Positions 1-64,000 of a DNA stretch of 64,000 nucleotides are shown here, piece after piece. The notes beneath the pieces were generated by a model. The model worked only from the letters and a program-made list of their open reading frames with translations, did no database searches and was not told where the DNA came from. A program made the position numbers and the translations under genes. The DNA lies in IMG/VR virus record IMGVR_UViG_3300046328_000530, positions 1 through 64,000 of that record. The stretch is one strand, 5' to 3'. Each line of letters opens with the position of its first letter. Within the stretch, counting starts at the first letter, position 1. Source of the stretch: a virus.

Positions 1-416
1 ATATTGTGTTGCAACATCCCGTGCCACGTCACCTCTATAAAATCCATTTTCTTCATCCAACTTACCCAAGCCAATTCCCCAGTGCTATAAGTTGGCATTG
101 TTACGTTTTTATGCCAGTAAATCATACCTCCTTTTAATCCGAAATAGTTAGCACCCCAAATGATTTGCTTTTTACTTACTCTAAAAAGTTGCTCAAAATA
201 TTCATCATTTGGTATTGCATTATCCCAATTAGTTTTTTTGTAGGTATTGATTTTAGCCATTGATGTTTTTTCGTGCCTATCACTATTTTTGCCATTGTTT
301 TTGTTATCAGCATCAATACCATAAGGTGGGTCAACTATGGCTAAATCATAGTATTTATCAGGTTTACTTTTCATAAACTCAATGCAGTCTATATTATAAA
401 ATTCAATTTTTGCCAT
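1..416 (-). CDS. DNA methyltransferase (DPPY type), N-terminal part, runs off the window
   Basis: Starts at the ATG complementary to 414-416 and stays open to the window edge (138 codons). The N-terminus has the invariant N4/N6 amino-methyltransferase motif DLAIVDPPYGI and continues with the RVSKKQIIWGANYF segment. It is closely related to the methyltransferase at 63019-63714. The last residues visible (WHGMLQHN) normally precede the HPTQKP region and the SAM-binding motif, which are missing here. The piece at 63850-64000 supplies exactly such a C-terminus in a compatible reading phase, so the two are probably one gene across the circle. It is a phage orphan methyltransferase, presumably for self-protection (inference). 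Target sequence unknown. Confidence 0.85.
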   Translation of the reverse strand, partial: MAKIEFYNIDCIEFMKSKPDKYYDLAIVDPPYGIDADNKNNGKNSDRHEKTSMAKINTYKKTNWDNAIPNDEYFEQLFRVSKKQIIWGANYFGLKGGMIYWHKNVTMPTYSTGELAWVSWMKKMDFIEVTWHGMLQHN

Positions 417-471
417 CCATCTTTTTTTCTTTTTTTTATTTAGTGCTTCGATTAAACATTCTGCTAAAAAT

Positions 472-505
472 CCCTACTGCCTATAACAGCGGTTTTGTGC
501 TATTT
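472..505. repeat. attC-like half-site (left arm only)
   Basis: CCCTACTGCCTATAAC (472-487) is the exact reverse complement of GTTATAGGCAGTAGGG at 63774-63789, so it marks the far end of the methyltransferase cassette that crosses the window boundary. It is followed by AGCGGTTTTGTGC, the usual left-arm sequence of the sites in this window. No matching right arm is found before the next site. The downstream gene fills that place, so the site has probably lost one arm by deletion. Confidence 0.6.
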
Positions 506-954
506 TAGGACAGAACCTGCTCAATGACAGATTTTTCAATTATGATACCACGACAATACAATTCGCCATCTTCCATAATGTCAAATGTGGCGTGTGGCAA
601 ATCGGACTTGATACGCCAAGAACATTCCAAATCATCAGGACACCATTCTGCGACAACTTCAACTTTTGGTAATTCAAAATCCAATTCTTTGTCGTCCATA
701 ATTTCCTGCACTTCTTTAAAATCATCTTCACTCATAATATCAATTTTACCACCTTTCTTTTTGACAAGTAAAGCCGAACCACCATCGTATGCCCCGACTT
801 CATCATATACAATACCACGAAATTCTAACAAGTCGTCACTTGCACCAAAGCAAACTAATAGACCGTTTTCCTTTGCCAATTTTTCTTCATCTTTTGTAAT
901 TTCATCACGGTATTGGCGACCGTTTAAAAGTTCTGCGAATTGTTCTTTGTTCAT
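505..954 (-). CDS. hypothetical acidic cassette protein (149 aa)
   Basis: Soluble protein rich in Asp and Glu, without signal peptide or membrane segment. The N-terminus begins MNKEQFAELLNGRQY; a mid-segment GLLVCFGASDDLLEFRG and a conserved-looking CPDD/CSWRIKSDLPHATFDI region suggest a small alpha/beta fold. I recognise it only as a type of protein common in mobile regions of Bacteroidota; no function can be given. Its TAA stop (505-507) lies against the half-site at 472-505, and a full attC-like site follows upstream at 1018-1147, so it is a cassette gene. The start is followed downstream by good coding sequence and preceded by an A-rich leader. Confidence 0.8.
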   Translation of the reverse strand: MNKEQFAELLNGRQYRDEITKDEEKLAKENGLLVCFGASDDLLEFRGIVYDEVGAYDGGSALLVKKKGGKIDIMSEDDFKEVQEIMDDKELDFELPKVEVVAEWCPDDLECSWRIKSDLPHATFDIMEDGELYCRGIIIEKSVIEQVLS

Positions 955-1017
955 TTTTTTTTATTTTTAAATTGTTACTAAATAATTATTTGACACTTGA
1001 CGAAACCGAAAAAAACG

Positions 1018-1147
1018 GCACATAACAGGTGTTTGGCAAAAAAGCCCTTTTGTATTTCTATTTGACATTTGTACTAATTTTAAAAATTTGTAATTCTATT
1101 GAATAGTCGGTTAGGGCTTCTTCGCCAAGCACCCGACCGTTATGGGC
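1018..1147. repeat. attC-like recombination site 1
   Basis: Long imperfect inverted repeat. The left arm is CACATAAC-AGGTGTTTGGC-AAAAAAGCCC, the right arm GGGCTTC-TTCGCCAAGCACC-CGACC-GTTATGGGC. The outer boxes fit the attC consensus RYYYAAC...GTTRRRY. The right arm has one extra G and a longer spacer next to GTT, as in the other sites here. The loop of about 60 bp is AT-rich with a TTGACATTTGTACTAA-like motif. It separates the gene at 505-954 from the Dam-type methyltransferase. Confidence 0.75.
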
Positions 1148-1166
1148 AATTGCAAGAAACACCCTG

Positions 1167-1940
1167 CTAATCGAAAAGCCCTTTTTGTTTTTCATAATTT
1201 GTTATTAATATTTCTGTTCTACGATTTTTTAAGTTTTTCCTTTCGCCAATTATTATGACATTTAAACCTTGTTCTTTTGCTTGGTTAAGAATAAACTCAT
1301 TATCAAATTCACTCATTGCAAATTTGCACCCAGTAGCTTGTAAGCAGTTAAATAAATCAATACTATCCTGTACAGTAAATGAATTGCTATAATTATCATT
1401 CGTTCCTAAATAGGGTGGGTCGCAATAGAAAAAAGATTTTGCCTCGTCATTCCGTCCGTCCGTGTTAAATGTAAGTGTTTTAAAATATTTTCTAAAATCA
1501 TAATTAGTGAATTTACAATCATTAATCATTTCATATGTTTTGTCAATTACTTTAAAAAAAATGTTTTTGTTTTTTGTGAAGGACAAACTCATTCCACTAC
1601 TCACTACACCAATAGTAGTTAAATTGCTAAAAAATAAAAATCTTAAAGCTTTTTGTATAGGGTCTGTTTGTTCATTACTTTTGTAATATTCAAATAAATC
1701 CGAATGAATAGGCATTAAATAAAACGCTTTTTCTAATTCTTCTTTTTGATTAATTACGACTTGAAATAAATTAAAAACTTCACTATCCAAATCATTAACT
1801 ACATTATATTTCGCTTTTGGTTTATTAAAAAACATACCACCAGCCCCAAAAAACGGCTCAAAATATATTTTATGGTCAGGAAAATATTTAATTATATCCT
1901 GTGCTATTGCTTGTTTATTTCCTAATCTTCTTAATATCAT
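1167..1940 (-). CDS. D12-class (Dam-type) DNA N6-adenine methyltransferase
   Basis: Methylates adenine in duplex DNA (family knowledge). An N-terminal RRLGNKQAIAQDI precedes the FEPFFGAGGMFF SAM-binding motif; a central target-recognition part and YCDPPYLGTN (motif IV, DPPY) follow, and the C-terminus has RRTEILITNYE. Length (257 aa) fits Dam enzymes. The open frame extends upstream to 1994 (MQNPCYGQ...), but those codons are the arm of the neighbouring attC-like site, so I choose the internal ATG at 1940 just before the family start. It is the only gene of its cassette; the cassette ends (1139-1153 and 1967-1981) are complementary at 14 of 15 positions. Confidence 0.9.
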   Translation of the reverse strand: MILRRLGNKQAIAQDIIKYFPDHKIYFEPFFGAGGMFFNKPKAKYNVVNDLDSEVFNLFQVVINQKEELEKAFYLMPIHSDLFEYYKSNEQTDPIQKALRFLFFSNLTTIGVVSSGMSLSFTKNKNIFFKVIDKTYEMINDCKFTNYDFRKYFKTLTFNTDGRNDEAKSFFYCDPPYLGTNDNYSNSFTVQDSIDLFNCLQATGCKFAMSEFDNEFILNQAKEQGLNVIIIGERKNLKNRRTEILITNYEKQKGLFD

Positions 1941-1972
1941 TTGACTAAATTTTGAGTACCCGAAAAGCAACT

Positions 1973-2107
1973 GCCCATAACAAGGGTTTTGCAAAAGCAG
2001 GGCATTAGTGGTTTATTGAACATTTTTACTACTATTAAACATTGTGCTAAATTTGAACTTTCGTACCTTGAAGCCCCACCTTCGGCAATACCCGACCCGT
2101 TAGCGGT
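1973..2107. repeat. attC-like recombination site 2
   Basis: Outer boxes GCCCATAAC (1973-1981) and GTTAGCGGT (2099-2107). Arms AAGGGTTTTGC-AAAAGCAGGGC and GCCCCACC-TTCGGCAATACCC pair imperfectly, again with extra bases in the right arm. The loop carries TTGAACATTT and AAACATTGTGCTAAA, motifs shared with the loops of the other sites. The left box is complementary to the start of the Dam cassette and the right box begins the next cassette. Confidence 0.75.
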
Positions 2108-2111
2108 AATA

Positions 2112-2480
2112 CTACCATTCCTCACTATCAGGCAACGTATCTTCAAATCTTTCGTGTTGTTCACCGACAATTTTTAAGTCTTTTATATTTTCACATCGCA
2201 TCATTGACATTCGCAAACCAATATTATTACCTATACTTAATTGATGATTTAACCAGCCGACACAATGTTCTGCATTTTCGCCAGTATCTTTTGAATGATG
2301 ACAAGCCATTATTTTCAAGGCTCTACCAAATCCAAAATCATTTTCTTTTGCAATAGTATCTTGCAAATTCTTGTGTTTAATCTCACAATATCCATCAGGA
2401 ATTTCGTAAGGGTCTGTATCAACTTTCCACGGACATTTTGCACATTGGACAGTTCTTTTAAGTTTAAATTTTTCTGACAT
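2112..2480 (-). CDS. DUF6283 family protein (Cys-rich)
   Basis: 122-aa soluble protein. The motif CAKCPWKVDTDPYEIPDGYC near residue 14, followed by IKHKNLQDTIA, then ACHHSKDTGENAEHCVGWLNHQ, matches the DUF6283 pattern of four to five cysteines and histidines that probably bind a metal. Function unknown. Single gene of a cassette: the ends GTTAGCGGTAATAC (2099) and GTACTACCGCTAAC (2511-2524) are complementary at 13 of 14 positions. The TAG stop lies only 5 bp inside the cassette start. Confidence 0.8.
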   Translation of the reverse strand: MSEKFKLKRTVQCAKCPWKVDTDPYEIPDGYCEIKHKNLQDTIAKENDFGFGRALKIMACHHSKDTGENAEHCVGWLNHQLSIGNNIGLRMSMMRCENIKDLKIVGEQHERFEDTLPDSEEW

Positions 2481-2515
2481 AATAATTCAAAACCCCTTGT
2501 GAATTAAACCGTACT

Positions 2516-2648
2516 ACCGCTAACAAGGGTTTGTAGCAATAGGGGCAGAAGTGCTTTAATTGAGCTGTGTACTTTTAATCAGCTTTTGTGGTAGGTTGAA
2601 CAGTAGTGCTATAAATCCCCTATTGCTACAAGCCCAAACCGTTAGGCG
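2516..2648. repeat. attC-like recombination site 3
   Basis: Boxes ACCGCTAAC (2516-2524) and GTTAGGCG (2641-2648). The arms AAGGGTTTGTAGCAATAGGGG and CCCCTATTGCTACAAGCCC form a stem of about 20 bp with few mismatches, the best paired of all sites here. The right arm again has a longer spacer (AAACC) before GTT. Loop about 70 bp. The TAA stop of the RNA ligase gene is made by the TTA of the right box. Confidence 0.75.
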
Positions 2649-3355
2649 ATATTGTAGAGCGACCAGTTCCATATCAAATTGTGTTCTTCGACATTAATAC
2701 AGAATTGACCTGTTGGAAAATCTGAACGAACATATTTTGCCAAAAAAACAACTTTGCCTTTTCGCTCAACACGATAAACCATCCCTTCAGGAAGTTCAAC
2801 GCTTTCAATTCCTTTTGTCTTTTCATTTAATAATGGCAAAAGTTGTTCAACTGTTATCGGTTGTCCTTCGTGTAATTGGCGTGGCAGTTGCAATCCGTAT
2901 CCAATTGCTTTTGCTCCAAGTTCTTCAAATAAAACACGTTCATTATTTGGCGTGAAATAATCAAAAAACACTATTGGTTCAACTTCAATTCTGTAAACAA
3001 GTCCGTGAGCTTGTGCCAGCCATTCTCCTGTTATTCTTTCGCCATTGTTTAGCATATCTGTAAAAAGCAATTCGCGTTTTTTTACCCAATCAGAAAAGTA
3101 ATGATGTTGTTTATATGGGCTTGTACTTGCTTCATAGCCTGAACGGGTTAAGGCAAATATTTTGTTTTCAAACTTTGCCACGCCAACATTTGAACCATCA
3201 TACTTTTCAAACACTAATATGTTATCGTGCTTATCTCTTGTTTTTAAAGTCAAAATTCGTTCTTGACCTTCTCCAATGTAATAATCCCCTTCGCCTAACT
3301 TCGAGTTATGCAGGTGTGGGATTGAGCCATAATTTTTTCTTCCTATTGGTTTCAT
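2642..3355 (-). CDS. RNA ligase family nucleotidyltransferase
   Basis: Joins or repairs RNA ends with ATP through a covalent lysyl-AMP (family knowledge). Motif I is FEKYDGSNVG with the nucleotidyl lysine K51; then FALTRSG, a motif III-like GERITGEWL, VEPIVFFDYF, a motif IV-like PEGMVYRVER and the motif V lysine in VVFLAKYVR. 237 aa is near the size of the catalytic domain of Rnl2-like ligases, without an extra C-terminal domain. It sits alone in a cassette; its stop codon is inside the right box of site 3. The N-terminal MKPIGRKNYGSI start matches the family's short leader. Likely role: repair of RNA cut by host defence nucleases (inference). Confidence 0.85.
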   Translation of the reverse strand: MKPIGRKNYGSIPHLHNSKLGEGDYYIGEGQERILTLKTRDKHDNILVFEKYDGSNVGVAKFENKIFALTRSGYEASTSPYKQHHYFSDWVKKRELLFTDMLNNGERITGEWLAQAHGLVYRIEVEPIVFFDYFTPNNERVLFEELGAKAIGYGLQLPRQLHEGQPITVEQLLPLLNEKTKGIESVELPEGMVYRVERKGKVVFLAKYVRSDFPTGQFCINVEEHNLIWNWSLYNIA

Positions 3356-3383
3356 ATTTCAAATTTACTGGTTAAAAAACTGC

Positions 3384-3463
3384 GGGTAACAACAGCTAAC
3401 CAAAAGTGGGCGAACTTTTACTACTGTATAGCCCGCCTTCGGTTAGCTGCAAAACGTTATGCC
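3384..3463. repeat. attC-like recombination site 4 (short)
   Basis: Only 80 bp. Boxes GGGTAAC and GTTATGCC. Arms AACAGCTAACC-AAAAGTGGGC and GCCCGCC-TTCGGTTAGCTG pair well, with the extra G again in the right arm and a longer spacer (CAAAAC) before the right GTT. The left box does not match the start of the RNA ligase cassette (GTTAGGCG), so that cassette's end has changed or been replaced. The right box supplies the TAA stop of the next gene. Confidence 0.7.
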
Positions 3464-3684
3464 TTATACTTACCGAGAAAGACATGATTGTCTTCAAAAT
3501 CCTTTTTCATCCTAAAATGCTTGTGTTCGTAATTGACATTCTGAAAGTGATGTTCGCCATTTTTAACTCCAATATACTTATAGTCAATAAATGAAGGTAA
3601 TTGCCAATATCCATCTTTATAAAGGTGATAATGCTTGATTTTAACTTTATCCCCGACTTGTAAATCAGAAAAAGTACAAGGCAT
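3457..3684 (-). CDS. small hypothetical cassette protein (75 aa)
   Basis: Begins MPCTFSDLQVGDKVKIKHYH and contains YIGVKNGEHHFQNV, which looks like a small beta-rich (SH3-like) fold; no function recognised. The frame is open four codons further (MQNV, to 3696), but those codons belong to the attC-like arm GCATAACGTTTTGCA, so the internal ATG at 3684 is preferred. The stop is the TTA of the box GTTATGCC. Cassette ends GTTATGCCTTATAC (3456) and GTACAAGGCATAAC (3674-3687) are complementary at 13 of 14 positions. Confidence 0.65.
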   Translation of the reverse strand: MPCTFSDLQVGDKVKIKHYHLYKDGYWQLPSFIDYKYIGVKNGEHHFQNVNYEHKHFRMKKDFEDNHVFLGKYKA

Positions 3685-3719
3685 AACGTTTTGCACAATA
3701 CTACGAAAGTGCGTTAATT
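3680..3719. repeat. minimal attC-like site 5
   Basis: GGCATAAC, then TTTTGCAC, a loop of about 10 bp, GTGC and GTTAATT. This gives a 40-bp site with only a 4-bp inner stem. The left box is certain because it matches the start of its own cassette; the right half is weaker. The TTA of GTTAATT is the stop of the methyltransferase gene at 3714. Confidence 0.45.
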
Positions 3720-4319
3720 AAACCATTTGAGTTCAGTAGTTCCAACAAAACCTTTTTCCCACACATACCAAGCATAAGCAACAGCACTTCCACCTCCAGC
3801 AACCATCTTTTCAAATTCAGCATTTTTTGCACACATCAGCCGAGAACTTGAAACATAAATTGTCTTTGGTGGGTTTGATAGGAATAGATTTTTTCTACCT
3901 TTCCCTTCCATAAATTGTAATTTCAAAAACATTGCAACCTTGTTTCCTGCTGGTATTATCTGCAATGATTTTTCTACAAACTCCTGTGCATATTTGTAAG
4001 GCGGGTTTGTAATTATATCTCCATTCCATTTAAGGTTATCTATTCCTAAAAAATCTGTTTCTATTTCGCCAAATCCTCTGTCCATCAAATCGCTACTCCT
4101 TACATTATAGCCTTTGCTTTCAAATACCTTGCTTAAATGTCCTTCGCCACAAGCACACTCCCAAATATTTGGCGAAAAAGTTTCAAGTTCTAAAAGCAAT
4201 TCGGCTGCTTTCGGTGTGGTTGCATAGTAATCTTCATTCTGCCTTTCTTTATCTGTATGGTTGCTTGCACCTAATGTTTTGTAGATGCTGTTGCTGTTTC
4301 CTGTCCAATCTTTTGTCAT
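3714..4319 (-). CDS. phage DNA N6-adenine methyltransferase (NPPY type)
   Basis: 201 aa. WECACGEGHLSKVF is the SAM-binding motif I, DLMDRGFGEIETDFL the motif II/III area and DIITNPPYKYAQEFV the catalytic NPPY motif. The rest (AMFLKLQFMEGKGR, KTIYVSSSRLMCAKN) matches small phage and prophage methyltransferases without a separate recognition domain. Third methyltransferase gene of this array. Its stop is made by the box of site 5. The start ATG lies at the right edge of the array; beyond it the phage core genes begin. Confidence 0.85.
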   Translation of the reverse strand: MTKDWTGNSNSIYKTLGASNHTDKERQNEDYYATTPKAAELLLELETFSPNIWECACGEGHLSKVFESKGYNVRSSDLMDRGFGEIETDFLGIDNLKWNGDIITNPPYKYAQEFVEKSLQIIPAGNKVAMFLKLQFMEGKGRKNLFLSNPPKTIYVSSSRLMCAKNAEFEKMVAGGGSAVAYAWYVWEKGFVGTTELKWFN

Positions 4320-4343
4320 TTCGTTATGATTTAATTAAATTTT

Positions 4344-4541
4344 TTATTTTTTGTATTCATCGGTTATATCCAATGTGGAATTATCCAGAAAGTCTGTAAG
4401 TTTAGATGATTTATAAACAGATAGATTTCGTTCGCCACGAAGGCACATTGATAAGTAGTTTTTTCCAACTCCTATTTTGTCTGCAAGAAAGTAAACCTTA
4501 AATCCAGATTCTCTCACTTTTATCTTTAATGATTCGTTCAT
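4344..4541 (-). CDS. small helix-turn-helix protein
   Basis: 65 aa from the ATG at 4541; the frame is open to 4574, but the extra residues are hydrophobic and unlikely. VYFLADKIGVGKNYLSMCLRG is a Cro/C1-like helix-turn-helix (FLADKIGVGK as helix 2, NYLSMCLRG as recognition helix). Probably a DNA-binding regulator. It lies between the cassette array and the early leftward genes. Targets unknown. Confidence 0.6.
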   Translation of the reverse strand: MNESLKIKVRESGFKVYFLADKIGVGKNYLSMCLRGERNLSVYKSSKLTDFLDNSTLDITDEYKK

Positions 4542-4718
4542 GGAATCAAATAAAGTAATTATTATTGATAACAAAAATGCTAATTATAAACATGTTTTAC
4601 ACATTTACGATGTGACTATTGTTATTTAAAATGCATACAATTGGAAGATAGTTAGTTGTATTTTAATGAATGGATTTTTGTATGTGGAAAATACGTTTTC
4701 ACTTGCGTTAAATACGTG

Positions 4719-4859
4719 TCACTTATTTTCAGACTCGAAGATTATCTCCCTGCGAATGCGGTAAAGGTCAATATTTTTGAATTTACTTTGCGGTAATTCA
4801 CGTTCTATTTCCTTTGATTTAAGCTCTTTTTCAGGCTTTATGGGAGGTTTAATTGCCAT
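4719..4859 (-). CDS. small basic hypothetical protein (46 aa)
   Basis: Starts MAIKPPIKPEKELKS and ends with IRREIIFESENK, rich in Lys, Arg and Glu. No domain recognised. Lies after the terminator at 4923-4952, so it needs its own promoter or readthrough. The stretch 4542-4718 between it and the helix-turn-helix gene shows no other gene. Confidence 0.45.
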   Translation of the reverse strand: MAIKPPIKPEKELKSKEIERELPQSKFKNIDLYRIRREIIFESENK

Positions 4860-4922
4860 GATTTATATAAATGCTTTTTTTGGGTATAAATACGCTTAAA
4901 TTGGCTGATAATTCCAATAAAA

Positions 4923-4952
4923 AAACCCTGTTGAAATCTAACAACAGGGTTT
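4923..4952 (-). terminator. intrinsic terminator after groES
   Basis: Perfect 11-bp stem AAACCCTGTTG / CAACAGGGTTT with an 8-nt loop. On the minus strand it is followed by a run of T (TTTTTTTATT). It lies 50 bp after the stop of the GroES gene and should end the leftward early operon. Confidence 0.8.
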
Positions 4953-5002
4953 AACCTAAATACATGAAAAAACTATAAAATCAATACAAATATAGTAATT
5001 AA

Positions 5003-5299
5003 TTACACCAATATTGCATATATATCTTGCTCTCTCATTATCAAATAATCTTCTCCATCAATATTAATCTCTGTTCCTGCATTCTTTCCGAAAAGAACCT
5101 TATCTCCTGTTTTAGTTTGCATTGGAATTAAATCTCCCGTTGTTTGTGCTATTCTTCCTTCTCCAGTACCTATTATAGTTCCTGTTTGTGGTTTTTCCTG
5201 AGCAGTTTCAGGAATGTATAATCCGGATTTTCTTACTGTTTCTGGCGAGTCGGCTTTTATAACCACCCTATCTCCGTGAGGTGTAATTGGTACTATCAT
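5003..5299 (-). CDS. groES: GroES-type co-chaperonin
   Basis: 98 aa, full Cpn10 length. ITPHGDRVVIKADSPE, SGLYIPETAQEKPQTGTIIG, TGDKVLFGKNAGTEINIDGE and DYLIMREQDIYAIL are all canonical, including the region of the mobile loop (SGLYIPETAQEKPQ) that binds GroEL and the C-terminal MREQDI. It caps the host GroEL ring during folding of client proteins. Phages such as T4 (gp31) replace the host co-chaperonin to fold their capsid protein; the same role is likely here (inference). No GroEL gene in the window. A second, divergent GroES-like protein is encoded at 58837. Confidence 0.95.
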   Translation of the reverse strand: MIVPITPHGDRVVIKADSPETVRKSGLYIPETAQEKPQTGTIIGTGEGRIAQTTGDLIPMQTKTGDKVLFGKNAGTEINIDGEDYLIMREQDIYAILV

Positions 5300-5301
5300 G
5301 T

Positions 5302-5487
5302 TTAAATTATGAATAAGTTATTGATTTTTAGCTCTAATTGTTCTTTCAAAGATACTAATTTTTGCTTTATTAGCTTTGATTCTTCCAATACTGTTTCTAC
5401 CCTGAACTTGTAATTGGTGTAATCACGCAATGATACAAGATCGGATATAGTTAATGATTGTAATTCTTCATAATTAATCTCCATCAT
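5302..5487 (-). CDS. hypothetical protein (61 aa)
   Basis: MMEINYEELQSLTISDLVSLRDYTNYKFRV..., helical with a probable coiled coil in ESKLIKQKLVSLKEQLELKIN. No family recognised. Two bases from the groES start and overlapping the upstream gene by 14 bp, so part of the same operon. The second Met (5484) is an alternative start. Confidence 0.55.
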   Translation of the reverse strand: MMEINYEELQSLTISDLVSLRDYTNYKFRVETVLEESKLIKQKLVSLKEQLELKINNLFII

Positions 5488-5644
5488 ATTTATTTAGGAA
5501 ATCGTGAATCTTTTTTGCATAATCAATAAGTTCGCTAACTGATTTATTAGGAATCGTTGAAGCTATTTTAACACATTCATACATAGTATAGCTGTTTGTG
5601 TGTTTTATCGGATGAAATTCTTCTTTTTTTGATTTTTTTTCCAT
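5474..5644 (-). CDS. hypothetical protein (56 aa)
   Basis: Starts MEKKSKKEEFHPIKHTNSYT and ends IDYAKKIHDFLNKYDGD. Short, charged, probably helical; no family recognised. The stop overlaps the start of the 61-aa gene, which supports a translated operon member. Confidence 0.5.
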   Translation of the reverse strand: MEKKSKKEEFHPIKHTNSYTMYECVKIASTIPNKSVSELIDYAKKIHDFLNKYDGD

Positions 5645-5662
5645 TTCACTTATTTTTAATTG

Positions 5663-6115
5663 TTAATAATCTATTTCTGCTTGCTCGCCAGGCAATGGTA
5701 TTGATATGGACAGAAACTCCACAGCCCACCTAACAATGTCATCAACATAGTTCATAAAATCAACCGTATTCAAATCTTTTGTCCTTCCAGTTACCTGTAA
5801 TACATCACCTGTTTGCTCTGATACCAAATCTTTCTTTAAGAACTTACCCTTTAATAGTTCATGTACAACCTCTGAATTAAGTTCGTGACTTGGATAGCCA
5901 ATGTCAACCATTCCTCCTATTATAGAAGGAATGCAGCACCCCCAGTAATAAGAATTCTGGTTGTTGCTCCTGCTTTTACGGTATTGCTTCACTTTTAACA
6001 ACACCTTCTTCCCAGTAAAATAAGATTTCACGTCCTGATTAAAACCATTACGGTTAATAATCTTCATTTCCCCCTTTTCGTCTACGGTAGCTGTGTAGGT
6101 TAGTTCATTTGGCAT
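5663..6115 (-). CDS. phage protein, possibly NinB/Rap-like recombination factor
   Basis: 150 aa. YRKSRSNNQNSYYWGCCIPS followed by VHELLKGKFLKKDL, TGRTKDLNTVDFMNYVDDI and RWAVEFLSISIPLPG follows the general layout of NinB-type phage proteins (R-S-x-x-Q-N near the N-terminal third, a helix with a Trp, then a T-x-D/E-x-x-x-Y/M-x-D helix and a C-terminal G-x-x-I/V-P). NinB proteins help phage recombination by binding ssDNA. The match is by pattern only, so the assignment is tentative. Located in the early leftward operon. Confidence 0.5.
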   Translation of the reverse strand: MPNELTYTATVDEKGEMKIINRNGFNQDVKSYFTGKKVLLKVKQYRKSRSNNQNSYYWGCCIPSIIGGMVDIGYPSHELNSEVVHELLKGKFLKKDLVSEQTGDVLQVTGRTKDLNTVDFMNYVDDIVRWAVEFLSISIPLPGEQAEIDY

Positions 6116-6118
6116 ACG

Positions 6119-6289
6119 TTATTCTATCTGGTTAATAAGCCATTGTTTAAGAAGTTTTGCCTCTTTTATACTTATCATTATTGATATTAGGTTATCTTTA
6201 TCGCTTGAGTTAATAAGAATTCCTGACTTGCCATTCTTAGCGATAAGAGTAGTGCCTTTTTTTTTGTTTTCTAATAATAGTTTTTCCAT
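6119..6289 (-). CDS. small hypothetical protein (56 aa)
   Basis: Starts MEKLLLENKKKGTTLIAKNG and ends IKEAKLLKQWLINQIE. Lies 3 bp before the next operon gene. A TAAGTTTG box (complement of 6354-6361) stands 65 bp upstream and could be its promoter. No family recognised. The stretch 6290-6542 holds no other gene that I can see. Confidence 0.5.
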   Translation of the reverse strand: MEKLLLENKKKGTTLIAKNGKSGILINSSDKDNLISIMISIKEAKLLKQWLINQIE

Positions 6290-6353
6290 AATTATTTATT
6301 ACATGTTTAAATACTGCAAACCCGTGTTTGTACTTTGTTTTTATTAAAAATAG

Positions 6354-6361
6354 CAAACTTA
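6354..6361 (-). promoter_or_regulatory. possible promoter -7 box for the groES operon
   Basis: CAAACTTA on the plus strand reads TAAGTTTG leftward and fits the Bacteroidota TAnnTTTG -7 box. No clear TTTG at the -33 distance, so this is weak. Confidence 0.3.
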
Positions 6362-6542
6362 TTCATACTTATGTGCATCAGATATTTGTTACTATAATTA
6401 TCTCCAGCTATTTTATAATCAAATAAATTATTGTCATAGGTAAATCGCAAAGACTTTTATACAACCAAAGCAAAATATCCTTCATTTCTAAACAATATTC
6501 GTATTCTAATTTTTTTACTTCTTTTCATGAGTTATAAATAAT

Positions 6543-7061
6543 CTACTTCTCTTTATTTTTAGTTACGTCAATAGTTATTTTTACGTCAACACCATTCTTG
6601 AACTCAAGCATCATTCTGATAGCCTTTATCCTATTTTGCTCATCCTTAGTAAAGAAATACTCAGGGTTAGCCACGTAAACACCTCTCTTAACTTGCTGTA
6701 ATAGATTCAGTTTAGATAATGTCTGAAACGATATTCTAACCGTATTATCACTATATGGCTTTTTCTTACCTACCTTATGATCTGTAAAGAACTTAATAAA
6801 ACTGCCTCTAGTCAATTCATTATTAGATATATACCCTCCTGTACTCATATTGTACAGAAGCCATTCAAGCAAATTTTTAGCACAACCCTCTATTTTCATC
6901 AATAAAATCAACGCAGAATGATACCTTTTTACTCCACTAATTGATGAATTAAACCACCCATATTCGTACTCTTTATACTCTTCTCCATCTATACTAACAA
7001 TACAATTGATTTTCTTGACGTACTTTATTGATTTAGTCTTTTTATCCATTTTAATACTCAT
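6543..7061 (-). CDS. winged-helix protein, RepL-like replication initiator candidate
   Basis: 172 aa, basic. A helix-rich middle (ALILLMKIEGCAKNLLEWLL) is followed by a winged-helix region (YSDNTVRISFQTLSKLNLLQ) and by KRGVYVANPEYFFTKDE, very like the wing and the GVYMxNP segment of plasmid RepL initiators. RepL proteins start rolling-circle or theta replication of small plasmids; in a phage it could be an initiator or a repressor. It is the first gene of a leftward unit with a good promoter (7122-7153) flanked by three palindromic repeats, which suggests autoregulation or iteron binding (inference). Confidence 0.5.
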   Translation of the reverse strand: MSIKMDKKTKSIKYVKKINCIVSIDGEEYKEYEYGWFNSSISGVKRYHSALILLMKIEGCAKNLLEWLLYNMSTGGYISNNELTRGSFIKFFTDHKVGKKKPYSDNTVRISFQTLSKLNLLQQVKRGVYVANPEYFFTKDEQNRIKAIRMMLEFKNGVDVKITIDVTKNKEK

Positions 7062-7076
7062 GGTAAATATCTATTT

Positions 7077-7222
7077 AAGATAGCCACACTATCCTATATA
7101 GGCTGTTTTTAAACAGACTCCCAAAGATACTATATAATATCTTAATTATCAAAGTAAAATTAACAATAAATTCTGTAGTTAAGATAGCCACACTATCCTA
7201 CTAAGATAGCCACACTATCCCA
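7077..7222. repeat. three copies of a palindromic operator or iteron
   Basis: AAGATAGCCACACTATCCTA occurs at 7077-7096 and 7181-7200, and with one late change at 7203-7222. The core GATAG-CCACA-CTATC is a 5-bp inverted repeat. Copies 2 and 3 are spaced 22 bp (two helical turns); copy 1 lies in the leader of the gene at 6543, downstream of its promoter. Typical of binding sites for a dimeric regulator or initiator; the neighbouring winged-helix protein is the obvious candidate. Confidence 0.7.
7122..7153 (-). promoter_or_regulatory. leftward early promoter
   Basis: Read leftward: TTTG (7153-7150), 20-bp spacer, TATCTTTG (7129-7122). This fits the Bacteroidota sigma consensus TTTG-N19..21-TAnnTTTG exactly. 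Start of transcription is expected near 7116, giving a leader of about 55 nt to the ATG at 7061 that contains the first palindromic repeat. Confidence 0.65.
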
Positions 7223-7317
7223 ACTATTTAAATAATCGCAGTCAATAGACCCTTAAACCCAATAAACACCGTTTTACAATCCTTATATAATCCAATGCTT
7301 TGCTATTCCTTCCCAAC

Positions 7318-7335
7318 TTATCACAATTATCCATA
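7318..7335. other. two adjacent DnaA-box-like sites, origin candidate
   Basis: TTATCACAA and TTATCCATA follow each other directly; the second differs from TTATCCACA at one position. They lie in the AT-rich divergent region between the leftward and rightward early units. The phage encodes a DnaA domain IV protein (15019-15411) that could bind here. Only sequence similarity supports this. Confidence 0.35.
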
Positions 7336-7503
7336 ACCTCATAATATTTTATCTAAATGACGCATATACCAAACTTATACAGAATACCTGACATAACTAA
7401 TTCCAATAATAACTACCAGAGTTAATTACTTAATTAGAAGTGACGACATCGGTAAGAATATCGGACTATCCCACACAGAACACCCCCCTATCTTTGAAAA
7501 CCC

Positions 7504-7537
7504 AACCATGCTACCTGTCAACCGGGTGGGCATGGTT
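7504..7537. other. strong hairpin in the divergent region
   Basis: AACCATGC / GCATGGTT with an additional inner ACC/GGT pairing around TGTCAACC. It is followed by TTGTAAATATATTTG rather than a clean T-run, so it may be an origin hairpin or RNA structure rather than a terminator. The rest of 7223-7714 shows no gene. Confidence 0.4.
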
Positions 7538-7714
7538 TGTAAATATATTTGATTGCTCAGTTGTATATGGCTAACTACGGCTCAACGATAGCACACACTA
7601 CAGCATGATCATGAGTTACCAGCATCTATTGCGTTGACCATTGCAATACCCAAGCTACGGATCACATCACCAATATAATTTGTTTAAATATCGTTATAGC
7701 AGAATTAAATTTGG

Positions 7715-7744
7715 TTGATGCAGCTCGTTAATTAACTACCTTTG
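7715..7744 (+). promoter_or_regulatory. rightward early promoter
   Basis: TTG (7715-7717), 19-bp spacer, TACCTTTG (7737-7744). Good fit to the Bacteroidota consensus. Transcription should start near 7750 and read the gene at 7808 after a leader that contains a short hairpin (ATCAGG...CCTGAT). Confidence 0.6.
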
Positions 7745-7807
7745 CGCATCAGGTAATAATGCCTGATTTAAAATGGCTTATTTTAAAGCGATACAATCAA
7801 TTAAAAT

Positions 7808-8194
7808 ATGAAAGGTAATACAATTGTTAAGCGAAGCGGAGAAAGTGGATTAAAAGACGTTAAAATAGGTAAATTAGGGATTACACCCTCTTTAAAACCA
7901 AGCAGTATAATACCTTTCCTTCCATTCATTCGATTAAGCATGATATTTAAGCAAAAATTAGGGTTATCTACTCCGTGCATGTACCTATTATTCATGGTTT
8001 ACGAATGTAATATTATTGGTAGTGAAGCTACTGTTAGTAAGCTGTCAGATATGCTGTACGATAGTCATAATGGGTACAGAAGTATACGTTATAGGCTAAT
8101 AACGTTAATATCGAATAATATGGTGTATAAAGTGGATAATAAGTACTACTTGACAGAGCTATCTATTACAGCTATCAGTAATATACAAGTATAG
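7808..8194 (+). CDS. putative winged-helix regulator, first rightward early gene
   Basis: 128 aa, basic N-terminus (MKGNTIVKRSGESGLKDVKI). IPFLPFIRLSMIFKQKLGLS and the segment ATVSKLSDMLYDSHNGYRSI followed by RYRLITLISNNMVYKVDNKYY look like a winged helix (recognition helix, then a beta hairpin), as in MarR- or BlaI-like regulators. No exact family recognised. Position directly after the rightward promoter suggests an early regulator. The codons at its end and the following 450 bp differ in composition from the next genes. Confidence 0.6.
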   Translation: MKGNTIVKRSGESGLKDVKIGKLGITPSLKPSSIIPFLPFIRLSMIFKQKLGLSTPCMYLLFMVYECNIIGSEATVSKLSDMLYDSHNGYRSIRYRLITLISNNMVYKVDNKYYLTELSITAISNIQV

Positions 8195-8293
8195 AAGTAC
8201 ATACTATATATGTATGCTATTCGATATTTAATATTGAAAATAATTTGGCTGATAATGAGAAAGTTAAGTAATAAAAAGGCACTTTAGTAAAAA

Positions 8294-8640
8294 TAAATTT
8301 GGAGAATAAAAAAATCTGCCGTACACTTGTATCGTAGTAACGCAATAGATACTAATCTATAAGTTACTACCCGGTGCTAAGGCGGACAATAGCAGGCGAG
8401 CGAATCGGCCTACATTGATAAGAGTTTACTGTTACTATAAACACATGCCAGGGCGGCAAGCTCTACCGTATGCAGGTTAAAAGCATTTATCATGCAAATA
8501 GTATGAGTGTAGAAGGAGCGAAGTCTAAAAAACTTGGATGCCTATGGTAGTGTCAACTATCTTCATAAGCATAATGCAGCCTATATAATATAGCCGGTTA
8601 CAAGCCCGAATAAATGCAGAGTATGTTTATTTATTTAAAA
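8294..8640 (+). ncRNA. candidate structured non-coding RNA
   Basis: The 450-bp interval 8195-8648 has no convincing gene. A TAAATTTG box stands at 8294-8301. From about 8310 the sequence is clearly richer in GC than its surroundings and contains several hairpins: GTAGTAAC...GTTACTAC (8334-8370) with a second inner stem ATAGAT/ATCTAT, then GC-rich segments such as GGCGGACAATAGCAGGCGAG and GCCAGGGCGGCAAGC. Two nested perfect stems in one hairpin are unlikely by chance. It is not a tRNA and I recognise no known RNA family. Could be a long leader or a free phage RNA. Confidence 0.4.
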
Positions 8641-8648
8641 AAGAAATC

Positions 8649-8822
8649 ATGAAAAAATTAATTGTAGCAATGACCCTAATGACAGCACTTAGTAGCTGTT
8701 CGCTTAAAAAAGAAATACCATCAATGGAGTACAGATGTACATACGATGGCAATAGTACAGAGGTGCAATGCTTAAGAGCTTCGGATTCTGATAGTGAGTA
8801 TTGCAAAAAACACAAAAATTAA
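8649..8822 (+). CDS. small phage lipoprotein (57 aa)
   Basis: MKKLIVAMTLMTALSSC is a signal peptide with lipobox LSSC, so the mature protein would start at Cys17 and sit in a membrane. The 41-residue mature part has four cysteines (YRCTYDGN, VQCLRAS, YCKKHKN). Such early lipoproteins can block superinfection or alter the host envelope (inference). Preceded by an A-rich leader. Confidence 0.6.
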   Translation: MKKLIVAMTLMTALSSCSLKKEIPSMEYRCTYDGNSTEVQCLRASDSDSEYCKKHKN

Positions 8823-8864
8823 TCATCAAATAAATAATCATTTTAAAAACTAAAAACTAAAGAC

Positions 8865-9119
8865 ATGAAAACTTTAAACACAGTATTAGGCCCCGTTACT
8901 ATCACAGATGCAAGAATCCAGAAAGCATCTGGTTATGGTCAGTATACCATAATCATTGAAATTGAATTTGAAGGAAAAAAAATCACAATTAAAGAACACT
9001 CGAATGATAGCCGCCTTTTTGATAAAGCATACGGAGAAGATGACCATGCGGCAATAGTTATGGAAGATGCTAAAAACATCATAGAAGATGCAGTTGATGA
9101 CTATATCCACTCATTGTAA
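8865..9119 (+). CDS. hypothetical protein (84 aa)
   Basis: Begins MKTLNTVLGPVTITDARIQK and ends VDDYIHSL. Alternating beta strands (YTIIIEIEFEGKKITIKEH) followed by an acidic helix. No family recognised. Start is preceded by the leader TTAAAAACTAAAAACTAAAG, a pattern repeated before the next two genes. Confidence 0.6.
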   Translation: MKTLNTVLGPVTITDARIQKASGYGQYTIIIEIEFEGKKITIKEHSNDSRLFDKAYGEDDHAAIVMEDAKNIIEDAVDDYIHSL

Positions 9120-9155
9120 TTCAAATAACCATAAAAAATTAAAAACTAAAAAATC

Positions 9156-9419
9156 ATGAAAAAATTAATATTAACTATCGCTATCGCATTAACTTCATTA
9201 ATAACAGTAGCACAGCCGAAGTCAACCAAAGATGCACAGGGTAACTATTTACAAGTAAAATCAGATCACGAAAGTACTCCTGCAAAAATTACAGGGAAAA
9301 CCTTTACAACTTCAAAAGGTGAAGTTTTTCCTGTAATGGAAAGCAAAAACGGTAAACTGTTTATTGTAAGAACAGCAAAAGTTTCAGGAAAGCAGTACAA
9401 ACAATACTTACAAGACTGA
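9156..9419 (+). CDS. small secreted protein (87 aa)
   Basis: MKKLILTIAIALTSLITVAQ is a Sec signal peptide with cleavage after ITVAQ. The mature part (KDAQGNYLQVKSDHESTP, TGKTFTTSKGEVFPVMESKN, GKLFIVRTAKVSGKQYKQYL) looks like the small beta-rich proteins often found in Bacteroidota phages. Export would place it in the periplasm. Function unknown. Confidence 0.6.
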   Translation: MKKLILTIAIALTSLITVAQPKSTKDAQGNYLQVKSDHESTPAKITGKTFTTSKGEVFPVMESKNGKLFIVRTAKVSGKQYKQYLQD

Positions 9420-9461
9420 TTATTAAACAATAGTATAACCAAACAAAAAAAACTAAATAAG

Positions 9462-9668
9462 ATGGAATTAAAAAACAAAGTTTACAGACCTTTCAAATCA
9501 CGTTTAATGAATAAAGAGTCTATTCTTTTATGTGACAAGGCATATGCAATGCCAATGACTTACAACGGAGAAGCACAGGCAGAAAAGGCGGCTAAAAAAT
9601 ACAATGGTAAAGCAATTCGTATTCCAATGCAGATGAATAGATACTATATTGAAAAACAGTACCTATGA
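9462..9668 (+). CDS. hypothetical protein (68 aa)
   Basis: MELKNKVYRPFKSRLMNKES..., basic, ending MQMNRYYIEKQYL. No domain recognised. It follows the secreted protein by 42 bp with the same kind of A-rich leader and is read in the same early unit. Confidence 0.55.
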   Translation: MELKNKVYRPFKSRLMNKESILLCDKAYAMPMTYNGEAQAEKAAKKYNGKAIRIPMQMNRYYIEKQYL

Positions 9669-9686
9669 AAATAACCAATAAACAAA

Positions 9687-10220
9687 ATGGAAACTACACT
9701 ATTTGAAGTAAAATTCAACAACGGAAGTAAATTTAATGTTTTTTGTTCTGGCTCTGTAAAAATGCCTTATCATAAGGGTGATCTGCTTTGGGTAAGAGAA
9801 ACCTGGAGTCAAGGAAGTATTGAAAACGGAAAGCACACAGGCATTAGGTATAAGGCAGATGATGAAAGTTATAATGTAAGATGGAAGCCCTCCATCTTCA
9901 TGCCTAAAGAAGCTGCACGTATATGGTTAAAAATTACGGATATAAAAGTTGAACGCCTGCAAGATATAACTGAAGCTATAAATGAAGGTGTGTTACTACA
10001 CAAACATGGTATACATTGGCTGAACTATATACATGAGAAATGGGAAACTACCCAGTTTATTTATAGCAGTGATACTGCTAAAAAAAGCTTTTTAACGTTG
10101 TGGAGCAGTATTAATAATAACGGTATTTGGGCGCAAACAATGATAGCTAATCCCCAGGTTTGGGTAGTGAGTTTTGAAGTAGTTAGTAAAACCGGAAAGC
10201 CAAAGGAGGTGAAATCATGA
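9687..10220 (+). CDS. phage ASCH/PUA-fold-like protein
   Basis: 177 aa. LLWVRETWSQGSIENGKHTG, WKPSIFMPKEAARIWLKITD and VERLQDITEAINEGVL match a family found in many phages (the tail of enterobacterial examples reads K-W-R-P-S-I-H-M-P-x-x-A-S-R-I then V-x-R-L-Q-D-I). The fold is thought to be ASCH-like, binding nucleic acid or a modified base; the true role is not known. The stop overlaps the next start (ATGA), so translation is coupled. Confidence 0.7.
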   Translation: METTLFEVKFNNGSKFNVFCSGSVKMPYHKGDLLWVRETWSQGSIENGKHTGIRYKADDESYNVRWKPSIFMPKEAARIWLKITDIKVERLQDITEAINEGVLLHKHGIHWLNYIHEKWETTQFIYSSDTAKKSFLTLWSSINNNGIWAQTMIANPQVWVVSFEVVSKTGKPKEVKS

Positions 10221-10765
10221 GTTACGGAACCGTTCAACAGGTTGGAAGCCTGTATAAAATAGATTGCAAACCAATTCCTAAAATAAAAAAAAATATGATA
10301 ACTATAATTAATGGCAATGAAGAGGAGGTTGTTTATATTGATTATAAAAAAGGCAATATACCACATCAAGTATATACGGCTGATAGTGATGGATGGATGC
10401 ATTCTTGGGATTTTTTTTGTAACAATGGGGATAAAAAAGATATTAGTTTTTATAATTCGGGTAGTGGTGGAAATAAAAAATCAATAGAGGCTTCAAATTG
10501 GGCTAAAGGCTTTAAAGGTAAATATTGGTTGGGACAAGGGTGTGATTTAAACGGTAAATCAAATGGGATAAAACTCGAAAAACCTTTAAGAATAAAAGGA
10601 TATTATTGCTCATCTATAAATCCATTTAAAGTTGGCGAAGAAACAAATAGTAGAGAGTATTGCGAAAAATGTGAATTTGAAAGTACTGAATTTTGCTACA
10701 AACATAAATACGAAGACAATGAAGGAAATGAGCGCTGGATTAGTGATAATAAATATTCAGGCTAA
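10217..10765 (+). CDS. hypothetical Cys-containing protein (182 aa)
   Basis: Overlaps the ASCH-like gene by 4 bp. N-terminal MSYGTVQQVGSLYKIDCKPI; C-terminal cluster REYCEKCEFESTEFCYKHKY with C-x2-C and C-x3-H could bind zinc. No family recognised. Confidence 0.6.
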   Translation: MSYGTVQQVGSLYKIDCKPIPKIKKNMITIINGNEEEVVYIDYKKGNIPHQVYTADSDGWMHSWDFFCNNGDKKDISFYNSGSGGNKKSIEASNWAKGFKGKYWLGQGCDLNGKSNGIKLEKPLRIKGYYCSSINPFKVGEETNSREYCEKCEFESTEFCYKHKYEDNEGNERWISDNKYSG

Positions 10766-10844
10766 TTTTTAACCACTTAGAACACACACAGGTGGGGAGG
10801 TTTTTAAAACTTGCACTTTTTAAATACACTTTAAATTTAATACG

Positions 10845-11024
10845 ATGGACATACCATTTTACATAAACAAGAAAAATAAATTCTCTAAATACTACTTTGA
10901 TTCAAAAAATAACAAGTGGATATACAAAGATAATTTAAATGTTTACATTTTAGGATTAAAAACTAACAGAACTATTGACAGGGATAAAAAAATTAGAAAA
11001 TCAAGATACGATTTAAAGTATTAA
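10845..11024 (+). CDS. small basic hypothetical protein (59 aa)
   Basis: MDIPFYINKKNKFSKYYFDS... rich in Lys, Tyr and Asn, ending RKSRYDLKY. ATG preceded by TTTAAATTTAATACG. Good spacing to its neighbours (79 bp and 9 bp). No family recognised. Confidence 0.5.
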   Translation: MDIPFYINKKNKFSKYYFDSKNNKWIYKDNLNVYILGLKTNRTIDRDKKIRKSRYDLKY

Positions 11025-11033
11025 AATTATAGA

Positions 11034-11324
11034 ATGAGATCACTTATAAAAGAAACAACGGAAGATACCCTGATTGAATACCTATCAGAGCTAACCATAG
11101 ACGAGTTTGAAACACTTCTTAGGTATTGCGGAAAGTATCTGTTTACATGCATGGATAACCCTGCTATAAACCTTCATTTAGAACGAATATACGACTATAG
11201 GGGTATTTGGCGTGTCGAGTTTACAGATAGTTCGTTTAATATAGAAACATACACCTATAAAATATCAGAACTAACAACAGAAGATCAACAAGAAATAATT
11301 AACACAATTCAAGAAATTATATAA
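11034..11324 (+). CDS. hypothetical protein (96 aa)
   Basis: Begins MRSLIKETTEDTLIEYLSEL. The string ELTIDEFET occurs in this protein and, at DNA level (GAGCTAACCATAGACGAGTT), again in the Gp157-like gene at 12222, which suggests exchange or a shared short motif. Ends TTEDQQEIINTIQEII. No family recognised. Two bases before the ERF gene. Confidence 0.55.
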   Translation: MRSLIKETTEDTLIEYLSELTIDEFETLLRYCGKYLFTCMDNPAINLHLERIYDYRGIWRVEFTDSSFNIETYTYKISELTTEDQQEIINTIQEII

Positions 11325-11326
11325 TC

Positions 11327-12016
11327 ATGACAAATAAGACTATTAACATATACCAAAAACTTCTTTGCATTCAGAAAAGAGTAATAGGGCTTGGAAAAGA
11401 TAAGGCAGGTTTCAATTACAGATATGTAACTGGAGATAAAGTAATAGGAGAGATTAAGCCCATAATGAATGAACTTGGCCTAATACTAAAACAAGAGGTG
11501 CTTTCAATAGAGAATATACGTCAGGATTATAACACAAAGTTAGGAGCAAAAAGCGAGATTCTGTCAAAAGTAATGATGAGATTTACATGGGTTGATTGCG
11601 AAACAGGGGAAAAGGATGAAAACTTATTCGGAGCTAACGGGCAGAATGATTTTGATAAAGGTTGCGGGTCTGCATTTACGTATGCAGAGAGGTATTTTTT
11701 ATTAAAATTCTTCCATATTGCAACAGATGAGGATGATATAGATAACCCTGACAGACAAACTACAGCAGTTGCCCAACCAAATGTAACACCATTTAAGCCA
11801 CAGGAACGACATTCAGAACCTATAATCCACCCAGATTTGCTTCCGGGAACTGATAAATGGCTTGTTTGCGTCAACGGGATAGCAGAAGGAAAAGCAACCG
11901 TTGAGAAAATTAAACTTAAAAACACGCTTAGTGTAGCAAATGAAAAACTTCTTGAAAAAGAAGCACAAACGATTAAACAAGAATTGGATAAAATCGCAAA
12001 CCCTAAACTAAAATAA
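11327..12016 (+). CDS. erf: ERF family single-strand annealing protein
   Basis: Anneals complementary ssDNA in phage recombination (family knowledge). N-terminal YQKLLCIQKRVIGLGKDKAG and FNYRYVTGDKVIGEIKPIMN, then FTWVDCETGEKDENLFGANG and GSAFTYAERYFLLKFFHIA followed by TDEDDIDNP, which is the ERF signature (S-A-x-T-Y-A-x-R-Y with D-x-D-D). 229 aa is typical. Clusters with the Gp157-like, RuvC-like and ssDNA-binding genes as a recombination and replication module. Confidence 0.9.
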   Translation: MTNKTINIYQKLLCIQKRVIGLGKDKAGFNYRYVTGDKVIGEIKPIMNELGLILKQEVLSIENIRQDYNTKLGAKSEILSKVMMRFTWVDCETGEKDENLFGANGQNDFDKGCGSAFTYAERYFLLKFFHIATDEDDIDNPDRQTTAVAQPNVTPFKPQERHSEPIIHPDLLPGTDKWLVCVNGIAEGKATVEKIKLKNTLSVANEKLLEKEAQTIKQELDKIANPKLK

Positions 12017-12018
12017 TC

Positions 12019-12615
12019 ATGTCAGGATCAAAAAATACATTTATGGAAGAGCAAGAGAAATTTATTCCTCAAATTCAAAGAGAAGAAACAAAAATTACCT
12101 TTGAACTCCCATTAATAGCACCTAAACGCTCTATTTACAACATAGAGCTTGACCATTTAGAAATAATGGCAGAAATAGAAAACAATGAAGGTGAAATTAC
12201 AGAAGAAATTGCAGAAAAGTTAGAGCTAACCATAGACGAGTTTGAAACTAAAGCGACTTCTTATGCTTATGTAATCAAGCATTATGATGACGAGTTGGCT
12301 AACATACAAAACGAAGTAGACAGGCTAAGGAAAATTGCGTTAAGCAAGATTAACGCCAGAGAGGGAGTTAAAGGGCGTATATATGCTGCCATGATTCGGT
12401 TTAATATAGATAAAGTAGAAAATAATAACATTAAGCTGTCCTTTCGTAAATCACAAAGCCTTGTAATAGACGAGGGAGCGGTTATCCCCGATAATTACAT
12501 AAATGTAAAGGAGGTAGAAACAATTGATAAGAAGGCTTTAAAAGAGGCTATTTTAGAGGGTTCTACTTTTGCTGGTATTTATGTATCCGAAAACAAGAAT
12601 TTACAAATCCGTTAG
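12019..12615 (+). CDS. Gp157 family (siphovirus Gp157-like) protein
   Basis: 198 aa. N-terminal IYNIELDHLEIMAEIENNEG, the conserved ITEEIAEKLELTIDEFETKA, coiled coil around DDELANIQNEVDRLRKIALS and the IKLSFRKSQSLVIDEGAVIP block with a C-terminal KKALKEAILEG are the layout of the siphovirus Gp157 family. That family is linked to recombination modules and once to phage resistance. ERF and Gp157 genes are commonly neighbours, as here (3 bp apart). Confidence 0.85.
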   Translation: MSGSKNTFMEEQEKFIPQIQREETKITFELPLIAPKRSIYNIELDHLEIMAEIENNEGEITEEIAEKLELTIDEFETKATSYAYVIKHYDDELANIQNEVDRLRKIALSKINAREGVKGRIYAAMIRFNIDKVENNNIKLSFRKSQSLVIDEGAVIPDNYINVKEVETIDKKALKEAILEGSTFAGIYVSENKNLQIR

Positions 12616-12620
12616 AACAA

Positions 12621-12860
12621 ATGAAAAGTATTAGCACAGAAAAATCAAGATTAACACTAAAGCAATTCTTTAACCTGCACAAGATACCTGTACACTATGT
12701 GGCAACTTTAGCAGTTATGAATAGATCTCTTCTTCATAACTACATATCAGGAGTTAGTAAGCCAAGCAATAAACAACTGAAAAGAATTGAATTAGCAATT
12801 CACAAGTTAAGCGACGATATCAAATCAGTAAAATTAATAATAGGCAAAAATGAGTTCTGA
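12621..12860 (+). CDS. helix-turn-helix-like small protein
   Basis: 79 aa. LTLKQFFNLHKIPVHYVATL followed by AVMNRSLLHNYISGVSKPSN is a helix-turn-helix of Xre/Cro character (Y-I-S-G-x-x-K-P-S motif). Probably a DNA-binding regulator. Overlaps the RuvC-like gene by 11 bp. Confidence 0.6.
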   Translation: MKSISTEKSRLTLKQFFNLHKIPVHYVATLAVMNRSLLHNYISGVSKPSNKQLKRIELAIHKLSDDIKSVKLIIGKNEF

Positions 12861-13302
12861 AATTAATATATTAGCCATTGATCAAGCAAGCAATGCTGGG
12901 TGGTGTACGAAAAATGGTTATGGAGTTTGGGACTTTAATACAAGGCGTGATGAATCTTCTGGTATGAAAATGCTCAGGTTTCGATCAAAACTTGTAGAGG
13001 TTTGCAAATTAGAGGAAATTAACCTTATTGTTTACGAAAGAGTTGCTGGTCAACATAAAAACTCTATTATTCATGCCGCTAAAATGGTGGCTATGATTGA
13101 GACTTTTTGCGAAGAGAATAATATAAACTATAAAGCCGTATCAGCAAGTGAGATTAAGAAATTTGCAACAGGAAAGGGAAATGCAAATAAAGATAAGATG
13201 ATTGAATCTGCAAGAGTTCAATACGGATATGATGGGAATGATGATAATGAAGCAGATGCTATACATATTTATCATCACACAATATCAGACCTTAATATTT
13301 AG
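12850..13302 (+). CDS. RuvC-like Holliday junction resolvase
   Basis: RNase H-fold nuclease for branched DNA (family knowledge). First acidic residue in ILAIDQASNAGWC, the second in LIVYERVAGQHKN, and the pair in YDGNDDNEADAIHI; KAVSASEIKKFATGKGNANK is the RuvC-like lysine segment. 150 aa matches phage RuvC homologues. Resolves recombination intermediates before packaging. Confidence 0.85.
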   Translation: MSSEINILAIDQASNAGWCTKNGYGVWDFNTRRDESSGMKMLRFRSKLVEVCKLEEINLIVYERVAGQHKNSIIHAAKMVAMIETFCEENNINYKAVSASEIKKFATGKGNANKDKMIESARVQYGYDGNDDNEADAIHIYHHTISDLNI

Positions 13303-13328
13303 TGAATCACAATTTAAACCAATTAATT

Positions 13329-13490
13329 ATGACAACTTTACCAAGAAAACAAAATCCATTCTTTGAAGAGGATTTTAATTACAAACAAATTGACGATTCT
13401 GTCATGTACGACAGAGAACGGGAAGAAGAAATAAACTACGGTGTTGAAGATTTTGATGATGATTACGAAAGCGAGGTAGATCATGAGTAG
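13329..13490 (+). CDS. small acidic hypothetical protein (53 aa)
   Basis: MTTLPRKQNPFFEEDFNYKQ, ending in a strongly acidic stretch (EDFDDDYESEVDHE). A GTG at 13302 would lengthen it by 9 residues, but the ATG at 13329 has the better leader. Such acidic tails can mimic DNA or bind basic proteins (inference). Overlaps the next gene by 8 bp. Confidence 0.5.
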   Translation: MTTLPRKQNPFFEEDFNYKQIDDSVMYDREREEEINYGVEDFDDDYESEVDHE

Positions 13491-13659
13491 TTCAGATAAA
13501 ACCAATATTGAAGTGCTGAAAATTTCACTTGTAATGGCTAAGAAAATATTCAACGAAAGTAAATACCTTTCAGAGGAGTTTATAGGAGGCTTTAAATGCG
13601 CTATGGATATGGCACTTGATAGAGTTGAAAACATACTGGAAGAAAGAGACATTAAATAA
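13483..13659 (+). CDS. small hypothetical protein (58 aa)
   Basis: MSSSDKTNIEVLKISLVMAK, ending DRVENILEERDIK. Helical, no family recognised. Overlaps the acidic protein gene, and its stop lies 19 bp before the next start. Confidence 0.5.
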   Translation: MSSSDKTNIEVLKISLVMAKKIFNESKYLSEEFIGGFKCAMDMALDRVENILEERDIK

Positions 13660-13678
13660 AATAATTAAAATTAATGTT

Positions 13679-14242
13679 ATGGAAAGAAATATCTACAAAA
13701 TAGGAAAAGAATTGTACATCACTTCTGATGAAAAGGTCTCGCCAAGCCAAGATTGGTACAATGAATTTTTGTCTTGTTGTAAATCAAAAGAAGAATGTCA
13801 TTGTAATAAAAAAAGAAGTATTCAATCAACGGTATATCCGGCAGTATACCGCCCTTTTATCAAAAATAATCAAACTAAAGCAATGATAAGAAGATTTAAT
13901 TTCTGGGGATTTTACATCAGGAGCGAAGCAAAAAAAAATAGTTTACCAACCGCAAAAATGATAGTTGGTACAATCAAAGTTGAGCCGGTTACCGCTTCAG
14001 AAAAGATGGAGAACCTTGTCGATCAGGCTTATGAAGTATTAACCCTGAATAGAAATCCTATAGAAGATAATAAAAAACTTCAGGCCACGGAAATGGATCA
14101 TAAAACATATCAAAATCAAGGTAGACGGCCGGATCAAATGGAATATGATGCTAACTGGGGTTTTAGATGCATTACATGTATAGTAGTAATCATTGCACTG
14201 ATAGTAGCAGCCAAATACTTCAATTTAAGTATTAACAACTAA
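13679..14242 (+). CDS. hypothetical protein with C-terminal membrane helix (187 aa)
   Basis: Start chosen at 13679 (MERNIYKIGKELYI); the upstream frame to 13616 overlaps the previous gene. A Cys cluster (FLSCCKSKEECHCNKKR) lies near residue 33. The C-terminus CITCIVVIIALIVAAKYF is a clear transmembrane helix, so it is a tail-anchored membrane protein facing the cytoplasm (inference). No family recognised. Confidence 0.6.
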   Translation: MERNIYKIGKELYITSDEKVSPSQDWYNEFLSCCKSKEECHCNKKRSIQSTVYPAVYRPFIKNNQTKAMIRRFNFWGFYIRSEAKKNSLPTAKMIVGTIKVEPVTASEKMENLVDQAYEVLTLNRNPIEDNKKLQATEMDHKTYQNQGRRPDQMEYDANWGFRCITCIVVIIALIVAAKYFNLSINN

Positions 14243-14255
14243 ATATAGAACCAAA

Positions 14256-14375
14256 ATGGAAATTTATTTAATAAAACTAAACGCCTTAATGGTAATTGAT
14301 ACTTGCGATCACTTAACCGATTTACATAATAAGAGAGAGGCGACTAAAGCCAATCCTTACTATCAAGTTCCGTAG
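14256..14375 (+). CDS. possible small protein (39 aa)
   Basis: MEIYLIKLNALMVIDTCDHL..., ending ANPYYQVP. The last codons lie inside the perfect hairpin at 14356-14393. A second open frame (RRKNLIVRDLSEIDIDINET) continues through the hairpin, so the region may be a broken longer gene. Confidence 0.35.
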   Translation: MEIYLIKLNALMVIDTCDHLTDLHNKREATKANPYYQVP

Positions 14376-14393
14376 AAAGAACTTGATAGTAAG
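14356..14393. repeat. perfect 15-bp hairpin
   Basis: CTTACTATCAAGTTC, 8-nt loop CGTAGAAA, GAACTTGATAGTAAG. No T-run on either side, so it is not a simple terminator. It lies in the 450-bp interval 14243-14690 that contains only short open frames. Confidence 0.6.
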
Positions 14394-14507
14394 AGACCTT
14401 AGTGAAATAGACATTGATATAAATGAAACTATTCTAACAGGACTTTTGAAATGAGTTACGCTATACTCCCTATCAAATAATAGATTGATGTAAAGGAACT
14501 ACAACTT

Positions 14508-14663
14508 ATGCTGTTTTGGTATTTGGATCAGGCATCTAATATCTTCTTAAATAATAAAGGTTATGTTCTGAAAGCTTCTGACCTCAAACTGAAACGATAT
14601 GCTTCGACACGAAACGACGGTAAGTTTGGCTTTTCTCACTCCGGTAACCACACAAACAATTAA
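14508..14663 (+). CDS. possible small protein or gene remnant (51 aa)
   Basis: MLFWYLDQASNIFLNNKGYV..., ending SGNHTNN. Upstream in the same frame reading continues as IDVKELQL after a TAG and a TAA, and a short MSYAILPIK frame precedes those. This looks like a decayed gene. No family recognised. Confidence 0.3.
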   Translation: MLFWYLDQASNIFLNNKGYVLKASDLKLKRYASTRNDGKFGFSHSGNHTNN

Positions 14664-14690
14664 ATATTAACCATAAAAATCACTAAAAAA

Positions 14691-15017
14691 ATGAGCGAAT
14701 TAAAAGTAGTAGTAAAAAGAATCGGGAAAACACAACAAATAACCGAAAAGTTTAAGAAAAGAGAATTAGTTGTAGATACTAAAGATGAGAAATACCCTCA
14801 AGTATTGATTTTTCAAGGCATTCAAGACATGTGTGAAAAGATGGATGAATTAAGGATTGAGGATGATATAACTATTAATTACAACCTTAAAGGTCGGGAG
14901 TATAATGCAAAGGATGGAAGTATTGGTGTTTTTAACACGCTTGAAATGTTGAAATTTCACATAAATCAAACGTCAGCAAATACAATAGAGTCTGATAATG
15001 ATGATCTACCTTTTTAA
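14691..15017 (+). CDS. DUF3127 ssDNA-binding-like protein with SSB-type tail
   Basis: 108 aa. VVVKRIGKTQQITEKFKKRE, LVVDTKDEKYPQVLIFQGIQ and the RIEDDITINYNLKGREYNAK segment give the OB-fold pattern of DUF3127 proteins. The C-terminus ends SDNDDLPF, the acidic D-D-x-P-F tip by which bacterial SSB recruits partner proteins. Probably the phage ssDNA-binding protein. Followed after one base by the DnaA-like gene. Confidence 0.75.
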   Translation: MSELKVVVKRIGKTQQITEKFKKRELVVDTKDEKYPQVLIFQGIQDMCEKMDELRIEDDITINYNLKGREYNAKDGSIGVFNTLEMLKFHINQTSANTIESDNDDLPF

Positions 15018-15018
15018 T

Positions 15019-15411
15019 ATGAGTCCTCAAATCGCAGTCGGAATTGAACGCGCCGCTTTAATGCAGTACGTTCACAAAAAACAGCCTGCCCACATAAGAG
15101 ACAATTTAGCATTTGAGAATATAATCAAAGTAGTTACACTTCATACAAATATTACCAAAGAGCAAATGCAGTCCTCTTCGAGAAAAAGAGACGTGGTAAC
15201 AGCGAGGCATATAGCAATGTTAATTATAAAAAATTGCACATCAATTAGTTTGGTTGAGATAGGTAAAAGATTTGGAGGTAGAGACCATTCTACTGTCATA
15301 TACTCTATCCAATCATCAAAAGACTTGTTCAAATACAATATTTATTTCCGTGATTTAATGAACAAAATAACAAGAGAATCTATTGTTATAGATTTATTAA
15401 ACGGAGTGTGA
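15019..15411 (+). CDS. DnaA domain IV protein (DNA-binding domain only)
   Basis: 130 aa from the ATG at 15019 (an upstream in-frame ATG at 14998 overlaps the ssDNA-binding gene). FENIIKVVTLHTNITKEQMQ, RKRDVVTARHIAMLIIKNCT and IGKRFGGRDHSTVIYSIQSS are the DnaA C-terminal domain, including the signature G-G-R-D-H-S-T-V. Domains I-III (ATPase) are absent. It could bind DnaA boxes in the phage origin or block host initiation (inference). Confidence 0.9.
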   Translation: MSPQIAVGIERAALMQYVHKKQPAHIRDNLAFENIIKVVTLHTNITKEQMQSSSRKRDVVTARHIAMLIIKNCTSISLVEIGKRFGGRDHSTVIYSIQSSKDLFKYNIYFRDLMNKITRESIVIDLLNGV

Positions 15412-15436
15412 AAAAAGCTAAATAGAATTACAAAAG

Positions 15437-15829
15437 ATGAATAGAAATACTGTTGTAAATTCATTTAATTGGTATGGCGATTTGAATGATTTTATTGATG
15501 ATGTAAAACCTGATAGGTGGAAAGTATTTCAAGCATTAAGAGTTGAGGGGCAAAATGACAAACAATTTGATGAAATAAAAGTTACCGAAGAACAATTTGA
15601 AAGCTACATAAACAACCATAATCATCAAAAATCTATTGTGGTAGAAGACAATGAGGCAATGACAGGAAGTTATCTTTTGATTGACCCACAAGGTAGATTA
15701 TTTGAAAACTCAAAAGGGAAACATACATATTCAAAAACATTACAAGATAATGATATTGACAGTTGTTTGTCAGAAATAAATTTAAACAGAGAAATGTTTG
15801 TCAAACGAGGGGGCATCTATGAATGGTAG
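15437..15829 (+). pseudogene. C-terminal fragment of a prokaryotic viperin (pVip), radical SAM core missing
   Basis: 130 aa. NTVVNSFNWYGDLNDFIDDV, PDRWKVFQALRVEGQND, EDNEAMTGSYLLIDPQGR and EMFVKRGGIYEW line up with the second half of viperins (animal viperin has RWKVFQCLLIEGEN and MFLKRGGKY at the same places). Viperins make chain-terminating ddh-nucleotides and act as antiviral enzymes. The first half, with the C-x3-C-x2-C iron-sulfur motif, is absent; only 25 bp separate this frame from the DnaA-like gene, so the gene was cut there. No function as an enzyme is expected; the fragment has an intact ATG and stop. It is followed at once by an attC-like arm, so it may have arrived on a cassette. 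Confidence 0.8.
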
Positions 15830-15844
15830 GTGTCGTTAAGGTTG

Positions 15845-15878
15845 CTCCTAACGTTTCGCAGATTTGCGATGGGCGGGA
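15845..15878. repeat. left arm of inverted repeat bounding accessory block II
   Basis: CTCCTAACGTT-TCGCAGATTTGCGAT-GGGCGGGA. Its reverse complement, with the same outer 11 bp and inner 8 bp, stands at 20819-20852. The box CTCCTAAC fits attC RYYYAAC. The two arms together would make one attC-like site whose loop now holds about 4.9 kb. Confidence 0.6.
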
Positions 15879-15918
15879 TTTAGAAAACGAATTTATCAAC
15901 TTAAAACAAAAATTTATA

Positions 15919-16622
15919 TGGAACACGAAACATCATTAAACAACGAAAAACATCGCCTAACAGCAGATTTGCTATTAGGCGATGTTTTTCTCCCACTTCT
16001 CAAAAAATTTGCATCAAATTATGATATGAGAGAATGGATGGCAACCCCTTTCAATGTAGGAAATAGAACGGTTGCGACAAATGGCTATTGCTTATTATCA
16101 ACTCCTTTTCAAGAAGGGTTTAATGATAGAAGCGAAAAAACAAAAACAGTTTATCCTATGGATCATAAGATAAACAAACCTATTCCAGTTGATGAATTAA
16201 AGCAAAAATTAAAAGAATTTCCTTTAGTGGATTGCTTTGATGAAATTGAAACAACGTGCGATGCTTGTAATGGCGATGGAGAGGTAGAATTTGAGTTTTA
16301 TCATAGTGGAAAAACCTATGAAATGGAACACGATTGCCCTGTTTGCGATGGGCAAGGAGTAACAAATACACAATCAAAAACACCAAACGGTAAAAAGGAA
16401 CTTGACTACAACAAATTCTTTCAAATTGGTAAGTGCATTTTCAATGTTGCAAGAGTAGAAGAATTGATTTATGTCGCTGACTATTTAAAATCCGATGTTG
16501 TAAATATTGTAAACCAAACGGAGAAAAACAGAGCTTCTTTATTTACAATAAAAGATGTCGAAATGTTGGTAATGCCTATGATGTGTGATGATGAACGGAA
16601 TGTCGCTCAAAATATCGCCTAA
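15919..16622 (+). CDS. hypothetical protein with CxxCxGxG zinc-binding repeats
   Basis: Start taken at 15919 (MEHETSLNNEK); the upstream frame runs into the attC-like arm. 234 aa. TRTVATNGYC-like strings (VGNRTVATNGYCLL) resemble a DUF found in Bacteroidota mobile regions; CDACNGDGEVEF and CPVCDGQGV are a DnaJ-type pair of C-x2-C-x-G-x-G motifs that bind one zinc. The cassette edges lie inside the gene: TTAGGCGATG at 15975 and ATATCGCCTAA, whose TAA is the stop codon, at 16612-16622. An ATG at 16021 would give a shorter product that starts inside the cassette. Function unknown. Confidence 0.6.
15945..15990. repeat. perfect 16-bp inverted repeat inside a coding region (mini attC-like)
   Basis: GAAAAACATCGCCTAA and TTAGGCGATGTTTTTC enclose CAGCAGATTTGCTA, which itself has AGCA/TGCT. 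The boxes GCCTAAC and TTAGGC fit an attC, except that the base before TTAGGC is A, not G. The segment encodes NEKHRLTADLLLGDVF of the zinc-binding protein. Confidence 0.55.
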
Positions 16623-16772
16623 CGGTTAATTAACAACTAAATTTAATACGAAGATGAATAAAGAAATTTCACAAAGCGATGGCGAATTGGCTTTTAGTTC
16701 ATATCATTATGCGACCACACTCTTTTTAATTTTCTGAATATCATATTCTTTTTGTTTTGTGCCAATAAAAAC

Positions 16773-16909
16773 GGCTTATAACAGCGGTTTTAAGAAATGG
16801 CGGGTTTAGTGATTAATTTAAACATTGTGTGTACTTTTGTGTTTTGGCTTTACCGAAAGTTTTGGCTTGTAAATCCGCAACTTCTTAAAGCCACGATACG
16901 TTATATGCC
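16773..16909. repeat. attC-like recombination site 6
   Basis: Boxes GGCTTATAAC (16773-16782) and GTTATATGCC (16900-16909). Arms AGCGGTTTTAAGAAATGGCGGG and ATCCGCAACTTCTTAAAGCC pair over about 20 bp, with a longer spacer (ACGATAC) before the right GTT. Loop about 75 bp containing TTTAAACATTGTG. It is the upstream border of the restriction-modification cassette. The rest of 16623-17023 holds no gene. Confidence 0.75.
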
Positions 16910-16959
16910 ATTTTAGGGCGACAGTACAAAGATAAGCATTTGTGCTAAAATTTCAACAT

Positions 16960-16996
16960 TTTGATACCACTCCCTACCAAAAAATATGTAACTTTG
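16960..16996 (+). promoter_or_regulatory. promoter inside the restriction-modification cassette
   Basis: TAACTTTG at 16989-16996 is a good -7 box, with TTTG at 16960-16963 (spacer 25, longer than usual). It lies 28 bp before the ATG at 17024 and inside the cassette edge at 16900, so the cassette carries its own promoter. Confidence 0.45.
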
Positions 16997-17023
16997 CAAA
17001 TTATAATTTTAATTACAAATTAA

Positions 17024-18844
17024 ATGGCTAACGAAAGCAAAACAGAATTATTAGTTTATGACCACTTCAAGAAATTTGAAGACAAAATAACTATTGAACC
17101 TAAAAAGTCAAGCAATCCTGCTATTGACAAACTTCTGCAAAATGCTTCCAAAAAAGGAAATTTTAAAGGATACCCTGAATATATTATATCATTTAATGAA
17201 TATCCTGACTTATTAATAGTTATAGAATGTAAAGCACATAATATAAAACACCAAAGCAATACTCCTAAATTTGACAAATATGCGGATTATGCTGTAGATG
17301 GGGCATTACTTTACGCTTCATTTTTACAAAAAGAGTTTAATGTAATAGCAATTGGAATTAGCGGAGAAACAAAAAAAGATTTAAAAATTTCTCATTTTTT
17401 ATTCCTAAAGGAACAAAAAAATTATACTACAATATTTGACGATAAACTTTTAGATATTGATAGTTATGTACAAGGCTTCTTAAAAAGTCCTGAAAAATTT
17501 AAACAAGACTATGATAGTTTAATCAAGTACTCAAAAGAACTAAACGAAGAACTACAAAATAAAAAAGTAAAAGAAAATCAACGTAGTCTTTTAATAAGTG
17601 GTATTATGATAGCACTTGACAACAGAGTTTTTTCTAAAACATATAAAGAACATACAACACCTAAAGACCTTGCAGACAATTTAGTTACTACTGTAATTAC
17701 TCAATTGAAAAATGCTAAAATTGGAGTGAGTAAACTTGAAAATTTGGAAGTTGCTTATTCATTCATTAAAGTTCACAGTGCATTAGCAAATGAAAATGGT
17801 GTTTTAGTAAATCTTATTAAAAATATTGATGAAAAGGTAAACAGTTTTATCCGTTCTCATAAATACTTTGACGTATTATCTGAATTTTACATTGAATTTT
17901 TAAGAAAATCAAATAGCGATAAAGGTTTAGGAATTGTGTTAACACCACACCATATCACGGATTTATTCAACGCAATTGCAGGTACAAATAAAGAAAGTAT
18001 AGTTTTTGATAACTGTACAGGAACTTCAGGGTTTCTTGTAAGTGCAATGAGAGCAATGTTTAAAGATGCAAAAGGCGACATTACAAGAGAAGATAATATC
18101 AAACAAAAACAACTTATAGGAATTGAAGAACAATCAGATATTTATGCTTTGGCTTGTAGCAATATGTATTTGCAAGGAGATGGAAAAAGCAATTTAATTT
18201 ATGGTAGTTGTTTTGAAGATTTACATATTAAAAAAGTAAAAACTTTTAATCCAAATATTGGTTTTCTAAATCCACCATACAAAGCAAATAAAAAGAAAGA
18301 CACAGAAGAATTAGAATTTGTATTGAATAATTTAGAATGTTTAGTGCCTAACGGCACTTGCATTGCAATTATTCCAATGCAGTGTGCTTTAGCTCAAAAA
18401 GGCAAAATACTTGAACTAAAGAAAAAAATACTTTCTAAACATACATTAGAAGCAGTAATGAGTATGCCAGATGAATTATTTTTTAATTCAAACGTTGGAG
18501 TAGTTTCTTGTATTATGGTTTTTACAGCTCACAAAGTACACCCGACAAACAAAGAAACATATTTTGGTTATTGGAAAGATGACGGATTTGTAAAACGTAA
18601 AATAAAAGGGCGTTTTGACGCTTTAAATAAGTGGCAAGGAGTTAAAGAAAAATGGATAGAAAGTTATATCAATAAAAAATCTATTGCAGGAATGAGTGTA
18701 ATGAAGTCTATTACTGCAAATGATGAATGGTGTGCAGAAGCATATATGGAAACGGATTACAATTCATTGAATGAAATTGATTTTATAAAAACTATCAAAG
18801 ATTTTGTATTTACAAACGAACTATACATTAAAAAATGGAATTAG
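17024..18844 (+). CDS. BcgI-like restriction-modification subunit (nuclease plus N6-adenine methylase)
   Basis: 606 aa, fusion. Residues about 1-180 form a PD-(D/E)xK nuclease: YPDLLIVIECKAHN has P61-D62 and E68-x-K70. A helical linker follows, then an HsdM-type methylase: HHITDLFNAIAG, VFDNCTGTSGFLV (motif I) and IGFLNPPYKAN (motif IV, NPPY). A separate specificity subunit follows with a 10-bp overlap. This is the arrangement of type IIB/BcgI enzymes, which cut and methylate with one A subunit and one B subunit. No key residue is missing. The two genes fill one cassette between attC-like sites 6 and 7, with complementary ends GTTATATGCC and GGCATATAAC. Confidence 0.85.
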   Translation: MANESKTELLVYDHFKKFEDKITIEPKKSSNPAIDKLLQNASKKGNFKGYPEYIISFNEYPDLLIVIECKAHNIKHQSNTPKFDKYADYAVDGALLYASFLQKEFNVIAIGISGETKKDLKISHFLFLKEQKNYTTIFDDKLLDIDSYVQGFLKSPEKFKQDYDSLIKYSKELNEELQNKKVKENQRSLLISGIMIALDNRVFSKTYKEHTTPKDLADNLVTTVITQLKNAKIGVSKLENLEVAYSFIKVHSALANENGVLVNLIKNIDEKVNSFIRSHKYFDVLSEFYIEFLRKSNSDKGLGIVLTPHHITDLFNAIAGTNKESIVFDNCTGTSGFLVSAMRAMFKDAKGDITREDNIKQKQLIGIEEQSDIYALACSNMYLQGDGKSNLIYGSCFEDLHIKKVKTFNPNIGFLNPPYKANKKKDTEELEFVLNNLECLVPNGTCIAIIPMQCALAQKGKILELKKKILSKHTLEAVMSMPDELFFNSNVGVVSCIMVFTAHKVHPTNKETYFGYWKDDGFVKRKIKGRFDALNKWQGVKEKWIESYINKKSIAGMSVMKSITANDEWCAEAYMETDYNSLNEIDFIKTIKDFVFTNELYIKKWN

Positions 18845-19797
18845 TCCCAATACATAAACTATTTACTGTAAAGTATGGTGTTAATCTTGAATTAGTACAC
18901 CTTGAGCAATGTTCAAAAGACGATGAAAACTCTATAAATTTTGTTTCACGTACTGAAAACAATAATGGAGTTTCGGCTTTTGTTATAAAATCAGAAGATA
19001 TAACACCCAATCCAAAACATACGATTTCAGTTGCAGGCGGTGGTTCTGTACTTTCTTCCTTTTACCAAGAAGAAGAATATTATAGTGGAAGAGATATATA
19101 TTATTTAAAACCACTAACTAATTTCTCAAAATTAGAGATGTTATTTTATGCTTTTTGCCTAACAAAAAATAAATACAAATACAATTACGGCAGACAAGCA
19201 AATAAAACTTTAAAAGATATTTTAGTTCCCTCTAAAATGCCAAAATCTTTTGAAAAATTAGACATAAACGAACTTAATACTTTAAATAGAAAAAGCACTT
19301 TAAATTCTAATATTGAACTTAATCATAATAATTGGGGGTGGTTTTCATTGAGCGACCCAAGATTATTTAAAATATCGGGAACAAAAACAACACCTTTATT
19401 AGAACTTGAAGAATTTGGAAAAGGAGAAAAACCATTTGTAACAACACAAGCCAGTAATAATGGGATAGGTGGCTTTTTTGACTTCTCAACAGAAACAGGA
19501 AATGTTTTGACAGTTGATAGTGCTGTTATTGGCTATTGTTCATATCAACCTTTAGACTTTTCAGCAAGCGACCACGTTGAAAAATTAACACCCACTTTTA
19601 GACTAAATAAATACATAGCATTGTTTATAGCGACAATTATCAATAAAGAACAATATCGTTATAATTATGGACGTAAAGCAAGTCAAACAAGACTAAAAAG
19701 AGCTAACATAAAACTTCCTGTAAAGCAAAACGGACAACCCGACTTTGAATATATGGAGAACTATATTAAAACATTACCATATTCAAGCACAATATAA
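18835..19797 (+). CDS. type I-like specificity subunit (HsdS/BcgIB type)
   Basis: 320 aa with two target-recognition halves. The first ends with NKYKYNYGRQANKTLKDILV, the second with EQYRYNYGRKASQTRLKRAN, a clear internal repeat; GKGEKPFVTTQASNNGIGGF marks the second recognition domain. It gives DNA sequence specificity to the preceding nuclease-methylase. The 10-bp overlap shows coupled translation. It ends 18 bp before attC-like site 7. Confidence 0.85.
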   Translation: MELVPIHKLFTVKYGVNLELVHLEQCSKDDENSINFVSRTENNNGVSAFVIKSEDITPNPKHTISVAGGGSVLSSFYQEEEYYSGRDIYYLKPLTNFSKLEMLFYAFCLTKNKYKYNYGRQANKTLKDILVPSKMPKSFEKLDINELNTLNRKSTLNSNIELNHNNWGWFSLSDPRLFKISGTKTTPLLELEEFGKGEKPFVTTQASNNGIGGFFDFSTETGNVLTVDSAVIGYCSYQPLDFSASDHVEKLTPTFRLNKYIALFIATIINKEQYRYNYGRKASQTRLKRANIKLPVKQNGQPDFEYMENYIKTLPYSSTI

Positions 19798-19815
19798 AAC
19801 AATAAGAAGAAAAAC

Positions 19816-19953
19816 GGCATATAACAGGGGTTTTGCAAAAAAGCGGGTTCAGTGCTAAATTGAACATTTGGAATTCTAATGAACATTTGTGCTAAACCGA
19901 ACATTTGTGCTTTCTAATCCGCTTCTTCGCAAAGCCACGATACGTTATATGCC
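19816..19953. repeat. attC-like recombination site 7
   Basis: Boxes GGCATATAAC (19816-19825) and GTTATATGCC (19944-19953). Arms AGGGGTTTTGC-AAAAAAGCGG and CCGCTTC-TTCGCAAAGCC, extra G in the right arm, spacer ACGATAC before GTT. The loop has the motif GAACATTTG three times. Box and spacer of the right arm are nearly identical to site 6. Confidence 0.8.
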
Positions 19954-20018
19954 TTGCTGACCGTTTCCAATTGAAGTTCCTTGAAGGAAAAACAAAAAGA
20001 AAAAAGCCACCGCACTTT

Positions 20019-20762
20019 TTAAAATAGTTTCGTTTGACATAGTTCTAATTCTAATCGTTTCATTGATTTTTCGTAATACTCTTTATTCATTTCTGCACCT
20101 ATAAAGTTTCGTTTCTCTAAAATACAAGCGTGTGCAGTTGTTCCACTTCCCATATAACCATCAAATACCAAATCGTTTTCGTTGCTGAAGGTTTGAATAA
20201 GGTATCTAATCAAATCAATTGTTTTTTGTGTTGGATGGTCGTTTTCACTTGTTCTATCTCCATTGCTAAAATCAATTACACTTTGCGGAAAATATTGGTC
20301 ATCCACTTTAGTTTTTCCTTCATAGCTTCCGTAATTTGTTGTCGCATTACCTTTTTTACTTCCTTTCATTCGCATTTTACCAACAACCATTTGCGGATTA
20401 TAAGTTGGCAGTTTTCTATAAAAAACTAATATCATTTCGTGGTTTCTCATCGGCATTTTGTTAGCGTTTAAAAATCCAGTTCCTAATGCTTTGTACCAAA
20501 TCAAATCATATCTGAAATTCTTTTGGTTGCTCAATATCAATTCACTTGCAAATGGTTGTGTAGCAAAAAATATCATTGCTCCATTTTCTTTTGTTACTCG
20601 CTCCCATTCAGTCCACATTTTAGGTAAATCGGGCTTTATATCCCATTCGTTTTGAGTGCAACCAAAAGGAGTATCTTGCAAAAGCAAATCAATAGTTCCG
20701 CTTTCAATTTCCTGCAACAATTCGTAACAGTCCTGATTATATATTTTATTTATTTCCACCAT
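20019..20762 (-). CDS. DNA methyltransferase with DTPF in place of DPPY
   Basis: 247 aa. MVEINKIYNQDCYELLQEIE, LLLQDTPFGCTQNEWDI (motif IV position) and a C-terminal HPTQKTIDLIRYLIQTF, VFDGYMGSGTTAHAC (SAM motif I) and FIGAEMNKEYYEKSMKRL make a beta-class N4/N6 methyltransferase. DTPF instead of DPPY is rarer but seen in this class (D-x-P-Y/F). It lies against the direction of the restriction-modification pair in the same block. Its 3' flank (AAAAGCCACCGCACTTTTTA) resembles the 3' flank of the methyltransferase at 63850. Confidence 0.85.
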   Translation of the reverse strand: MVEINKIYNQDCYELLQEIESGTIDLLLQDTPFGCTQNEWDIKPDLPKMWTEWERVTKENGAMIFFATQPFASELILSNQKNFRYDLIWYKALGTGFLNANKMPMRNHEMILVFYRKLPTYNPQMVVGKMRMKGSKKGNATTNYGSYEGKTKVDDQYFPQSVIDFSNGDRTSENDHPTQKTIDLIRYLIQTFSNENDLVFDGYMGSGTTAHACILEKRNFIGAEMNKEYYEKSMKRLELELCQTKLF

Positions 20763-20818
20763 TCTTTTTTCTTTTTGTTTTTCTGTTTAGTGTTCCAATT
20801 GGGCTTTGTGCTTAATAG

Positions 20819-20852
20819 TCCCGCCCGAACGCATATACTCGAACGTTAGGAG
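20819..20852. repeat. right arm of inverted repeat bounding accessory block II
   Basis: TCCCGCCC-GAACGCATATACTCG-AACGTTAGGAG. Reverse complement partner of 15845-15878. From 20853 to 21040 I see no gene; this stretch holds a short palindrome GGGTAA-CA-TTACCC and an inverted repeat ACAATTATA...TATAATTGT at about 20983-21016. Confidence 0.6.
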
Positions 20853-21040
20853 ATACTTTAAGAAACACTCTGCTTCGATTGAAACAATTCCGACAACTTG
20901 TAAATAGTATCAGCCATTTGACCAAACTCATTACTTATTTACTAAGTTTTATTTTCGGGTAACATTACCCTCTTTGTATAGAACAATTATACATAACTAA
21001 TGCTATATATAATTGTCATGGGAATGTCATGCTGTGAAAT

Positions 21041-21070
21041 AAAAAAAGCCGTTGTAGCGAGGCTTTTTTT
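21041..21070. terminator. bidirectional terminator at the end of the late region
   Basis: AAAAAAAGCC - GTTGTAGCGA - GGCTTTTTTT, a short stem with A- and T-runs on both sides. It lies 36 bp after the last late gene and would also stop rightward reading from block II. Confidence 0.75.
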
Positions 21071-21105
21071 ATGAATAAAGGTTCTAAGCGAAGTTTTTAT
21101 GCGAA

Positions 21106-21302
21106 TTATTTTTTTATGCCAAATACTCCCCTTAAAAAATCGACAGACGGATCTCCGCTAACTGGTTCTGAAATTTCTTTAAAGGAATGAAATTTTATTT
21201 TATCTTTAATAACAGATCGGGCGTGTCCTCTATTGAGTCAGCCTCGACTTCCGTTTTCAGCTTTTTGCCGTAAATCTCAAATAATACTATATACGTTTTC
21301 AT
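21106..21302 (-). pseudogene. small late gene interrupted by a -1 frameshift
   Basis: Begins MKTYIVLFEIYGKKLKTEVE-ADSIE and would stop soon in that frame (TPDLLLKIK). One base back, the frame continues ARSVIKDKIKFHSFKEISEP... to RGVFGIKK and a stop at 21106. The joined product (about 65 aa) looks natural, so either the sequence has an error or the gene is broken or recoded. No family recognised. It is the last gene before the late terminator. Confidence 0.5.
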
Positions 21303-21331
21303 ATCAACCTGTCCGGTAACAATAATACTAA

Positions 21332-21841
21332 TTACTTTCTAAAATAAAGAAAAACGGCAATAGCTAAAAGAGCAGCCTCTACTATCGCTATTGCCAACCA
21401 ATTTTTATATTTTTTATTCTGGGCATCCCTGTCTGTTTCCGATTTAATTCGCAAATCACGTTCTGCGGATAGTTTTGAATTTAGTTCCGAAACCCGAGCC
21501 GTGTTTTCCCTGTAAACAGTATCAATTCTTGTTTTTTCAGTATAGATAGTTTTCTGATCCGGGCATTTTATGTATCTTATTTTTTGACCTGGTAGTGTAG
21601 GGCATGGCAAACTAACGCCCGCAACCTTCATGGTATCATGAGTAACAACTAACTTCCCGAAAACAACACTATCTTTAAAAGGGAATGCACTTGCGCATAG
21701 CTTAGCCAGCTTATCATTGTTTTCCCGGAAGAACCTATAAGCCTTATCCTCTCTCTTTTTCGCTGTCATACACGAAGAGAGGATAAGTAAAGTAACAATA
21801 ACCGACACGGCTATTGCTATAAATCTGAAATTGCTTTTCAT
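21332..21841 (-). CDS. putative unimolecular spanin (lipoprotein with C-terminal membrane helix)
   Basis: 169 aa. An N-terminal signal with lipobox (AVSVIVTLLILSSC) should anchor Cys24 in the outer membrane; the periplasmic part contains a coiled coil (RENTARVSELNSKLSAERDL); the C-terminus WLAIAIVEAALLAIAVFLYF is an inner-membrane helix. This two-membrane topology is that of u-spanins, which fuse the membranes at the end of lysis (T1 gp11 type). No sequence family recognised; the call rests on topology and on the neighbouring lysozyme. Overlaps the upstream gene by 4 bp. Confidence 0.6.
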   Translation of the reverse strand: MKSNFRFIAIAVSVIVTLLILSSCMTAKKREDKAYRFFRENNDKLAKLCASAFPFKDSVVFGKLVVTHDTMKVAGVSLPCPTLPGQKIRYIKCPDQKTIYTEKTRIDTVYRENTARVSELNSKLSAERDLRIKSETDRDAQNKKYKNWLAIAIVEAALLAIAVFLYFRK

Positions 21842-22062
21842 TTTCCGACCTCCTTTAGCCTGTTAAAAAACCTGCGGATAAAATATCCCCTTAAAAAACT
21901 AACCACAAAAAAAATGAGTGTAATCTTTGCATTCGTGGAATTTGTGACATTAATCCCCAGTATGGGGAATACCATTAACTGCACCAGGTAGGAGCATGCA
22001 AGCCCGACGGTGGTATTGGCGATGCTTTCCCATAAGCTAAACTTCTTACTTTGATTTCTCAT
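21838..22062 (-). CDS. small phage membrane protein (DUF7220-like), holin candidate
   Basis: 74 aa. SLWESIANTTVGLACSYLVQ, LMVFPILGINVTNSTNAKIT and LIFFVVSFLRGYFIRRFFNR give two transmembrane helices and the basic R-R-F-F-N end seen in a common family of small phage membrane proteins. Role unproven; a holin or accessory lysis role is possible from the location. Confidence 0.6.
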   Translation of the reverse strand: MRNQSKKFSLWESIANTTVGLACSYLVQLMVFPILGINVTNSTNAKITLIFFVVSFLRGYFIRRFFNRLKEVGK

Positions 22063-22289
22063 GCCTTAACCTCCACGCCAAACATTTTTGAAAAGCCAAA
22101 TACCAGCAAGTCTAAGGCTTTAAGATAAACGGCGGCTCTGATTTTAAAATCATCTGTCATCCCGGGATCGGAGGCCAATACAAAGACAGCTACCGAAGTA
22201 ATTATTAATGTTCCTCTAAACATCCATTTTGCCCATTCAGGCGTTTTGGTTTTAAGCTGTTTTACGCCAAAATTTGTTTTTTTTCTCAT
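22059..22289 (-). CDS. small membrane protein, holin candidate
   Basis: 76 aa. Basic N-terminus (MRKKTNFGVKQLKTKTPEWA), one clear helix (GTLIITSVAVFVLASDPG) and a second amphipathic one (YLKALDLLVFGFSKMFGV). Lies between lysozyme and DUF7220-like gene with 4-bp overlaps on both sides. A holin role is inferred from position. Confidence 0.55.
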   Translation of the reverse strand: MRKKTNFGVKQLKTKTPEWAKWMFRGTLIITSVAVFVLASDPGMTDDFKIRAAVYLKALDLLVFGFSKMFGVEVKA

Positions 22290-22732
22290 GATTTTGTAAA
22301 ATATAAATTAGCCTCTCTAGTCCTGCGGGCCAGTAATACAATAGGTTTTTTCCACATTTTAAATGCAGCACTTATTGACGGGCTTTCAGGACTTGTGTTT
22401 ACTTTTTTTAACAGGGTTGAATTTTTAAAACCTCCTGTACCTATATTAAAGCAGATGCTTACTAATGCATCAAACTGGTTCTGGTTAATATCGTCACGGG
22501 TGCAAGAATAAACCGCAAGCTCGTAATGCTTCAATAAGTTTCGGAATAAGGCAATAGCCCTGTCTTTGCTTATAAGAGGATCGCTCATCTTAACCTTTTG
22601 CCCGTTTTCGTAGTACGTGCAACCCACGCCAATAGTAGGAATACCAGCCGAACATTTGTAAGGCTTTAAAACCAGCCCCTCTTCTTCTATAAGAAAAGAG
22701 ATCCCGTTTTTACTTAGTGTTTTTATTTCCAT
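22286..22732 (-). CDS. GH24 lysozyme (endolysin)
   Basis: 148 aa. Cuts the glycan of peptidoglycan (muramidase). IEEEGLVLKPYKCSAGIPTI has E18, C27 and T33, the E-8-D/C-5-T triad of T4-type lysozymes; then IGVGCTYYENGQ, NQNQFDALVSICFNIGTGGF and LLARRTREANLY, all family landmarks. No signal peptide, so it needs a holin for release. Confidence 0.95.
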   Translation of the reverse strand: MEIKTLSKNGISFLIEEEGLVLKPYKCSAGIPTIGVGCTYYENGQKVKMSDPLISKDRAIALFRNLLKHYELAVYSCTRDDINQNQFDALVSICFNIGTGGFKNSTLLKKVNTSPESPSISAAFKMWKKPIVLLARRTREANLYFTKS

Positions 22733-23031
22733 TATTGTTTATCTTTTTTCCCTTCCAATAGTCCTTTAATTTCCGAAATTGCTCCTATTAGTTGATCCAG
22801 TTTTACCGTTGTCGTATGGTAAGCATGCTCAAGTAAAGTGATCCGCCTGTCATGGTCTTTGATATTTTCGGGAAGTTTCAATTGGTTTAAATCGTTTATA
22901 TCGTCTTCGCTATTCTTTGTCCGCCCGCTTAGGCTTAAAATATTCCATACAACCCACCAGACAAATGCAATAACAGGCAATAGAGAGGTTATTACTAACG
23001 ATATATCTTTTATTGCTTTCATTGATTCCAT
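22732..23031 (-). CDS. membrane-anchored coiled-coil protein, lysis region
   Basis: 99 aa. N-terminal helix ISLVITSLLPVIAFVWWVVW, then a charged coiled coil (IKDHDRRITLLEHAYHTTTV). Shape resembles haemolysin XhlA-type phage proteins that help holins, but no firm homology can be stated. Shares one base with the lysozyme start. Confidence 0.55.
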   Translation of the reverse strand: MESMKAIKDISLVITSLLPVIAFVWWVVWNILSLSGRTKNSEDDINDLNQLKLPENIKDHDRRITLLEHAYHTTTVKLDQLIGAISEIKGLLEGKKDKQ

Positions 23032-23387
23032 TGCTTGATTGCTTTAATTACTAAAAAAAATACCGTTAAATAGGCGCATCCATATAACCATTCTGAACGG
23101 TTGTAGTCGTACCAGTACATGCAAAAACCAAATAGGTTGAAATATAATACGATGGCTATAATTGACTTTATGAATGATTTTTTAAGAGAAATTAAAATGG
23201 CCATTAATCTTATCGCCATAATAGCCATGTCAGCATTATCTTTCACATACCACTTAATCGTCTGCTCTTCGCTTGAGGCAAAAAACAGGCTTACCTTAAT
23301 GCTTGATGGAGGCACAATCCTGTGTGCCTCCATCAAGCCGAATGATAGCAAAAACAATAGAGCTACTATTATATTTTTTGCTGTCAT
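23019..23387 (-). CDS. membrane protein, lysis region (122 aa)
   Basis: Probably three to four membrane segments (IIVALLFLLSFGLMEAHRI, MAIMAIRLMAILISL, IIAIVLYFNLFGFCMYWY, YLTVFFLVIKAI). Could be a holin. Overlaps the next gene by 13 bp. No family recognised. Confidence 0.55.
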   Translation of the reverse strand: MTAKNIIVALLFLLSFGLMEAHRIVPPSSIKVSLFFASSEEQTIKWYVKDNADMAIMAIRLMAILISLKKSFIKSIIAIVLYFNLFGFCMYWYDYNRSEWLYGCAYLTVFFLVIKAIKQWNQ

Positions 23388-23389
23388 GA

Positions 23390-23503
23390 TTATGGATTAT
23401 CAGGGCGGTCGCCGGCTGGTGGTTTTGTTCCCTCATCTTCCGAGGCTACCGGAGCTACCACTTCTTCCTGAACTGGTTTTGGATCTGTGTTGTAATTTCT
23501 CAT
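23390..23503 (-). CDS. small Pro/Glu-rich protein (37 aa)
   Basis: MRNYNTDPKPVQEEVVAPVA..., ending GDRPDNP. ATG preceded by the leader TTAAAACCCAAATAAAA, shared with the genes at 28910 and 49570; ends 2 bp before the next start. Probably translated; function unknown. Confidence 0.5.
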   Translation of the reverse strand: MRNYNTDPKPVQEEVVAPVASEDEGTKPPAGDRPDNP

Positions 23504-23526
23504 TTTTATTTGGGTTTTAATTGTGA

Positions 23527-26500
23527 CTAATTAGAAGATATATTGGTTATTACACCTGCACTGTTAGTAGTGTAAGTAGTACCAAAATTAATAAATGTAA
23601 TGTTTGATGCGGGTACTGTTAAGTTGCTATTCTGATATAAAACTAAACCATTAGTTAAAGAAGAAACGCTATATAAAAAAGTTGTACCACTACCAGGAAT
23701 AACCCCTCCGTGAGAAAGTCCGATACCCGGCACATTGGTTTTGTAAGTTGCTGTACCATACAATGTTTTTCCTGAACATTGCTGAAAAGAGACGGGTACA
23801 TTGGTAAGCGCATTCAGTAATCTAATTTCAGCAAGTCCTGTAATGTTACTATTGTTTACTACCCCGTTTAGAGCAATGCCAGTATTATTCACAGAAAATG
23901 AAACCGAGTAGTATGGAAAATCTACACCTGTCCATACTACGCTAGGTAAACCCTCTATAACACATTGTCCGGTTTGGTTATTAGTTGGTATGGTTATACC
24001 GAATGTGATATGCATCATACTTCCTTGCCGTACATAGGTAGCATTGCCAATAATAACCGAGCCAAAATTGGTAGCAGGTGTCCAATTGCCAAAACTTTCA
24101 GTGAAAGGAGTTGCAGGCGTTTGCCACGTAGCAACACCCGAAGCGTTTGAAGTTAATACTTTTCCGTTAGCCGGGCTACCTCCTGTAATTTGCAAACCCG
24201 CCCCGATTAGATCAGTCCCGGCTGTTACGTTACCGGCCGAACTGACTAAGTTAGTAGCTGATATATATGCTCCGCTAACTTCACCTCCATCTATGGCTGC
24301 AATGTCTCCAAGAGATGTAATAGTACCTTCTATGGATATATTGCTGCCAAATTCAACCTGGCTATTAACACTTTGGGTAGTTTCGGTATTTTTATCCAAA
24401 TAGCTTCCACTTAATCCCAACCAGTTTTTAAACCCAGCTGCGCTTGTAAGTTTTAAATTACCTCCAGAACCCCCATTGCGGGTTATAGCAAAATCCATAT
24501 TATCTTCTACAGTATTGAAGTTTGCACTAAAACCGTTTAAAGCGTTAGAATTTGGAACTGTATTCAGCCAGTTTGCAACATTCGTTGAGGTGTAATAACT
24601 CCACTTGTTAGCAACTCCGTTATACCCCATCATAACATCTAAAGAAGTTTGTGATACTGAGGGATCGTAAAGCTGAGTATTCCATGCAGTTGAATTAGTA
24701 GCGTTACCAATGAATGAGGGTGCAGTAACCGAACCTGACACTCCAACATTTCCTGCGTTATTAACCCCAAAAGCCGCCGTTCCGTCTGATTTTTGTATAG
24801 TGAAATCTTTAGCCCCATCTAATTTAATTACACCATTTACAGAGTTGTCATAGCTCTGTTGTAATGAAGTAGTTGCCTGTGCGCCCACGGTGGTATATTC
24901 GCCAAATTTGGATGCGAAAGTAAATCTTGCTTGAGCTACATCTTGCAGATTGCTGGCGTTTTTTGTTAGACTAATAATACCTATTGGAATAGCTTGCACT
25001 TCTATTGAAGAACCAACTAAACCCAAAACGGGGTTGGATATTAAACTTTCTCTTCCGGCCGCTTGCTTCGCTTCGGAAAGCGAGTTATACCATGTTTGTC
25101 CGTACTGTATGCGAAGCTCACCTTCCACCGTAGCGTACAGGTAATGATTGGCAGCTCTGGTGATTGCTCCTGGTATAGCTGTTACTGTACCAGCTACGTC
25201 ATAAAAACCAGGGTTTAAATCCGTGACGACTGAGCCTAAAGAGCCGGCTGTTTGCGTGATGTACCGAAATGGAAAAGCATTCCCGCCGCCAAATCTTTTT
25301 GAGTTCGGAGTTGATCTATCTGATAAATATCCAGAACCTCTAATTAAAAAATTACCATCTGATATATTTAGCTTTAAATTAGCTGCATTACTGGAATACG
25401 ATACACCGTTATTGACCGCCCCTATCACGTCTAAAACTTCATGTAATTGATTCGCAACGTTAAGTACAATATCTGGCTCTGGCTCAAACCTGACTAAACT
25501 ACCTGCTGAAATTAAGGCTTTTCCAAGATATAATCTTTCCTTTCTTTCGCTTAATGTCAGTTTATTAATGGTTTGCTGAACAATACCAGCAGCATCAATA
25601 TACAAGTACGCAATATTAGCGCCTGTTGGTGTTAATGTTTGCAAAGCGAAGTTAACGGTTTTATAAGTTGGTGATGCCGGGTTTGTATGCCAGTTTACAA
25701 CGTGGCCTTTCCCGGCATTAATGGTCAATACATTACCTAATATAGAATAACCAGCCCAGTTTACAATACCTGTTGAAGCAGACTCCAGAACTTCTTCCCC
25801 AAGGTTTAATGTTTTTGATGGAGTGCTTGTATAAGCAACTACATCTCCTCCTGCTTCCATGGATGTTAGAGCAATAATATTCTGAGCCGTTAGGTCATCA
25901 ACTAAATTTAAAGACCCTTCTATTTCTTGATAGACCGATCCATCTCCTATTTTTTGAACGTAATTACTTAAATCAGGAGATAAAACAGAGGGAGCTACTT
26001 TCATAACCTGCCCCGTAGCTATATCTCTGGTAAGAATATCATAGTTTGTTGTAGAAGTAGTTGGTAAGTTAGTAATCTCAATACTTGAACCTTTCAAAGA
26101 ACCACTCATAGTAATGTCCCCAGTACCTCTTATATCTCCATTATCCGATAGACTTGAAAATGAAAAACCTTGAGTAGCGGTAATAGTTGTAAGCGATTCA
26201 ATTTCACTAGCCACTAACTTTCCAGTTTCTAATTGTTCTGAAGTTATTTTCTTAGCTACTGATAAATTTCCCCCAGTCACAGTACCTCCTTGGGAGGTAA
26301 AGGCATTAATAGTAACATTTGATCTGTCATAAATTTGATTTCCACCAGGAAAGACATTTCCTCCTAAAAGTTTTGCATAGCTACTCAGAGAGGATATATC
26401 TGCTTTTACAGCTAAACCATCTACCACAGCATTAACCGTTGGGTAGTTGCTGGCACTTGGGGTTAAGTTTGTTTGTTTTTGGGATATAGGTTGATAAGCA

Positions 26501-26796
26501 GATAAATCCGGGGAAGTTGCAAAAACTACCCAGTTGCTATTCGCTATCCCGCCCGATAAAACAAATGTGCTATCAGCGGATGAATAGCGTACCATCATCC
26601 CGGTTTTGCGCCTTGCTGCCGGAATGGCGTTACGGCTTGTTTGGTTAAATGTCGTCATGTATCCACCCATTCCCAAACTATCTAAATGGGTGGGATAAGA
26701 ACCGCCAAAAGTGGTGACGTACCCAGCTAATGGCACTTGCGCCTGCGCCGCCGTAAACCCGGCTAATAATAAAATAATATAAAGTATCTTTTTCAT
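23527..26796 (-). CDS. tail fibre-like protein with Sec signal peptide (1089 aa)
   Basis: Starts MKKILYIILLLAGFTAAQAQ, a signal peptide with AQA|Q cleavage. It then has the module TTFNQTSRNAIPAARRKTGM plus VRYSSADSTFVLSGGIANSN shared with the next gene, and long stretches of repeated short beta segments (INAFTSQGGTVTGGNLSVAK, SAGNVTAGTDLIGAGLQITG) typical of trimeric fibre shafts. The C-terminal about 180 residues (ESFGNWTPATNFGSVIIGNA...) look like a head or receptor-binding domain. Probably recognises the host surface. The signal peptide is unusual for a virion part. Confidence 0.75.
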   Translation of the reverse strand: MKKILYIILLLAGFTAAQAQVPLAGYVTTFGGSYPTHLDSLGMGGYMTTFNQTSRNAIPAARRKTGMMVRYSSADSTFVLSGGIANSNWVVFATSPDLSAYQPISQKQTNLTPSASNYPTVNAVVDGLAVKADISSLSSYAKLLGGNVFPGGNQIYDRSNVTINAFTSQGGTVTGGNLSVAKKITSEQLETGKLVASEIESLTTITATQGFSFSSLSDNGDIRGTGDITMSGSLKGSSIEITNLPTTSTTNYDILTRDIATGQVMKVAPSVLSPDLSNYVQKIGDGSVYQEIEGSLNLVDDLTAQNIIALTSMEAGGDVVAYTSTPSKTLNLGEEVLESASTGIVNWAGYSILGNVLTINAGKGHVVNWHTNPASPTYKTVNFALQTLTPTGANIAYLYIDAAGIVQQTINKLTLSERKERLYLGKALISAGSLVRFEPEPDIVLNVANQLHEVLDVIGAVNNGVSYSSNAANLKLNISDGNFLIRGSGYLSDRSTPNSKRFGGGNAFPFRYITQTAGSLGSVVTDLNPGFYDVAGTVTAIPGAITRAANHYLYATVEGELRIQYGQTWYNSLSEAKQAAGRESLISNPVLGLVGSSIEVQAIPIGIISLTKNASNLQDVAQARFTFASKFGEYTTVGAQATTSLQQSYDNSVNGVIKLDGAKDFTIQKSDGTAAFGVNNAGNVGVSGSVTAPSFIGNATNSTAWNTQLYDPSVSQTSLDVMMGYNGVANKWSYYTSTNVANWLNTVPNSNALNGFSANFNTVEDNMDFAITRNGGSGGNLKLTSAAGFKNWLGLSGSYLDKNTETTQSVNSQVEFGSNISIEGTITSLGDIAAIDGGEVSGAYISATNLVSSAGNVTAGTDLIGAGLQITGGSPANGKVLTSNASGVATWQTPATPFTESFGNWTPATNFGSVIIGNATYVRQGSMMHITFGITIPTNNQTGQCVIEGLPSVVWTGVDFPYYSVSFSVNNTGIALNGVVNNSNITGLAEIRLLNALTNVPVSFQQCSGKTLYGTATYKTNVPGIGLSHGGVIPGSGTTFLYSVSSLTNGLVLYQNSNLTVPASNITFINFGTTYTTNSAGVITNISSN

Positions 26797-26798
26797 AA

Positions 26799-28133
26799 TT
26801 AAAGTGCTATAATGTTTGATGCAGTCGAACTGAAAGCGTTATTTGAAGTGTATATGTAATAATTTTGCACAAAACCTGATGCATTAGTTACGCTGACCGT
26901 AGACTGCGTGAACGTGGGTAAACTTTCAAAGCCTCCTATGGTTAGAGAACTTAAAAGCCCAAACGAAGTAGGATAGGCATAAAAAATAAAATTAGTTCCG
27001 CTGGCTGTAATATTGAATGATGTTTTAGCCTTAGCTGTACCAAATTCGCTACCCCCGCCTAAAGCGGCTAATAAATCCGCATTTGACGGGCTATTTGTTG
27101 CTGACCTGCCCCAGTATTTCCGCGGAAAAAAATTGAACGAAGTAGTAGTAGATGTGTTCGTTTTGCCGTCCGCCGTAGTAACCACATTGGCATAAGTCAC
27201 ATTGGTATTCCGGGTTACGCTTACCGCCTGTGTGCCTGACACCGTACCCGGAGCGGATGGGTTGGTAAATGTTTGCGCAACGGAAGCAACTACAATACTT
27301 GATAAGTTCTGTGTAGCTCCCTGCCTGCTTCCGCTCCAATTCAAGGTATAAGGTAAATCCGCACCGCTGGCCATTAACTCTAATTGTAGGCCTCCGGTTA
27401 ATGTGGCTGTTGGTGGCTGTGACGGGTACAATAAGGCTTGCAATGTTGCTGCTATTGTGTTAGTTCCTAAAGTAACCCCGTTTATACCTATTACAGAGCT
27501 TGTACTGGGTGTTGTTGCATTGAATGATAAGTCCTGATCCCCGGTATTTATTCCGGATAAATTAGCTCCTGTTATATTGCCAATTGCTTTTATATTAGTT
27601 CCGGCTTCTATTTCGGTTATGGTATAGAAATTCTCCGCCCCCATTCCGCCGGAAGCGTAGATGCCTCCGTTTGATAAAATAGTTCCGTTTGATGAAATCC
27701 CGCCGCTTGCTGCTATAAGGTCTAATACTGATAGATTTCCTGCAATATTTTGATCCCCGGTAAATGAATTTCCGCCCGCCAAATTAGCTTTGCCGGATAT
27801 ATCTACCGGAGGGGCTGCCCAGTTAGAATTTGATATTCCAGCTGATAATACAAAATGTTTTGAAACATCAGAAACCCAAACCATCATCCCAACTTTTCTA
27901 AATGCAGACGGAATAGCATTTCTTTGAACAAGCGTCTGAACAGTCTTATATTGAACATCTTGATAGACAGGAACTCGTACAGACCCGTAAGTACCTAACT
28001 GAAAGTAGATGCTATCATTTTTTGTATATGCCTGTGTAGCCCTCGCCGTTGATCCTGATGGGATTGTAACTGTTTGTGAGTACGCTCCAAGTGTTGAAAA
28101 TACAAGTAGTATTAGGTATATTATTATTTTCAT
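26799..28133 (-). CDS. tail fibre-like protein with signal peptide (444 aa)
   Basis: Signal peptide MKIIIYLILLVFSTLGAYSQ. Then QTLVQRNAIPSAFRKVGMMV and KHFVLSAGISNSNWAAPP, homologous to the 1089-aa neighbour, followed by short fibre repeats (GGNSFTGDQNIAGNLSVLDL) and an Ig-like or beta-sandwich C-terminal half (TLNWSGSRQGATQN...). The start overlaps the stop of the upstream gene (TAATG). Likely a second fibre or adaptor. Confidence 0.7.
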   Translation of the reverse strand: MKIIIYLILLVFSTLGAYSQTVTIPSGSTARATQAYTKNDSIYFQLGTYGSVRVPVYQDVQYKTVQTLVQRNAIPSAFRKVGMMVWVSDVSKHFVLSAGISNSNWAAPPVDISGKANLAGGNSFTGDQNIAGNLSVLDLIAASGGISSNGTILSNGGIYASGGMGAENFYTITEIEAGTNIKAIGNITGANLSGINTGDQDLSFNATTPSTSSVIGINGVTLGTNTIAATLQALLYPSQPPTATLTGGLQLELMASGADLPYTLNWSGSRQGATQNLSSIVVASVAQTFTNPSAPGTVSGTQAVSVTRNTNVTYANVVTTADGKTNTSTTTSFNFFPRKYWGRSATNSPSNADLLAALGGGSEFGTAKAKTSFNITASGTNFIFYAYPTSFGLLSSLTIGGFESLPTFTQSTVSVTNASGFVQNYYIYTSNNAFSSTASNIIAL

Positions 28134-28399
28134 TATATCGTTATAAGTGTTATGTCAATGATATTATCATCCAATCCGAAAATAGTCACCTCCGTTGGTT
28201 CGCATACAGGGTAAGAAAGGAATGAGTAACTGGCTCAAATATGCTCTGTTCTGTCTGTTCTTTTTAGCATGATAGCAGCAATTACTGGGTATTGCCCCAG
28301 TTCGTCTATCTTTTCCCATCCCCAATGGATCGTCAGCTTGTTGTCTACTACCCCTGATCCGGAGAATTTATAGGGCTTTTTTTCTACTAATGAAATCAT
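28133..28399 (-). pseudogene. small tail gene with an in-frame TGA
   Basis: Starts MISLVEKKPYKFSGSGVVDN, contains LTIHWGWEKIDELGQYPVIA and meets TGA at 28235-28237 (codon 55). The same frame then continues ASYSFLSYPVCEPTEVTIFG to a TAA at 28133 that overlaps the ATG of the fibre gene as TAATG. The intact length would be 88 codons. The conserved overlap argues that the full frame was the gene, so the TGA is a mutation, an error or a readthrough stop. Confidence 0.55.
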
Positions 28400-28403
28400 G
28401 TTA

Positions 28404-28910
28404 CTAAAATACCTCCGTTAATTCCATTGTGACTTTTCCTATCCCTGCAAAATTTGGATTAACAAACATTCCGCCTGCACTTGCTCCAACTCGCATGGTA
28501 TAAGTTACGTCTCCAGCTATCCCAGGAGAATCAGTACTAACCAATGGGAGTACCTGATTACTGGAAGGGTTAAATGCACTCATAGCTGCGGCAGCGATTG
28601 CATCGGGTACTAAGTTTCTGAATACTGCTATAATCTGTGATTCTCCACTACCATTCCCCGGCCGAAAAGGCATATTGCATCTTATTCTAACCTTACTGGC
28701 AATCGACTTTAAATTAATGGTGGCAGATATGACCTCCAACCCTTCTGTTATTTGAGGTATGCTATTATCATTCGAAATAAGATCATTAGAGTATACCGAG
28801 GCAGTATATTGGCCAAATGCTGTTGACGGAAGATTATTAACAATCATATTTAATTCTTCGGCGGACAATGTCTCACCAGTCAATTTTAGTGGTATTACTG
28901 TTTTTGGCAT
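28404..28910 (-). CDS. tail-associated hypothetical protein (168 aa)
   Basis: MPKTVIPLKLTGETLSAEEL..., beta-rich with Gly/Ser (PFRPGNGSGESQII, VGASAGGMFVNPNFAG). Pattern resembles fibre or baseplate-like components, but no family is recognised. Leader TTTAAAACCAAATAAAA matches other late genes. Confidence 0.55.
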   Translation of the reverse strand: MPKTVIPLKLTGETLSAEELNMIVNNLPSTAFGQYTASVYSNDLISNDNSIPQITEGLEVISATINLKSIASKVRIRCNMPFRPGNGSGESQIIAVFRNLVPDAIAAAAMSAFNPSSNQVLPLVSTDSPGIAGDVTYTMRVGASAGGMFVNPNFAGIGKVTMELTEVF

Positions 28911-28940
28911 TTTTATTTGGTTTTAAATTTGTTAATTTCA

Positions 28941-29543
28941 CTATGCTAATATAAATGGTAATGTGTAAGTGAATGCGTTATTTATAGGTGTTATTGGTGG
29001 TGGCAATGGTGTATTAATATACGTATATGTAACCTGAATTGTTGCCGCAGAGTTATCTATAAACCCATATATTCGATACGGAATATGGGTTATATCTAAC
29101 TGAATTCCGGGTAATGATGCTCCATTATAGATTGCAAATACTGATGTTGCTGGTATTGCTACGCCAGCATCGTCAAATAAAGGTAAATACCATTGTAGAT
29201 TATTATCCTGCAATAAATCTAAATTGGTTCTTGTTATTGTAGAAGCTCCGCCTGATATGACAAATGTTTGACCCGGAATAACCGTATTTGGATCATAGTC
29301 ATACGAACCAGAATAACCTACCAAAGCCCCCAATAGCGCTTTATAAACTGCTTGTGTTAAATCAGTATTATACTGATCTTTTATATCAAATTCAAGTGCT
29401 TTAACCAGAAGTTTTATGCAGTCTAAATGTGCATTATAATCATCACAACCAATTATTAACTTTTGCCTGTGCTTTTCTATTAACTCTAAGTAATAACTTT
29501 TCGCAATATCTACTTTCCCGGATATGACTGATAAATTTACCAT
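28941..29543 (-). CDS. tail-region hypothetical protein (200 aa)
   Basis: N-terminal helical half (SYYLELIEKHRQKLIIGCDD), then a beta-rich C-terminus with a Pro-rich NTPLPPPITPINNAF linker. Probably a virion part. Start overlaps the stop of the upstream gene by one base. No family recognised. Confidence 0.55.
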   Translation of the reverse strand: MVNLSVISGKVDIAKSYYLELIEKHRQKLIIGCDDYNAHLDCIKLLVKALEFDIKDQYNTDLTQAVYKALLGALVGYSGSYDYDPNTVIPGQTFVISGGASTITRTNLDLLQDNNLQWYLPLFDDAGVAIPATSVFAIYNGASLPGIQLDITHIPYRIYGFIDNSAATIQVTYTYINTPLPPPITPINNAFTYTLPFILA

Positions 29544-30019
29544 TATACAATCGTATCTAAAAACAGGTTTGCTGAGTTAATATTTGTCTGAAATGCAGCA
29601 TGATCCGTTGTTGGAGCAGCAAATTGAGCAGCGATTATAAAGTTTGTAGCCTCATTCAAAGCGTTTAATTTCGCCGCACCTAAACAACACCCATTTTTTA
29701 GTGCATTTTGTAGTTTATTGGCTGTAATCCTCATAAAAGGGTAGCTTTGCAATAAGGTATAAGAGGCTATCCCAGTTAAGTTGAATGTAATATTAATGTG
29801 TAAGTCCTCTGTTAACGTGTATGTAGCTGAATCGTCTATGTTATTAAGCGTAATAGTAGCTAATACAGTACCTACATAATCAGTCAATACAAATTGTCTC
29901 GTAAAATTAGATCGGACATATCCATTTGAGTTAATTCCGTAGTTAGACGTATCCGCAAGAGTGACTGTTTTTCCGTCTGCGGATTGAGTCGATGTAAAAG
30001 ATTGGATAAATACTGGCAT
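29543..30019 (-). CDS. tail-region hypothetical protein (158 aa)
   Basis: MPVFIQSFTSTQSADGKTVT then DTSNYGINSNGYVRSNFTRQ and helical C-terminal (NALKNGCCLGAAKLNALNEA). The D-S-N-Y pattern followed by R-x-F occurs in many Bacteroidota phage tail-region proteins. First gene of the fibre group, with a TATATTTG promoter box 18 bp before its ATG. Confidence 0.6.
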   Translation of the reverse strand: MPVFIQSFTSTQSADGKTVTLADTSNYGINSNGYVRSNFTRQFVLTDYVGTVLATITLNNIDDSATYTLTEDLHINITFNLTGIASYTLLQSYPFMRITANKLQNALKNGCCLGAAKLNALNEATNFIIAAQFAAPTTDHAAFQTNINSANLFLDTIV

Positions 30020-30036
30020 TTTGTTAATTTTAACGC

Positions 30037-30044
30037 AAATATAT
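30037..30044 (-). promoter_or_regulatory. late promoter -7 box
   Basis: CAAATATA, read leftward TATATTTG, identical to the boxes before portal, scaffold and the gene at 60451. Downstream ATG at 30019. Confidence 0.5.
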
Positions 30045-30116
30045 AATAAAAAAGCAATTAATGCGTTTAATACATATATGTTAAAAAAAAATTATTCTGA
30101 TGCCCCATTTGGGATA

Positions 30117-33100
30117 TTAATCCTTCCGCTTCCTTCGCTTTTTCGAGGATTTATCTGGACTTTCTTTTGGTCTTAATCCAACAACATCAGTTAGTCCACC
30201 CTTAAAAAAACCATTCCAAAAACCTTTTGTTTTATAGCTTTTTTTCGCTGCTTTTACCCCCTTAACCTCATTAATTAATTCTTTCACATCCCTTATAAAC
30301 GGAGTTGGCAAATATGGTATCCCCGCTTTATCCCCAAGTATGTTCCCCAATACCCCTGCCGCATCATTTCCTTTTGGCAATGTGCCAAATGTAGCCTTGA
30401 ATGCCATTTCTTTTTGGTTGAATGTGTCAGCCCTTTGGTTCAACAATGCTCTTATATAAGCGATAAATTTACCTTCCTTATCTCCGTAAGCCATGTAGGC
30501 TACCATTGATGGGTGAGCCAACTTAGTAAATGCCTTCTCGAAAGCAGGGTGGTTATCCATAAACTTTCTAAGCTTCTTTTTCTCTTCATCGTCCACCCAG
30601 GCAGATAATGCTCCTATAATAGTGGCTGTAACCACTACCCCAGTCAATGTACGTGCATTGTCTTTATTGTGATTGGCTTTTGTTGTAAGTGTCCTATCAA
30701 GTTCTTTTATACCATCTGGTGTGGTAACATCTATCGGATGCACTTTTTCATAGGCATTGTAATCCACCAAGTAATGTGCAGGAACTCCTGTTTTTTGCAG
30801 ACCTAATACCGTCCAGTTAAGACCACCTCCGACAAAAGGATTTATGAAGTTTTTATTTATTATTTGTAGAGCCTGCAATGCAGCAGCTTTAGACCATTGT
30901 TCCTCTTTGACAGCTTTTCTGATTTCACCATCCATCCTTTGATTAGCCCAAGTCAAGAACTGTGTCCCAAAATTGTTCGCCTCATGCCCTATGCTCCTTC
31001 CGGCACTTTTGTAAGCAGCGTTGAATGAAGCTTTTATCATATCAGGAGTAATCGCTTGTCCATTCACTAAGGCATCTTTTATCAAGTTATTAGCAATGCG
31101 ATTTACGTTTTGTGGGTTGTTTTTGAGCATCTCTTTACCAGCACTATTATTTATTTCTTGGATGATGTTTTTAGCTTTTTCTAAAGCATCAGATTTGCTC
31201 TGACCAGTAAGTTTTTCAGAAACATACGCACGAGCATCTTCATGGCTCATTTTATTTGGGTTGCTCCTGTCTGTAAGAACTCTTATCATATTCTCTTGAA
31301 ACTGATACTCTGTAAGACGTATTTTATTATAGCTATCCGCTCCCTCTAATCCATATCTAACGGTTATTATGGAGGTTATTAAATGATTTATTTTGCTGTA
31401 TTTTCCCTTATCTACCCATTCGTTAACTGAATCCATTATCATATTCTTTGACACGAATGGGCTTCCAGTTCCACCATACTCGCCACCAGCATTGAGTATG
31501 GTATCTTCAATAAGTTTTAAGGCATCTTGCTTTCTTGACTTCCGAAGTTCTTTTGTGTCATACTTTCCACCCTTTAAACCGTTTGTCATAAAATTATGCA
31601 AGTTTTGTATATTACGCTCGGTAAATCCCGAAAGTATGTTTTCAGTAATATTTCGCACTCCGGTAAGTTTGTTTCTAAGATTACCGCCAATATAAGCTTG
31701 CAATATATTCATAAAGTTGAGTACAGTTGATGCCTTCCCTCTAACAGCTTTTGTAAGAACGTTCTCTATTTGTTTGTTTATTTGACTTATTATCTCCGAT
31801 ACGGCAAACTCGCTATATTTTTTACCAGTAGCAGGGTCTAATTTTTGGTAAACTTCCGCAAGCGATTTTGCAAGCGATTTTGCCTGAAAGAATAGTTTTT
31901 GGTCACTTAGGCTCATGCCCAATGCGCTGTTCAGTAAATAATCGTATTGGTTAGGGTATTTATCGAACAATTTGTAATTATACAATTCTGCCAATCTTTT
32001 CGCATAAGTTTTAGATTCTGTACTCTTAGGCATATTTCGCCTATCCAATTCAGATTGAATGTTCTTTTCTATAAATTCAGTCCTAATCCTGTTAAGTTCT
32101 GTTTGTATCGCAACCTTCATCCTGTCTTTTTGAACTTGCGAATAACCTTGTTTGTTCAAAACCTTATCAACTACATTGCTTATATCTTGCGCCGTAGATA
32201 GTTCTTTCCAATCTAACACAGTCCTTTTTTCTTTGCCTTCCTTAGTAGTAACAGTAATCTCACGCCCATAGCCAGCCTCTATAAGAGCCGATTTGACAAC
32301 TTCTTTTACATCAGGGTCAATATCATTCAACAAGTCCTGCTTAACCTTCTTAAGAGCTTTCAGATCGTTTATTAAAGGGCTTGTAGCAGGATTTTTATCT
32401 ACCGACTTGGCTTTCTTGCTATTCTGTGTAATTTGTTCGTCTAAATCAGCGATTTCATTCTCTAATTTTGTTACAATAGCTTTTTGTTTTCGTTCGTCAA
32501 GTAAGTCTTTGCTCTTATCTGTCAAAAACGGTTGCGCTTGTTCATTGATATGTTTTAATTGTCGTACAAGGCTTTTATATTCAGCATCTTTTTCAAACTT
32601 GATACCCCGTGCTTCCAATTCTACCTTTTTGTCCGCAATCTGCTGTTTTATGTCCACCATTCTTTCGCGGATGCTTTCCTTGGCTTTTTCAAGCCTTTGT
32701 GCTGGGGTAAGAGCCGATTTTTCTTTTTTATTGCCCAAAATATCATCAGTAAGAGCTTTTTCTAAAACATCAAAATCCGTTGCTTTTAGATTCTTTTTCC
32801 TTTGCTCTGCCTGAATGTTCTTAACAGCTTTCTTTATGCCATCGGCTACACTACCACCAAGTTCTACGGTAGTAGCTACTGTTTCAAGAGCCCCATCCCT
32901 AAAGAAGTCCAAAATGGCAGATATATTATTAGAACCAAGAACAGCCCGTGGATCCCTCCCGCTTTTTAAAGATCGAAGATAATTTGCTATGCTCTTGGCT
33001 TTAGATTTGTTGATCTGTTTTTCGTTTACATCAACATCTTTCAAGTCTATTATAGAGCTTTCGGCATTCTTCTGCTCGTTCTCCTCTGCCTGTTTATTTA

Positions 33101-36100
33101 TATCATTCCCATCAGCCTTTATCGCTTTGTTAACCTTATCCCGTGAGGCATTGTCTTTATTGGAGAAAAAATCCTTTGTCACCTTCTCAATTTCCCACCC
33201 AACACGCCCAATTTTCCTAAGTATTCCAAACGCAACACCCCTCGCCTTCTGCCTTTGCATTTCACCAGATATTTTCCGCACCTTGCTAAGTTGGTCTTCT
33301 AACTTATCGGAATTTTCAAACTCTTTGGTAATACGATATTCCAAATCATTTTCCAAAGAGATTATCGCCAAAGATTCACTATCGTAATTCACCTTGTTTT
33401 TGGCAATATAATCAAGCATTTCCTCTACATAGTTATCCCCATACTCTTGTTTTGCTGCCTCAACTATAGCTACACCGTGGGCAAACGCCGCATCTAAGTT
33501 CGCTTTGAAGTATTCCTTTTCGTACTGTGTTTGTTCTCTGCCTGATTCCCTCTCGATATTGTTGAGCGTTTCTGCAACCTCTGTGCTTTCAATGCCCAGC
33601 TTTAACTTGTCGGTAAATGTATTTTCAATACCTCTACTATGCACCTCTTCAACCTTATACTTATGTTCATCCATAAAATCATCGCCAAAGTCATCTCTCA
33701 TTGTGCTAAGGACATCAACAAGCTTTACAATCCCTTCTTTTGCATACGATTCTATCACTTTAGCAAGTTTTGCTGTGAATGTTGCCACATCTGCTCCGAT
33801 TGATAGTGTGCCACGGGATTTGTTCACGAATGATAACATGTCGCTTACTGCGGCCTTTCGTTCTGCTGTGGCTGCTTGTAGTCTTGTGTCTTTTTTCCCT
33901 GAATCGGTTCTTTGTCCTTCTTTGGAAGATCGTACACTCCTGCCGAGTCCATCAGGATCACCAGTTGTAACCTTTTCTGTTTCGGTAGATACTGGCTGTA
34001 CATCAGCCTTAGTTTCTTTAAATGGAGTTCCTTGTTCATTTTTTATAGCTTCTTTAGGTACTCCAAAGTTTTCAATTTGCTGTTTTGTTTCCACATCCCC
34101 TACACCACCACTACCTGCTTTGGGTGTTTCAGGGTTAACCCCTTTTACTTCGTTGTAAAAATTAGTAAAGGCTTGTTTTGGCGATAAATCTCCGTTAGGG
34201 TTGTATTTCTCACTAAAGGCATCGGCTACGATTTGTGATACACCTTTAACATTTTGCGATGCACTAAACGCTTCATCTACATTGGTTTTTGAGTTAACAA
34301 TATCTACAAATGGCTTAAATGTAGTTTCAACAGATTTTGTGGGTGCTTCTTTGGTGGGTAGGGATTGTTCTACTGCTTTATTGTATTCAGTTTTTATCTC
34401 GGAAAGTGTTTCTTTATGCTTTGATATTATTTCGTTGTAATCATCAACTGCTCTTTGATAACCTTTTTTAAGTTTGCCATTATCAAGATGCGACATTTTA
34501 CCAAACCCTTCAATGTTTTTTATACCCCTTTCTGCATTGGCTATTTTTGATTCTAATTCTTTTTTGTCAAAATCATAATCCCTTTTTAAAATTCCTCCTC
34601 TGGTTAATTTGCCATCAGGATCAATAACTTTTCCGTCCAATATTGCTTGTTCGTATGCTTTTTTACCTTCGGCTTTTTTGTTCTTCATTGCTTGAAAGGC
34701 ATCGTCTTGTTCTTTAATAGAACGATTGGATTGACGTTTCCCCTCTAACCCTCTGCCGCCTAATAATTGTGCTTGGAAAGATGTGTCATAATCATCAGGA
34801 TAACCATTTTCCTTTGCAAATTGTGTAAAGTTTTGATTTTTTGGTTCAAATACACCACTACCTGCTTCCTTATCATTTACATCTTCATACCCGTATTTTT
34901 TAGGTTCTACTTTATCAGTTTCAACATTTTGATCACCAGTTGTAACCTTTTCTGTTTCGGTAGATACTGGCTGTACATCAGCCTTAGTTTCTTTAAATGG
35001 AGTTCCTTGTTCATTTTTATCATTTACTTCTTCATGGAACATCTCTGCTAATTTTACAACATGCTCTGTACTATCTACATCTTGGGTACCTGATATAGTA
35101 GACTGTTTATTTTCTTTAGTTCTACCATCCAATAATTTCTGAATCATATCAGCAACCTCATTGTTTTTTATCAATAAACTCTGCCCATTTATTTTCTGAT
35201 TCAATACATCATCAACCAATTTTAATTTTAAAGACTTCAAATAATCTACATCATCAACACTTAAATTTTGCTTATTACCGCCTGATTCTACGGTTATATC
35301 AGGATTTTCAATTGATGGCAGATTAGCAGCAGATTTATTTTCTGGCTTAATACCATCTAACTCCTTGTTAATACCATCCAATTTAATTTGTAATTGTGCT
35401 TTAGTTTCAGGAGATATATTTGGATTATTGATTATCTGTTCAATTTTCTCTGATTCAGTCACCAAATCATCTACATTAGCCTTTTGTACATCAGTTAAAC
35501 TGTTGTAAACCTTACTATCTTCATCAATATGGTCGTTAATTTTCTCGGTCATGTTACCAACCTCGCTCATTAATACTTCTTTCTCCTGTGAACTGATATT
35601 AGGATTGTCAATTTCAGAAGTTAGTCTATTAATAGCTTCACTATCTTTGGTAATGGTTTGTTTTGTTTTAGGATTAACTATTTTAGAGATCCCCTTAGTA
35701 AGACTTGCTATACCTCCTGTCATACCTAAGCTTATCAATGCTGCATCGCCTACACCTTCAAGGAAATCTCTTTCTGGGTCGACTCCAGACCATTTATCTG
35801 TAGCATTTTTCCAAACCTGATTAGCAACTTCTCCTGACATATCTCCTAATACAGCAGAACCCACGAATGCTTTTTTAAATGATTTATCCAAATAACCCTG
35901 AATACCCTTTTTAACGACTTCTTCTGCCTCTTTTTCTGCTCCTTTTATAAATAATTTTCTGCCTTGATCATACAACATGCTAGTACCTACCAATTCAGAA
36001 CCTGCTTCTCCTATCCCAGTTAAAACAGCATTTATATATAGAGTATTCTTGTTAATGTTAGGGTTTGATTCCTTTAAATCCTCATAAGTTGTTCCGGTTG

Positions 36101-36953
36101 TTCCTAAGCCCATACCAAATAAAGAAACTCCTTTACTTACTCCTGCTCCTCTTGATGTCAATAGTCCTATCATAACAGGTAAACTCTCAGTAATGCCAAG
36201 AGCCATTAGTTTACCAGCATCAGCATAGTTTTCATCTTGTAATGCTTTTGTTATACCTCCATCATAACCTTTTAAGGCTAAAGCTTGGTTTGCTTTAGCA
36301 CGTTCCTTATACATGGAACTTAGGTAGTTATTTGGACTTAAGGGGTTGTATTCTTCCGGTAGTCCTATAGTCTCTTCAGCTAATTTACCAAGATATTCAG
36401 CATCAATTCTTGGTTGATTTCCTGGAGAATTTAACCTCGATGTTACTAAATCAACGAAAGATGAAGGAATTGATGTTACCATTCTTCCTAACTGATCTAT
36501 TCCAGAAGCTAATTTTAATTGAAAGTCAGTACCAAATGAATTCCTTTTGATTTTTTGAGCTTCGTACTCTTTGGCTTGAGCTTGCATTATATTATCAGAA
36601 GCACCTTCCCCTTGCGAAGCATCATAGGCACCAGTTGCCTTTTTTAGCCTTGCTGATAGATTTTGCCTTTCTATTGTTTTTTTAACCTGACCAATAGAAT
36701 AGTCTATCTTTCCCTTATTAGTTAATACTGTTGGTATTTCAGGATTATTCCCACCGTATTGGAAACCTTGGTCGTTCAGCCAACCAATTGAAGATGGCTT
36801 TGAGGTACTCTTTAAAACGGGAGTAAAATTTTTTTTTTTTACGCCTAAATCACCGAACGCATCTACTTCATCATATTTTTCAATAGTGACAGTTTTGTTT
36901 TTATTCTTTATAGCCTTGAGGCTGGTCATAAATGGATTTTCTTCCTCTGCCAT
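30117..36953 (-). CDS. giant internal virion (ejection) protein, 2278 aa
   Basis: No enzyme motif recognised. N-terminal 450 residues contain hydrophobic stretches (GKLMALGITESLPVMIGLLT, GDAALISLGMTGGIASL) that could enter membranes. The middle is charged, coiled coil and low complexity, and includes an 88-bp exact direct repeat that encodes NEQGTPFKETKADVQPVSTE twice. The C-terminal third (YLVDYNAYEKVHPIDVTTPD, WVDDEEKKKLRKFMDNHPAF) resembles the end of large polyvalent or internal-core phage proteins; it finishes with a basic tail KSSKKRRKRKD. Position after two smaller internal proteins parallels T7 gp14-gp15-gp16. No lytic transglycosylase motif seen. A run of 12 A lies near the start of the gene. 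Confidence 0.65.
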   Translation of the reverse strand: MAEEENPFMTSLKAIKNKNKTVTIEKYDEVDAFGDLGVKKKNFTPVLKSTSKPSSIGWLNDQGFQYGGNNPEIPTVLTNKGKIDYSIGQVKKTIERQNLSARLKKATGAYDASQGEGASDNIMQAQAKEYEAQKIKRNSFGTDFQLKLASGIDQLGRMVTSIPSSFVDLVTSRLNSPGNQPRIDAEYLGKLAEETIGLPEEYNPLSPNNYLSSMYKERAKANQALALKGYDGGITKALQDENYADAGKLMALGITESLPVMIGLLTSRGAGVSKGVSLFGMGLGTTGTTYEDLKESNPNINKNTLYINAVLTGIGEAGSELVGTSMLYDQGRKLFIKGAEKEAEEVVKKGIQGYLDKSFKKAFVGSAVLGDMSGEVANQVWKNATDKWSGVDPERDFLEGVGDAALISLGMTGGIASLTKGISKIVNPKTKQTITKDSEAINRLTSEIDNPNISSQEKEVLMSEVGNMTEKINDHIDEDSKVYNSLTDVQKANVDDLVTESEKIEQIINNPNISPETKAQLQIKLDGINKELDGIKPENKSAANLPSIENPDITVESGGNKQNLSVDDVDYLKSLKLKLVDDVLNQKINGQSLLIKNNEVADMIQKLLDGRTKENKQSTISGTQDVDSTEHVVKLAEMFHEEVNDKNEQGTPFKETKADVQPVSTETEKVTTGDQNVETDKVEPKKYGYEDVNDKEAGSGVFEPKNQNFTQFAKENGYPDDYDTSFQAQLLGGRGLEGKRQSNRSIKEQDDAFQAMKNKKAEGKKAYEQAILDGKVIDPDGKLTRGGILKRDYDFDKKELESKIANAERGIKNIEGFGKMSHLDNGKLKKGYQRAVDDYNEIISKHKETLSEIKTEYNKAVEQSLPTKEAPTKSVETTFKPFVDIVNSKTNVDEAFSASQNVKGVSQIVADAFSEKYNPNGDLSPKQAFTNFYNEVKGVNPETPKAGSGGVGDVETKQQIENFGVPKEAIKNEQGTPFKETKADVQPVSTETEKVTTGDPDGLGRSVRSSKEGQRTDSGKKDTRLQAATAERKAAVSDMLSFVNKSRGTLSIGADVATFTAKLAKVIESYAKEGIVKLVDVLSTMRDDFGDDFMDEHKYKVEEVHSRGIENTFTDKLKLGIESTEVAETLNNIERESGREQTQYEKEYFKANLDAAFAHGVAIVEAAKQEYGDNYVEEMLDYIAKNKVNYDSESLAIISLENDLEYRITKEFENSDKLEDQLSKVRKISGEMQRQKARGVAFGILRKIGRVGWEIEKVTKDFFSNKDNASRDKVNKAIKADGNDINKQAEENEQKNAESSIIDLKDVDVNEKQINKSKAKSIANYLRSLKSGRDPRAVLGSNNISAILDFFRDGALETVATTVELGGSVADGIKKAVKNIQAEQRKKNLKATDFDVLEKALTDDILGNKKEKSALTPAQRLEKAKESIRERMVDIKQQIADKKVELEARGIKFEKDAEYKSLVRQLKHINEQAQPFLTDKSKDLLDERKQKAIVTKLENEIADLDEQITQNSKKAKSVDKNPATSPLINDLKALKKVKQDLLNDIDPDVKEVVKSALIEAGYGREITVTTKEGKEKRTVLDWKELSTAQDISNVVDKVLNKQGYSQVQKDRMKVAIQTELNRIRTEFIEKNIQSELDRRNMPKSTESKTYAKRLAELYNYKLFDKYPNQYDYLLNSALGMSLSDQKLFFQAKSLAKSLAEVYQKLDPATGKKYSEFAVSEIISQINKQIENVLTKAVRGKASTVLNFMNILQAYIGGNLRNKLTGVRNITENILSGFTERNIQNLHNFMTNGLKGGKYDTKELRKSRKQDALKLIEDTILNAGGEYGGTGSPFVSKNMIMDSVNEWVDKGKYSKINHLITSIITVRYGLEGADSYNKIRLTEYQFQENMIRVLTDRSNPNKMSHEDARAYVSEKLTGQSKSDALEKAKNIIQEINNSAGKEMLKNNPQNVNRIANNLIKDALVNGQAITPDMIKASFNAAYKSAGRSIGHEANNFGTQFLTWANQRMDGEIRKAVKEEQWSKAAALQALQIINKNFINPFVGGGLNWTVLGLQKTGVPAHYLVDYNAYEKVHPIDVTTPDGIKELDRTLTTKANHNKDNARTLTGVVVTATIIGALSAWVDDEEKKKLRKFMDNHPAFEKAFTKLAHPSMVAYMAYGDKEGKFIAYIRALLNQRADTFNQKEMAFKATFGTLPKGNDAAGVLGNILGDKAGIPYLPTPFIRDVKELINEVKGVKAAKKSYKTKGFWNGFFKGGLTDVVGLRPKESPDKSSKKRRKRKD

Positions 36954-36954
36954 T

Positions 36955-38580
36955 TTATTTTAAATTAAAATTTTGTTTAATCCAGTCTAATCTTTGTTTA
37001 GCTGTCAACGACTTAAATTCAGGACTGTTTGTTGCATCTTTAAATTGTTGAAATGTTTTGTCAAAGTTTGCAGTTGGAACATTTTTATTTCCTTTAACTG
37101 CATCATAAGGTACTTCTACCCCTTTCGTTCCTATAGACCCATCAGAAAAAGTTACAGTTCTTGTCCCATACACTTTGGGATTGAACGTAATATTATTAGA
37201 TTTAAACGACTTATGTTTACCCAATAATATTTCTTCTAATTGCCTGAAAGAAAGCTCTGACCCATTTCTCTTATCATTATTACCTAAATCTTTAAATACC
37301 GGTACCATTGAAACTGATCCGACATTCATATCAAAAGGTTCTGTATTTATATATGAGTATCCTGTTAATGGGTCTGTAACCTTGCTTGGCTTTATTGTAA
37401 CTTTTTCATTATTGAAGTTTTGAGTGAATAGATTAGAACCCTTCTCATTAACCCTACTGCCGTCCTGCCTAATTGTAGGCACATAACTTTCAATATTGCC
37501 TATTGTGACAGGATTAACAACATCATCCTTCTTTTTAAGAGAATTGGCATAATCTAACTTTTCCTTCCAGTTATCTTCTTTCATAGGAAGAACAGATTCT
37601 GATCTCTTAACCTTTGGTAATATTTGTGTTAACCCTGACTCAATCTCGCTATCCCATATTTGCTTTGCATTCCAATCTTTATCCGCCTTCTCATTGACAA
37701 ATTTTTTAAACTCTATACTATTCTTCTCTTTTATGTTATAAGGAGGTTTAGCTAATTCAGACCGAAAGTTCCTATCTCCATCCCAATCTTCTTCCAAACC
37801 TTGTACAATAGCCTCTCTACTATTTGGCATGTTTTTTAAATCAGATATGCTATACCCGCCTGTTTTTTTAAATATATACTCAGGAGCACCGAGTGTGTTC
37901 TGCCATTGATTTATTAAGCTTTTAGTTGTTTCTGGGACTAATGATTTAACGGTTTTATATTTTTTATTCCCTAACACATATTCGTCACCATATTGAGATG
38001 GCGTAACCTTTGATATTACTGAATTAGGATCGAAAGATTTACTAACATAGGGTAGTTGCATACTATTAGCCAAAATATCCTGTAACCTATTTTTTGTTAC
38101 AAAATCATGTTGTTTCGCTATACTCTCTGGATCAAAAATTCCAGCACCAGCCTTAGATATTTCAGATTGCTGCTCTAAATAAGGCTTTTCAATTGCCTCC
38201 CTTGTATCATACAAATTCGTGAGCCTGTTCCTGTCAGTCACATACTGTTGGTAGGCTTGCATTTGCTGCGGATTATTTGGATCTGGGTTATATATATCCC
38301 ACCCCTGCTTTTTGTATTCGATTCCTTGATTTATATGCTTATTGGTTAGATCACGTAGCTCATCACTAAATAATTGACCATTTTTTGCTTTAAATAAATT
38401 GTCCTGATAAGACTTAGCTATTTGTTGCGCTTGTTGCTTGTCAAATAATTGCTGTTGTGCTTGTACTTTTTGGTTATTATCAATAGTATCCAACAGTTGA
38501 TTTGCAGCTTGGCTTTGTCCTAAAACAAATGCTGCACCTGTTCCTGATTGTCCGAGTGGTACTGAATTATAGTCTGCCAT
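36955..38580 (-). CDS. internal virion protein candidate (541 aa)
   Basis: MADYNSVPLGQSGTGAAFVL, then a Gln-rich helical part (VQAQQQLFDKQQAQQIAKSY) and a charged body. Layout (small Gln-rich N-terminus, helical, no membrane helix) fits podovirus gp15-like core proteins. Two bases after the gp14-like gene. No direct homology claimed. Confidence 0.55.
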   Translation of the reverse strand: MADYNSVPLGQSGTGAAFVLGQSQAANQLLDTIDNNQKVQAQQQLFDKQQAQQIAKSYQDNLFKAKNGQLFSDELRDLTNKHINQGIEYKKQGWDIYNPDPNNPQQMQAYQQYVTDRNRLTNLYDTREAIEKPYLEQQSEISKAGAGIFDPESIAKQHDFVTKNRLQDILANSMQLPYVSKSFDPNSVISKVTPSQYGDEYVLGNKKYKTVKSLVPETTKSLINQWQNTLGAPEYIFKKTGGYSISDLKNMPNSREAIVQGLEEDWDGDRNFRSELAKPPYNIKEKNSIEFKKFVNEKADKDWNAKQIWDSEIESGLTQILPKVKRSESVLPMKEDNWKEKLDYANSLKKKDDVVNPVTIGNIESYVPTIRQDGSRVNEKGSNLFTQNFNNEKVTIKPSKVTDPLTGYSYINTEPFDMNVGSVSMVPVFKDLGNNDKRNGSELSFRQLEEILLGKHKSFKSNNITFNPKVYGTRTVTFSDGSIGTKGVEVPYDAVKGNKNVPTANFDKTFQQFKDATNSPEFKSLTAKQRLDWIKQNFNLK

Positions 38581-38582
38581 TA

Positions 38583-39275
38583 TTAAACGAATATTGAACC
38601 CTGTTGCTGTGCATTATTTCCATTTTGGTTTGTGGTATTCACAAATTTCTTTGGATTAAGGTACGCTCCGGCAACCGAAGATCCAATATCTAATGCTCCA
38701 TACAAGTTCTGTGATCCACCTTCCAATAGTGCTGCCTTCTCTCTTAATTTGGCATCGTATTGCGCCCTGTCATAAGCATTCTTAGCCTGATACTCTTCTC
38801 CTGCCAATGTGTTAGCTTGCAGTGATTGTAACTTAGCACCCTCTGCACCCTGTGCATTTAGGGTAGCCAAAGCGTTAGTCTGCTGACCCTGCCCATAAGC
38901 TAACTTCGCCGCTAAATCAAGTACATCACCGCCTGATGAAGCTCCTTGAACACCTTGATTATATGCATTAGAATACGTCCCGCTTATATTATCCATCGCC
39001 TGACCGTATCCTGGCATTAAATAATTATTTGAACGTTCTTGAAGAATCCTCGCATTGTCTATAACACCTCGATTCATTTCATAACCTGGATTAATAGGAT
39101 TGATCTTATTGGCTGCTTTGCGCTGACCTATCCCTTGTATTCCCTTCCATATAGATGGAATTAATGAAATACCTGCTCCTATTCCTGCACCAACTGGCCC
39201 TCCTAAAGAAAAGCCTGTGGCTGCTCCGCTTAGGGCTGACTCTAAATAGTTTTTTTTTGGTAAAGCGTATGACAT
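38583..39275 (-). CDS. internal virion protein candidate, gp14-like (230 aa)
   Basis: GAATGFSLGGPVGAGIGAGI is a Gly/Ala-rich hydrophobic hairpin near the N-terminus, followed by a long Ala/Gln-rich helical region (AAKLAYGQGQQTNALATLNA, AGEEYQAKNAYDRAQYDAKL). This is the profile of phage ejection proteins that insert in the host membrane (P22 gp7, T7 gp14). Confidence 0.6.
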   Translation of the reverse strand: MSYALPKKNYLESALSGAATGFSLGGPVGAGIGAGISLIPSIWKGIQGIGQRKAANKINPINPGYEMNRGVIDNARILQERSNNYLMPGYGQAMDNISGTYSNAYNQGVQGASSGGDVLDLAAKLAYGQGQQTNALATLNAQGAEGAKLQSLQANTLAGEEYQAKNAYDRAQYDAKLREKAALLEGGSQNLYGALDIGSSVAGAYLNPKKFVNTTNQNGNNAQQQGSIFV

Positions 39276-39279
39276 TGTA

Positions 39280-40185
39280 TTAATATGTATAATTTTGTTG
39301 TGAAACTGTTATATCTGTACTTAAAAGACGAACCTCTGTTATATCGTCATTTTCCATCGTAATTTTCATAATATTACCCTGTAATTCTGCACCTTTAGTT
39401 AACGCATCTAAGGTAATGATAAATCTTGGATCATTCATATCTCTCATAAAGTCCGCAAACCAGTCTCCTTGCAGTCTGTTAAATCTTCCCTTCTTTAATC
39501 TGGATAGTTGTCCCTGCGATTTCCCCTCTCTCGGAAGTATGTTTATTTCTGGTACAGACCAAACTTTATTTGATTTTTGCCTCATACTATAAAAGTTCTT
39601 TATTGCTGTTGGCTCTATATTTACATAAAAAACAATTTTAGATGGATACTGTACTCCGAAAAAGTTATTTCTAACCTCATTCACATCGTTTTCCCATAAT
39701 TCACCATCTTTAAACAAAAAGAAGCTATTAACAAACTTACACATGAAGTCTGGTAGGAATGATTGATAATTAACCCATTTATTATTAGCCTCATTAAAAG
39801 ACAATGTTTTACCATTGTTGATTAATAATTGGGAAGAAGGGTATATACTTAGAACGGATATAGACACATTTCCATTGGAATAAAAGCTAAAATCTGTATT
39901 TCCTGCTACCAGCAACTCTTCCTCAAATTCTCCAGCAACTGTAACATTTGTGCCAGAAGTATTTCCTAATAAAGCCCTCACATACCCGCTGGTTATGGAC
40001 TCTACATTGTACTTAACTATGTACGATTCTCCAATCACTAAATCTATACCACTATTAATAATATACCCGGCATTACAACCACTATGTACAGCTAAAGCAC
40101 CCTGAATAGTCCAGCCTGTATCAGTATAATCATCTGTCACATTTACTGCGAGTGTTGCGTTTTTATTTATTGTATAGCTTCCCAT
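39280..40185 (-). CDS. tail hypothetical protein (301 aa)
   Basis: Beta-rich N-terminal half with Gly-Asn turns (TDTGWTIQGALAVHSGCNAG), then VQYPSKIVFYVNIEPTAIKN and a C-terminal segment (RLQGDWFADFMRDMNDPRFI) that binds or precedes the 1310-aa protein in similar gene orders. Probably a tail or nozzle part; unnamed. Confidence 0.6.
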   Translation of the reverse strand: MGSYTINKNATLAVNVTDDYTDTGWTIQGALAVHSGCNAGYIINSGIDLVIGESYIVKYNVESITSGYVRALLGNTSGTNVTVAGEFEEELLVAGNTDFSFYSNGNVSISVLSIYPSSQLLINNGKTLSFNEANNKWVNYQSFLPDFMCKFVNSFFLFKDGELWENDVNEVRNNFFGVQYPSKIVFYVNIEPTAIKNFYSMRQKSNKVWSVPEINILPREGKSQGQLSRLKKGRFNRLQGDWFADFMRDMNDPRFIITLDALTKGAELQGNIMKITMENDDITEVRLLSTDITVSQQNYTY

Positions 40186-40188
40186 ATC

Positions 40189-40349
40189 TTAACAAGTATC
40201 TCCTGTTTGCTCAATTACCACACTTCCAGACTTTGTTGTTGAACATTTCTTGAGTGTGTTGCCAAACTCCATGATAAAGCCCCATTACTATTTGCTTGAA
40301 CAGTTAAATCAATTTCTATTGGCGTATTTTCTAAAGTTGTATAACTCAT
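40189..40349 (-). pseudogene. small tail gene with an apparent -1 frameshift
   Basis: Starts with the ATGA overlap of the 1310-aa gene (MSYTTLENTPIEIDLTVQAN...) and stops at 40215 after 44 codons. In the -1 frame the coding continues GNTLKKCSTTKSGSVVIEQT-GDTC and stops at 40189, four bases before the next start. The second part has the look of BACON/DUF5977-like ends. I see no canonical slippery heptamer. Either two tiny genes, a broken gene, or recoding. Confidence 0.45.
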
Positions 40350-43300
40350 ATCACATTTATTGTCTCTGGCCCTACATAGGAATATATTATCTGATTTAAT
40401 GTTGGATTTCCAGAAAAAAGTTCATCATTTAATGATATAGTAAAGTAAGCTAAGCCAGTATTAATTAGATTACCAGCTGGTATTAGTATTACAACATCTG
40501 CTTGCGAATTGCCTCCTACTCCAATATTAGATATTGTCTGATTAACAGTCGCAATTACAGTAATATCATTTGTTAAAATATTTGACAATGTTGCAGTAAT
40601 TGTAACCTCTCTTACTATTGTAGTGCCAGAGGTAGAATCTGAATATTCAGAAGTAGCAGATAGATAAATATCTATAGGTTGAATAGTTTCACATGTTGTT
40701 GCATCATATACAGGCGCATTATAATCAGCATCTGTTTCCAAATTTGGCTTCTCAACACCTGTTGCAACACCTGAAAATATATAGTACTGTTCTAAAGTAG
40801 CCCATCCTTTATACCCTGTATTATTGCCAATATCTGTTACGCAGAAGTAGCTACTTTCTTTTGCTCTCCATGCCGTAGGTTGAATAGTTTCAATAATATC
40901 TATACATACATTCTCTGGGCTTGACCACGATCCGGCAACAAAAACCCTGTAAGAATAGGTATCAGAACCAACATAGCCCGTAGTTGGGGTATATGTAATA
41001 AAATCCGTACTTAAAGCCAGCGACCCATGAGTAGGACTTGATAGTATTTCAAATATAGAACCATTTGGTATTGAATCTTTTACCAGTACCCATTTGGCTT
41101 CATCAAAATTTGTATTGAAAATAAAATTTTGATAGTCAGCAATAGAAAATAGGTAATTGTCCTTTTTTCTATTAAATCCACCATAAATATCTGCCCCATT
41201 TTTTGACGCTTCACTTAAATACTCTCTTACTACATTATCAAGTTGATAAATAGAGCTAATTGGTATCACACCACTTCCTCCGATTCTTATCACAACTCCT
41301 GAATTTGCAGATACATGATAATGATGTGTGCCATTATTTGCGTAACTCTCTGGATTATTACCAATCCCGCCATCCCAATCAAAGTATTGAATAGGATTTA
41401 ACAATTTAGAGCTTCCAACCAATAATGAAGCTCCGTTATTATCTTGTGTCAGAACATTTCTAACAGGTATCCAGCAATCTTTTAATTCTTTGAATGCAAA
41501 TAACCTGTTCTCATCAAATTTAATCAATTTAACATCGCCATACTGATCGTTGTAATCTTCTCTGTCTAAATTATCAAAATCATTAAGTCCGTTTATTCTG
41601 GTATCTTCAATAAAGTTATTAGAGAACCTGAACCTGCTGCCAAAATGAACCTCTCCGTCTCCGTTATCCTCTTTGTTTATACGGCCATTATCATTTATTC
41701 TGCTTTCATAAAAGTCAGAGTAGCTTAAATCTTCCACCATCCCAATTTCAACCTGAGTTCCCGGAAAGATATTGTTTATAGGAAACTCTCTACTTCTTAT
41801 ATAAACATTTCCGTCTGATATAGATACAATAGCTGGTAGCAAATCTGTCTGTTGTTGCACATCGCTACCATGAGTTGCATTTTCTGTTCCGTAGTTATTT
41901 ATTTGAAACTTCTTAGAAAACTCATAAAAACTTGTTCCACCCTCATTTGCTGATGTATGACTGTAAACCTCTACAACTGAAAAATCAAGTATCTCAATAA
42001 CACTTGCATTTGGCTTTCTTATCCGTATAGATGACCTGTAATCAATTAAGCTGTATGTAAAATAAGTTGCTGATCCTCCTATCGGACTATTCAATGTATA
42101 GGTTGTTGATGTTGGAGCAGCAATGATCTCTCTTTGATTGCCGTCTATTAAAATATACTTACCTATGTTATCAGCATTTGCAGAAGCTACCGTTACCGTT
42201 GTTGTTCCATTCACAACAACATTTGAATTGATAGTTTCTGTGGTTGACTCTTGATAACTAACTACTTCGGTCTCAAAAAAATCATAATAAGTCTTTACAT
42301 GTGGATCAACATCAATATCAACACTGTATAAAAAGCGTATTCTATCTCCTTTAGCAAACTGATACTTTAATGTTGTATTTGGGTGTACTTTCTGATAGGT
42401 ATACAAACTCCCTACAATAAGGTCAAGTGTGTTAGTAGTAGTAGTGCTTGCCACATCCAAAACCTTCTGAACCATAAACTGAATAAATCTGTCGTAGTAA
42501 TTAGCTCGAACTATTTGATAGTACCTTGCCCATATTGGAGGTTTATGATTTATATGCAGCGTAATTACCGGAACTTTTATGCCCAGTTTTTCATTTATTG
42601 TAGCAATTTTTGTTATTAAACTATCGTCTGTATAAGTTAGCGATTTCCGCCCATCAAAATCCTCGTATTCTATCCCCAATTTAACAGGAAATCCCATTTT
42701 TATATTCTTAACACTAAATCCATTATCTTTTAGTGTGTTAAATTGAACTGGATTTACAAATGTATACGGGGCGGCGTAATTTGCTTTTCTGTTAGACTTA
42801 AATATATACCTGAATGTAATATTTCCACTACCATCTAATTCATTATTAAAAATATCTGTAACACCTATATCATAGGTTTCCCGATATATTCTACCAGTAG
42901 CAAGAAGTTGGAGCCTGATATTATTTGCCACCGTTACCGCTGTGTCAGATATGGTTGCGGTATAAATTATAGTTATATCAACAGTGCTTATTTGCAATAC
43001 AAATACATTGCCCTTTTTTACATCAAACCCAATCGTTAATATATGTACATTAAACCTTACTGGATATATTACTAATGCACGATTACCATAAGCATCCCAC
43101 GCATATACGTCATCAACTCCATAATAATCAGAATCTGCTGTTGATGAATTGAATATTGGTGCATTAAACCCATTAACAATATCATCAGCTTCAAAAGGTT
43201 CTTTGTATGTAACAGATGTGTCAATATCAATAACAACAGGATTAAATCCTTCATACCCATTTACATAAACCATTGAATTACCAACAAATGATTGACACAA

Positions 43301-44278
43301 TGGCTTTTTTGGCATAAATGAATATGGCCTTATTATTTTTTCATTATCTGTATCTTCATATCTGGAATCGTTGTAAAACGAATAAATATGAGTGCTTCCA
43401 TCTGGAATACCCAACTTATCTTTATCCAGCAAACAAATGGACTTCCAGTTATAGAAACCTCCTTCTATATTAGTCCTTAGCATGGCTATCTCTATTCTGT
43501 CAACAATCCTGCTCCCTGTCTCTACGGATATTTTAATTACATTGTTATTAATTGGTATAGCATCAATTCCGGTAAACCCTTCTGCTGATGGTATTGGAAC
43601 AATGCTAAAATCGCTGTAATTGCTTTTTTCACCATCATCATAAATAAATCTGGAAGCAAATTTATACAGTCCTCCATATAACCTGTTAAAATTTATGGTC
43701 GAATCGGTAGCATAAGCTGGAAATGGAGAAAGGGAAGGAGCGTGCTTATAGGCGTTTATGTATTCTTCAAGTATAACTGACCCATAACCCTCTATTGATT
43801 TATCCTTAGCTTTTTTTATATTGAATTTACGTGCATTATTTAATCCGTCCACCCAATATAGTAGATTGTTTCTAACAACATCTGCGTGAAGTATCTTAAA
43901 ATTTTTGTCCCATCTTAAAATGTCAATACCGCCTGTATCTGTAATAGATTGAAGCACAATACTTACTTTTCTTTCTACCGAATCAAACTGATACCATGTA
44001 TTGTATCCATCGCTATTCCACACAGCAAAATAAAACCGTCCGCTTTCTTCATCTAATGCATAGCCAATAGTCTTATTTTCTCCATCAGGTAACGGGGTAG
44101 AAACAAGGATATTACCTTTCTGGTTTGTTAAAATACCTACATTCCCTTCTCCAGACGATAATATATCGCAATTAAGGATATACTCAGCCGTATTTGGTTG
44201 CCGGAGTTCGGGAGCTATTGTCGTTACTATACCACCCTCAAATGTTTGTGTATGTACTTTTTTTAATGGTGATGGCAT
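40346..44278 (-). CDS. large tail nozzle/stabilisation protein (1310 aa)
   Basis: N-terminal TFEGGIVTTIAPELRQPNTA, EYILNCDILSSGEGNVGILT and NARKFNIKKAK are typical of the large stabilisation or nozzle proteins of crAss-like and related Bacteroidota podoviruses (T7 gp12-like position). Residues about 1105-1160 (ILSSPTHGSLALSTDFITYT, PTTGYVGSDTYSYRVF) form a cadherin-like Ig domain that may bind sugars. The C-terminus has a further DUF5977-like piece (YYIFSGVATGVEKPNLETDA). It directly follows the gp11-like adaptor gene. Confidence 0.75.
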   Translation of the reverse strand: MPSPLKKVHTQTFEGGIVTTIAPELRQPNTAEYILNCDILSSGEGNVGILTNQKGNILVSTPLPDGENKTIGYALDEESGRFYFAVWNSDGYNTWYQFDSVERKVSIVLQSITDTGGIDILRWDKNFKILHADVVRNNLLYWVDGLNNARKFNIKKAKDKSIEGYGSVILEEYINAYKHAPSLSPFPAYATDSTINFNRLYGGLYKFASRFIYDDGEKSNYSDFSIVPIPSAEGFTGIDAIPINNNVIKISVETGSRIVDRIEIAMLRTNIEGGFYNWKSICLLDKDKLGIPDGSTHIYSFYNDSRYEDTDNEKIIRPYSFMPKKPLCQSFVGNSMVYVNGYEGFNPVVIDIDTSVTYKEPFEADDIVNGFNAPIFNSSTADSDYYGVDDVYAWDAYGNRALVIYPVRFNVHILTIGFDVKKGNVFVLQISTVDITIIYTATISDTAVTVANNIRLQLLATGRIYRETYDIGVTDIFNNELDGSGNITFRYIFKSNRKANYAAPYTFVNPVQFNTLKDNGFSVKNIKMGFPVKLGIEYEDFDGRKSLTYTDDSLITKIATINEKLGIKVPVITLHINHKPPIWARYYQIVRANYYDRFIQFMVQKVLDVASTTTTNTLDLIVGSLYTYQKVHPNTTLKYQFAKGDRIRFLYSVDIDVDPHVKTYYDFFETEVVSYQESTTETINSNVVVNGTTTVTVASANADNIGKYILIDGNQREIIAAPTSTTYTLNSPIGGSATYFTYSLIDYRSSIRIRKPNASVIEILDFSVVEVYSHTSANEGGTSFYEFSKKFQINNYGTENATHGSDVQQQTDLLPAIVSISDGNVYIRSREFPINNIFPGTQVEIGMVEDLSYSDFYESRINDNGRINKEDNGDGEVHFGSRFRFSNNFIEDTRINGLNDFDNLDREDYNDQYGDVKLIKFDENRLFAFKELKDCWIPVRNVLTQDNNGASLLVGSSKLLNPIQYFDWDGGIGNNPESYANNGTHHYHVSANSGVVIRIGGSGVIPISSIYQLDNVVREYLSEASKNGADIYGGFNRKKDNYLFSIADYQNFIFNTNFDEAKWVLVKDSIPNGSIFEILSSPTHGSLALSTDFITYTPTTGYVGSDTYSYRVFVAGSWSSPENVCIDIIETIQPTAWRAKESSYFCVTDIGNNTGYKGWATLEQYYIFSGVATGVEKPNLETDADYNAPVYDATTCETIQPIDIYLSATSEYSDSTSGTTIVREVTITATLSNILTNDITVIATVNQTISNIGVGGNSQADVVILIPAGNLINTGLAYFTISLNDELFSGNPTLNQIIYSYVGPETINVI

Positions 44279-44281
44279 TCC

Positions 44282-45025
44282 TTAATAATTTGTAGGGCTG
44301 AAAAATTCGTTAATTTTTGATGTCATATAAAGGGCAGACTTGAAGTTGTACAGCCTTTTTATCCTGAAATACTCTTCTTCATAATAGTTTTTATTTACTT
44401 GGCTCTGCGTAATGTTTTTATCTGCATACCACCGGAATTTAGCATAAAATTCCAATGCTTCCTTCATCTCAATAGGAACAAGTTTTAATCCATCAGACAC
44501 CCCATCCGATTTGTATTCAACAACTATTTCCGCCCCAACAGGCACATGACTTCCTATATAAATTTCGCCATCCTTCCTGTTCAGGTTGTAAAATCCATTA
44601 TTAGTTACATGTCTGCCCATTCCGTACAACTCTCCGAGTGATGCAGACCCTCTGTATGCATTATAAAAATGATAGCCATCCCCGCTAAACGAACCAGACC
44701 ATATATCATTCAGGTAATTTGTACACTCCGTATCTGTTAAACTTTTTGCCTTAATACTTTTATCTAATGTCAATACAGCAAGGCAATTATTATGCATAAT
44801 GCCAACCTTAGTCTCATAAACAAAATCACACGGGAGACTTACTACATTATCATATTCTAAAACGGCTGTTTTAATATCCATTTCATGATCTACGAATAAA
44901 TGCATTTTTCTGTAAGCTGAAAGCAAGTGCTTGGTGATCTTAAACTTCCACTTCCCAGTAGAATCGCCCAAATCAGAGCAAATATCACTTGCTATTATTT
45001 CTAATGGTATTAGTGATTTGCTCAT
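44282..45025 (-). CDS. head-tail adaptor (tail tubular protein A-like)
   Basis: 247 aa. LIPLEIIASDICSDLGDSTG, KWKFKITKHLLSAYRKMHLF and the C-terminal KLVPIEMKEALEFYAKFRWY are the hallmarks of the adaptor proteins that sit under the portal in Bacteroidota podoviruses. Gene order (connector, adaptor, large nozzle) supports this. One-base overlap with the upstream gene. Confidence 0.7.
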   Translation of the reverse strand: MSKSLIPLEIIASDICSDLGDSTGKWKFKITKHLLSAYRKMHLFVDHEMDIKTAVLEYDNVVSLPCDFVYETKVGIMHNNCLAVLTLDKSIKAKSLTDTECTNYLNDIWSGSFSGDGYHFYNAYRGSASLGELYGMGRHVTNNGFYNLNRKDGEIYIGSHVPVGAEIVVEYKSDGVSDGLKLVPIEMKEALEFYAKFRWYADKNITQSQVNKNYYEEEYFRIKRLYNFKSALYMTSKINEFFSPTNY

Positions 45026-45249
45026 TATTCTTGTTTTTCTAATGATTTATAGAACCTCCGCCCATCAGGGGTAAAGCACTCCTGTGTATTATCGGTAAAA
45101 TCCAATCTGGATAATCTTTCCATTTTAGAATTATCTATAACAACGTCAATAACTCTATATCTAAAATCATTGTATTTATTGCTATAATTATTATCACTTT
45201 CTATTAATGACTTATCATTGCTCCAACCCAGTGCTTTTTTTTGCTCCAT
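45025..45249 (-). CDS. small connector-region protein (74 aa)
   Basis: MEQKKALGWSNDKSLIESDN..., ends CFTPDGRRFYKSLEKQE. Charged, no domain recognised. One base overlaps on each side, so it is a coupled member of the connector genes. Confidence 0.55.
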   Translation of the reverse strand: MEQKKALGWSNDKSLIESDNNYSNKYNDFRYRVIDVVIDNSKMERLSRLDFTDNTQECFTPDGRRFYKSLEKQE

Positions 45250-45866
45250 TATTTCGCTGAATTTACATCTTTAGTATCTATTATATTATCATACGGCATA
45301 CTTCTTTGTCCTGAAAAATGCTGTATCAATATATCTAAAACATCCTTTTCATAACCTGCCTGTATTGGCATTTCGTCCGTATCTTCAAGCTCCTCTATCC
45401 TGGTTACTGCCTGATAATTTAAAACTCCTGCAAGCGGGTTCAGTCCGTACAAGTTTAAATTCATTCCAATACGCCTAAACCACTTCATTCCATCCATCTG
45501 TTTACCGTAATAGTTTATGGTTGACATATCCGAGTCTGATAGTGGTGAATATTGCCCACCACAATCATCGTAAACAAACCTGATCCCAGCACCTATCTTT
45601 AATGGAACTACACCTTTAACAAGTTCTATAAACGGAATCTTTCCTGTTCTGTCGATTGGAACATCGTCATACTGACCATAAAACTCACTTGGAACATCTC
45701 TGTCACCTTCGTCTCTAAGATTAATATTATACGCCTTATCCATTGCGTAATTAGCAGCAGCAGGAAGCATAGCCCGTATATCAGTCAACATAACAGAATT
45801 ATCAGTACTTGGCTGACCGCCAGTTACACGCAAATAGACAAGTTCAATATATTCGGCTACGGTCAT
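45249..45866 (-). CDS. head-tail connector region protein (205 aa)
   Basis: MTVAEYIELVYLRVTGGQPS is a helix typical of small connector proteins of Bacteroidota phages (the V-x-x-x-V-L-x-x-L-T-G-G-x-x-S-x-D-x-x pattern), followed by AMLPAAANYAMDKAYNINLR. Probably part of the neck. Not assigned further. Confidence 0.6.
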   Translation of the reverse strand: MTVAEYIELVYLRVTGGQPSTDNSVMLTDIRAMLPAAANYAMDKAYNINLRDEGDRDVPSEFYGQYDDVPIDRTGKIPFIELVKGVVPLKIGAGIRFVYDDCGGQYSPLSDSDMSTINYYGKQMDGMKWFRRIGMNLNLYGLNPLAGVLNYQAVTRIEELEDTDEMPIQAGYEKDVLDILIQHFSGQRSMPYDNIIDTKDVNSAK

Positions 45867-46507
45867 AGTTTTATCGCCTCCTTTTGTATTCCTAAATTAG
45901 CATATTGCATAATAATTTGTTCCTTTTGTTCCAGACCCAATCTGTCAAGCATCATGTATAAAATCATATTAAACATAGTTGATGGCCACTCCAGATCTGC
46001 ACCTGCTGTCGCTGTAATGTAATCATCGTCATCAGATGATACAGCAGTCAAAACAATTGATGCATCGGCAGGTTTTCTTATATATGTATACCCCACAATA
46101 TGCGTTGCTGACGGCAAAAACTTAATCTTATCATCTTCCATATAGTAGTAGTACAATTTATGTATTGTACTTGGTTGCCTAATGCTTAGATTGTTTATTA
46201 TAGCTTTTGAATTTGATTTCTGCGGATACACCGGATAGCCATCTATACTCGCTGATAAAAAATGTGCATATTCAGATGGCTTAGTTAATCCAGCACTCGT
46301 TACTGATGCTGGTGCTACAGATTTTACGAATGGCCCTAAAGCATCCTGAACCTGTGTGTTATTCTCAAAGAAAGGAAAAAGGTATTCAATCAATTCTTTC
46401 TGAACAGAAGATAGTGCGCTATTCCATGCATTTTGAGTAGTATAACCAGATGTTCCACTCTTCATGAGTTGTTGCGTATCATTGTAAAGTTCTACTACAC
46501 TTATCAT
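45863..46507 (-). CDS. connector-region protein (214 aa)
   Basis: Start chosen at 46507 (MISVVELYNDTQQLMKSGTS) because the promoter box TATCTTTG lies 5 bp upstream; a 12-residue longer frame would start inside the promoter. SVQKELIEYLFPFFENNTQV, SIRQPSTIHKLYYYYMEDDK and YTYIRKPADASIVLTAVSSD are seen in neck-region proteins of related phages. No function assigned. Confidence 0.6.
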   Translation of the reverse strand: MISVVELYNDTQQLMKSGTSGYTTQNAWNSALSSVQKELIEYLFPFFENNTQVQDALGPFVKSVAPASVTSAGLTKPSEYAHFLSASIDGYPVYPQKSNSKAIINNLSIRQPSTIHKLYYYYMEDDKIKFLPSATHIVGYTYIRKPADASIVLTAVSSDDDDYITATAGADLEWPSTMFNMILYMMLDRLGLEQKEQIIMQYANLGIQKEAIKL

Positions 46508-46511
46508 AAAC

Positions 46512-46519
46512 CAAAGATA
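46512..46519 (-). promoter_or_regulatory. promoter -7 box, near-leaderless gene
   Basis: CAAAGATA on the plus strand reads TATCTTTG leftward. The ATG at 46507 follows after 4 bp. No TTTG at the usual -33 distance. Confidence 0.45.
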
Positions 46520-46595
46520 TATATTTTTAAAATAAAAACCCATTGATAATTGAATACCAACGGGTTTAAAATAAATATATAAACTTTTAATTCAC

Positions 46596-47774
46596 TTACT
46601 TTTCATATAATTGTCTTAAAAAGGCACTTGCATTATCCTCTGTCACATCTCCGGCTTTTATAGCCTCTAAAAATGTTTTTACATTAGTTGGAATCTTTGC
46701 GTATCCCTTAGCACCAACATACTCTTTGGCTGACTGGAAATCTACTGGTAAAGGTGTCGATTCATACAATTCCTGATTAACTGATTTTAAATGTTCCGGC
46801 AAAGCATCACCAACAATTTTTTTCTCCTCTACATCAGTTTTAAAGAAAGCCTTAGCCTTTTCCTTAGCATTTATAGCATCTGTTGTAGAATTTAAAACAG
46901 AGTTATAGGTATGTATATTGTTTAATATAAATGTTTTAATAGACGACTTGGCATCTTGGGTAGGATTTGTTATTGGGGAACCTATCGGCTCTCCTTCCCT
47001 TTCCCCTGATGTCCACTCCCATTGACGAACTCCATGTGTTTTTGTGAGCGATAAAACACCTCTGTCAATAAGGTTGATTATCAATCCCTCTGAATGAACT
47101 ATCCCTGTTTCTATGGCTGTCATATATGCTTCCGGTTTATTTAAAGCAAACTCCAGTAAGTCCGCTCTAAGTGTATCAAGCTCTTTTGAATCAACTTTCT
47201 GAAATCCAAGCCCTTTACACATGATAACTAATTTGAAATCATCAATATCCTTAGCATGAGCCATAGATTCTGCTGTTTTATTTAGATTGCTCATTTTATC
47301 AATTGCCCTCGCCTTACTGTCGATAAACTCATAGCCAACTGTTGTTTTCTTGCTTTTACTCCTTAGTGGAGAAAATTTATTTTGCGGATGAAGGCAGAAG
47401 TACATCGCTAAATCTAAATCATCCTGAAAAGAGAATTTAGTTCCTGAGTGCTGACCTCCGTCTTGCAACTCCTTAAAGAAACGAACATAGCGTGGAGAAT
47501 ACTCTGTATATCTCTTATCGCCAACAGTTCTTTCACTCTTGCCTTTAGCGTACTTTATTTCTATTGTAAGCCCTGTTTTTGCATCTACCGCATAAAAGTG
47601 AGATCGGATAGATGTTCCGGCATTCACCTTTGCAACATTCCCATTAGCCCTGTCATTTGATATTTTACTCTTGTCTATCTCAAATGATGGCTGTTTTTCT
47701 AATTTGACTAAATCTATACCGAATTTATCGGCTAATTCACGTCTTGAAACTAATTTGTCGTCTATTAATAACAT
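46596..47774 (-). CDS. late hypothetical protein (392 aa)
   Basis: Begins MLLIDDKLVSRRELADKFGI. TIEIKYAKGKSERTVGDKRY, YVRFFKELQDGGQHSGTKFS and DLDLAMYFCLHPQNKFSPLR are well-formed; the C-terminal 60 residues look like a tail bundle (NVKTFLEAIKAGDVTEDNAS). Between capsid and connector genes, so perhaps a head protein; in crAss-like phages similar proteins occur beside the capsid gene. Unassigned. Confidence 0.6.
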   Translation of the reverse strand: MLLIDDKLVSRRELADKFGIDLVKLEKQPSFEIDKSKISNDRANGNVAKVNAGTSIRSHFYAVDAKTGLTIEIKYAKGKSERTVGDKRYTEYSPRYVRFFKELQDGGQHSGTKFSFQDDLDLAMYFCLHPQNKFSPLRSKSKKTTVGYEFIDSKARAIDKMSNLNKTAESMAHAKDIDDFKLVIMCKGLGFQKVDSKELDTLRADLLEFALNKPEAYMTAIETGIVHSEGLIINLIDRGVLSLTKTHGVRQWEWTSGEREGEPIGSPITNPTQDAKSSIKTFILNNIHTYNSVLNSTTDAINAKEKAKAFFKTDVEEKKIVGDALPEHLKSVNQELYESTPLPVDFQSAKEYVGAKGYAKIPTNVKTFLEAIKAGDVTEDNASAFLRQLYEK

Positions 47775-47777
47775 GCT

Positions 47778-47957
47778 TTAATTATTTAAAAGTTCTTGAT
47801 CTTTTAGGGTCTGCTCAATATCCAATCTCATTATCTTCTCCTTTATAGCATCAGAAACAAATTTTTGAATAGATAATCCGGTTGTTTCTTTGTATTCATT
47901 CATAAATCTGTGATGACTTTCTTCAAAGAAAATCTTTTGAGACTTTTTACTTTCCAT
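47778..47957 (-). CDS. small protein, ribbon-helix-helix-like (59 aa)
   Basis: Start at 47957 (MESKKSQKIFFEESHHRFMN), 5 bp after a perfect promoter. KETTGLSIQKFVSDAIKEKI resembles the helix pair of ribbon-helix-helix regulators (S-I-Q-K-F-V-S-D-A-I). Could be a late-gene regulator. The upstream frame to 47975 runs into the promoter. Confidence 0.55.
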   Translation of the reverse strand: MESKKSQKIFFEESHHRFMNEYKETTGLSIQKFVSDAIKEKIMRLDIEQTLKDQELLNN

Positions 47958-47961
47958 GACC

Positions 47962-47993
47962 CAAAGATATGTCATTTTTTATTGTAAAGCAAA
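47962..47993 (-). promoter_or_regulatory. promoter of the ribbon-helix-helix gene
   Basis: Read leftward: TTTG (47993-47990), 20-bp spacer, TATCTTTG (47969-47962). Full consensus. The ATG at 47957 follows by 4 bp, so the message is probably leaderless. Confidence 0.65.
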
Positions 47994-48046
47994 AACCCCA
48001 AAGAATTTAATCCTTGGGGTTAAAAACATGATAGAAACCTTATTTA

Positions 48047-49570
48047 TTAACTTGCTGATGAGCCTTCTGGACGGAATAGTGCAAACTGGTCTCCTAATGC
48101 GAAGTGAGGTGCAAATTCTGAACGTACATAGAAGAAACAACCATCTAATTCAGATGTTTTGTATAAATCTGAACGTCCTGTTATTGCTCTGTTTCCAGCA
48201 CCGGATTTCGTCCATACTTCATTCTCGCGGTTATACCCGTTTGAACCTCTATACTCATAACCGATGTAAGGAACGTTATCTTCACCTTCTACGGATGCCA
48301 TGCCAAACGGCGCAGCAATCATCCAGTCCTTGTAGCCAATAGCTCCCTGTCCTTGTGCATTATTAAACTCTGGTGCGGATGTTTGCATGAAAGTAAACTG
48401 ACCCAATCCAAATCCGGTGATGCCCAAATTAATAAACGCTCCTTCTGCATTGTATTTACGATCTTCGCCAACGCCCCAATTCTTGGAAACACTCTGCGCA
48501 ATAGCACGGTCAGAAACTCCAAGAACCCAGTTATAATTCAATTTATCAGCCATTGATGTTTCAATCAATTGGTTAACATTATATCCCTGCAATAGCATAA
48601 TATCACTTGTTCCCAAGTTAATATCATGGAAGTAATTAGCTAAGGCACGTAAGTCCTCAATACCAAAATCAGTTGGATCATACTGGAAGTCATATCCGTT
48701 TTGCTGGATAAACTCGATCAATCCCTGTGTTCCTGGAATACTTGCATTCTCCTCGAATACCTCTGAGTACTGAACCCAGTTATTAGGATCGGTCTGACGA
48801 CCAAACATCCATATATTCCCCTTTGAGTTCTCGTTACGCATTTCCATGTCACGAAGACCTTCCATCCATAATAAATTACTTCCAGGTACAGGATTCCATG
48901 ATATAGCAGTAGTCATGTTAGTTCCGGTCACAACGTCTGTATCGTCTGTAATCCAGAATGTATTCTGATATTTATACCTGCGTGGGCGTAATGGCTTTAT
49001 CTGACCAGTTCCTTCACCTTTTACATTTGCGAAGATTGAACCGATTCCTCCTTCAATAATCTCATCTTCAGGGTCGAAGCCTGTTTTATCTGCCTTAACG
49101 GTAATACGGTGCGGATTAACTGTAACATCTTTATCAATAATCCAGTAAGTGCGCCCTCCGGCTATAAACTGAACTGTTTCGGTTACGCGTGGTCGAGACT
49201 GAACAAATGATTGTCCGTAACCGTTGGTTGTGTTAACCATATCGCTTTGTGCAAGCTCTATTACAAGCTCATTAGCTGCTGATCCTGAGCCTATAATTTG
49301 TCCTACAGTAAACGTGTTTTTAACGCGTGGCTTCTCATAATGCCCGGTATAAGGACTGTCTGATGCACTTTTAGTAACACCCTTGCCAAAACCTAATGAA
49401 CCAAGTTTCTGCAAAGTCGTCATCTGACGCGCTCCTTGACGGAAATACTTGTTTAATAGGTTTGGATTTTCTTTTAATAGGTCTGAACCTAAGATAAACG
49501 AATCTGCGCTTGCTGATTCAACATGGGTTGGTTGTGACCCTTGTTGCAATGGTTGGTTGTCAATTGCCAT
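48047..49570 (-). CDS. major capsid protein
   Basis: 507 aa from the ATG at 49570 (MAIDNQPLQQGSQPTHVESA); the open frame to 49618 overlaps the scaffold gene and lacks the usual A-rich leader (AAACAAATAAATAAAATG). The sequence has the feel of the HK97-fold capsid proteins of Bacteroidota phages: GHYEKPRVKNTFTVGQIIGS, EDEIIEGGIGSIFANVKGEG, VTGTNMTTAISWNPVPGSNL and a C-terminal PYIGYEYRGSNGYNRENEVW. Directly downstream of the scaffold-like gene, as expected. It is the likely client of the phage GroES. Confidence 0.8.
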   Translation of the reverse strand: MAIDNQPLQQGSQPTHVESASADSFILGSDLLKENPNLLNKYFRQGARQMTTLQKLGSLGFGKGVTKSASDSPYTGHYEKPRVKNTFTVGQIIGSGSAANELVIELAQSDMVNTTNGYGQSFVQSRPRVTETVQFIAGGRTYWIIDKDVTVNPHRITVKADKTGFDPEDEIIEGGIGSIFANVKGEGTGQIKPLRPRRYKYQNTFWITDDTDVVTGTNMTTAISWNPVPGSNLLWMEGLRDMEMRNENSKGNIWMFGRQTDPNNWVQYSEVFEENASIPGTQGLIEFIQQNGYDFQYDPTDFGIEDLRALANYFHDINLGTSDIMLLQGYNVNQLIETSMADKLNYNWVLGVSDRAIAQSVSKNWGVGEDRKYNAEGAFINLGITGFGLGQFTFMQTSAPEFNNAQGQGAIGYKDWMIAAPFGMASVEGEDNVPYIGYEYRGSNGYNRENEVWTKSGAGNRAITGRSDLYKTSELDGCFFYVRSEFAPHFALGDQFALFRPEGSSAS

Positions 49571-49601
49571 TTTATTTATTTGTTTTAAGTGAGTTAATTG
49601 T

Positions 49602-50768
49602 TTACTTACCGTTTGCAACTCGCTCTAAAAACGACTGGTATTGTTCTTGTTTATTAACATCTACCTGTGGTTCAATCTGTGGCGCAAGGCCAGATCTGTT
49701 TTCGTATTTATTGACAATTCTTTCTGTTACAACTGACTCTGCATGAGTAAATATACTCTTTGCAATTTTATCAAAGTTCTCAGCTAAGTAATTAGCTTTG
49801 GCATACATAGCAAAGCTATTTACGCCATCTTGCGTAATTGGCTCATTATTTAACATGAAATAATTCTCCGCCATTTCATGAACCTTAGCTTTATACTCTT
49901 CTGCAAAGGGCATGTCAAGCATCACAGCTTCATCCCCTTCTTTACCATTCAAATTTACATTGCCCAATCCTTGTATGGAGTTGGCAATCTTTGGAGCTTC
50001 CTGCTTAACTAAGTTTTTGTGTTGCTCTGTATCTGCTATTTGTTGTAACCTGTTTTTCTCCTGAATTTCTTTTTCGGGATTTTCAACAGTTGTTAATTGT
50101 GTTTTATACTTATTTAATGCCTCAAAATCCGATTTTGAACTCACGCGAAGTTCATCTTCAAGGATTTCTCGTTCATCTGTTCCTTCATCAAAATCATCCA
50201 AAGGATATTCTCTGTCTACCTTCTTTCTTGCTACTACCTCGCTATACCCATCCACAAGGACAAGTTTGGCTACCTTAGCATCAAGAGGATTCAGATCGCT
50301 TAACTCTCCGGCTTCATTTAATTTAACAAAGGCTTTTAATTGATCTGCACTTGCACCCGCTTGAGCGAGTTCATTTAATTCTTTTACAAATCCATTAGCG
50401 TATGTTATCTGATTTTTTTCGAGATCAGCCTTTTGTTGCGCCAATGATTCGTATTCCGAAATCTTTGGAAGTGCTTGTTTAAAGCTGTCTACATCTTTAA
50501 ACATACCGCCCGTCTCTGCTTCAATCCATTTGTTGTAATCCGGCGCTGCTACTACTGGTGCAGCAGTCGTTTCCTCTGTTTTGATTGCAGGAGCTAATTC
50601 CTCTTGTATTTCAGTTGTTGTTTCTATTACCACATCAGCCATCGCAGCCTGTGGTGTTTCTACTGATTGTTCGCTTACCTCTTGTGCAGCCATCGCAGCA
50701 GCCTCTTGTGGTTGTGAACCGAATTGCTTTGCAGCATACTCTAAAATTTCTTCTGTATCTGTTGCCAT
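49602..50768 (-). CDS. scaffold-like protein
   Basis: 388 aa, acidic. An Ala/Glu/Gln-rich flexible N-terminus (AAAMAAQEVSEQSVETPQAA) and a helical body with coiled coil (SLAQQKADLEKNQITYANGF, NPEKEIQEKNRLQQIADTEQ). Position between portal and capsid and low complexity are those of phage scaffolding proteins, which guide capsid assembly and then leave. No protease motif seen. Confidence 0.65.
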   Translation of the reverse strand: MATDTEEILEYAAKQFGSQPQEAAAMAAQEVSEQSVETPQAAMADVVIETTTEIQEELAPAIKTEETTAAPVVAAPDYNKWIEAETGGMFKDVDSFKQALPKISEYESLAQQKADLEKNQITYANGFVKELNELAQAGASADQLKAFVKLNEAGELSDLNPLDAKVAKLVLVDGYSEVVARKKVDREYPLDDFDEGTDEREILEDELRVSSKSDFEALNKYKTQLTTVENPEKEIQEKNRLQQIADTEQHKNLVKQEAPKIANSIQGLGNVNLNGKEGDEAVMLDMPFAEEYKAKVHEMAENYFMLNNEPITQDGVNSFAMYAKANYLAENFDKIAKSIFTHAESVVTERIVNKYENRSGLAPQIEPQVDVNKQEQYQSFLERVANGK

Positions 50769-50770
50769 AA

Positions 50771-50842
50771 AATTTAATTCTGTTCAAATATAGATATAAA
50801 AAATTTAATTCTGTTCAAATATAGATATAAAAAATTTAATTC
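50771..50842 (-). promoter_or_regulatory. 31-bp tandem repeat carrying duplicated promoter boxes
   Basis: The unit beginning AATTTAATTCTG starts at 50771, 50802 and 50833 (2.3 copies, period 31). Each full copy contains CAAATATA (50785-50792, 50816-50823), read leftward as TATATTTG, just upstream of the scaffold gene start (50768). The second box may serve as the -33 TTTG of the first (spacer 23). Confidence 0.6.
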
Positions 50843-50870
50843 TGAATTATTGAATATAAATACAATATTA

Positions 50871-53381
50871 TTATTCTAATATCATTTGTTCTTGCTGATC
50901 CATATTAGGTTGTTCAGGACTTTCCTGTTGCGCTTCCTGTTGCATTCCATCCTGTTGAGGTTGTGCTATTCCAGCAACAGTCTGGTTGTTCATTCCAACA
51001 ATTCCCTGTATAGATTGCGTGTCTGTACTTACTTCTCCTTCTTTTTTTGGAGCAAACAACAGTTCAAGCATTGCCTGATTTTGCTTTAGCAACTGGGAAA
51101 CAAGTGTATTATTCATTTCTTGCTGTCCTTTTTGCTGCAATAACGCAGTATCAATTTGCCCTTTAGTTTGGGCTGAATCTTGCTGAACTTTAGCATTTGA
51201 TGCAATATCGTCCTGCTTTGCTTTCCTGTTTGCAGCTATTTTCTTCTTCTCTATCTTAGCCATAATAAACATAGCCTCATCTATATTGCCACCCATTATG
51301 CGATTATGAAGGTATAGCCACTCAGACGCTGTAAGCCCTTGCGATCCCTCTGTTTGAACACCTAATACCCTTTGATCCGCCAATTGCTGCATAATAGCTT
51401 GCTTCTCCTCCTGTGTTGCCGCTATCTTGAAATCTACATTATACTCTGCATTTGTAAAATCCCCACTTAATTCCAACACCTTCATATTATGGTTGCCAAG
51501 CGAGGAGTAAGCAACCTTAATTCCTTTTTTGTTTTTAGCTACAATCTGCCACTTCTTAACAATATCTGTAAATGCAGCACGGAATAAATAATGATACGAA
51601 TTAAACGTTGGCTGCAATGATGCATTAGCTGTTTGGAAAGCCAGCTGTGTTTGCCCAAGTCCTTGATACGGATTTTGCTGACCTCCATCTGCTCCACCTT
51701 GCAATCCAAGAACTTCTCTTAACTCATTAACCTTTAGTGCCATCTCAGAACTGCACACAGACAACATTCCCGCCATCTTCGTTACATCCATGTAATCTAT
51801 TGGCTTCTGTCCTCCTGCAAAATATAGCGGCTTACCGTTATCATCAAGCCCATTGTAATATAATATACCTCTTTCGATTAATCCTTGAACAATATCTTCT
51901 GGCTGTTGAAGTATTCCGTTTAGGAATACGTTTTCAAGCAAATCTTTTTGTATTGCCATTGCTGGAGCGGCTGGCAATGTAGCCCAAGCGTTCCTATGCT
52001 TAAACATAATTAAATCAATGTCATCAACTATGGCAATAGCTCTCTCTACTAAGGAAGCGTTCCCTGTTTTAACAAAAAAATAATCTAATTTAGGTGTCTT
52101 GTTTCCGTCTGGGCCATAGTATACCACATCCTTACATATACCGCAATTGATTAGATACTCTGTTCCAATAATCCAATTTGCATAGTATTTTCTTATGGTG
52201 TTTTTCTGTACAACCTTATCGCCCTTCTTTTTGCTTTTATCATCTGGCTTATAATCAAAAGCAACCTCCTTAAACATCGTCCACCCTGTTGTATCATTAA
52301 CATTCTTTAGGTTTGTTTCTATATCTACACTAAGCCATTGCGCATCAAGCACAAGCACCTTTACCCGGCTAATCGGATCAAGGTCGTAATCTTGGTTGTA
52401 CCCGTTTCGGTATGATGTATCATAGTAGTTTCCTTTCAGCAAAGTAGAGTATCCCAAATTCATCCACTCAAAACACTTAGCGATATACATTAATTCAGAT
52501 GATTTCATTGATGGATTTTCTTTGCGTATATCCGCAATTGTCATCACCCTTATTTCTCCGGCTCTTGTTATATTCGCAAAATCATTTCTGTCAGAGAATG
52601 GGATGATAGCCTTCTCCATATCTACCCTTCTTATTTTTGGAAGCTGTGTAGACTCTTCAATATATGTTTTCCACCCGGCCAACCCCTCCGGGTTGATTAT
52701 TAAGTCGTCAAATGTTGCATCTTGCAATACTTTGTAGTCAGAAACCTGCTTTGTCTTTAAACATGCAGCGTGAGCGGCTCGTTCCCATTCCAATGTAAAT
52801 CCACCTGTTTCAAAATACATATCAACATCAGAATCGTTTTGCAATCCCAATTCTTCCGGATTTGGCTGAACATTAGGTTTAAACTTGGTTTTATTTATAA
52901 ACTCTTGCGTTCTTTCATCAAGAATAAACTTTAGCATTTCTTTTGTTTTTTCTCTGGCAGCTAAACTGTCATCATCAACACAATACAGCGAAACGTCATA
53001 TTCTTGAGGCATATTTTTAGACCTCATTACATCAAACATCTGCGGGAGTTTCATATATGTTTCCCATGAAACATTCATTTTTGTTACATGACCAACTCTG
53101 CCAGTTGTTTTGTCTTGCTTAGGTTTACCAAGTACAGAGTTTTTTAGTTTTGTACTTGGCTGCCTTCCGGTAGCGTACGCCTTTAGTTCAGCAAAACTTC
53201 TTCTGTTTTCAAAATTAAATGGAATGGCACATGTATTTGAAGAATAATCTGCTGTCATAGCACGACAAACGGATAAGTAATACTCTTTCTCCCTTTTTAA
53301 CTTCGGGTCTACCTTATCATTGGGATATGGGTAATTTAAACGCTTTCCTGAAAACTCTTCTATTTTTAGATATTTAGCCAT
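50871..53381 (-). CDS. portal protein
   Basis: 836 aa. Forms the DNA entry ring at one capsid vertex. Residues 1-60 include KREKEYYLSVCRAMTADYSS; RRSFAELKAYATGRQPSTKL is typical of the large portal family of crAss-like and related phages, followed by a beta region, KVLVLDAQWLSVDIETNLKN, and the helical crown or barrel with Gln-rich C-terminus (QQDGMQQEAQQESPEQPNMD). It lies downstream of the terminase and upstream of the scaffold, as expected. TATATTTG lies 18 bp before its ATG. Confidence 0.8.
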   Translation of the reverse strand: MAKYLKIEEFSGKRLNYPYPNDKVDPKLKREKEYYLSVCRAMTADYSSNTCAIPFNFENRRSFAELKAYATGRQPSTKLKNSVLGKPKQDKTTGRVGHVTKMNVSWETYMKLPQMFDVMRSKNMPQEYDVSLYCVDDDSLAAREKTKEMLKFILDERTQEFINKTKFKPNVQPNPEELGLQNDSDVDMYFETGGFTLEWERAAHAACLKTKQVSDYKVLQDATFDDLIINPEGLAGWKTYIEESTQLPKIRRVDMEKAIIPFSDRNDFANITRAGEIRVMTIADIRKENPSMKSSELMYIAKCFEWMNLGYSTLLKGNYYDTSYRNGYNQDYDLDPISRVKVLVLDAQWLSVDIETNLKNVNDTTGWTMFKEVAFDYKPDDKSKKKGDKVVQKNTIRKYYANWIIGTEYLINCGICKDVVYYGPDGNKTPKLDYFFVKTGNASLVERAIAIVDDIDLIMFKHRNAWATLPAAPAMAIQKDLLENVFLNGILQQPEDIVQGLIERGILYYNGLDDNGKPLYFAGGQKPIDYMDVTKMAGMLSVCSSEMALKVNELREVLGLQGGADGGQQNPYQGLGQTQLAFQTANASLQPTFNSYHYLFRAAFTDIVKKWQIVAKNKKGIKVAYSSLGNHNMKVLELSGDFTNAEYNVDFKIAATQEEKQAIMQQLADQRVLGVQTEGSQGLTASEWLYLHNRIMGGNIDEAMFIMAKIEKKKIAANRKAKQDDIASNAKVQQDSAQTKGQIDTALLQQKGQQEMNNTLVSQLLKQNQAMLELLFAPKKEGEVSTDTQSIQGIVGMNNQTVAGIAQPQQDGMQQEAQQESPEQPNMDQQEQMILE

Positions 53382-53398
53382 TGTGATGTTTGTTTTAG

Positions 53399-53406
53399 CA
53401 AATATA
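53399..53406 (-). promoter_or_regulatory. late promoter -7 box before portal
   Basis: CAAATATA, read leftward TATATTTG; short leader (18 bp) to the ATG at 53381. Confidence 0.5.
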
Positions 53407-53464
53407 CGTATTTATGTGAACTACCCACCCAAGCTAAAAAGCGATGAGTGGGCTTTCGCTCCGT

Positions 53465-53495
53465 TTTGTAATTTAAAATCAAATAGTTAATTTTG
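53465..53495 (+). promoter_or_regulatory. rightward promoter of the glycosyltransferase gene
   Basis: TTTG (53465-53468), 19-bp spacer, TAATTTTG (53488-53495). Exact consensus. The ATG at 53500 is at the expected transcription start, so the gene should be leaderless. It is the only rightward promoter inside the late region that I see. Confidence 0.65.
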
Positions 53496-53499
53496 ACTC

Positions 53500-54078
53500 A
53501 TGATAAATATTCTGGTAAGAACGAGCTATCGTCCAAAATCATTTAAAATATTACTCGATTCTATACAAAACCAAACATTCAAAAACATTCGCATTATTAT
53601 AGGATATGATGATGACAGGGCTTTATCTTATATTCCAAAAGAAATCGAATCTATTAGACTTCATAAAGACTTATCAAAACCTTTTTTTTACGATAATTAC
53701 TGTAATGTATTAAAAAATTTGGTTAAAGAAGGTTGGTTTGTTTTTATTGATGATGATGATATTTTATTAGACAACACATCTTTAGAACGTTTAAATAAAG
53801 AGCTTAAAGGCAAAGATGGGATAATATGCCAATTCAGCAGAGGAGGTCGGTTAAAGCCATCTAATGAGCAAATAAAGAATCATGAAATACGAAGAAGCAA
53901 AATAGGGATGCCGTGCCTTATACTTCACCAATCGCATAAAAACATGGTTGACTTTGACGGAAGTGTAGGTGCTGCCGATTATACATGGATAAAAAAAGTG
54001 TCCAGGAAAATAAAGTTAAAGTTTGTACCCATAGTGCTTTCTTACTCCCATAAAAGAGGATACGGAACTACCGAATAG
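53500..54078 (+). CDS. GT2-like glycosyltransferase, rightward in the late region
   Basis: 192 aa. INILVRTSYRPKSFKILLDS, IQNQTFKNIRIIIGYDDDRA and WFVFIDDDDILLDNTSLERL are the nucleotide-sugar binding and DxD regions of GT-A fold family 2 enzymes; a compact C-terminal part follows. It runs against all neighbours and its end overlaps the FkbM gene by 11 bp, tail to tail. It may decorate virion or host glycans (inference). Confidence 0.75.
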   Translation: MINILVRTSYRPKSFKILLDSIQNQTFKNIRIIIGYDDDRALSYIPKEIESIRLHKDLSKPFFYDNYCNVLKNLVKEGWFVFIDDDDILLDNTSLERLNKELKGKDGIICQFSRGGRLKPSNEQIKNHEIRRSKIGMPCLILHQSHKNMVDFDGSVGAADYTWIKKVSRKIKLKFVPIVLSYSHKRGYGTTE

Positions 54079-54691
54079 CAAATATGATATTCTCAGCATT
54101 CCTGTGAATTTCTATTAGTCCAAAAGGTCGGCAATACTCTTTGAATTTATACCTTAAATCCTTTTCCCCATTCCATTCAATACACAAACAGGAACATCCT
54201 ATTGCTTTAAAGTCTATTTGAGGGAGTATATCCATCTCCATCCCTTCCACATCTATTGATATGTAGTCAAATATTTTATTGGAAGATTGTTCTAATAGGT
54301 CTTTGAAAGATATAACAAGAACTTTTGTCTTTTTAAACTCAACATTTTCCCATCTTTTCAACTCTTCCGGGTCTGCTGTTGATACCAATGCCTTGTCAGA
54401 GCCTCCATTCACATGTGATCCACTTTCATAAAATGTTAATTCTCCTTTCTCTTTTCCTATAGCCACATTAAATGTTTCTACCATGTCATTCCCTTTATGT
54501 AGTATCTCCATATCTTTATATACAGAGCTTGGCTCAACTAATGTCGATTTCCATCCCATTTTTATAAGATCATAAGAATTTGATAGAGTTTTGCCATCAT
54601 TGCTTCCTATTTCTAATACAGTTCCTTTTTTCTTACCAAAATAGTTTAAAACTATTTTGGTTTCATTGTTTTGTGATTGATATTCTAACAT
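54068..54691 (-). CDS. FkbM family methyltransferase
   Basis: 207 aa. KKKGTVLEIGSNDGKTLSNS (SAM motif I), WKSTLVEPSSVYKDMEIL (motif II) and IFDYISIDVEGMEMDILPQI, the FkbM signature D-x-E-G-x-E. FkbM enzymes O-methylate sugars and other small groups; together with the adjacent glycosyltransferases it suggests a modified glycan. C-terminal NAENIIFAIR. Confidence 0.85.
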   Translation of the reverse strand: MLEYQSQNNETKIVLNYFGKKKGTVLEIGSNDGKTLSNSYDLIKMGWKSTLVEPSSVYKDMEILHKGNDMVETFNVAIGKEKGELTFYESGSHVNGGSDKALVSTADPEELKRWENVEFKKTKVLVISFKDLLEQSSNKIFDYISIDVEGMEMDILPQIDFKAIGCSCLCIEWNGEKDLRYKFKEYCRPFGLIEIHRNAENIIFAIR

Positions 54692-54722
54692 ATTCCGTGT
54701 GCTATTATAAGTACATTTTTAT

Positions 54723-54824
54723 TTATTGGTGGTTCTCCAGCCACTCCATATATTTATTATATCTCCGAATAGCCATTTCAAACCTTGATGGTATGGAAGG
54801 AATTAGTATACTTAACTGAATCAT
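54723..54824 (-). pseudogene. 33-residue remnant of a GT2 glycosyltransferase N-terminus
   Basis: MIQLSILIPSIPSRFEMAIR then RYNKYMEWLENHQ and stop. LSILIPSIPSR is the N-terminal beta-strand motif of GT2 enzymes (compare LSILIATMPSR in the next gene). It starts by an ATGA overlap with the upstream stop. The rest of the enzyme is missing, so it is a truncated copy. Confidence 0.5.
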
Positions 54825-55357
54825 TTTTTATTCGTGCAATAATCGTAGTGGTAAATAATTTTAGTAATAATTACTTCTCTTTTCAAAAAAGGCAATATTC
54901 TTTTAGAGTATTCAATATCTTCCCCAAATTTTATTTCTGGAAACATAGCCTTTATGGCAATTTCTCTCTTAACAGGGCTTATGTGATTAGGTGTTCGGTA
55001 GTATATTTTATCCTTTTTATACCAACTTCCGTAATTTTTAGATATAAACCATTTTCTTTTCTTTATGCCATTTGTAGTAATTATTCCACTAATACCAATA
55101 CAATCTGGATTAGTATTAGTAGCCTCCAAAATTAATTTTACATAATCTTTACTAACAGTATCATCATCATCTATAAAAACGATATAATCGCCAGAAGCTG
55201 TTTCAAGAAGTTTATTCCTTTTAACACCAATGTTATAATCCATACTATCATCAGAAATAATCTCAACTTCTGAATTGATTCTATATAGAGATTTAATCAA
55301 CTTATTATATTTAGCTTTTCGACTTGGCATTGTTGCTATTAGTATAGATAATCTCAT
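54821..55357 (-). CDS. GT2 family glycosyltransferase
   Basis: 178 aa. MRLSILIATMPSRKAKYNKL, IGVKRNKLLETASGDYIVFI and DDDDTVSKDYVKLILEA (D-D-D after a beta strand) give a GT-A core; FGEDIEYSKRILPFLKREVI is the C-terminal catalytic base region (E-D). Short but complete for phage GT2 enzymes. Overlaps the neighbours by 4 bp on both sides. Confidence 0.8.
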   Translation of the reverse strand: MRLSILIATMPSRKAKYNKLIKSLYRINSEVEIISDDSMDYNIGVKRNKLLETASGDYIVFIDDDDTVSKDYVKLILEATNTNPDCIGISGIITTNGIKKRKWFISKNYGSWYKKDKIYYRTPNHISPVKREIAIKAMFPEIKFGEDIEYSKRILPFLKREVIITKIIYHYDYCTNKK

Positions 55358-56034
55358 TCTAATTCTTTTGGGAATGGATTTATAATTTCTTCTGGTTTCA
55401 GTCCGAAATTGATTGCCTTTCTTTCATAAAACAATTTTTTACCTTGCTTCCATGTTTTATCATTTTTTACATTTACCAAGTCTTTTTTTGTTTTTTTAGT
55501 AGAATAATGATTGTGAGTAAATATAAGGTCGCTATACACGGTTCTGTTTGTCATGTGAGAAACGGCTGCCATTTCCGTATCGCAGAATAAATGTTCGTAA
55601 CCTGGATGATATATATACCCGAACGAATCATAGCATTTTCTATCAAGAATTGGTAGGGTTATAATAAAGTCCTGCAAACCATCTTTTGTTTTACAGAAAA
55701 AATCATCGTTGCCATCAAGGTTATTAAGTATTTTTTCATCCCACCCTGTCTCACACGAAAAATCATCGCTTACCACAATTATTAAGTTAGCCGTAGAAAC
55801 CTTTGCTGCTTTGTTTATAGCCTCTATGGCAGATTTATTCTTGTTTATTGATACGTATATCCCGTTTCGTATCCCGATGGATTTATATGCGTTTAAATCC
55901 TTGTCATTTTTATCAACTGACAAAATGTATTCTATCTGATTTTTATTTATGGTATTCCCAAGCCATTCTTTTATCGCTTGTTCCGCTTGCTTTGGTCTGT
56001 TTCGGCTAGGATGTATAATACTTATCTTAAACAT
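55354..56034 (-). CDS. GT2-like glycosyltransferase
   Basis: 226 aa. FKISIIHPSRNRPKQAEQAI, EYILSVDKNDKDLNAYKSIG and ANLIIVVSDDFSCETGWDEK carry the GT-A pattern with D-D as the metal-binding pair; YIYHPGYEHLFCDTEMAAVS gives the later E/D-containing motif. First of the sugar genes downstream of the terminase, with an 8-bp overlap of its gene. Confidence 0.75.
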   Translation of the reverse strand: MFKISIIHPSRNRPKQAEQAIKEWLGNTINKNQIEYILSVDKNDKDLNAYKSIGIRNGIYVSINKNKSAIEAINKAAKVSTANLIIVVSDDFSCETGWDEKILNNLDGNDDFFCKTKDGLQDFIITLPILDRKCYDSFGYIYHPGYEHLFCDTEMAAVSHMTNRTVYSDLIFTHNHYSTKKTKKDLVNVKNDKTWKQGKKLFYERKAINFGLKPEEIINPFPKELE

Positions 56035-58225
56035 AATTTTCCTCCCAATGCCTAACCTCTATTTGCTTTCTACGTGTATATTTCATTTTTGGTTGCGCTG
56101 CCGCAAATTCTGAAAATCCGCAAGCAACCCCTAAATCCTTCTTGCCTCTATTCTTGTAATTCATAGTCAACAACTGCTCTAAAAGGTCAACATGATCTAT
56201 TGTATTAGCCCATTTACAGGTTAAAGTAGTTAAAAACTCGAAGTAAGTATTTATATTACCAACCGTTGCACTAACGGCATGTTGCTCTGACTGACCTCTC
56301 GCATTCTTAAATGATGTAGGTTTATCCATCAGGTATAATTCATAACCTGTATTTTTAATATAGGTATGAAGTCCTCCAAATCTATCTTTTTCAGGTAAAA
56401 AATCTGTTCCGTAATAAACCATAGTAAGAACTACATCGTCAAAGAAATCAACAGGATCATCCGGTCTATTTATATAGGTGCATACCACCCTGTTTGTGAT
56501 AAAATTAGCACCGTCATCCACAGGGTCTCCGTGCCTTATCCCCTTTGATTCATCTGTATACTGATAGTACTTGTCTGCGCCACCATCTAACGTTTCATTC
56601 AATCTGGCTTTTACGCAAATAGCCCCCTTAGATGGATTTGTTTCCATTGTGCTTTGTTGGTCAATAGGATCAACACCAGCACAAAAATGTGCTGTATTAG
56701 CTGGTTTTGGAGAAATTACACCAGTTATCATTGCATTTTCCTTTAAGCCAAAATCGTGTGGATGCTTAGATATTAGCCATCTCCCTTTTGGGTTTGGCTC
56801 CCAAATAGCTATTGTGTTTTTTACATTGTCTTGCCATTTTAAATTACCTCTAACAGTCATTCCTTTTGGTGCAATATTTTGAAGCCAAAATATTCTTTTT
56901 GTTAGTTTTTCTACGTCAAATTGAGATGTATCATTGGCACTCATAAACACATCTTCAATAGTAAGGCAGTTTTTTCTTCTATAACTAATCGAACCTTTTA
57001 TATCGCCAGATTCAATTAACATCCTTATTTTTTCATTGATGGTTGATATTATCTTATCTCTTAAAGGGAAGCCCCACCTGTCAACCTCTCCTCTGTCAAC
57101 AGCATTCCTAAAGCACCTGTACAATCCGCTTGCTGTTGATCCGTCTGGAGATCGCTTGGCAGGGTCTGATTGATTCCATAGCAATGTAGCCCAATTTAAA
57201 CTCTCTGCTCCTATATCCTCTACGGTAGATGTCATTAATATCATACCCATTTTTACGCCATATATATTTGAATATGTGGCTTCAACCATTGTTTTAAGCC
57301 ACTCAATAGGGTTCATATCTACCGCCTTGCCAAATTCATCGCAATAAGCCCTGCCAACACCAGTTGATCCATCAAACCTTGTAATTTTAGATGGCCCATA
57401 CTTAAACCTCGACCATATGGGTGGGTATTCATAATCTTCTTGAGAACTTCGGTTTATTATTTCTCCCTTCTTCACACTATCCTTTACTGCGGATTGGGTG
57501 ATATACTTGGATGGATAGCTTAAAACCAGTCCTTTTTTTGGATTCTCTGTACCCTGATTCATGGGCTTAAAGTAATAAATCATGTTTATATGTCCATGTA
57601 CAAGTCGTTCATACGACCCTATAACATGCTCTTCATTTATGCATGACTGCATAGTATTAGTAGTTCCCCTAACCCTGCTACCATACTCCCACATTATAAG
57701 CATAACATTTTCTGTATCACCTAGTTGTCTGCATTTAAAATCAATTATGCCGCGACAAACCGGGTCGTAAAGACAATGCATCCAAAAGTAAAAAAACTCC
57801 AAATCAGAAAATTTATAAATAAACTCTCTACCTGTTATTGGAGTCCAGTAATTCATTTTCATGTACAGAATCCCTGGTATATATGTCTTTTTTCCCTTAA
57901 TAAAGAACCATACTCCATTTAGCCTCCTTGACCATTCACAATCAATAAAATCATCTATTTCATCTTGAGTCCAATTATCTCTTTTATGATCGGTAGTTGG
58001 ACTTTTTACTTGCTTCGGTATTTCTGTACGATAGAAAATCTGGTCATTAACATCAAGTCCAAAGCCAACGCAATCTTCGTCTTTGGGTTCTTCTGGCAAA
58101 ATGAAATCATATTCATAAACTCTTTGCAATTTTGATTCAGGACTCCACTTTAATGAATATCGAGGCAATCCAGACATATCAATATGTTTACCGGATTTAC
58201 TTATTCTTTTTTTCCAGTTTATCAT
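56027..58225 (-). CDS. terL: terminase large subunit
   Basis: 732 aa. Packages DNA with ATP and cuts it. ATPase: IDFKCRQLGDTENVM (K164-x-R-Q-x-G169-x-T, the phage variant of Walker A) and VGRAYCDEFGKA (D296-E297, Walker B). Nuclease: AHFCAGVDPIDQ (first Asp of the RNase H fold) and later DPVDFFDDVV and GTDFLPEKDRFGG. The length and residues fit the TerL of Bacteroidota podoviruses. It follows a 200-aa gene with a 4-bp overlap, the usual place of the small subunit. Confidence 0.9.
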   Translation of the reverse strand: MINWKKRISKSGKHIDMSGLPRYSLKWSPESKLQRVYEYDFILPEEPKDEDCVGFGLDVNDQIFYRTEIPKQVKSPTTDHKRDNWTQDEIDDFIDCEWSRRLNGVWFFIKGKKTYIPGILYMKMNYWTPITGREFIYKFSDLEFFYFWMHCLYDPVCRGIIDFKCRQLGDTENVMLIMWEYGSRVRGTTNTMQSCINEEHVIGSYERLVHGHINMIYYFKPMNQGTENPKKGLVLSYPSKYITQSAVKDSVKKGEIINRSSQEDYEYPPIWSRFKYGPSKITRFDGSTGVGRAYCDEFGKAVDMNPIEWLKTMVEATYSNIYGVKMGMILMTSTVEDIGAESLNWATLLWNQSDPAKRSPDGSTASGLYRCFRNAVDRGEVDRWGFPLRDKIISTINEKIRMLIESGDIKGSISYRRKNCLTIEDVFMSANDTSQFDVEKLTKRIFWLQNIAPKGMTVRGNLKWQDNVKNTIAIWEPNPKGRWLISKHPHDFGLKENAMITGVISPKPANTAHFCAGVDPIDQQSTMETNPSKGAICVKARLNETLDGGADKYYQYTDESKGIRHGDPVDDGANFITNRVVCTYINRPDDPVDFFDDVVLTMVYYGTDFLPEKDRFGGLHTYIKNTGYELYLMDKPTSFKNARGQSEQHAVSATVGNINTYFEFLTTLTCKWANTIDHVDLLEQLLTMNYKNRGKKDLGVACGFSEFAAAQPKMKYTRRKQIEVRHWEENYV

Positions 58226-58824
58226 ATATAGGTATTTTCTTTTGCATACTTTTCTGCATAGGTAAATATCCTTTTATTTTCATAAAGTGAAGCTTCCCTT
58301 GCAGATTTACTATCTGGAAACAGTTTAGACTCTATCAACTTTATATCAATTCCTATTTTCTTTATACTTTCCTGTATTTTCAGCCTTCGTGCCAAATATT
58401 TATCTGGCCCCTCGTCTTTCTCCTCCGGGCTTTGCGATTCAAATAATAAGAAATTATATGTCTGTTGAGCCATTGTCCAATCCGTCCAGTCTGTATCATG
58501 AAGTATCTGGATATACCTTACCCAACACCCTGTAATTCCAGAATGCTTGTAATGAAGGACTTTTTTAAAAAATTCCTGATCTGATTTTATTTTTGTTGGT
58601 ATATCAAGGTAATCAAATATAGAGTTCAGCATAGTCTCCCTGTTTCGTATGCGAATAAATGGAGAGTCTATATCCCCCATCAGTATGGCTATCTTAATTT
58701 CATTATCATCCAAAACATTATTAAACTCTGGGAATGCAGAAAGCTCACTAAACTGTTCAGTTAGCTTTTTACCCGGTATTGCTTCGTGAAATTTTATATA
58801 TAATTTACTTAGGTCATGGCTCAT
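58222..58824 (-). CDS. candidate small terminase subunit (200 aa)
   Basis: Helix-rich, charged, no homology that I can name. KLYIKFHEAIPGKKLTEQFS, IFDYLDIPTKIKSDQEFFKK and ARRLKIQESIKKIGIDIKLI would form helices with a C-terminal coiled coil. The only support for the call is the immediately upstream, coupled position to terL. It has its own perfect promoter 2 bp before the ATG. Confidence 0.45.
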   Translation of the reverse strand: MSHDLSKLYIKFHEAIPGKKLTEQFSELSAFPEFNNVLDDNEIKIAILMGDIDSPFIRIRNRETMLNSIFDYLDIPTKIKSDQEFFKKVLHYKHSGITGCWVRYIQILHDTDWTDWTMAQQTYNFLLFESQSPEEKDEGPDKYLARRLKIQESIKKIGIDIKLIESKLFPDSKSAREASLYENKRIFTYAEKYAKENTYI

Positions 58825-58826
58825 AA

Positions 58827-58856
58827 CAAACTTATACTAAAATGATAATTTATCAA
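58827..58856 (-). promoter_or_regulatory. promoter of the terminase operon, leaderless
   Basis: Read leftward: TTTG (58856-58853), 18-bp spacer, TAAGTTTG (58834-58827), then ATG at 58824 after 2 bp. The promoter overlaps the end of the upstream gene (stop at 58837). Confidence 0.6.
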
Positions 58857-59739
58857 AGTTAACTTCTTTTTCAGAAAGAAGAATATCCCTCCTTTGTATT
58901 AACTGCATAGGTTTATTGGAGTATATTTGATGGTAATGATGCTCGTGCCTAGATGCGCCACGAGGATCGTACATTAGCCTGTCCCCAGGTTTTACATCTA
59001 TATCAGGGTCGCACAAATTCTCTTGCTGTAAATACCCCCCTATTTTATCGCCAACAAATCGGGCTGTACCTATTTGTTTTTTCCGGCTTCTTTTCAGATT
59101 ATGCTTCAAAACAGGAATTATTAAACCATTCGGAGAAGTTTTATACATCATACCATCTTCCTTTTTAATCGACTCATCCTCTTCCGGCTCAACCATTATG
59201 TAGCCGTTTAGCATTTTCTTTGGAGATAAATCATCGTTTACAACCATTGTTAGCAAATCGTACTTTATAAGATACATATCCCCAAAATCTGTTTCAACCA
59301 CTATATTCTTATCGCTGGCTGATTTATGTGCCAAGTATGAAAATTTTACCTTGTCACCAATCTTAACCTGACATGTCGTTTCATAGAGGCAGGAAGATTC
59401 AGTTAGTTGTCCAATCTCATTCATAACAGAACGGTTGATAACAACAGGCTGTCCGTCTATTTTTGTTGCTACAACATACTTGCTGTTAAACTTTTTTATT
59501 TCACTTCTATTAAATCCTATTTTTTCTGGTATAGCATATACTGTCCCATAAACAGAGTAGTTGCGCTCCTTTACTGAAATTTTAGTTAATTCACCGCTTG
59601 GCTTTTTGTCGTATGTGAAATCTGGTATTATTATTCCGGTTTCACAGCCTTCAATTTGCGCAGTAACATAGTTTTCGTCTGGTTTAATTAGCAGGTAATT
59701 AAGTGGTATTCTAACTTTAGATGCGTCAACTTTTTTCAT
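58837..59739 (-). CDS. tandem GroES-like protein (300 aa)
   Basis: Two divergent Cpn10-like domains in a row. Domain 1 (about 10-170): LNYLLIKPDENYVTAQIEGC, ETGIIIPDFTYDKK, IGDKVKFSYLAHKSASDKNI and GDMYLIKYDLLTMV. Domain 2 (about 175-297): LNGYIMVEPEEDESIKKEDG, PNGLIIPVLKHN, VKPGDRLMYDPRG and MQLIQRRDILL. The order G-x-I-I-P, then G-D-x-V/L, then I/L-x-x-x-D-I/L follows GroES. A real GroES is also encoded (5003). Close to terminase and portal genes, so a role in virion assembly is likely (inference). Overlaps the next gene by 14 bp. Confidence 0.7.
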   Translation of the reverse strand: MKKVDASKVRIPLNYLLIKPDENYVTAQIEGCETGIIIPDFTYDKKPSGELTKISVKERNYSVYGTVYAIPEKIGFNRSEIKKFNSKYVVATKIDGQPVVINRSVMNEIGQLTESSCLYETTCQVKIGDKVKFSYLAHKSASDKNIVVETDFGDMYLIKYDLLTMVVNDDLSPKKMLNGYIMVEPEEDESIKKEDGMMYKTSPNGLIIPVLKHNLKRSRKKQIGTARFVGDKIGGYLQQENLCDPDIDVKPGDRLMYDPRGASRHEHHYHQIYSNKPMQLIQRRDILLSEKEVNFDKLSF

Positions 59740-60451
59740 ATATACTCTTTTCGTTTAGTTTGCAGTTTAGGTAATTAAGCAGATTTGTTTTTAGCCCACC
59801 ATCATCACAACTCATTATATGTCTATCTTTTAGTTTATTCTCAATCTCTTCTATGTCATAATCTTTTATTATCTTACAGTCAGACATGTACACAAGAGTT
59901 TTATTGTTCATCCCTGCATATATTGACTTAATTCCATACCCCCAACCAATACTCCAGTCAACATCTTTAAATGTCTTTATAAAATCGGATTTATTGAATA
60001 TTATGGGACAATGAAGGTCACAATGGGTCTCTTCCAGTCCATTTTTTCGTAAATATTTTCTGGTGTGATTAAGTGTAGCTCTGTAATTAGATGTATTAGT
60101 TTTCATAGCAACAGTTAGGTCTCCACGATGGTAGAATGGATATTCAACTGCGTTTACCTCCTGCATAAATATATGATCGTCATTCATGAACATGAAATCT
60201 GTCACTCCTTCTGAGTTGGTACAATACTTAATTATTTTGTTGTAAATATTAAATTCCTTGAATTCCTTCTTTGGATTATCAGCTTGCTCAATATGAATGA
60301 CATTCTGAATCCACTTTGGCTTTTCGCCGATGATATAAATATCCTGATAATTTTTAAGAAATTTCTCTATACCCCTTAACGTATACCTTAAATCAAGGTA
60401 ATCTGTCTTTGATTTTCCCAGAGGAATTACGATATTTATTTTTTCATCCAT
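59726..60451 (-). CDS. Stealth/GT-like sugar transferase
   Basis: 241 aa; start at 60451 (MDEKINIVIPLGKSKTDYLD), 10 bp after a TATATTTG box. Motifs LRYTLRGIEKFLKNYQDIYI, IGEKPKWIQNVIHIEQADNP, FMFMNDDHIFMQEVNAVEYP and later WGYGIKSIYAGMNN resemble stealth-type hexose-phosphate transferases and related GT-A enzymes (x-N-D-D-x acidic motif). Probably modifies a glycan. Confidence 0.65.
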   Translation of the reverse strand: MDEKINIVIPLGKSKTDYLDLRYTLRGIEKFLKNYQDIYIIGEKPKWIQNVIHIEQADNPKKEFKEFNIYNKIIKYCTNSEGVTDFMFMNDDHIFMQEVNAVEYPFYHRGDLTVAMKTNTSNYRATLNHTRKYLRKNGLEETHCDLHCPIIFNKSDFIKTFKDVDWSIGWGYGIKSIYAGMNNKTLVYMSDCKIIKDYDIEEIENKLKDRHIMSCDDGGLKTNLLNYLNCKLNEKSIYEKS

Positions 60452-60460
60452 ATAAAAAAA

Positions 60461-60468
60461 CAAATATA
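60461..60468 (-). promoter_or_regulatory. late promoter -7 box
   Basis: CAAATATA, read leftward TATATTTG, 10 bp before the ATG at 60451. Confidence 0.45.
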
Positions 60469-60500
60469 TGATTATTTTTTTTACATGACTTAATTATATG

Positions 60501-60737
60501 TCATTCTTCTTTTATTTTAACTATTTCGTGAAATGGTGTTGTTTTGTAGAATATCTTGTAGTTCTGCGAGAATTCACCCGATCCATAGCAATCAATCCAC
60601 ATTTTTATGCATTGAATAAATATATATGGAAAATTAGGTGCATGATCTTTTATTATCATTATCTGGCCACTCCTCATTCTGTCAACCCTGCCCCATACAG
60701 CTAATAATTGTTTATCTGTTACTGCAATTCGTTCCAT
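60501..60737 (-). CDS. hypothetical protein (78 aa)
   Basis: MERIAVTDKQLLAVWGRVDR..., ends FHEIVKIKEE. No domain recognised. Overlaps the upstream gene by 19 bp. Confidence 0.5.
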   Translation of the reverse strand: MERIAVTDKQLLAVWGRVDRMRSGQIMIIKDHAPNFPYIFIQCIKMWIDCYGSGEFSQNYKIFYKTTPFHEIVKIKEE

Positions 60738-61120
60738 GCCTTTTCAAATGCTATTATTTTATCCTCTAACTCAGCTATTTTCTTATTTGAACTAGCCAAT
60801 TTTAAATGTGTACTTCTAACAGCAAGTTGAAATGTACAATTTTGGGTAGCTATCCTATCTAATTTTTCACATAAGTCTAATATGCTTTCTAATTTTTTCT
60901 TAGTAACAACTGACTTTTTAGACTCTCCATTAATTTCTTCATAATTATATATATCCTGAATCAGTTCTCTTATAGACACTTTCATTTTAAGTAAGTCCAT
61001 AGAAGGATTAAGCGTATCTTCAACCCATGCTATCAATGCTTCTGCATCAATATCCATTGCCGCAATTTGCCTATCCCAAACAAGTTTATGATAACTTCCA
61101 AACCTAATATTTTCGTTCAT
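60719..61120 (-). CDS. hypothetical replication-region protein (133 aa)
   Basis: The start at 61120 (MNENIRFGSYHKLVWDRQIA) is preferred to the upstream ATG at 61207, which overlaps the helicase by 86 bp. Helical; the C-terminal half is a coiled coil (HLKLASSNKKIAELEDKIIA). One base after the helicase stop, so an operon member with that gene. Confidence 0.55.
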   Translation of the reverse strand: MNENIRFGSYHKLVWDRQIAAMDIDAEALIAWVEDTLNPSMDLLKMKVSIRELIQDIYNYEEINGESKKSVVTKKKLESILDLCEKLDRIATQNCTFQLAVRSTHLKLASSNKKIAELEDKIIAFEKAWNELQ

Positions 61121-61121
61121 A

Positions 61122-62069
61122 TTAAAATAAGTTACTTTGTGGCATAATAAACTGGTCTTCATGAAATTTTTGAGCAGTCTGCTCATGATCAAAAGCGTAG
61201 TAATCATTTGCGTCTATCTTCTCGAAATACCTATTCCTTTTCCAGTCGAAATAAAGAGATGTAGTTCCTTTGAAAGAAACTCCTTTTGGTTTAGCTTTCT
61301 CAATATTTATCAACAATTCATTTTCAAGATAAGGTATTCCATGTTGATTTTTTAATCCGAAAGAAGGTCTCCAAATATTTATCCATGTCATAGCCTTTCT
61401 TAACATAGCCTGACCTCCAGCAGCTTCTCTTGCAAAAGGCATAGGGTAGTATCTAATTCCGTTTTCTTCTTTTATTTGCTGATTAGCGGGGTGTATAGAC
61501 AATAGGAAATGTCTCTTTTTATTTTTCATCTCACGCCTGAGTTCCCCCATAACATTTTCTATGTACAAGTCCTGCCTCGTTCCATATTCAGACATATTAT
61601 GGTTTAATTCATTGTACGGATCTCCAAGAATTATTTTTTCATCCGTACATAAATCCATTAATTCTCTGAACGAATAAGACTTTACATCGCTATCAACTAT
61701 ATTGAAATACTCATCTATCCAGTTTATAGCTTCATAATACTCTTTGTCATTACAGTGAAATTGACTCTCTTTTGATGCGCTTTTACCTGTGTATTTGTGA
61801 ATAAATTCTGCATAGATTTCAGCCACACTTCCGGTTTCTGGAGAATACACTAAAGACTTCTTTCCATAACTTTTTGCTTGGTTAAAAAGTAACTCAAAGA
61901 AAAATTCACTCTTTCCGTGTCCGGGTGCTCCAAGTACAATTGTGTATGAGCCTTGTTTTAGGCTATATAAGGCATCTAAACACTTAAACCCTACACTTTC
62001 ACCTCTAAGTATTTCAGAGTGTCTTAAAACGTCTAATTCGGCTTTTATTGATTCGTATTTTTTTATCAT
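61122..62069 (-). CDS. DnaB-like replicative helicase (RecA-fold core)
   Basis: 315 aa, shorter than bacterial DnaB (no N-terminal primase-binding domain). TIVLGAPGHGKSEFFFELLF is Walker A (G47-x4-G52-K53-S54); LVYSPETGSVAEIYAEFIHK, KIILGDPYNELNHNMSEYGT (Walker B region) and RHFLLSIHPANQQIKEENGI follow; FAREAAGGQAMLRKAMTWIN is the late motif. Unwinds phage DNA. Overlaps the DUF4373 gene by one base. Confidence 0.85.
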   Translation of the reverse strand: MIKKYESIKAELDVLRHSEILRGESVGFKCLDALYSLKQGSYTIVLGAPGHGKSEFFFELLFNQAKSYGKKSLVYSPETGSVAEIYAEFIHKYTGKSASKESQFHCNDKEYYEAINWIDEYFNIVDSDVKSYSFRELMDLCTDEKIILGDPYNELNHNMSEYGTRQDLYIENVMGELRREMKNKKRHFLLSIHPANQQIKEENGIRYYPMPFAREAAGGQAMLRKAMTWINIWRPSFGLKNQHGIPYLENELLINIEKAKPKGVSFKGTTSLYFDWKRNRYFEKIDANDYYAFDHEQTAQKFHEDQFIMPQSNLF

Positions 62070-62890
62070 TAGTTTCCTGGAATAAAAGATGCCATTGAAT
62101 TTATTTTCATCTCTGGCATTGATTCATATTTGTAAAATTCTGTTTCCCTTGTGATAAATTCTGGGGTCAGGTAATTCTGTTTACCCCTAAGTCTCATTTC
62201 AAAAAGTGCATTTGAGATTGCTTTTTTGAAATGATCGGAATTGTATCCTTTGCCAATCAAGTATTCAAATTGTCGTTTAGCTTTTTTATCCAAAGTTTTA
62301 AAACTACGATCGGTTATCTCATTAAAAAACCCTAAAAAACTATCTTCTTTTTCTTTTAAAACTTTAGCTGTTTTTTCTTTTTTCCACGAAACATCTATCT
62401 GCCGACCCTGTGCAACAGGGGATATATAGGGGTTATTTATATTATCTAATCTACTTTGCGGCATTTCTGTAACAGAAACTCCGGTAGCTGCGGCATTGTT
62501 GTTACAGTATTTACCGTTATTGCGGAGTTGTTGTTTACTTAAACTCTTTGCTACACTTCTTTTTTGGTACACAGGCAATAGGTTTTCATCTAGCGTTTCT
62601 GAGTGAATAAAGCCGTTTTTTAAAAACAATAATTCCAATCTGATACAGTAATTCACCACGTCCGATATTTCTGTGACAGAAACTCCAAAATCACCAGACA
62701 TTAAGTCCATTTCCATGTCCGAAAATTCTATCTCATTTCCATCAATTCCGGTTAAATACTCAAGCAGCATATTCCATATAGCATATCCAACAACTCCGTA
62801 TTTGTTCCTTATAGCCTTCACTTTCCTGTGGTTTCTCATATCTCTGTCGTGAGGAAAGTATTCGCAATAGTTTTTTTTCGGTCTCGCCAT
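62069..62890 (-). CDS. DUF4373/Lin1244-type replication protein (DnaD-like)
   Basis: 273 aa. MARPKKNYCEYFPHDRDMRN, KVKAIRNKYGVVGYAIWNML and IEFSDMEMDLMSGDFGVSVT are the N-terminal winged-helix DUF4373 (Lin1244/Lin1753) domain common in Bacteroidota phages; a DnaD-like helical C-terminus follows (FLGFFNEITDRSFKTLDKKA, QFEYLIGKGYNSDHFKKAIS). Probably loads the helicase encoded next. First gene of the long leftward late/replication unit. Confidence 0.85.
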   Translation of the reverse strand: MARPKKNYCEYFPHDRDMRNHRKVKAIRNKYGVVGYAIWNMLLEYLTGIDGNEIEFSDMEMDLMSGDFGVSVTEISDVVNYCIRLELLFLKNGFIHSETLDENLLPVYQKRSVAKSLSKQQLRNNGKYCNNNAAATGVSVTEMPQSRLDNINNPYISPVAQGRQIDVSWKKEKTAKVLKEKEDSFLGFFNEITDRSFKTLDKKAKRQFEYLIGKGYNSDHFKKAISNALFEMRLRGKQNYLTPEFITRETEFYKYESMPEMKINSMASFIPGN

Positions 62891-62983
62891 TTTTTATTTC
62901 TGATTAAAAAGGTTAGTAATCGTTGTATTTAAGGTGTATTTAAAAAGCGAAAGTTTTAATTACTGTTAACCAGCTTTTTATGT

Positions 62984-63017
62984 AAAAAGTTGCGTATATC
63001 TATGAGTTATACGCAAC
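62984..63017 (-). terminator. terminator after the methyltransferase at 63019
   Basis: Stem GTTGCGTATA / TATACGCAAC (62989-62998, 63008-63017) with a 9-nt loop; read leftward it is followed by TTTTTACAT. It lies directly downstream of the methyltransferase gene and would separate the array from the late region. Confidence 0.55.
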
Positions 63018-63018
63018 C

Positions 63019-63714
63019 CTAAAAGAGCCGCTGCTGTCTTTTGTGCAAATTGAAAGCGTTTACACCCGATTGAAAATATTCTGAATCAATTTCACAAATA
63101 TCTAAGTCGAAGCCTTCAATTTCACACGCTATTGCACTTGTCATACTTCCGCCGTGAGTGTCTAATATTTTCATTCCAGTTTCGGCATATTTCAAACAAT
63201 ACCTATATAAATCTATTGGTTTTTGACAAATGTGTCTCCTGTCAGTCATTACAGTTCTTTTTCTAAACATTCGGGTTGCCGTTGTAAACGAAGTCCATGC
63301 AATTTCGCAATCTGAAAAATAGCTTTCCCCGTTTTTTTTATCCCAAACAATAAAACAACTTGTAGGCTTTTCAATTAAATCAATAAAGTAATTACCCCCC
63401 CAAATGATTTGCTTTTTACTTACTCTAAAAAGTTCATTAAAATACTCCTTACTTGGTCGTTCAAAGTCCCATTGTGTTTCGCTGGCAATGCTCCCTTTAT
63501 TTTCTTTTCTTTGCCCCCAGTTTCCAGCTTCGGTTTTTACTAATCCAATCCCATACGGAGGGTCAACAATTGCCAAATCAAAACATTTGTCAGGCTTCGA
63601 CTTCATAAACTCAATGCAATCCACATTGAAAAAATTAATAGAAGGGCAGCGGCTAACACTCGCTATATGCAATGCGGGGTTACTGCTAATTTGTAAGTTC
63701 ATATCTTCGTTCAT
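63019..63714 (-). CDS. DNA methyltransferase (DPPY type)
   Basis: 231 aa from the ATG at 63714; the frame is open to 63762. NFFNVDCIEFMKSKPDKCFD, LAIVDPPYGIGLVKTEAGNW (motif IV), RVSKKQIIWGGNYF, then CQKPIDLYRYCLKYAETGMK, ILDTHGGSMTSAIACEIEGF (SAM motif I) and ICEIDSEYFQSGVNAF make a complete beta-class N4/N6 methyltransferase. The first 20 residues (MNEDMNLQISSNPALHIASV) are encoded by the arm of an attC-like site, so the original gene start was displaced. Sister of the gene split over the window ends. Terminator follows. Confidence 0.85.
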   Translation of the reverse strand: MNEDMNLQISSNPALHIASVSRCPSINFFNVDCIEFMKSKPDKCFDLAIVDPPYGIGLVKTEAGNWGQRKENKGSIASETQWDFERPSKEYFNELFRVSKKQIIWGGNYFIDLIEKPTSCFIVWDKKNGESYFSDCEIAWTSFTTATRMFRKRTVMTDRRHICQKPIDLYRYCLKYAETGMKILDTHGGSMTSAIACEIEGFDLDICEIDSEYFQSGVNAFNLHKRQQRLF

Positions 63715-63780
63715 TCTGTATCGTATTTTGATAGTTTTGTACTTGTAAATCCCGCACTGCACATAGCGGAAACGTTATAG
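63651..63780. repeat. attC-like recombination site 8
   Basis: Boxes GGCTAAC (63651-63657) and GTTATAG (63774-63780). Arms GCTATATGCAATGCGGGGTTA and TAAATCCCGCACTGCACATAGC pair over about 20 bp. The left arm lies inside the methyltransferase coding sequence. The right box opens the cassette that continues over the window edge to the half-site at 472-487. Confidence 0.7.
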
Positions 63781-63849
63781 GCAGTAGGGCAGACGTTCTT
63801 CGTTTCAACATTTGTGGAAGAAAAAAAAGAAAAAAAGCCCACCGCACTT

Positions 63850-64000
63850 TTAAAACATTTGTAATTGTTGTTTATACTCATTGTATTTTTTTACTCCGTT
63901 ATTAAAATAATCAGTATCTATTTCGCATATATCCAAATCAAAACCTTCTTTATCACAAGCAATAGCAATACTCATACTGCCTCCGTGTGTGTCTAAAATC
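63850..64000 (-). CDS. DNA methyltransferase, C-terminal part (continues past the window)
   Basis: ILDTHGGSMSIAIACDKEGF (SAM motif I), DLDICEIDTDYFNNGVKKYN and QQLQMF, stop at 63850-63852. It is nearly the same as the C-terminus of the gene at 63019 and has the part missing from the fragment at 1-416. Reading phase fits a continuous gene with a gap of a multiple of three (about 75-95 bp if the length is like its sister). The region 63781-63849 contains the cassette start and a purine-rich stretch before the stop. Confidence 0.8.
   Translation of the reverse strand, partial: ILDTHGGSMSIAIACDKEGFDLDICEIDTDYFNNGVKKYNEYKQQLQMF

Follow-up and report, generated by a model that had tools for sequence, protein, structure and literature searches.

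The locus between positions 15845 and 20852 raises the question of what kind of element carries several genes between inverted ends, and how these genes arrived. The record comprises 64,097 bases with terminase and virion genes and is that of a virus of Bacteroidota bacteria; its first 64,000 bases form the window that was analysed. The original prediction had reported a 34-bp inverted repeat enclosing a zinc-binding protein gene, two attC-like sites, a restriction-modification (R-M) pair and a methyltransferase, and had read the two arms as one attC-like site opened by insertion of captured cassettes in its loop. The repeat, the enclosed content, with the first gene encoding a zinc-ribbon protein, and the presence of captured cassettes were all confirmed. 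In a gapped local alignment, the left arm (CTCCTAACGTTTCGCAGATTTGCGATGGGCGGGA, 15845-15878) and the right arm (TCCCGCCCGAACGCATATACTCGAACGTTAGGAG, 20819-20852) reach a score of 37, the maximum among 1987 random window pairs being 32. The ungapped comparison gives 20 matches over 34 bases, mostly at the ends. The R' hallmark AACGTTA is present in both arms.

The arms were identified by comparison with related sites. The motif of the left arm was found in 13 viral and 86 genome stretches, nearly all from Bacteroidota, where it constitutes the first half of a site of ~130 bp (TAACGTTTTGCAGATTTGCGATGGGCGGG ... CCCGCCTATTGCAAATGTGCTGTTA), its own R'' half lying almost always no more than ~130 bp further on. 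Read on the opposite strand, this site has the boxes of an attC, TAACA as R'' and CGTTA as R'. The motif of the right arm is the R'/L' half of a sister type, which is found as a complete site with its own partner in L015-L017. Because more than 100 related sites show the R'/L' identity of both, the arms are like halves of two separate attC sites in opposed orientation. The left arm is the R'/L' half of the attC of the zinc cassette (canonical on the minus strand), with the crossover TAA|C between 15851 and 15852. The right arm is the L'/R' half of a sister-type attC (plus strand), with the crossover G|TTA between 20845 and 20846. The inverted repeat at the block ends thus results from an R'/L' half at each outer joint and from the opposed orientation of the two parts. 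The altered R'' half of the attC of the left arm is located ~100 bp inside that arm (15951-15986, minus strand), rebuilt as a perfect 17-bp hairpin (compare L006/L014). An R'' half for the attC of the methyltransferase cassette, to which the right arm belongs, was looked for in the block and not found. The assignment of the two arms to halves of one site was rejected, as the homologous complete sites make both of them R'/L'.

Seven complete attC-type sites, with inverted boxes R''/L''..L'/R' and cores AAC and GTT, are present in the window; six of them score at least 32, a value attained by no shuffled window. Two are found inside the block on the plus strand, at 16779-16903 (score 34) and 19822-19947 (score 32), and their attC-like character agrees with the original prediction. 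The folding energies of single intact sites are mostly not above those of shuffles, so that the assignment of the attC stems rests on comparison and not on energy. The zinc site is canonical on the minus strand and ends at the left flank CTCCTAA, whereas the other sites are canonical on the plus strand and end at the right flank TTAGGAG. The flanking genes form a plus-strand run on the left and a minus-strand run on the right, which places the block at a convergent junction, like several arrays in related contigs.

The zinc-protein cassette, delimited by the rule from related phages, extends from 15852 to 16622; its gene is reversed relative to attC and its ends pair (TTAGGCGAT/ATCGCCTAA). The zinc-ribbon protein gene (15918-16622, plus strand) has its ATG in the attC loop, its ~20 first codons (15918-15977) are part of the attC, and its stop TAA coincides with the crossover. 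The segment 16623-16900, which consists of a flipped start (C GGTT..) and the complete attC, is presumably a remnant between the two parts of the block. The R-M cassette (16901-19944, plus strand; paired ends TTATATGCC/GGCATATAA) is the only one with the canonical layout, a forward gene followed by an attC in the same direction (19822-19947), the zinc and methyltransferase genes being reversed. It encodes a type IIG-like restriction enzyme-methyltransferase (17024-18844, plus strand; Pfam N6_Mtase; PADLOC REase_MTase_IIG, 2e-148) and a specificity subunit (18835-19797, plus strand; Pfam Methylase_S; PADLOC Specificity_II). This pair (17024-19797) is a seemingly complete system carried by a phage, beyond an orphan methyltransferase. 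The methyltransferase cassette (19945-20845) contains a reversed gene for an N6/N4 DNA methyltransferase (20019-20762, minus strand; Pfam N6_N4_Mtase, 1e-30) and keeps only the R' half of its site. The start of the cassette is complementary to its own R'' box in the zinc and R-M cassettes, and not in the methyltransferase cassette. The missing R'' half of the methyltransferase site and the alteration of the zinc site mean that the block may have lost its mobility.

The gene adjoining the block on the left (15437-15829) matches only the C-terminal half of viperin (PDB, PADLOC pVip). Residues 3-130 align with the last ~130 of viperin and the radical SAM half is absent. A viperin fragment beside cassettes in a phage is odd.

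In classical integrons, the crossover point of the R' box is G^TTA, equivalent to TAA^C when the gene strand is read. The original prediction was right that related phages with a different block content would be decisive. Six such contigs (L153/L154, L155, L156, L158 and L159) have in common the end of an endolysin-like gene (...TTGATAGGATAA|) and a right flank (|CTTGCGGCTTTGCGCTACTATATCG), between which one to three cassettes are found per contig: A in two of them, then A followed by B, C followed by A, D alone, and E, F, G. When the joint sequences were compared, every joint of this series was TAA|C, that is G^TTA on the opposite strand. In the relative L160, the same gene has a TGA stop, and there is neither TAAC nor array. 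Cassette C is found in L014 and cassette B in L010, and each is absent from relatives that are 92-97% identical. In a set of 29 pairs of neighbouring sites, the bases that follow R'' are complementary to the end of the next gene at 8.79 of 11 positions, compared with 6.19 ± 0.23 for shuffled partners. The joints at TAA|C and the pairing of the ends indicate that the mobile unit is [C - attC - gene - TAA], with the attC upstream of its own gene. It was also considered that the leader site could be an acceptor, with genes inserted at R'' as forward cassettes; this was rejected, as the unit common to relatives is the attC with the downstream gene and the joints are TAA|C. The crossover at G^TT in R' was seen in six relatives and is assigned to the window itself by analogy. 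Searches with the tail protein, DUF3127 and the zinc protein returned no close relative of the window phage, so its empty site was not seen. A near-identity search of phage isolates gave no match to the window phage, and a DNA search of the phage isolate collection returned no leader-type site.

The block is probably a run of swappable integron-type cassettes in mixed orientation and without integrase (a CALIN), which entered by G^TTA recombination and owes its inverted ends to its opposed parts. Its chemistry is likely ordinary and its layout is unusual. Cassettes would enter by ordinary site-specific recombination at G^TTA of the R' box. They would land on the TAA^C that closes the left operon and on the G^TTA of the right flank, where two phage operons converge. 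The zinc cassette would be the left-anchored part, and the methyltransferase and R-M cassettes the right-anchored part. With two such anchors, the empty joints would read CTCCTAAC..GTTAGGAG joined. In a reversed cassette the attC stands upstream; for the zinc gene, the attC loop would provide the start codon and ~20 N-terminal residues, and the stop TAA is the crossover. With this reversed layout, transcription and translation of the phage operon could extend to the captured genes. The order of events in the block is a reconstruction.

Inverted ends could also result from an array that once had a single orientation and in which a stretch between R' boxes, or between the arms, was flipped. Sites of both orientations are indeed found in one block, the core AACGTT is palindromic, and mixed orientation is also known in the Polaribacter phage P12002L (PMC9892861). 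However, at both outer joints the cassettes are joined normally, with R' facing outward, the similarity of the outside flanks does not extend past the short palindrome, and the insertion of two arrays needs no extra step; an inversion is considered unlikely. Nested capture, in which one attC was opened by cassettes inserted in its loop, would fit the complementarity of the arms over ~34 bases and the weak palindrome of the outer flanks, but it is contradicted by the homologous complete sites. There both arms are R'/L', whereas one arm of an opened site should be R''/L'' (TAACAGCACATTTGCAATAGGCGGGG type), and an altered R'' half belonging to the left arm is present inside the block. An ordinary G^TTA (TAA^C) crossover accounts for each outer joint without any insertion in a loop, and nested capture is considered very improbable. 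The split site of the original prediction is thus abandoned, while its weakly palindromic surroundings are retained: the bases outside the crossovers (TTAA.GT..CTCCTAA) are palindromic with p = 0.03 by alignment and 0.005 for the 7-base match, and it is plausible that both arrays sit on a single ancestral hairpin that offered two landing points in inverted orientation. An element with 34-bp terminal inverted repeats, either a composite transposon or a new mobile unit, would explain inverted ends around cargo genes and is scarcely credible, as no transposase is found among the block genes, which had been correctly noted at the outset, no target-site duplication is visible in the flanks (outer bases ..GGTTG and ATACT..), and the arms occur singly elsewhere, in attC sites beside different genes.

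The orientation of genes relative to attC was counted by applying one motif to both the viral and the bacterial collections. Nearly all cassette genes in related Bacteroidota phages are reversed relative to attC, and the attC is upstream of its own gene. The genes are reversed at 17 of 18 scorable viral sites and forward at 129 of 149 bacterial sites (reversed to forward 17:1 versus 20:129, p = 3e-12). The viral counts include close relatives and duplicates, which overstates independence, and about ten different-looking contigs agree. Counted by locus, the ratio is 10:0 for viruses (one tie) and 7:58 for bacteria (two ties; p = 2e-8). The ratio is 43:3 over the whole set of viral contigs and 3:0 in the isolate P12002L.

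The attC also appears to contribute to the encoded proteins. An ATG inside the attC, with a frame open for at least 40 codons beyond, was found at 33 of 52 viral sites and 27 of 169 bacterial sites (p = 1.6e-10). The 33 attC leaders listed belong to several sequence types, and several leader-bearing genes have no other ATG near their start. When the zinc protein of the window is aligned with its homologues in Polaribacter and Cellulophaga phage isolates, the match begins at its residue ~21. The preceding ~20 residues, MEHETSLNNEKHRLTADLLL, are extra relative to the isolate homologues and correspond exactly to the attC-coded part. No attC was detected around the homologous gene of Danklef or of Freya, and the surroundings of the phi18:3 homologue gave a single borderline site. 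The first ~20 residues of the zinc protein thus appear to be encoded by the attC, from a leader that is presumably translated.

A second cassette block spans the record ends (1-4300 and 63000-64000) and contains five complete attC sites. Its genes, which include methyltransferases, are mostly on the minus strand and reversed relative to the attC sites. One of these sites (63654-63777, plus strand) contains the beginning of a reversed methyltransferase gene, with an ATG near 63714 and the leader MNEDMNLQISSNPALHIASV. Two R' boxes that face outward (TTATGCC...GGCATAA, 24 bp, 96% complementary) enclose the short segment 3456-3689, another orientation switch.

The recombinase was looked for in the record and in related genomes. 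No tyrosine recombinase (PF00589) was found in the whole 64,097-base record, which may be incomplete, and no complete integron (intI and attI next to an array) was found. Two array-bearing phage contigs have XerC/D-like recombinases directly beside the array (L110:1659-2492 and L111:1386-2189). Among 45 Bacteroidota genomes with type-I sites, no IntI scored above the NCBIfam cut-off. These genomes have IntI relatives in which the region of the model with the IntI-specific insert (about 180-238) is unmatched. The Bacteroidota recombinases L113-L132 match the IntI model at both ends and not at positions ~180-238, and attC sites are nearby in 6 of the 20 best IntI-like Bacteroidota recombinases. 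It is possible that L113-L132 are unrecognised integron integrases. IntI1 uses other phage attC sites in a published assay (PMC9892861). We infer that the integrase is provided by the host or a phage and is not a standard IntI. The window also encodes a RuvC-like Holliday junction resolvase (12850-13302), with attC cruciforms as a possible substrate.

Integron cassettes have already been reported in phages: clusters of attC sites without integron integrase (CALINs), with methyltransferases and functional attC sites, were described by Qi et al. 2023 (PMC9892861), as were inverted GTTRRRY motifs at CALIN boundaries in other phages. The present block resembles them by its attC sites and cassettes, its methyltransferase cargo, the absence of integrase, the divergent attC directions seen in the Polaribacter phage and the inverted boundary motifs. 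In contrast, systematic gene reversal, start codons inside attC (the term "start codon" is absent from that text) and cassette exchange at a phage stop codon are not part of that report. Chromosomal arrays of Bacteroidota have the same type-I attC, alike in site sequence and core (86 genome stretches), but their genes are mostly forward (129:20), with the attC downstream of the gene. Among translated recombination sites, the closest precedent known is ORF-11 in attI1 of class 1 integrons, a short translated frame that aids expression of the next gene (PMC8876359). In both cases a frame lies inside a recombination site; that of ORF-11 is in a fixed attI and acts by translational coupling, whereas the phage frame moves with its attC and reads directly, as an in-frame fusion, into the gene of its own cassette. 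The open-access literature searched yielded no description of systematically reversed genes or of start codons within attC. The combination of reversed genes, an attC upstream of its own gene and a start codon often in the attC loop looks new, and these features probably define a phage-specific variant of gene cassettes.

A broader proposal, with perhaps an even chance of being right, is that Bacteroidota phages have domesticated cassettes inside-out. The TAA^C stops at operon ends would be the landing sites, and the travelling attC would combine a capture site, a ribosome entry and an N-terminal tag fused to the cassette gene. The related contigs document cassette exchange in phages as an allelic series at sequence level, with recombination sites that apparently encode protein N-termini. 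They suggest a route by which a phage without an integron platform could express captured genes. The findings also draw attention to Bacteroidota recombinases that the standard IntI model misses, and to the carriage by phages of cassette genes, among them those of methyltransferases and restriction-modification systems.

What the first reader, a model, noticed from the sequence alone, without database searches (positions are those of the whole stretch)
17024..19797. Complete BcgI-like restriction-modification system as one cassette with its own promoter
A nuclease-methylase fusion with intact P-D...E-x-K and NPPY, plus a two-domain specificity subunit, lies between two nearly identical attC-like borders and has a TAACTTTG box inside the cassette. 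Phages normally carry only methylases; a full cutting enzyme could act against competing phages or plasmids, or make the cassette addictive.
Basis: partly seen in the sequence, partly recalled or inferred. Interest (0 to 1): 0.62.

Follow-up and report, generated by a model that had tools for sequence, protein, structure and literature searches.

The report
Restriction enzyme cassette in a phage
A bacterial virus carries a complete DNA-cutting-and-marking system packed as a swappable gene cassette of a kind that many bacteria of the virus's likely host group keep in their own chromosomes, which suggests that bacteria and viruses trade such weapons.

Summary
The pair is real. A 606-aa nuclease-methylase fusion and an overlapping 320-aa two-domain specificity subunit form a BcgI-like (Type IIB) system whose nuclease and methylase residues are intact. 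It is one cassette (16901-19944) between two attC-like sites. Those sites belong to a family that, in Bacteroidota chromosomes, forms one-directional arrays headed by a tyrosine recombinase. A model built only from host sites finds both borders (E 2.5e-23 and 4.6e-28). Host arrays carry restriction enzymes as cassettes, and one Bacteroidota genome has a BcgI-like pair with an attC-like site right behind it. In 51 other viral stretches with such sites, 59 of 64 cassette ORFs run against the site, and Pfam finds methylases but no restriction-enzyme family. The window's RM pair runs with its site, like host cassettes: it looks like a host defence cassette taken up by a phage. No tyrosine or serine recombinase was detected in the phage. 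Complete phage RM systems (Sau42I) and phage cassette arrays with methylases are known; the combination appears new. The 'own promoter' claim is weak; function (self-protection, attack on rival or host DNA, addiction) is inferred. In passing: the array-head recombinases lack the extra domain of classical integron integrases.

The parts
16901..19944 (+). the RM cassette as an integron-type cassette would be cut (from the TT of the R' core of the upstream site to the G of the R' core of its own site)
   Evidence: GTTA cores end at 16903 and 19947; identical core context CCACGATACGTTATATGCC at both ends
17024..18844 (+). nuclease-methylase fusion (RM subunit), 606 aa
   Evidence: ORF; PADLOC Type IIG 2.1e-148; N6_Mtase; 43-sequence alignment; model pLDDT 89; structure matches
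18835..19797 (+). specificity subunit with two target-recognition domains, 320 aa; start overlaps the end of the RM gene by 10 nt
   Evidence: ORF; Methylase_S, 2 stretches; PADLOC Specificity_II
16772..16909 (+). attC-like site I (5' border)
   Evidence: -18.1 kcal/mol; host-only model R2 106.5 bits, E 2.5e-23
19815..19953 (+). attC-like site J (the RM cassette's own site)
   Evidence: -20.5 kcal/mol; R2 126 bits, E 4.6e-28
16989..16996 (+). TAACTTTG box 28 nt before the RM start codon; possible -7 element, not shown
   Evidence: shuffle probability 0.12 for TAnnTTTG in the leader
15843..15984 (-). further attC-like site, opposite strand
   Evidence: found by both models though in neither training set: R1 34.9 bits, R2 47.8 bits
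15918..16622 (+). zinc-finger (DnaJ/Anti-TRAP-like) phage gene (listed ORF 15864-16622; likely start at the ATG at 15918) whose start lies inside the minus-strand attC-like site
   Evidence: phrog_20807 2.3e-22; sequence; weak Pfam matches below cut-off
20019..20762 (-). N6/N4 DNA methylase next to the RM cassette, running against site J
   Evidence: PF01555 1.2e-30; phrog_67
63647..63783 (+). attC-like site of the other array
   Evidence: R2 87.5 bits; -20.7 kcal/mol
1016..1148 (+). attC-like site of the other array
   Evidence: R2 80.2 bits; -21.2 kcal/mol
1971..2108 (+). attC-like site of the other array
   Evidence: R2 74 bits; weak pairing, -13.2 kcal/mol
2514..2650 (+). attC-like site of the other array
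   Evidence: R2 98.5 bits; -24.9 kcal/mol
3380..3463 (+). short attC-like site of the other array
   Evidence: R2 49.1 bits; -16.7 kcal/mol
1167..1994 (-). D12-class DNA methylase of the other array, against its sites
   Evidence: PF02086 4.1e-20
3714..4319 (-). DNA methylase (phrog_799) at the edge of the other array
   Evidence: 2.5e-63
63019..63762 (-). DNA methylase whose start lies inside the 63647-63783 site
   Evidence: PADLOC MTase_II 2.5e-40; phrog_23224

Best explanation
A complete Type IIB (BcgI-like) restriction-modification operon travels as one cassette of a Bacteroidota-type integron system and has been captured, in host-type orientation, into a phage that already carries inverted methylase cassettes. 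SHOWN by sequence: intact RM and S genes; two attC-like borders of the same family as host chromosomal arrays; host arrays with restriction enzymes as cargo and one BcgI-like pair followed by such a site; no tyrosine or serine recombinase detected in the phage record. INFERRED: capture by a host recombinase acting on the folded site (or by homologous or illegitimate exchange at the arrays). INFERRED: two RM subunits and one S subunit bind a split target, methylate both strands at half-methylated sites and cut on both sides of fully unmodified sites. Phage DNA made in the presence of the enzyme would be marked; on the next infection the phage is protected against host enzymes of the same specificity, while unmarked DNA in the cell (a co-infecting phage, a plasmid, or the host chromosome) is open to cutting. 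Self-protection is the likeliest selected benefit, since the neighbouring cassettes are methylases; the cutting activity is probably retained, not decayed.
For: ORFs and families. Catalytic residues in 43 of 43; BsaXI needs E73, D90, E105 and K107 for cutting (PMC11997821, passages). N-terminal domain model (pLDDT 94) matches an HsdR fragment (3h1t, Z 10.9, rmsd 3.2, 118 aligned) and the nuclease part of Type IIG BpuSI (3s1s, Z 9.2, rmsd 3.3, 125 aligned); residues 156-583 match Type I M subunits (2okc Z 30.6, rmsd 4.0, 381 aligned) and the model aligns with BsaXI (8w2p Z 27.1, rmsd 19.1, 492 aligned). Borders. Host arrays: 174 of 395 genomes with sites; array heads; cargo. Host BcgI-like cassette. 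Orientation: host 134 of 150 ORFs with the site, other viral cassettes 5 of 64, window RM pair with the site. Base composition: RM gene 28.3% GC against 35.1% for the window. No PF00589 or PF00239 match in the phage.
Against: No activity, methylome or expression data. The closest relatives of the fusion (54-60% identity) are mostly in other phyla and show no site of this family nearby; the host pair with a site is only 33% identical and its site scores weakly (24.3 bits with R1, 30.4 with R2). No second phage with this cassette was found. The core GTTATAT departs from the strict GTTRRRY at one position. Phage lifestyle and host are unknown. A mis-assembly at the repeated cores cannot be excluded from one record; the only near-identical record (L078, 100% identical over 13.7 kb) stops at window position 62971, before the arrays.
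Confidence: 0.68

Rival explanations
1. Methylase-only use: the system is kept only to mark phage DNA against a host enzyme of the same specificity; cutting is silent because the protein is made late or the phage kills the host anyway.
For: Neighbouring cassettes in the window are mostly methylases; among 64 ORFs of other viral cassettes 15 match N6_N4_Mtase and 9 C5 methylases and no restriction-enzyme family appears. Published view of phage cassette methylases (PMC9892861, section 3.4 read).
Against: The nuclease domain is complete and its residues are kept; a pure methylase role would not need it.
Confidence: 0.45
2. Weapon: phage DNA arrives marked, host chromosome and rival phage DNA are not, so the phage-made enzyme degrades host DNA and/or rivals, as chlorovirus enzymes do with host chromatin.
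For: Intact enzyme. Chloroviruses package restriction enzymes that are thought to degrade host DNA (PMC7019647, passages); marseillevirus RM could cut co-infecting relatives (PMC7253447, passages).
Against: In chloroviruses the same review says the enzymes are not responsible for mutual exclusion, and in marseilleviruses host DNA is not degraded. BcgI-type proteins join cutting and marking, so timing is not separately controlled. I found no phage precedent.
Confidence: 0.25
3. Selfish or addictive cassette: the RM genes stabilise themselves (post-segregational killing) and the phage is only a vehicle.
For: Gene-linked RM in a mobile cassette; operon with overlap.
Against: Addiction needs long-term carriage in dividing cells; no integrase or resolvase family match was found in this phage. 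One-protein cut-and-mark enzymes are poorer addiction modules (recalled reasoning).
Confidence: 0.12
4. The borders are not recombination sites but transcription terminators or other hairpins common in Bacteroidota.
For: Strong palindromes with AT-rich loops; no recombination tested here.
Against: Sites recur as one-directional arrays, each behind a different gene, headed by a tyrosine recombinase in 12 of 30 genomes examined; all 57 host sites keep CGTT; R2 also finds sites in Polaribacter phage P12002L (30.1 and 20.4 bits), a phage whose attC sites were assayed in print (whether these are the same sites was not checked).
Confidence: 0.08
5. Assembly chimera: a host cassette array was joined to a phage contig at the repeated cores.
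For: Cores repeat exactly for about 24 nt; RM genes have lower GC; only one record.
Against: The array is flanked by phage genes on both sides, other viral contigs carry such arrays, and the neighbouring methylase cassettes have the phage orientation.
Confidence: 0.08

Closest known systems
Sau42I, BcgI-like RM system of Staphylococcus aureus phage phi-42
   Same: Phage-borne two-gene BcgI-like system, overlapping genes (X94423: 49-1968 and 1949-2962); 29% identity; described as phage-encoded Type II in PMC6532042 (passage)
   Different: Converting phage of another host phylum; no attC-like sites of this family found with R1
BcgI / BsaXI Type IIB enzymes
   Same: RM fusion plus separate two-TRD S subunit; PD-(D/E)xK plus N6-methylase; structural matches to 8w2p
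   Different: Bacterial enzymes; no phage or cassette context known to me
Phage CALINs (clusters of attC sites lacking an integrase), Qi et al. 2023, PMC9892861
   Same: attC sites without integrase in phages, methylase cassettes, including Polaribacter phage P12002L, where R2 also rings
   Different: In the section and passages read the cassettes carry methylases; no full RM system is reported there
Restriction systems as integron cassettes in bacteria
   Same: RM genes inside attC-bounded cassettes (stated in PMC9892861; seen here in host arrays)
   Different: Bacterial chromosomes, not phages
Chlorovirus RM systems
   Same: A complete RM system encoded by a virus with marked DNA (PMC7019647, passages)
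   Different: Eukaryotic viruses, separate enzyme and methylase, enzyme packaged in virions

Membership tests
BcgI-like Type IIB RM system | N-terminal PD-(D/E)xK nuclease fused to an N6-adenine methylase | tested here: met
   G49, P51, E68, K70 and NPP kept in 43 of 43, position 52 E or D; N-terminal model matches HsdR fragment Z 10.9 and BpuSI Z 9.2; N6_Mtase
BcgI-like Type IIB RM system | separate S subunit with two target-recognition domains | tested here: met
   two Methylase_S stretches; PADLOC Specificity_II
BcgI-like Type IIB RM system | cuts on both sides of a split target and methylates it | not testable with these tools
   needs purified enzyme or methylome
Integron-type gene cassette | recombination site behind the gene, folding as R''-L''...L'-R' around TAAC/GTTA | tested here: met
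Integron-type gene cassette | strict core 5'-GTTRRRY-3' | tested here: not met
   core is GTTATAT, one position off; so it is called attC-like, Bacteroidota type, not canonical attC
Integron-type gene cassette | site family associated with a dedicated tyrosine recombinase | tested here: met
   12 of 30 array-bearing genomes have one at the array head; none in the phage itself
Integron-type gene cassette | site is recombined by an integron integrase | not testable with these tools
   needs a cell assay
Classical integron (IntI with additional domain) | integrase with the IntI-specific insert next to these arrays | tested here: not met
   11 aligned array-head recombinases lack the insert that two canonical IntI in the same alignment have; the two tested score 207-211 bits, below the 265-bit cut-off
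CALIN (attC cluster without integrase) | at least two sites and no integrase in the element | tested here: met
   8 sites, no PF00589 match; record may be incomplete
Sau42I-type RM of a temperate phage | carried by a temperate phage | tested here: inconclusive
   no PF00589 or PF00239 match, but the record is called linear and other routes to lysogeny were not searched

The most novel reading that the evidence does not exclude
Bacteroidota possess a widespread integron lineage run by short recombinases that lack the extra domain thought essential for integron integrases. Phages tap this lineage: they keep a parallel pool of inverted, mostly methylase cassettes, and occasionally take host defence cassettes whole. 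The RM cassette is such a capture and gives the phage a working restriction enzyme against unmarked host or rival DNA.
Probability: 0.3. Interest if true: 0.8.

Novelty: new variant of a known kind. Interest (0 to 1): 0.56.

Why it matters
A complete restriction enzyme carried by a phage in a host-type recombination cassette would show a concrete route by which bacterial defence systems enter phages and come out again, and would make testable whether phages use them for self-marking, against rivals, or against the host chromosome. The surrounding evidence suggests that cassette arrays in Bacteroidota are common but may escape standard detection because their recombinase lacks the domain used to recognise integron integrases.

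Tried and rejected
'Own promoter': motif counts and shuffles do not support it; host cassettes show TAnnTTTG downstream of 11 of 53 sites against 5.5 in shuffles (largest of 200 shuffles 13) and 7 on the reverse strand: suggestive at most.

Close relatives in IMG/VR: none with the protein alone; the profile search gave 79, none with R1 sites. Palindromes turned up in 10 of 110 other loci: I inspected L091 and L093 (L092 has the same coordinates), where they lie inside coding sequence; L074 is the host pair of L186; the other six were not inspected.

Empty site: the related phage G401 (67% terminase identity) shares structural genes but shows no counterpart of the flanks of the RM array and has no R1 site, so no empty site could be read. 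L084 was left out of the alignments because its translation holds a stop codon.

Structure search of the whole model is dominated by the methylase, so the nuclease domain was folded alone. Foldseek gave no match at E 0.001 or better for it; the Z-scores come from the second look. Sequence search of PDB found only Type I M subunits. Rfam: no match. NCBIfam: no match for either RM protein. The 20-mer border pattern had no hit in viral contigs.

Full report
WHAT IS THERE. The window lies in a 64,097-bp virus record. At 17024-18844 and 18835-19797 two plus-strand genes overlap by 10 nt. The first is a Type IIG/IIB nuclease-methylase fusion (PADLOC 2.1e-148; Pfam N6_Mtase 1.2e-24), the second a specificity subunit with two Methylase_S stretches. 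An alignment of 43 sequences (the window, 11 of the 19 loci from genomes and 31 of the 79 viral loci; L084 was dropped for a stop codon) keeps G49, P51, E68, K70 and N416-P417-P418 in all, with E (37) or D (6) at position 52. In the Type IIB enzyme BsaXI, alanine at E73, D90, E105 or K107 abolishes cutting (PMC11997821, passages); I read P51-E52 and E68-x-K70 as the counterparts of D90 and E105-x-K107 (inference from motif order). A model of the N-terminal 155 residues (pLDDT 94) aligns with an HsdR fragment (Z 10.9) and the nuclease part of BpuSI (Z 9.2); Foldseek itself gave no match at E 0.001 or better. The whole model (pLDDT 89) matches Type I M subunits and BsaXI.

THE BORDERS. Pairing of arms around TAAC...GTTA gives six sites in the window at -16.7 kcal/mol or lower, with spans of 120-126 nt except one of 73; twelve randomised windows had a best of -14.7. 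The two RM borders are among them, 74% identical overall. A covariance model of six window sites (R1) found two more (3380-3463 and 15843-15984). Because R1 was trained on the sites in question, I built R2 from 57 host sites only, although those host sites had themselves been found with R1. R2 finds all eight window sites, the RM borders with E 2.5e-23 and 4.6e-28 and far better on the plus strand (106.5 against 19.9 bits; 126 against 17.1), and two sites in Polaribacter phage P12002L at E below 0.02 that R1 had missed; attC sites of that phage have been assayed in print (PMC9892861, section 3.4).

WHERE THE SITES COME FROM. R1 matched 174 of 395 genomes drawn from the phylum of an Ekhidna MAG, i.e. 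Bacteroidota. In the fetched stretches the sites form one-directional arrays. In 12 of 30 array-bearing genomes a tyrosine recombinase of one family lies 0.65-11.6 kb from the nearest site; in ten it is on the strand of the sites and upstream, in two on the opposite strand. Most of the fetched stretches were picked because a recombinase hit lay near, so 12 of 30 is the fairer count; in the other 18 the hit was missing, on another contig or far away. One of the twelve (L163) is split between frames. Eleven recombinases aligned with two canonical IntI lack the IntI-specific insert; the two tested score 207-211 bits against the integron integrase cut-off of 265. The two canonical IntI (L178, L179) have no R1 site on the fetched stretch. 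[quoted passage not shown] I found no paper on such arrays; the library lacks preprints and most subscription journals.

HOST CASSETTES CARRY RESTRICTION SYSTEMS. Of 173 ORFs in the host arrays I scanned the 150 longest: they include AccI and Eco47II restriction enzymes, Eco57I- and GmrSD-type proteins, C5 methylases, GajB, AbiU and reverse-transcriptase defence proteins. The BcgI-like fusion occurs in 7 of 395 Bacteroidota genomes, 8 loci. One of the eight (L186, genome G198) has the pair (633 and 363 aa, overlapping), an attC-like site right after the S gene (-17.4 kcal/mol; R1 24.3 bits with filters off, R2 30.4), then a P-type ATPase gene and a second, strong site. Two others have only a weak or distant candidate (L184, R1 23.6 bits, about 2.4 kb upstream; L189, a palindrome about 3.6 kb away); the rest show none.

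ORIENTATION. In host arrays 134 of 150 ORFs run in the direction of the site. A pattern scan of IMG/VR gave 51 stretches, and R2 finds sites in all 51, as expected since the pattern is part of the site. Using 112 of the 151 R2 matches, ORFs of at least 100 aa lying between consecutive sites run with the site in 5 and against it in 59 of 64 cases (26 loci; Fisher p 1.2e-31; some loci are near-duplicates, e.g. L206/L211, so the p-value is too small). Pfam finds 15 N6_N4 and 9 C5 methylases among the 64 and no restriction-enzyme family. No BcgI relative was found in the 51. In the window the ORFs of the other array (505-4319 and 63019-63762) and the gene at 15918 follow the phage orientation, while the RM pair follows the host orientation. 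Together with its low GC (28.3% against 35.1%) this points to uptake of a host-type cassette (inference).

FUNCTION. Nothing here measures activity. The likeliest reading is a working cut-and-mark enzyme whose marking protects phage DNA. Whether it also destroys rival or host DNA is open: chlorovirus enzymes are thought to degrade host DNA but do not cause exclusion (PMC7019647, passages), and marseillevirus RM could cut co-infecting relatives but does not degrade host DNA (PMC7253447, passages). No tyrosine recombinase or resolvase family match was found in the phage record, so any cassette movement must rely on the host or on other recombination.

NOVELTY. Complete BcgI-like systems in phages are known (Sau42I; PMC6532042 passage; record X94423), as are phage attC clusters with methylases (PMC9892861) and RM cassettes in bacterial integrons (stated there). 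The combination, a complete RM system in an attC-bounded phage cassette, did not appear in the listings of searches or in the section of PMC9892861 that I read. I file it as a new variant of a known kind.

Noticed in passing
L161, L162, L165-L169, L171, L172, L175, L176 (array heads): Bacteroidota cassette arrays are headed by a tyrosine recombinase (355 and 373 aa in the two measured) that ends in S-P-x-(D/E)-x-(L/I/M) like integron integrases but lacks the IntI-specific insert; standard tools would probably call such arrays integrase-less.
   Followed up: partly
L191-L241 and window 505-4319, 63019-63762: Cassettes in viral contigs run against their attC-like site (59 of 64 ORFs), the opposite of host arrays (16 of 150); several methylase genes start inside the site.
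   Followed up: partly
window 63019-64000 and 1-4320: A second array spans the contig ends; a methylase gene seems to be split between window end and start (paralogous repeats 142-407 and 63386-63639), suggesting that the record continues around. Also an RNA ligase (2642-3355) and a DUF6283 gene as cassettes.
   Followed up: no
L078 (IMGVR_UViG_3300046329_000111): A contig from another sample is 100% identical to window 49256-62971 except for a short gap near 54917-54945, and ends just before the cassette array, as if assembly broke at a variable array.
   Followed up: no
window 15836-15855 and 20842-20861: Inverted copies (85%) of a GTTAGGAG core mark the outer edges of the RM-bearing array.
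   Followed up: no
L091, L093: BcgI-like pairs also sit in prophage-like contigs, in L091 among phage structural genes and in L093 next to an integrase gene (gene identities by eye).
   Followed up: no
window 33956-34043 and 34931-35018: An exact 88-nt direct repeat 975 nt apart inside the 2278-aa gene.
   Followed up: no
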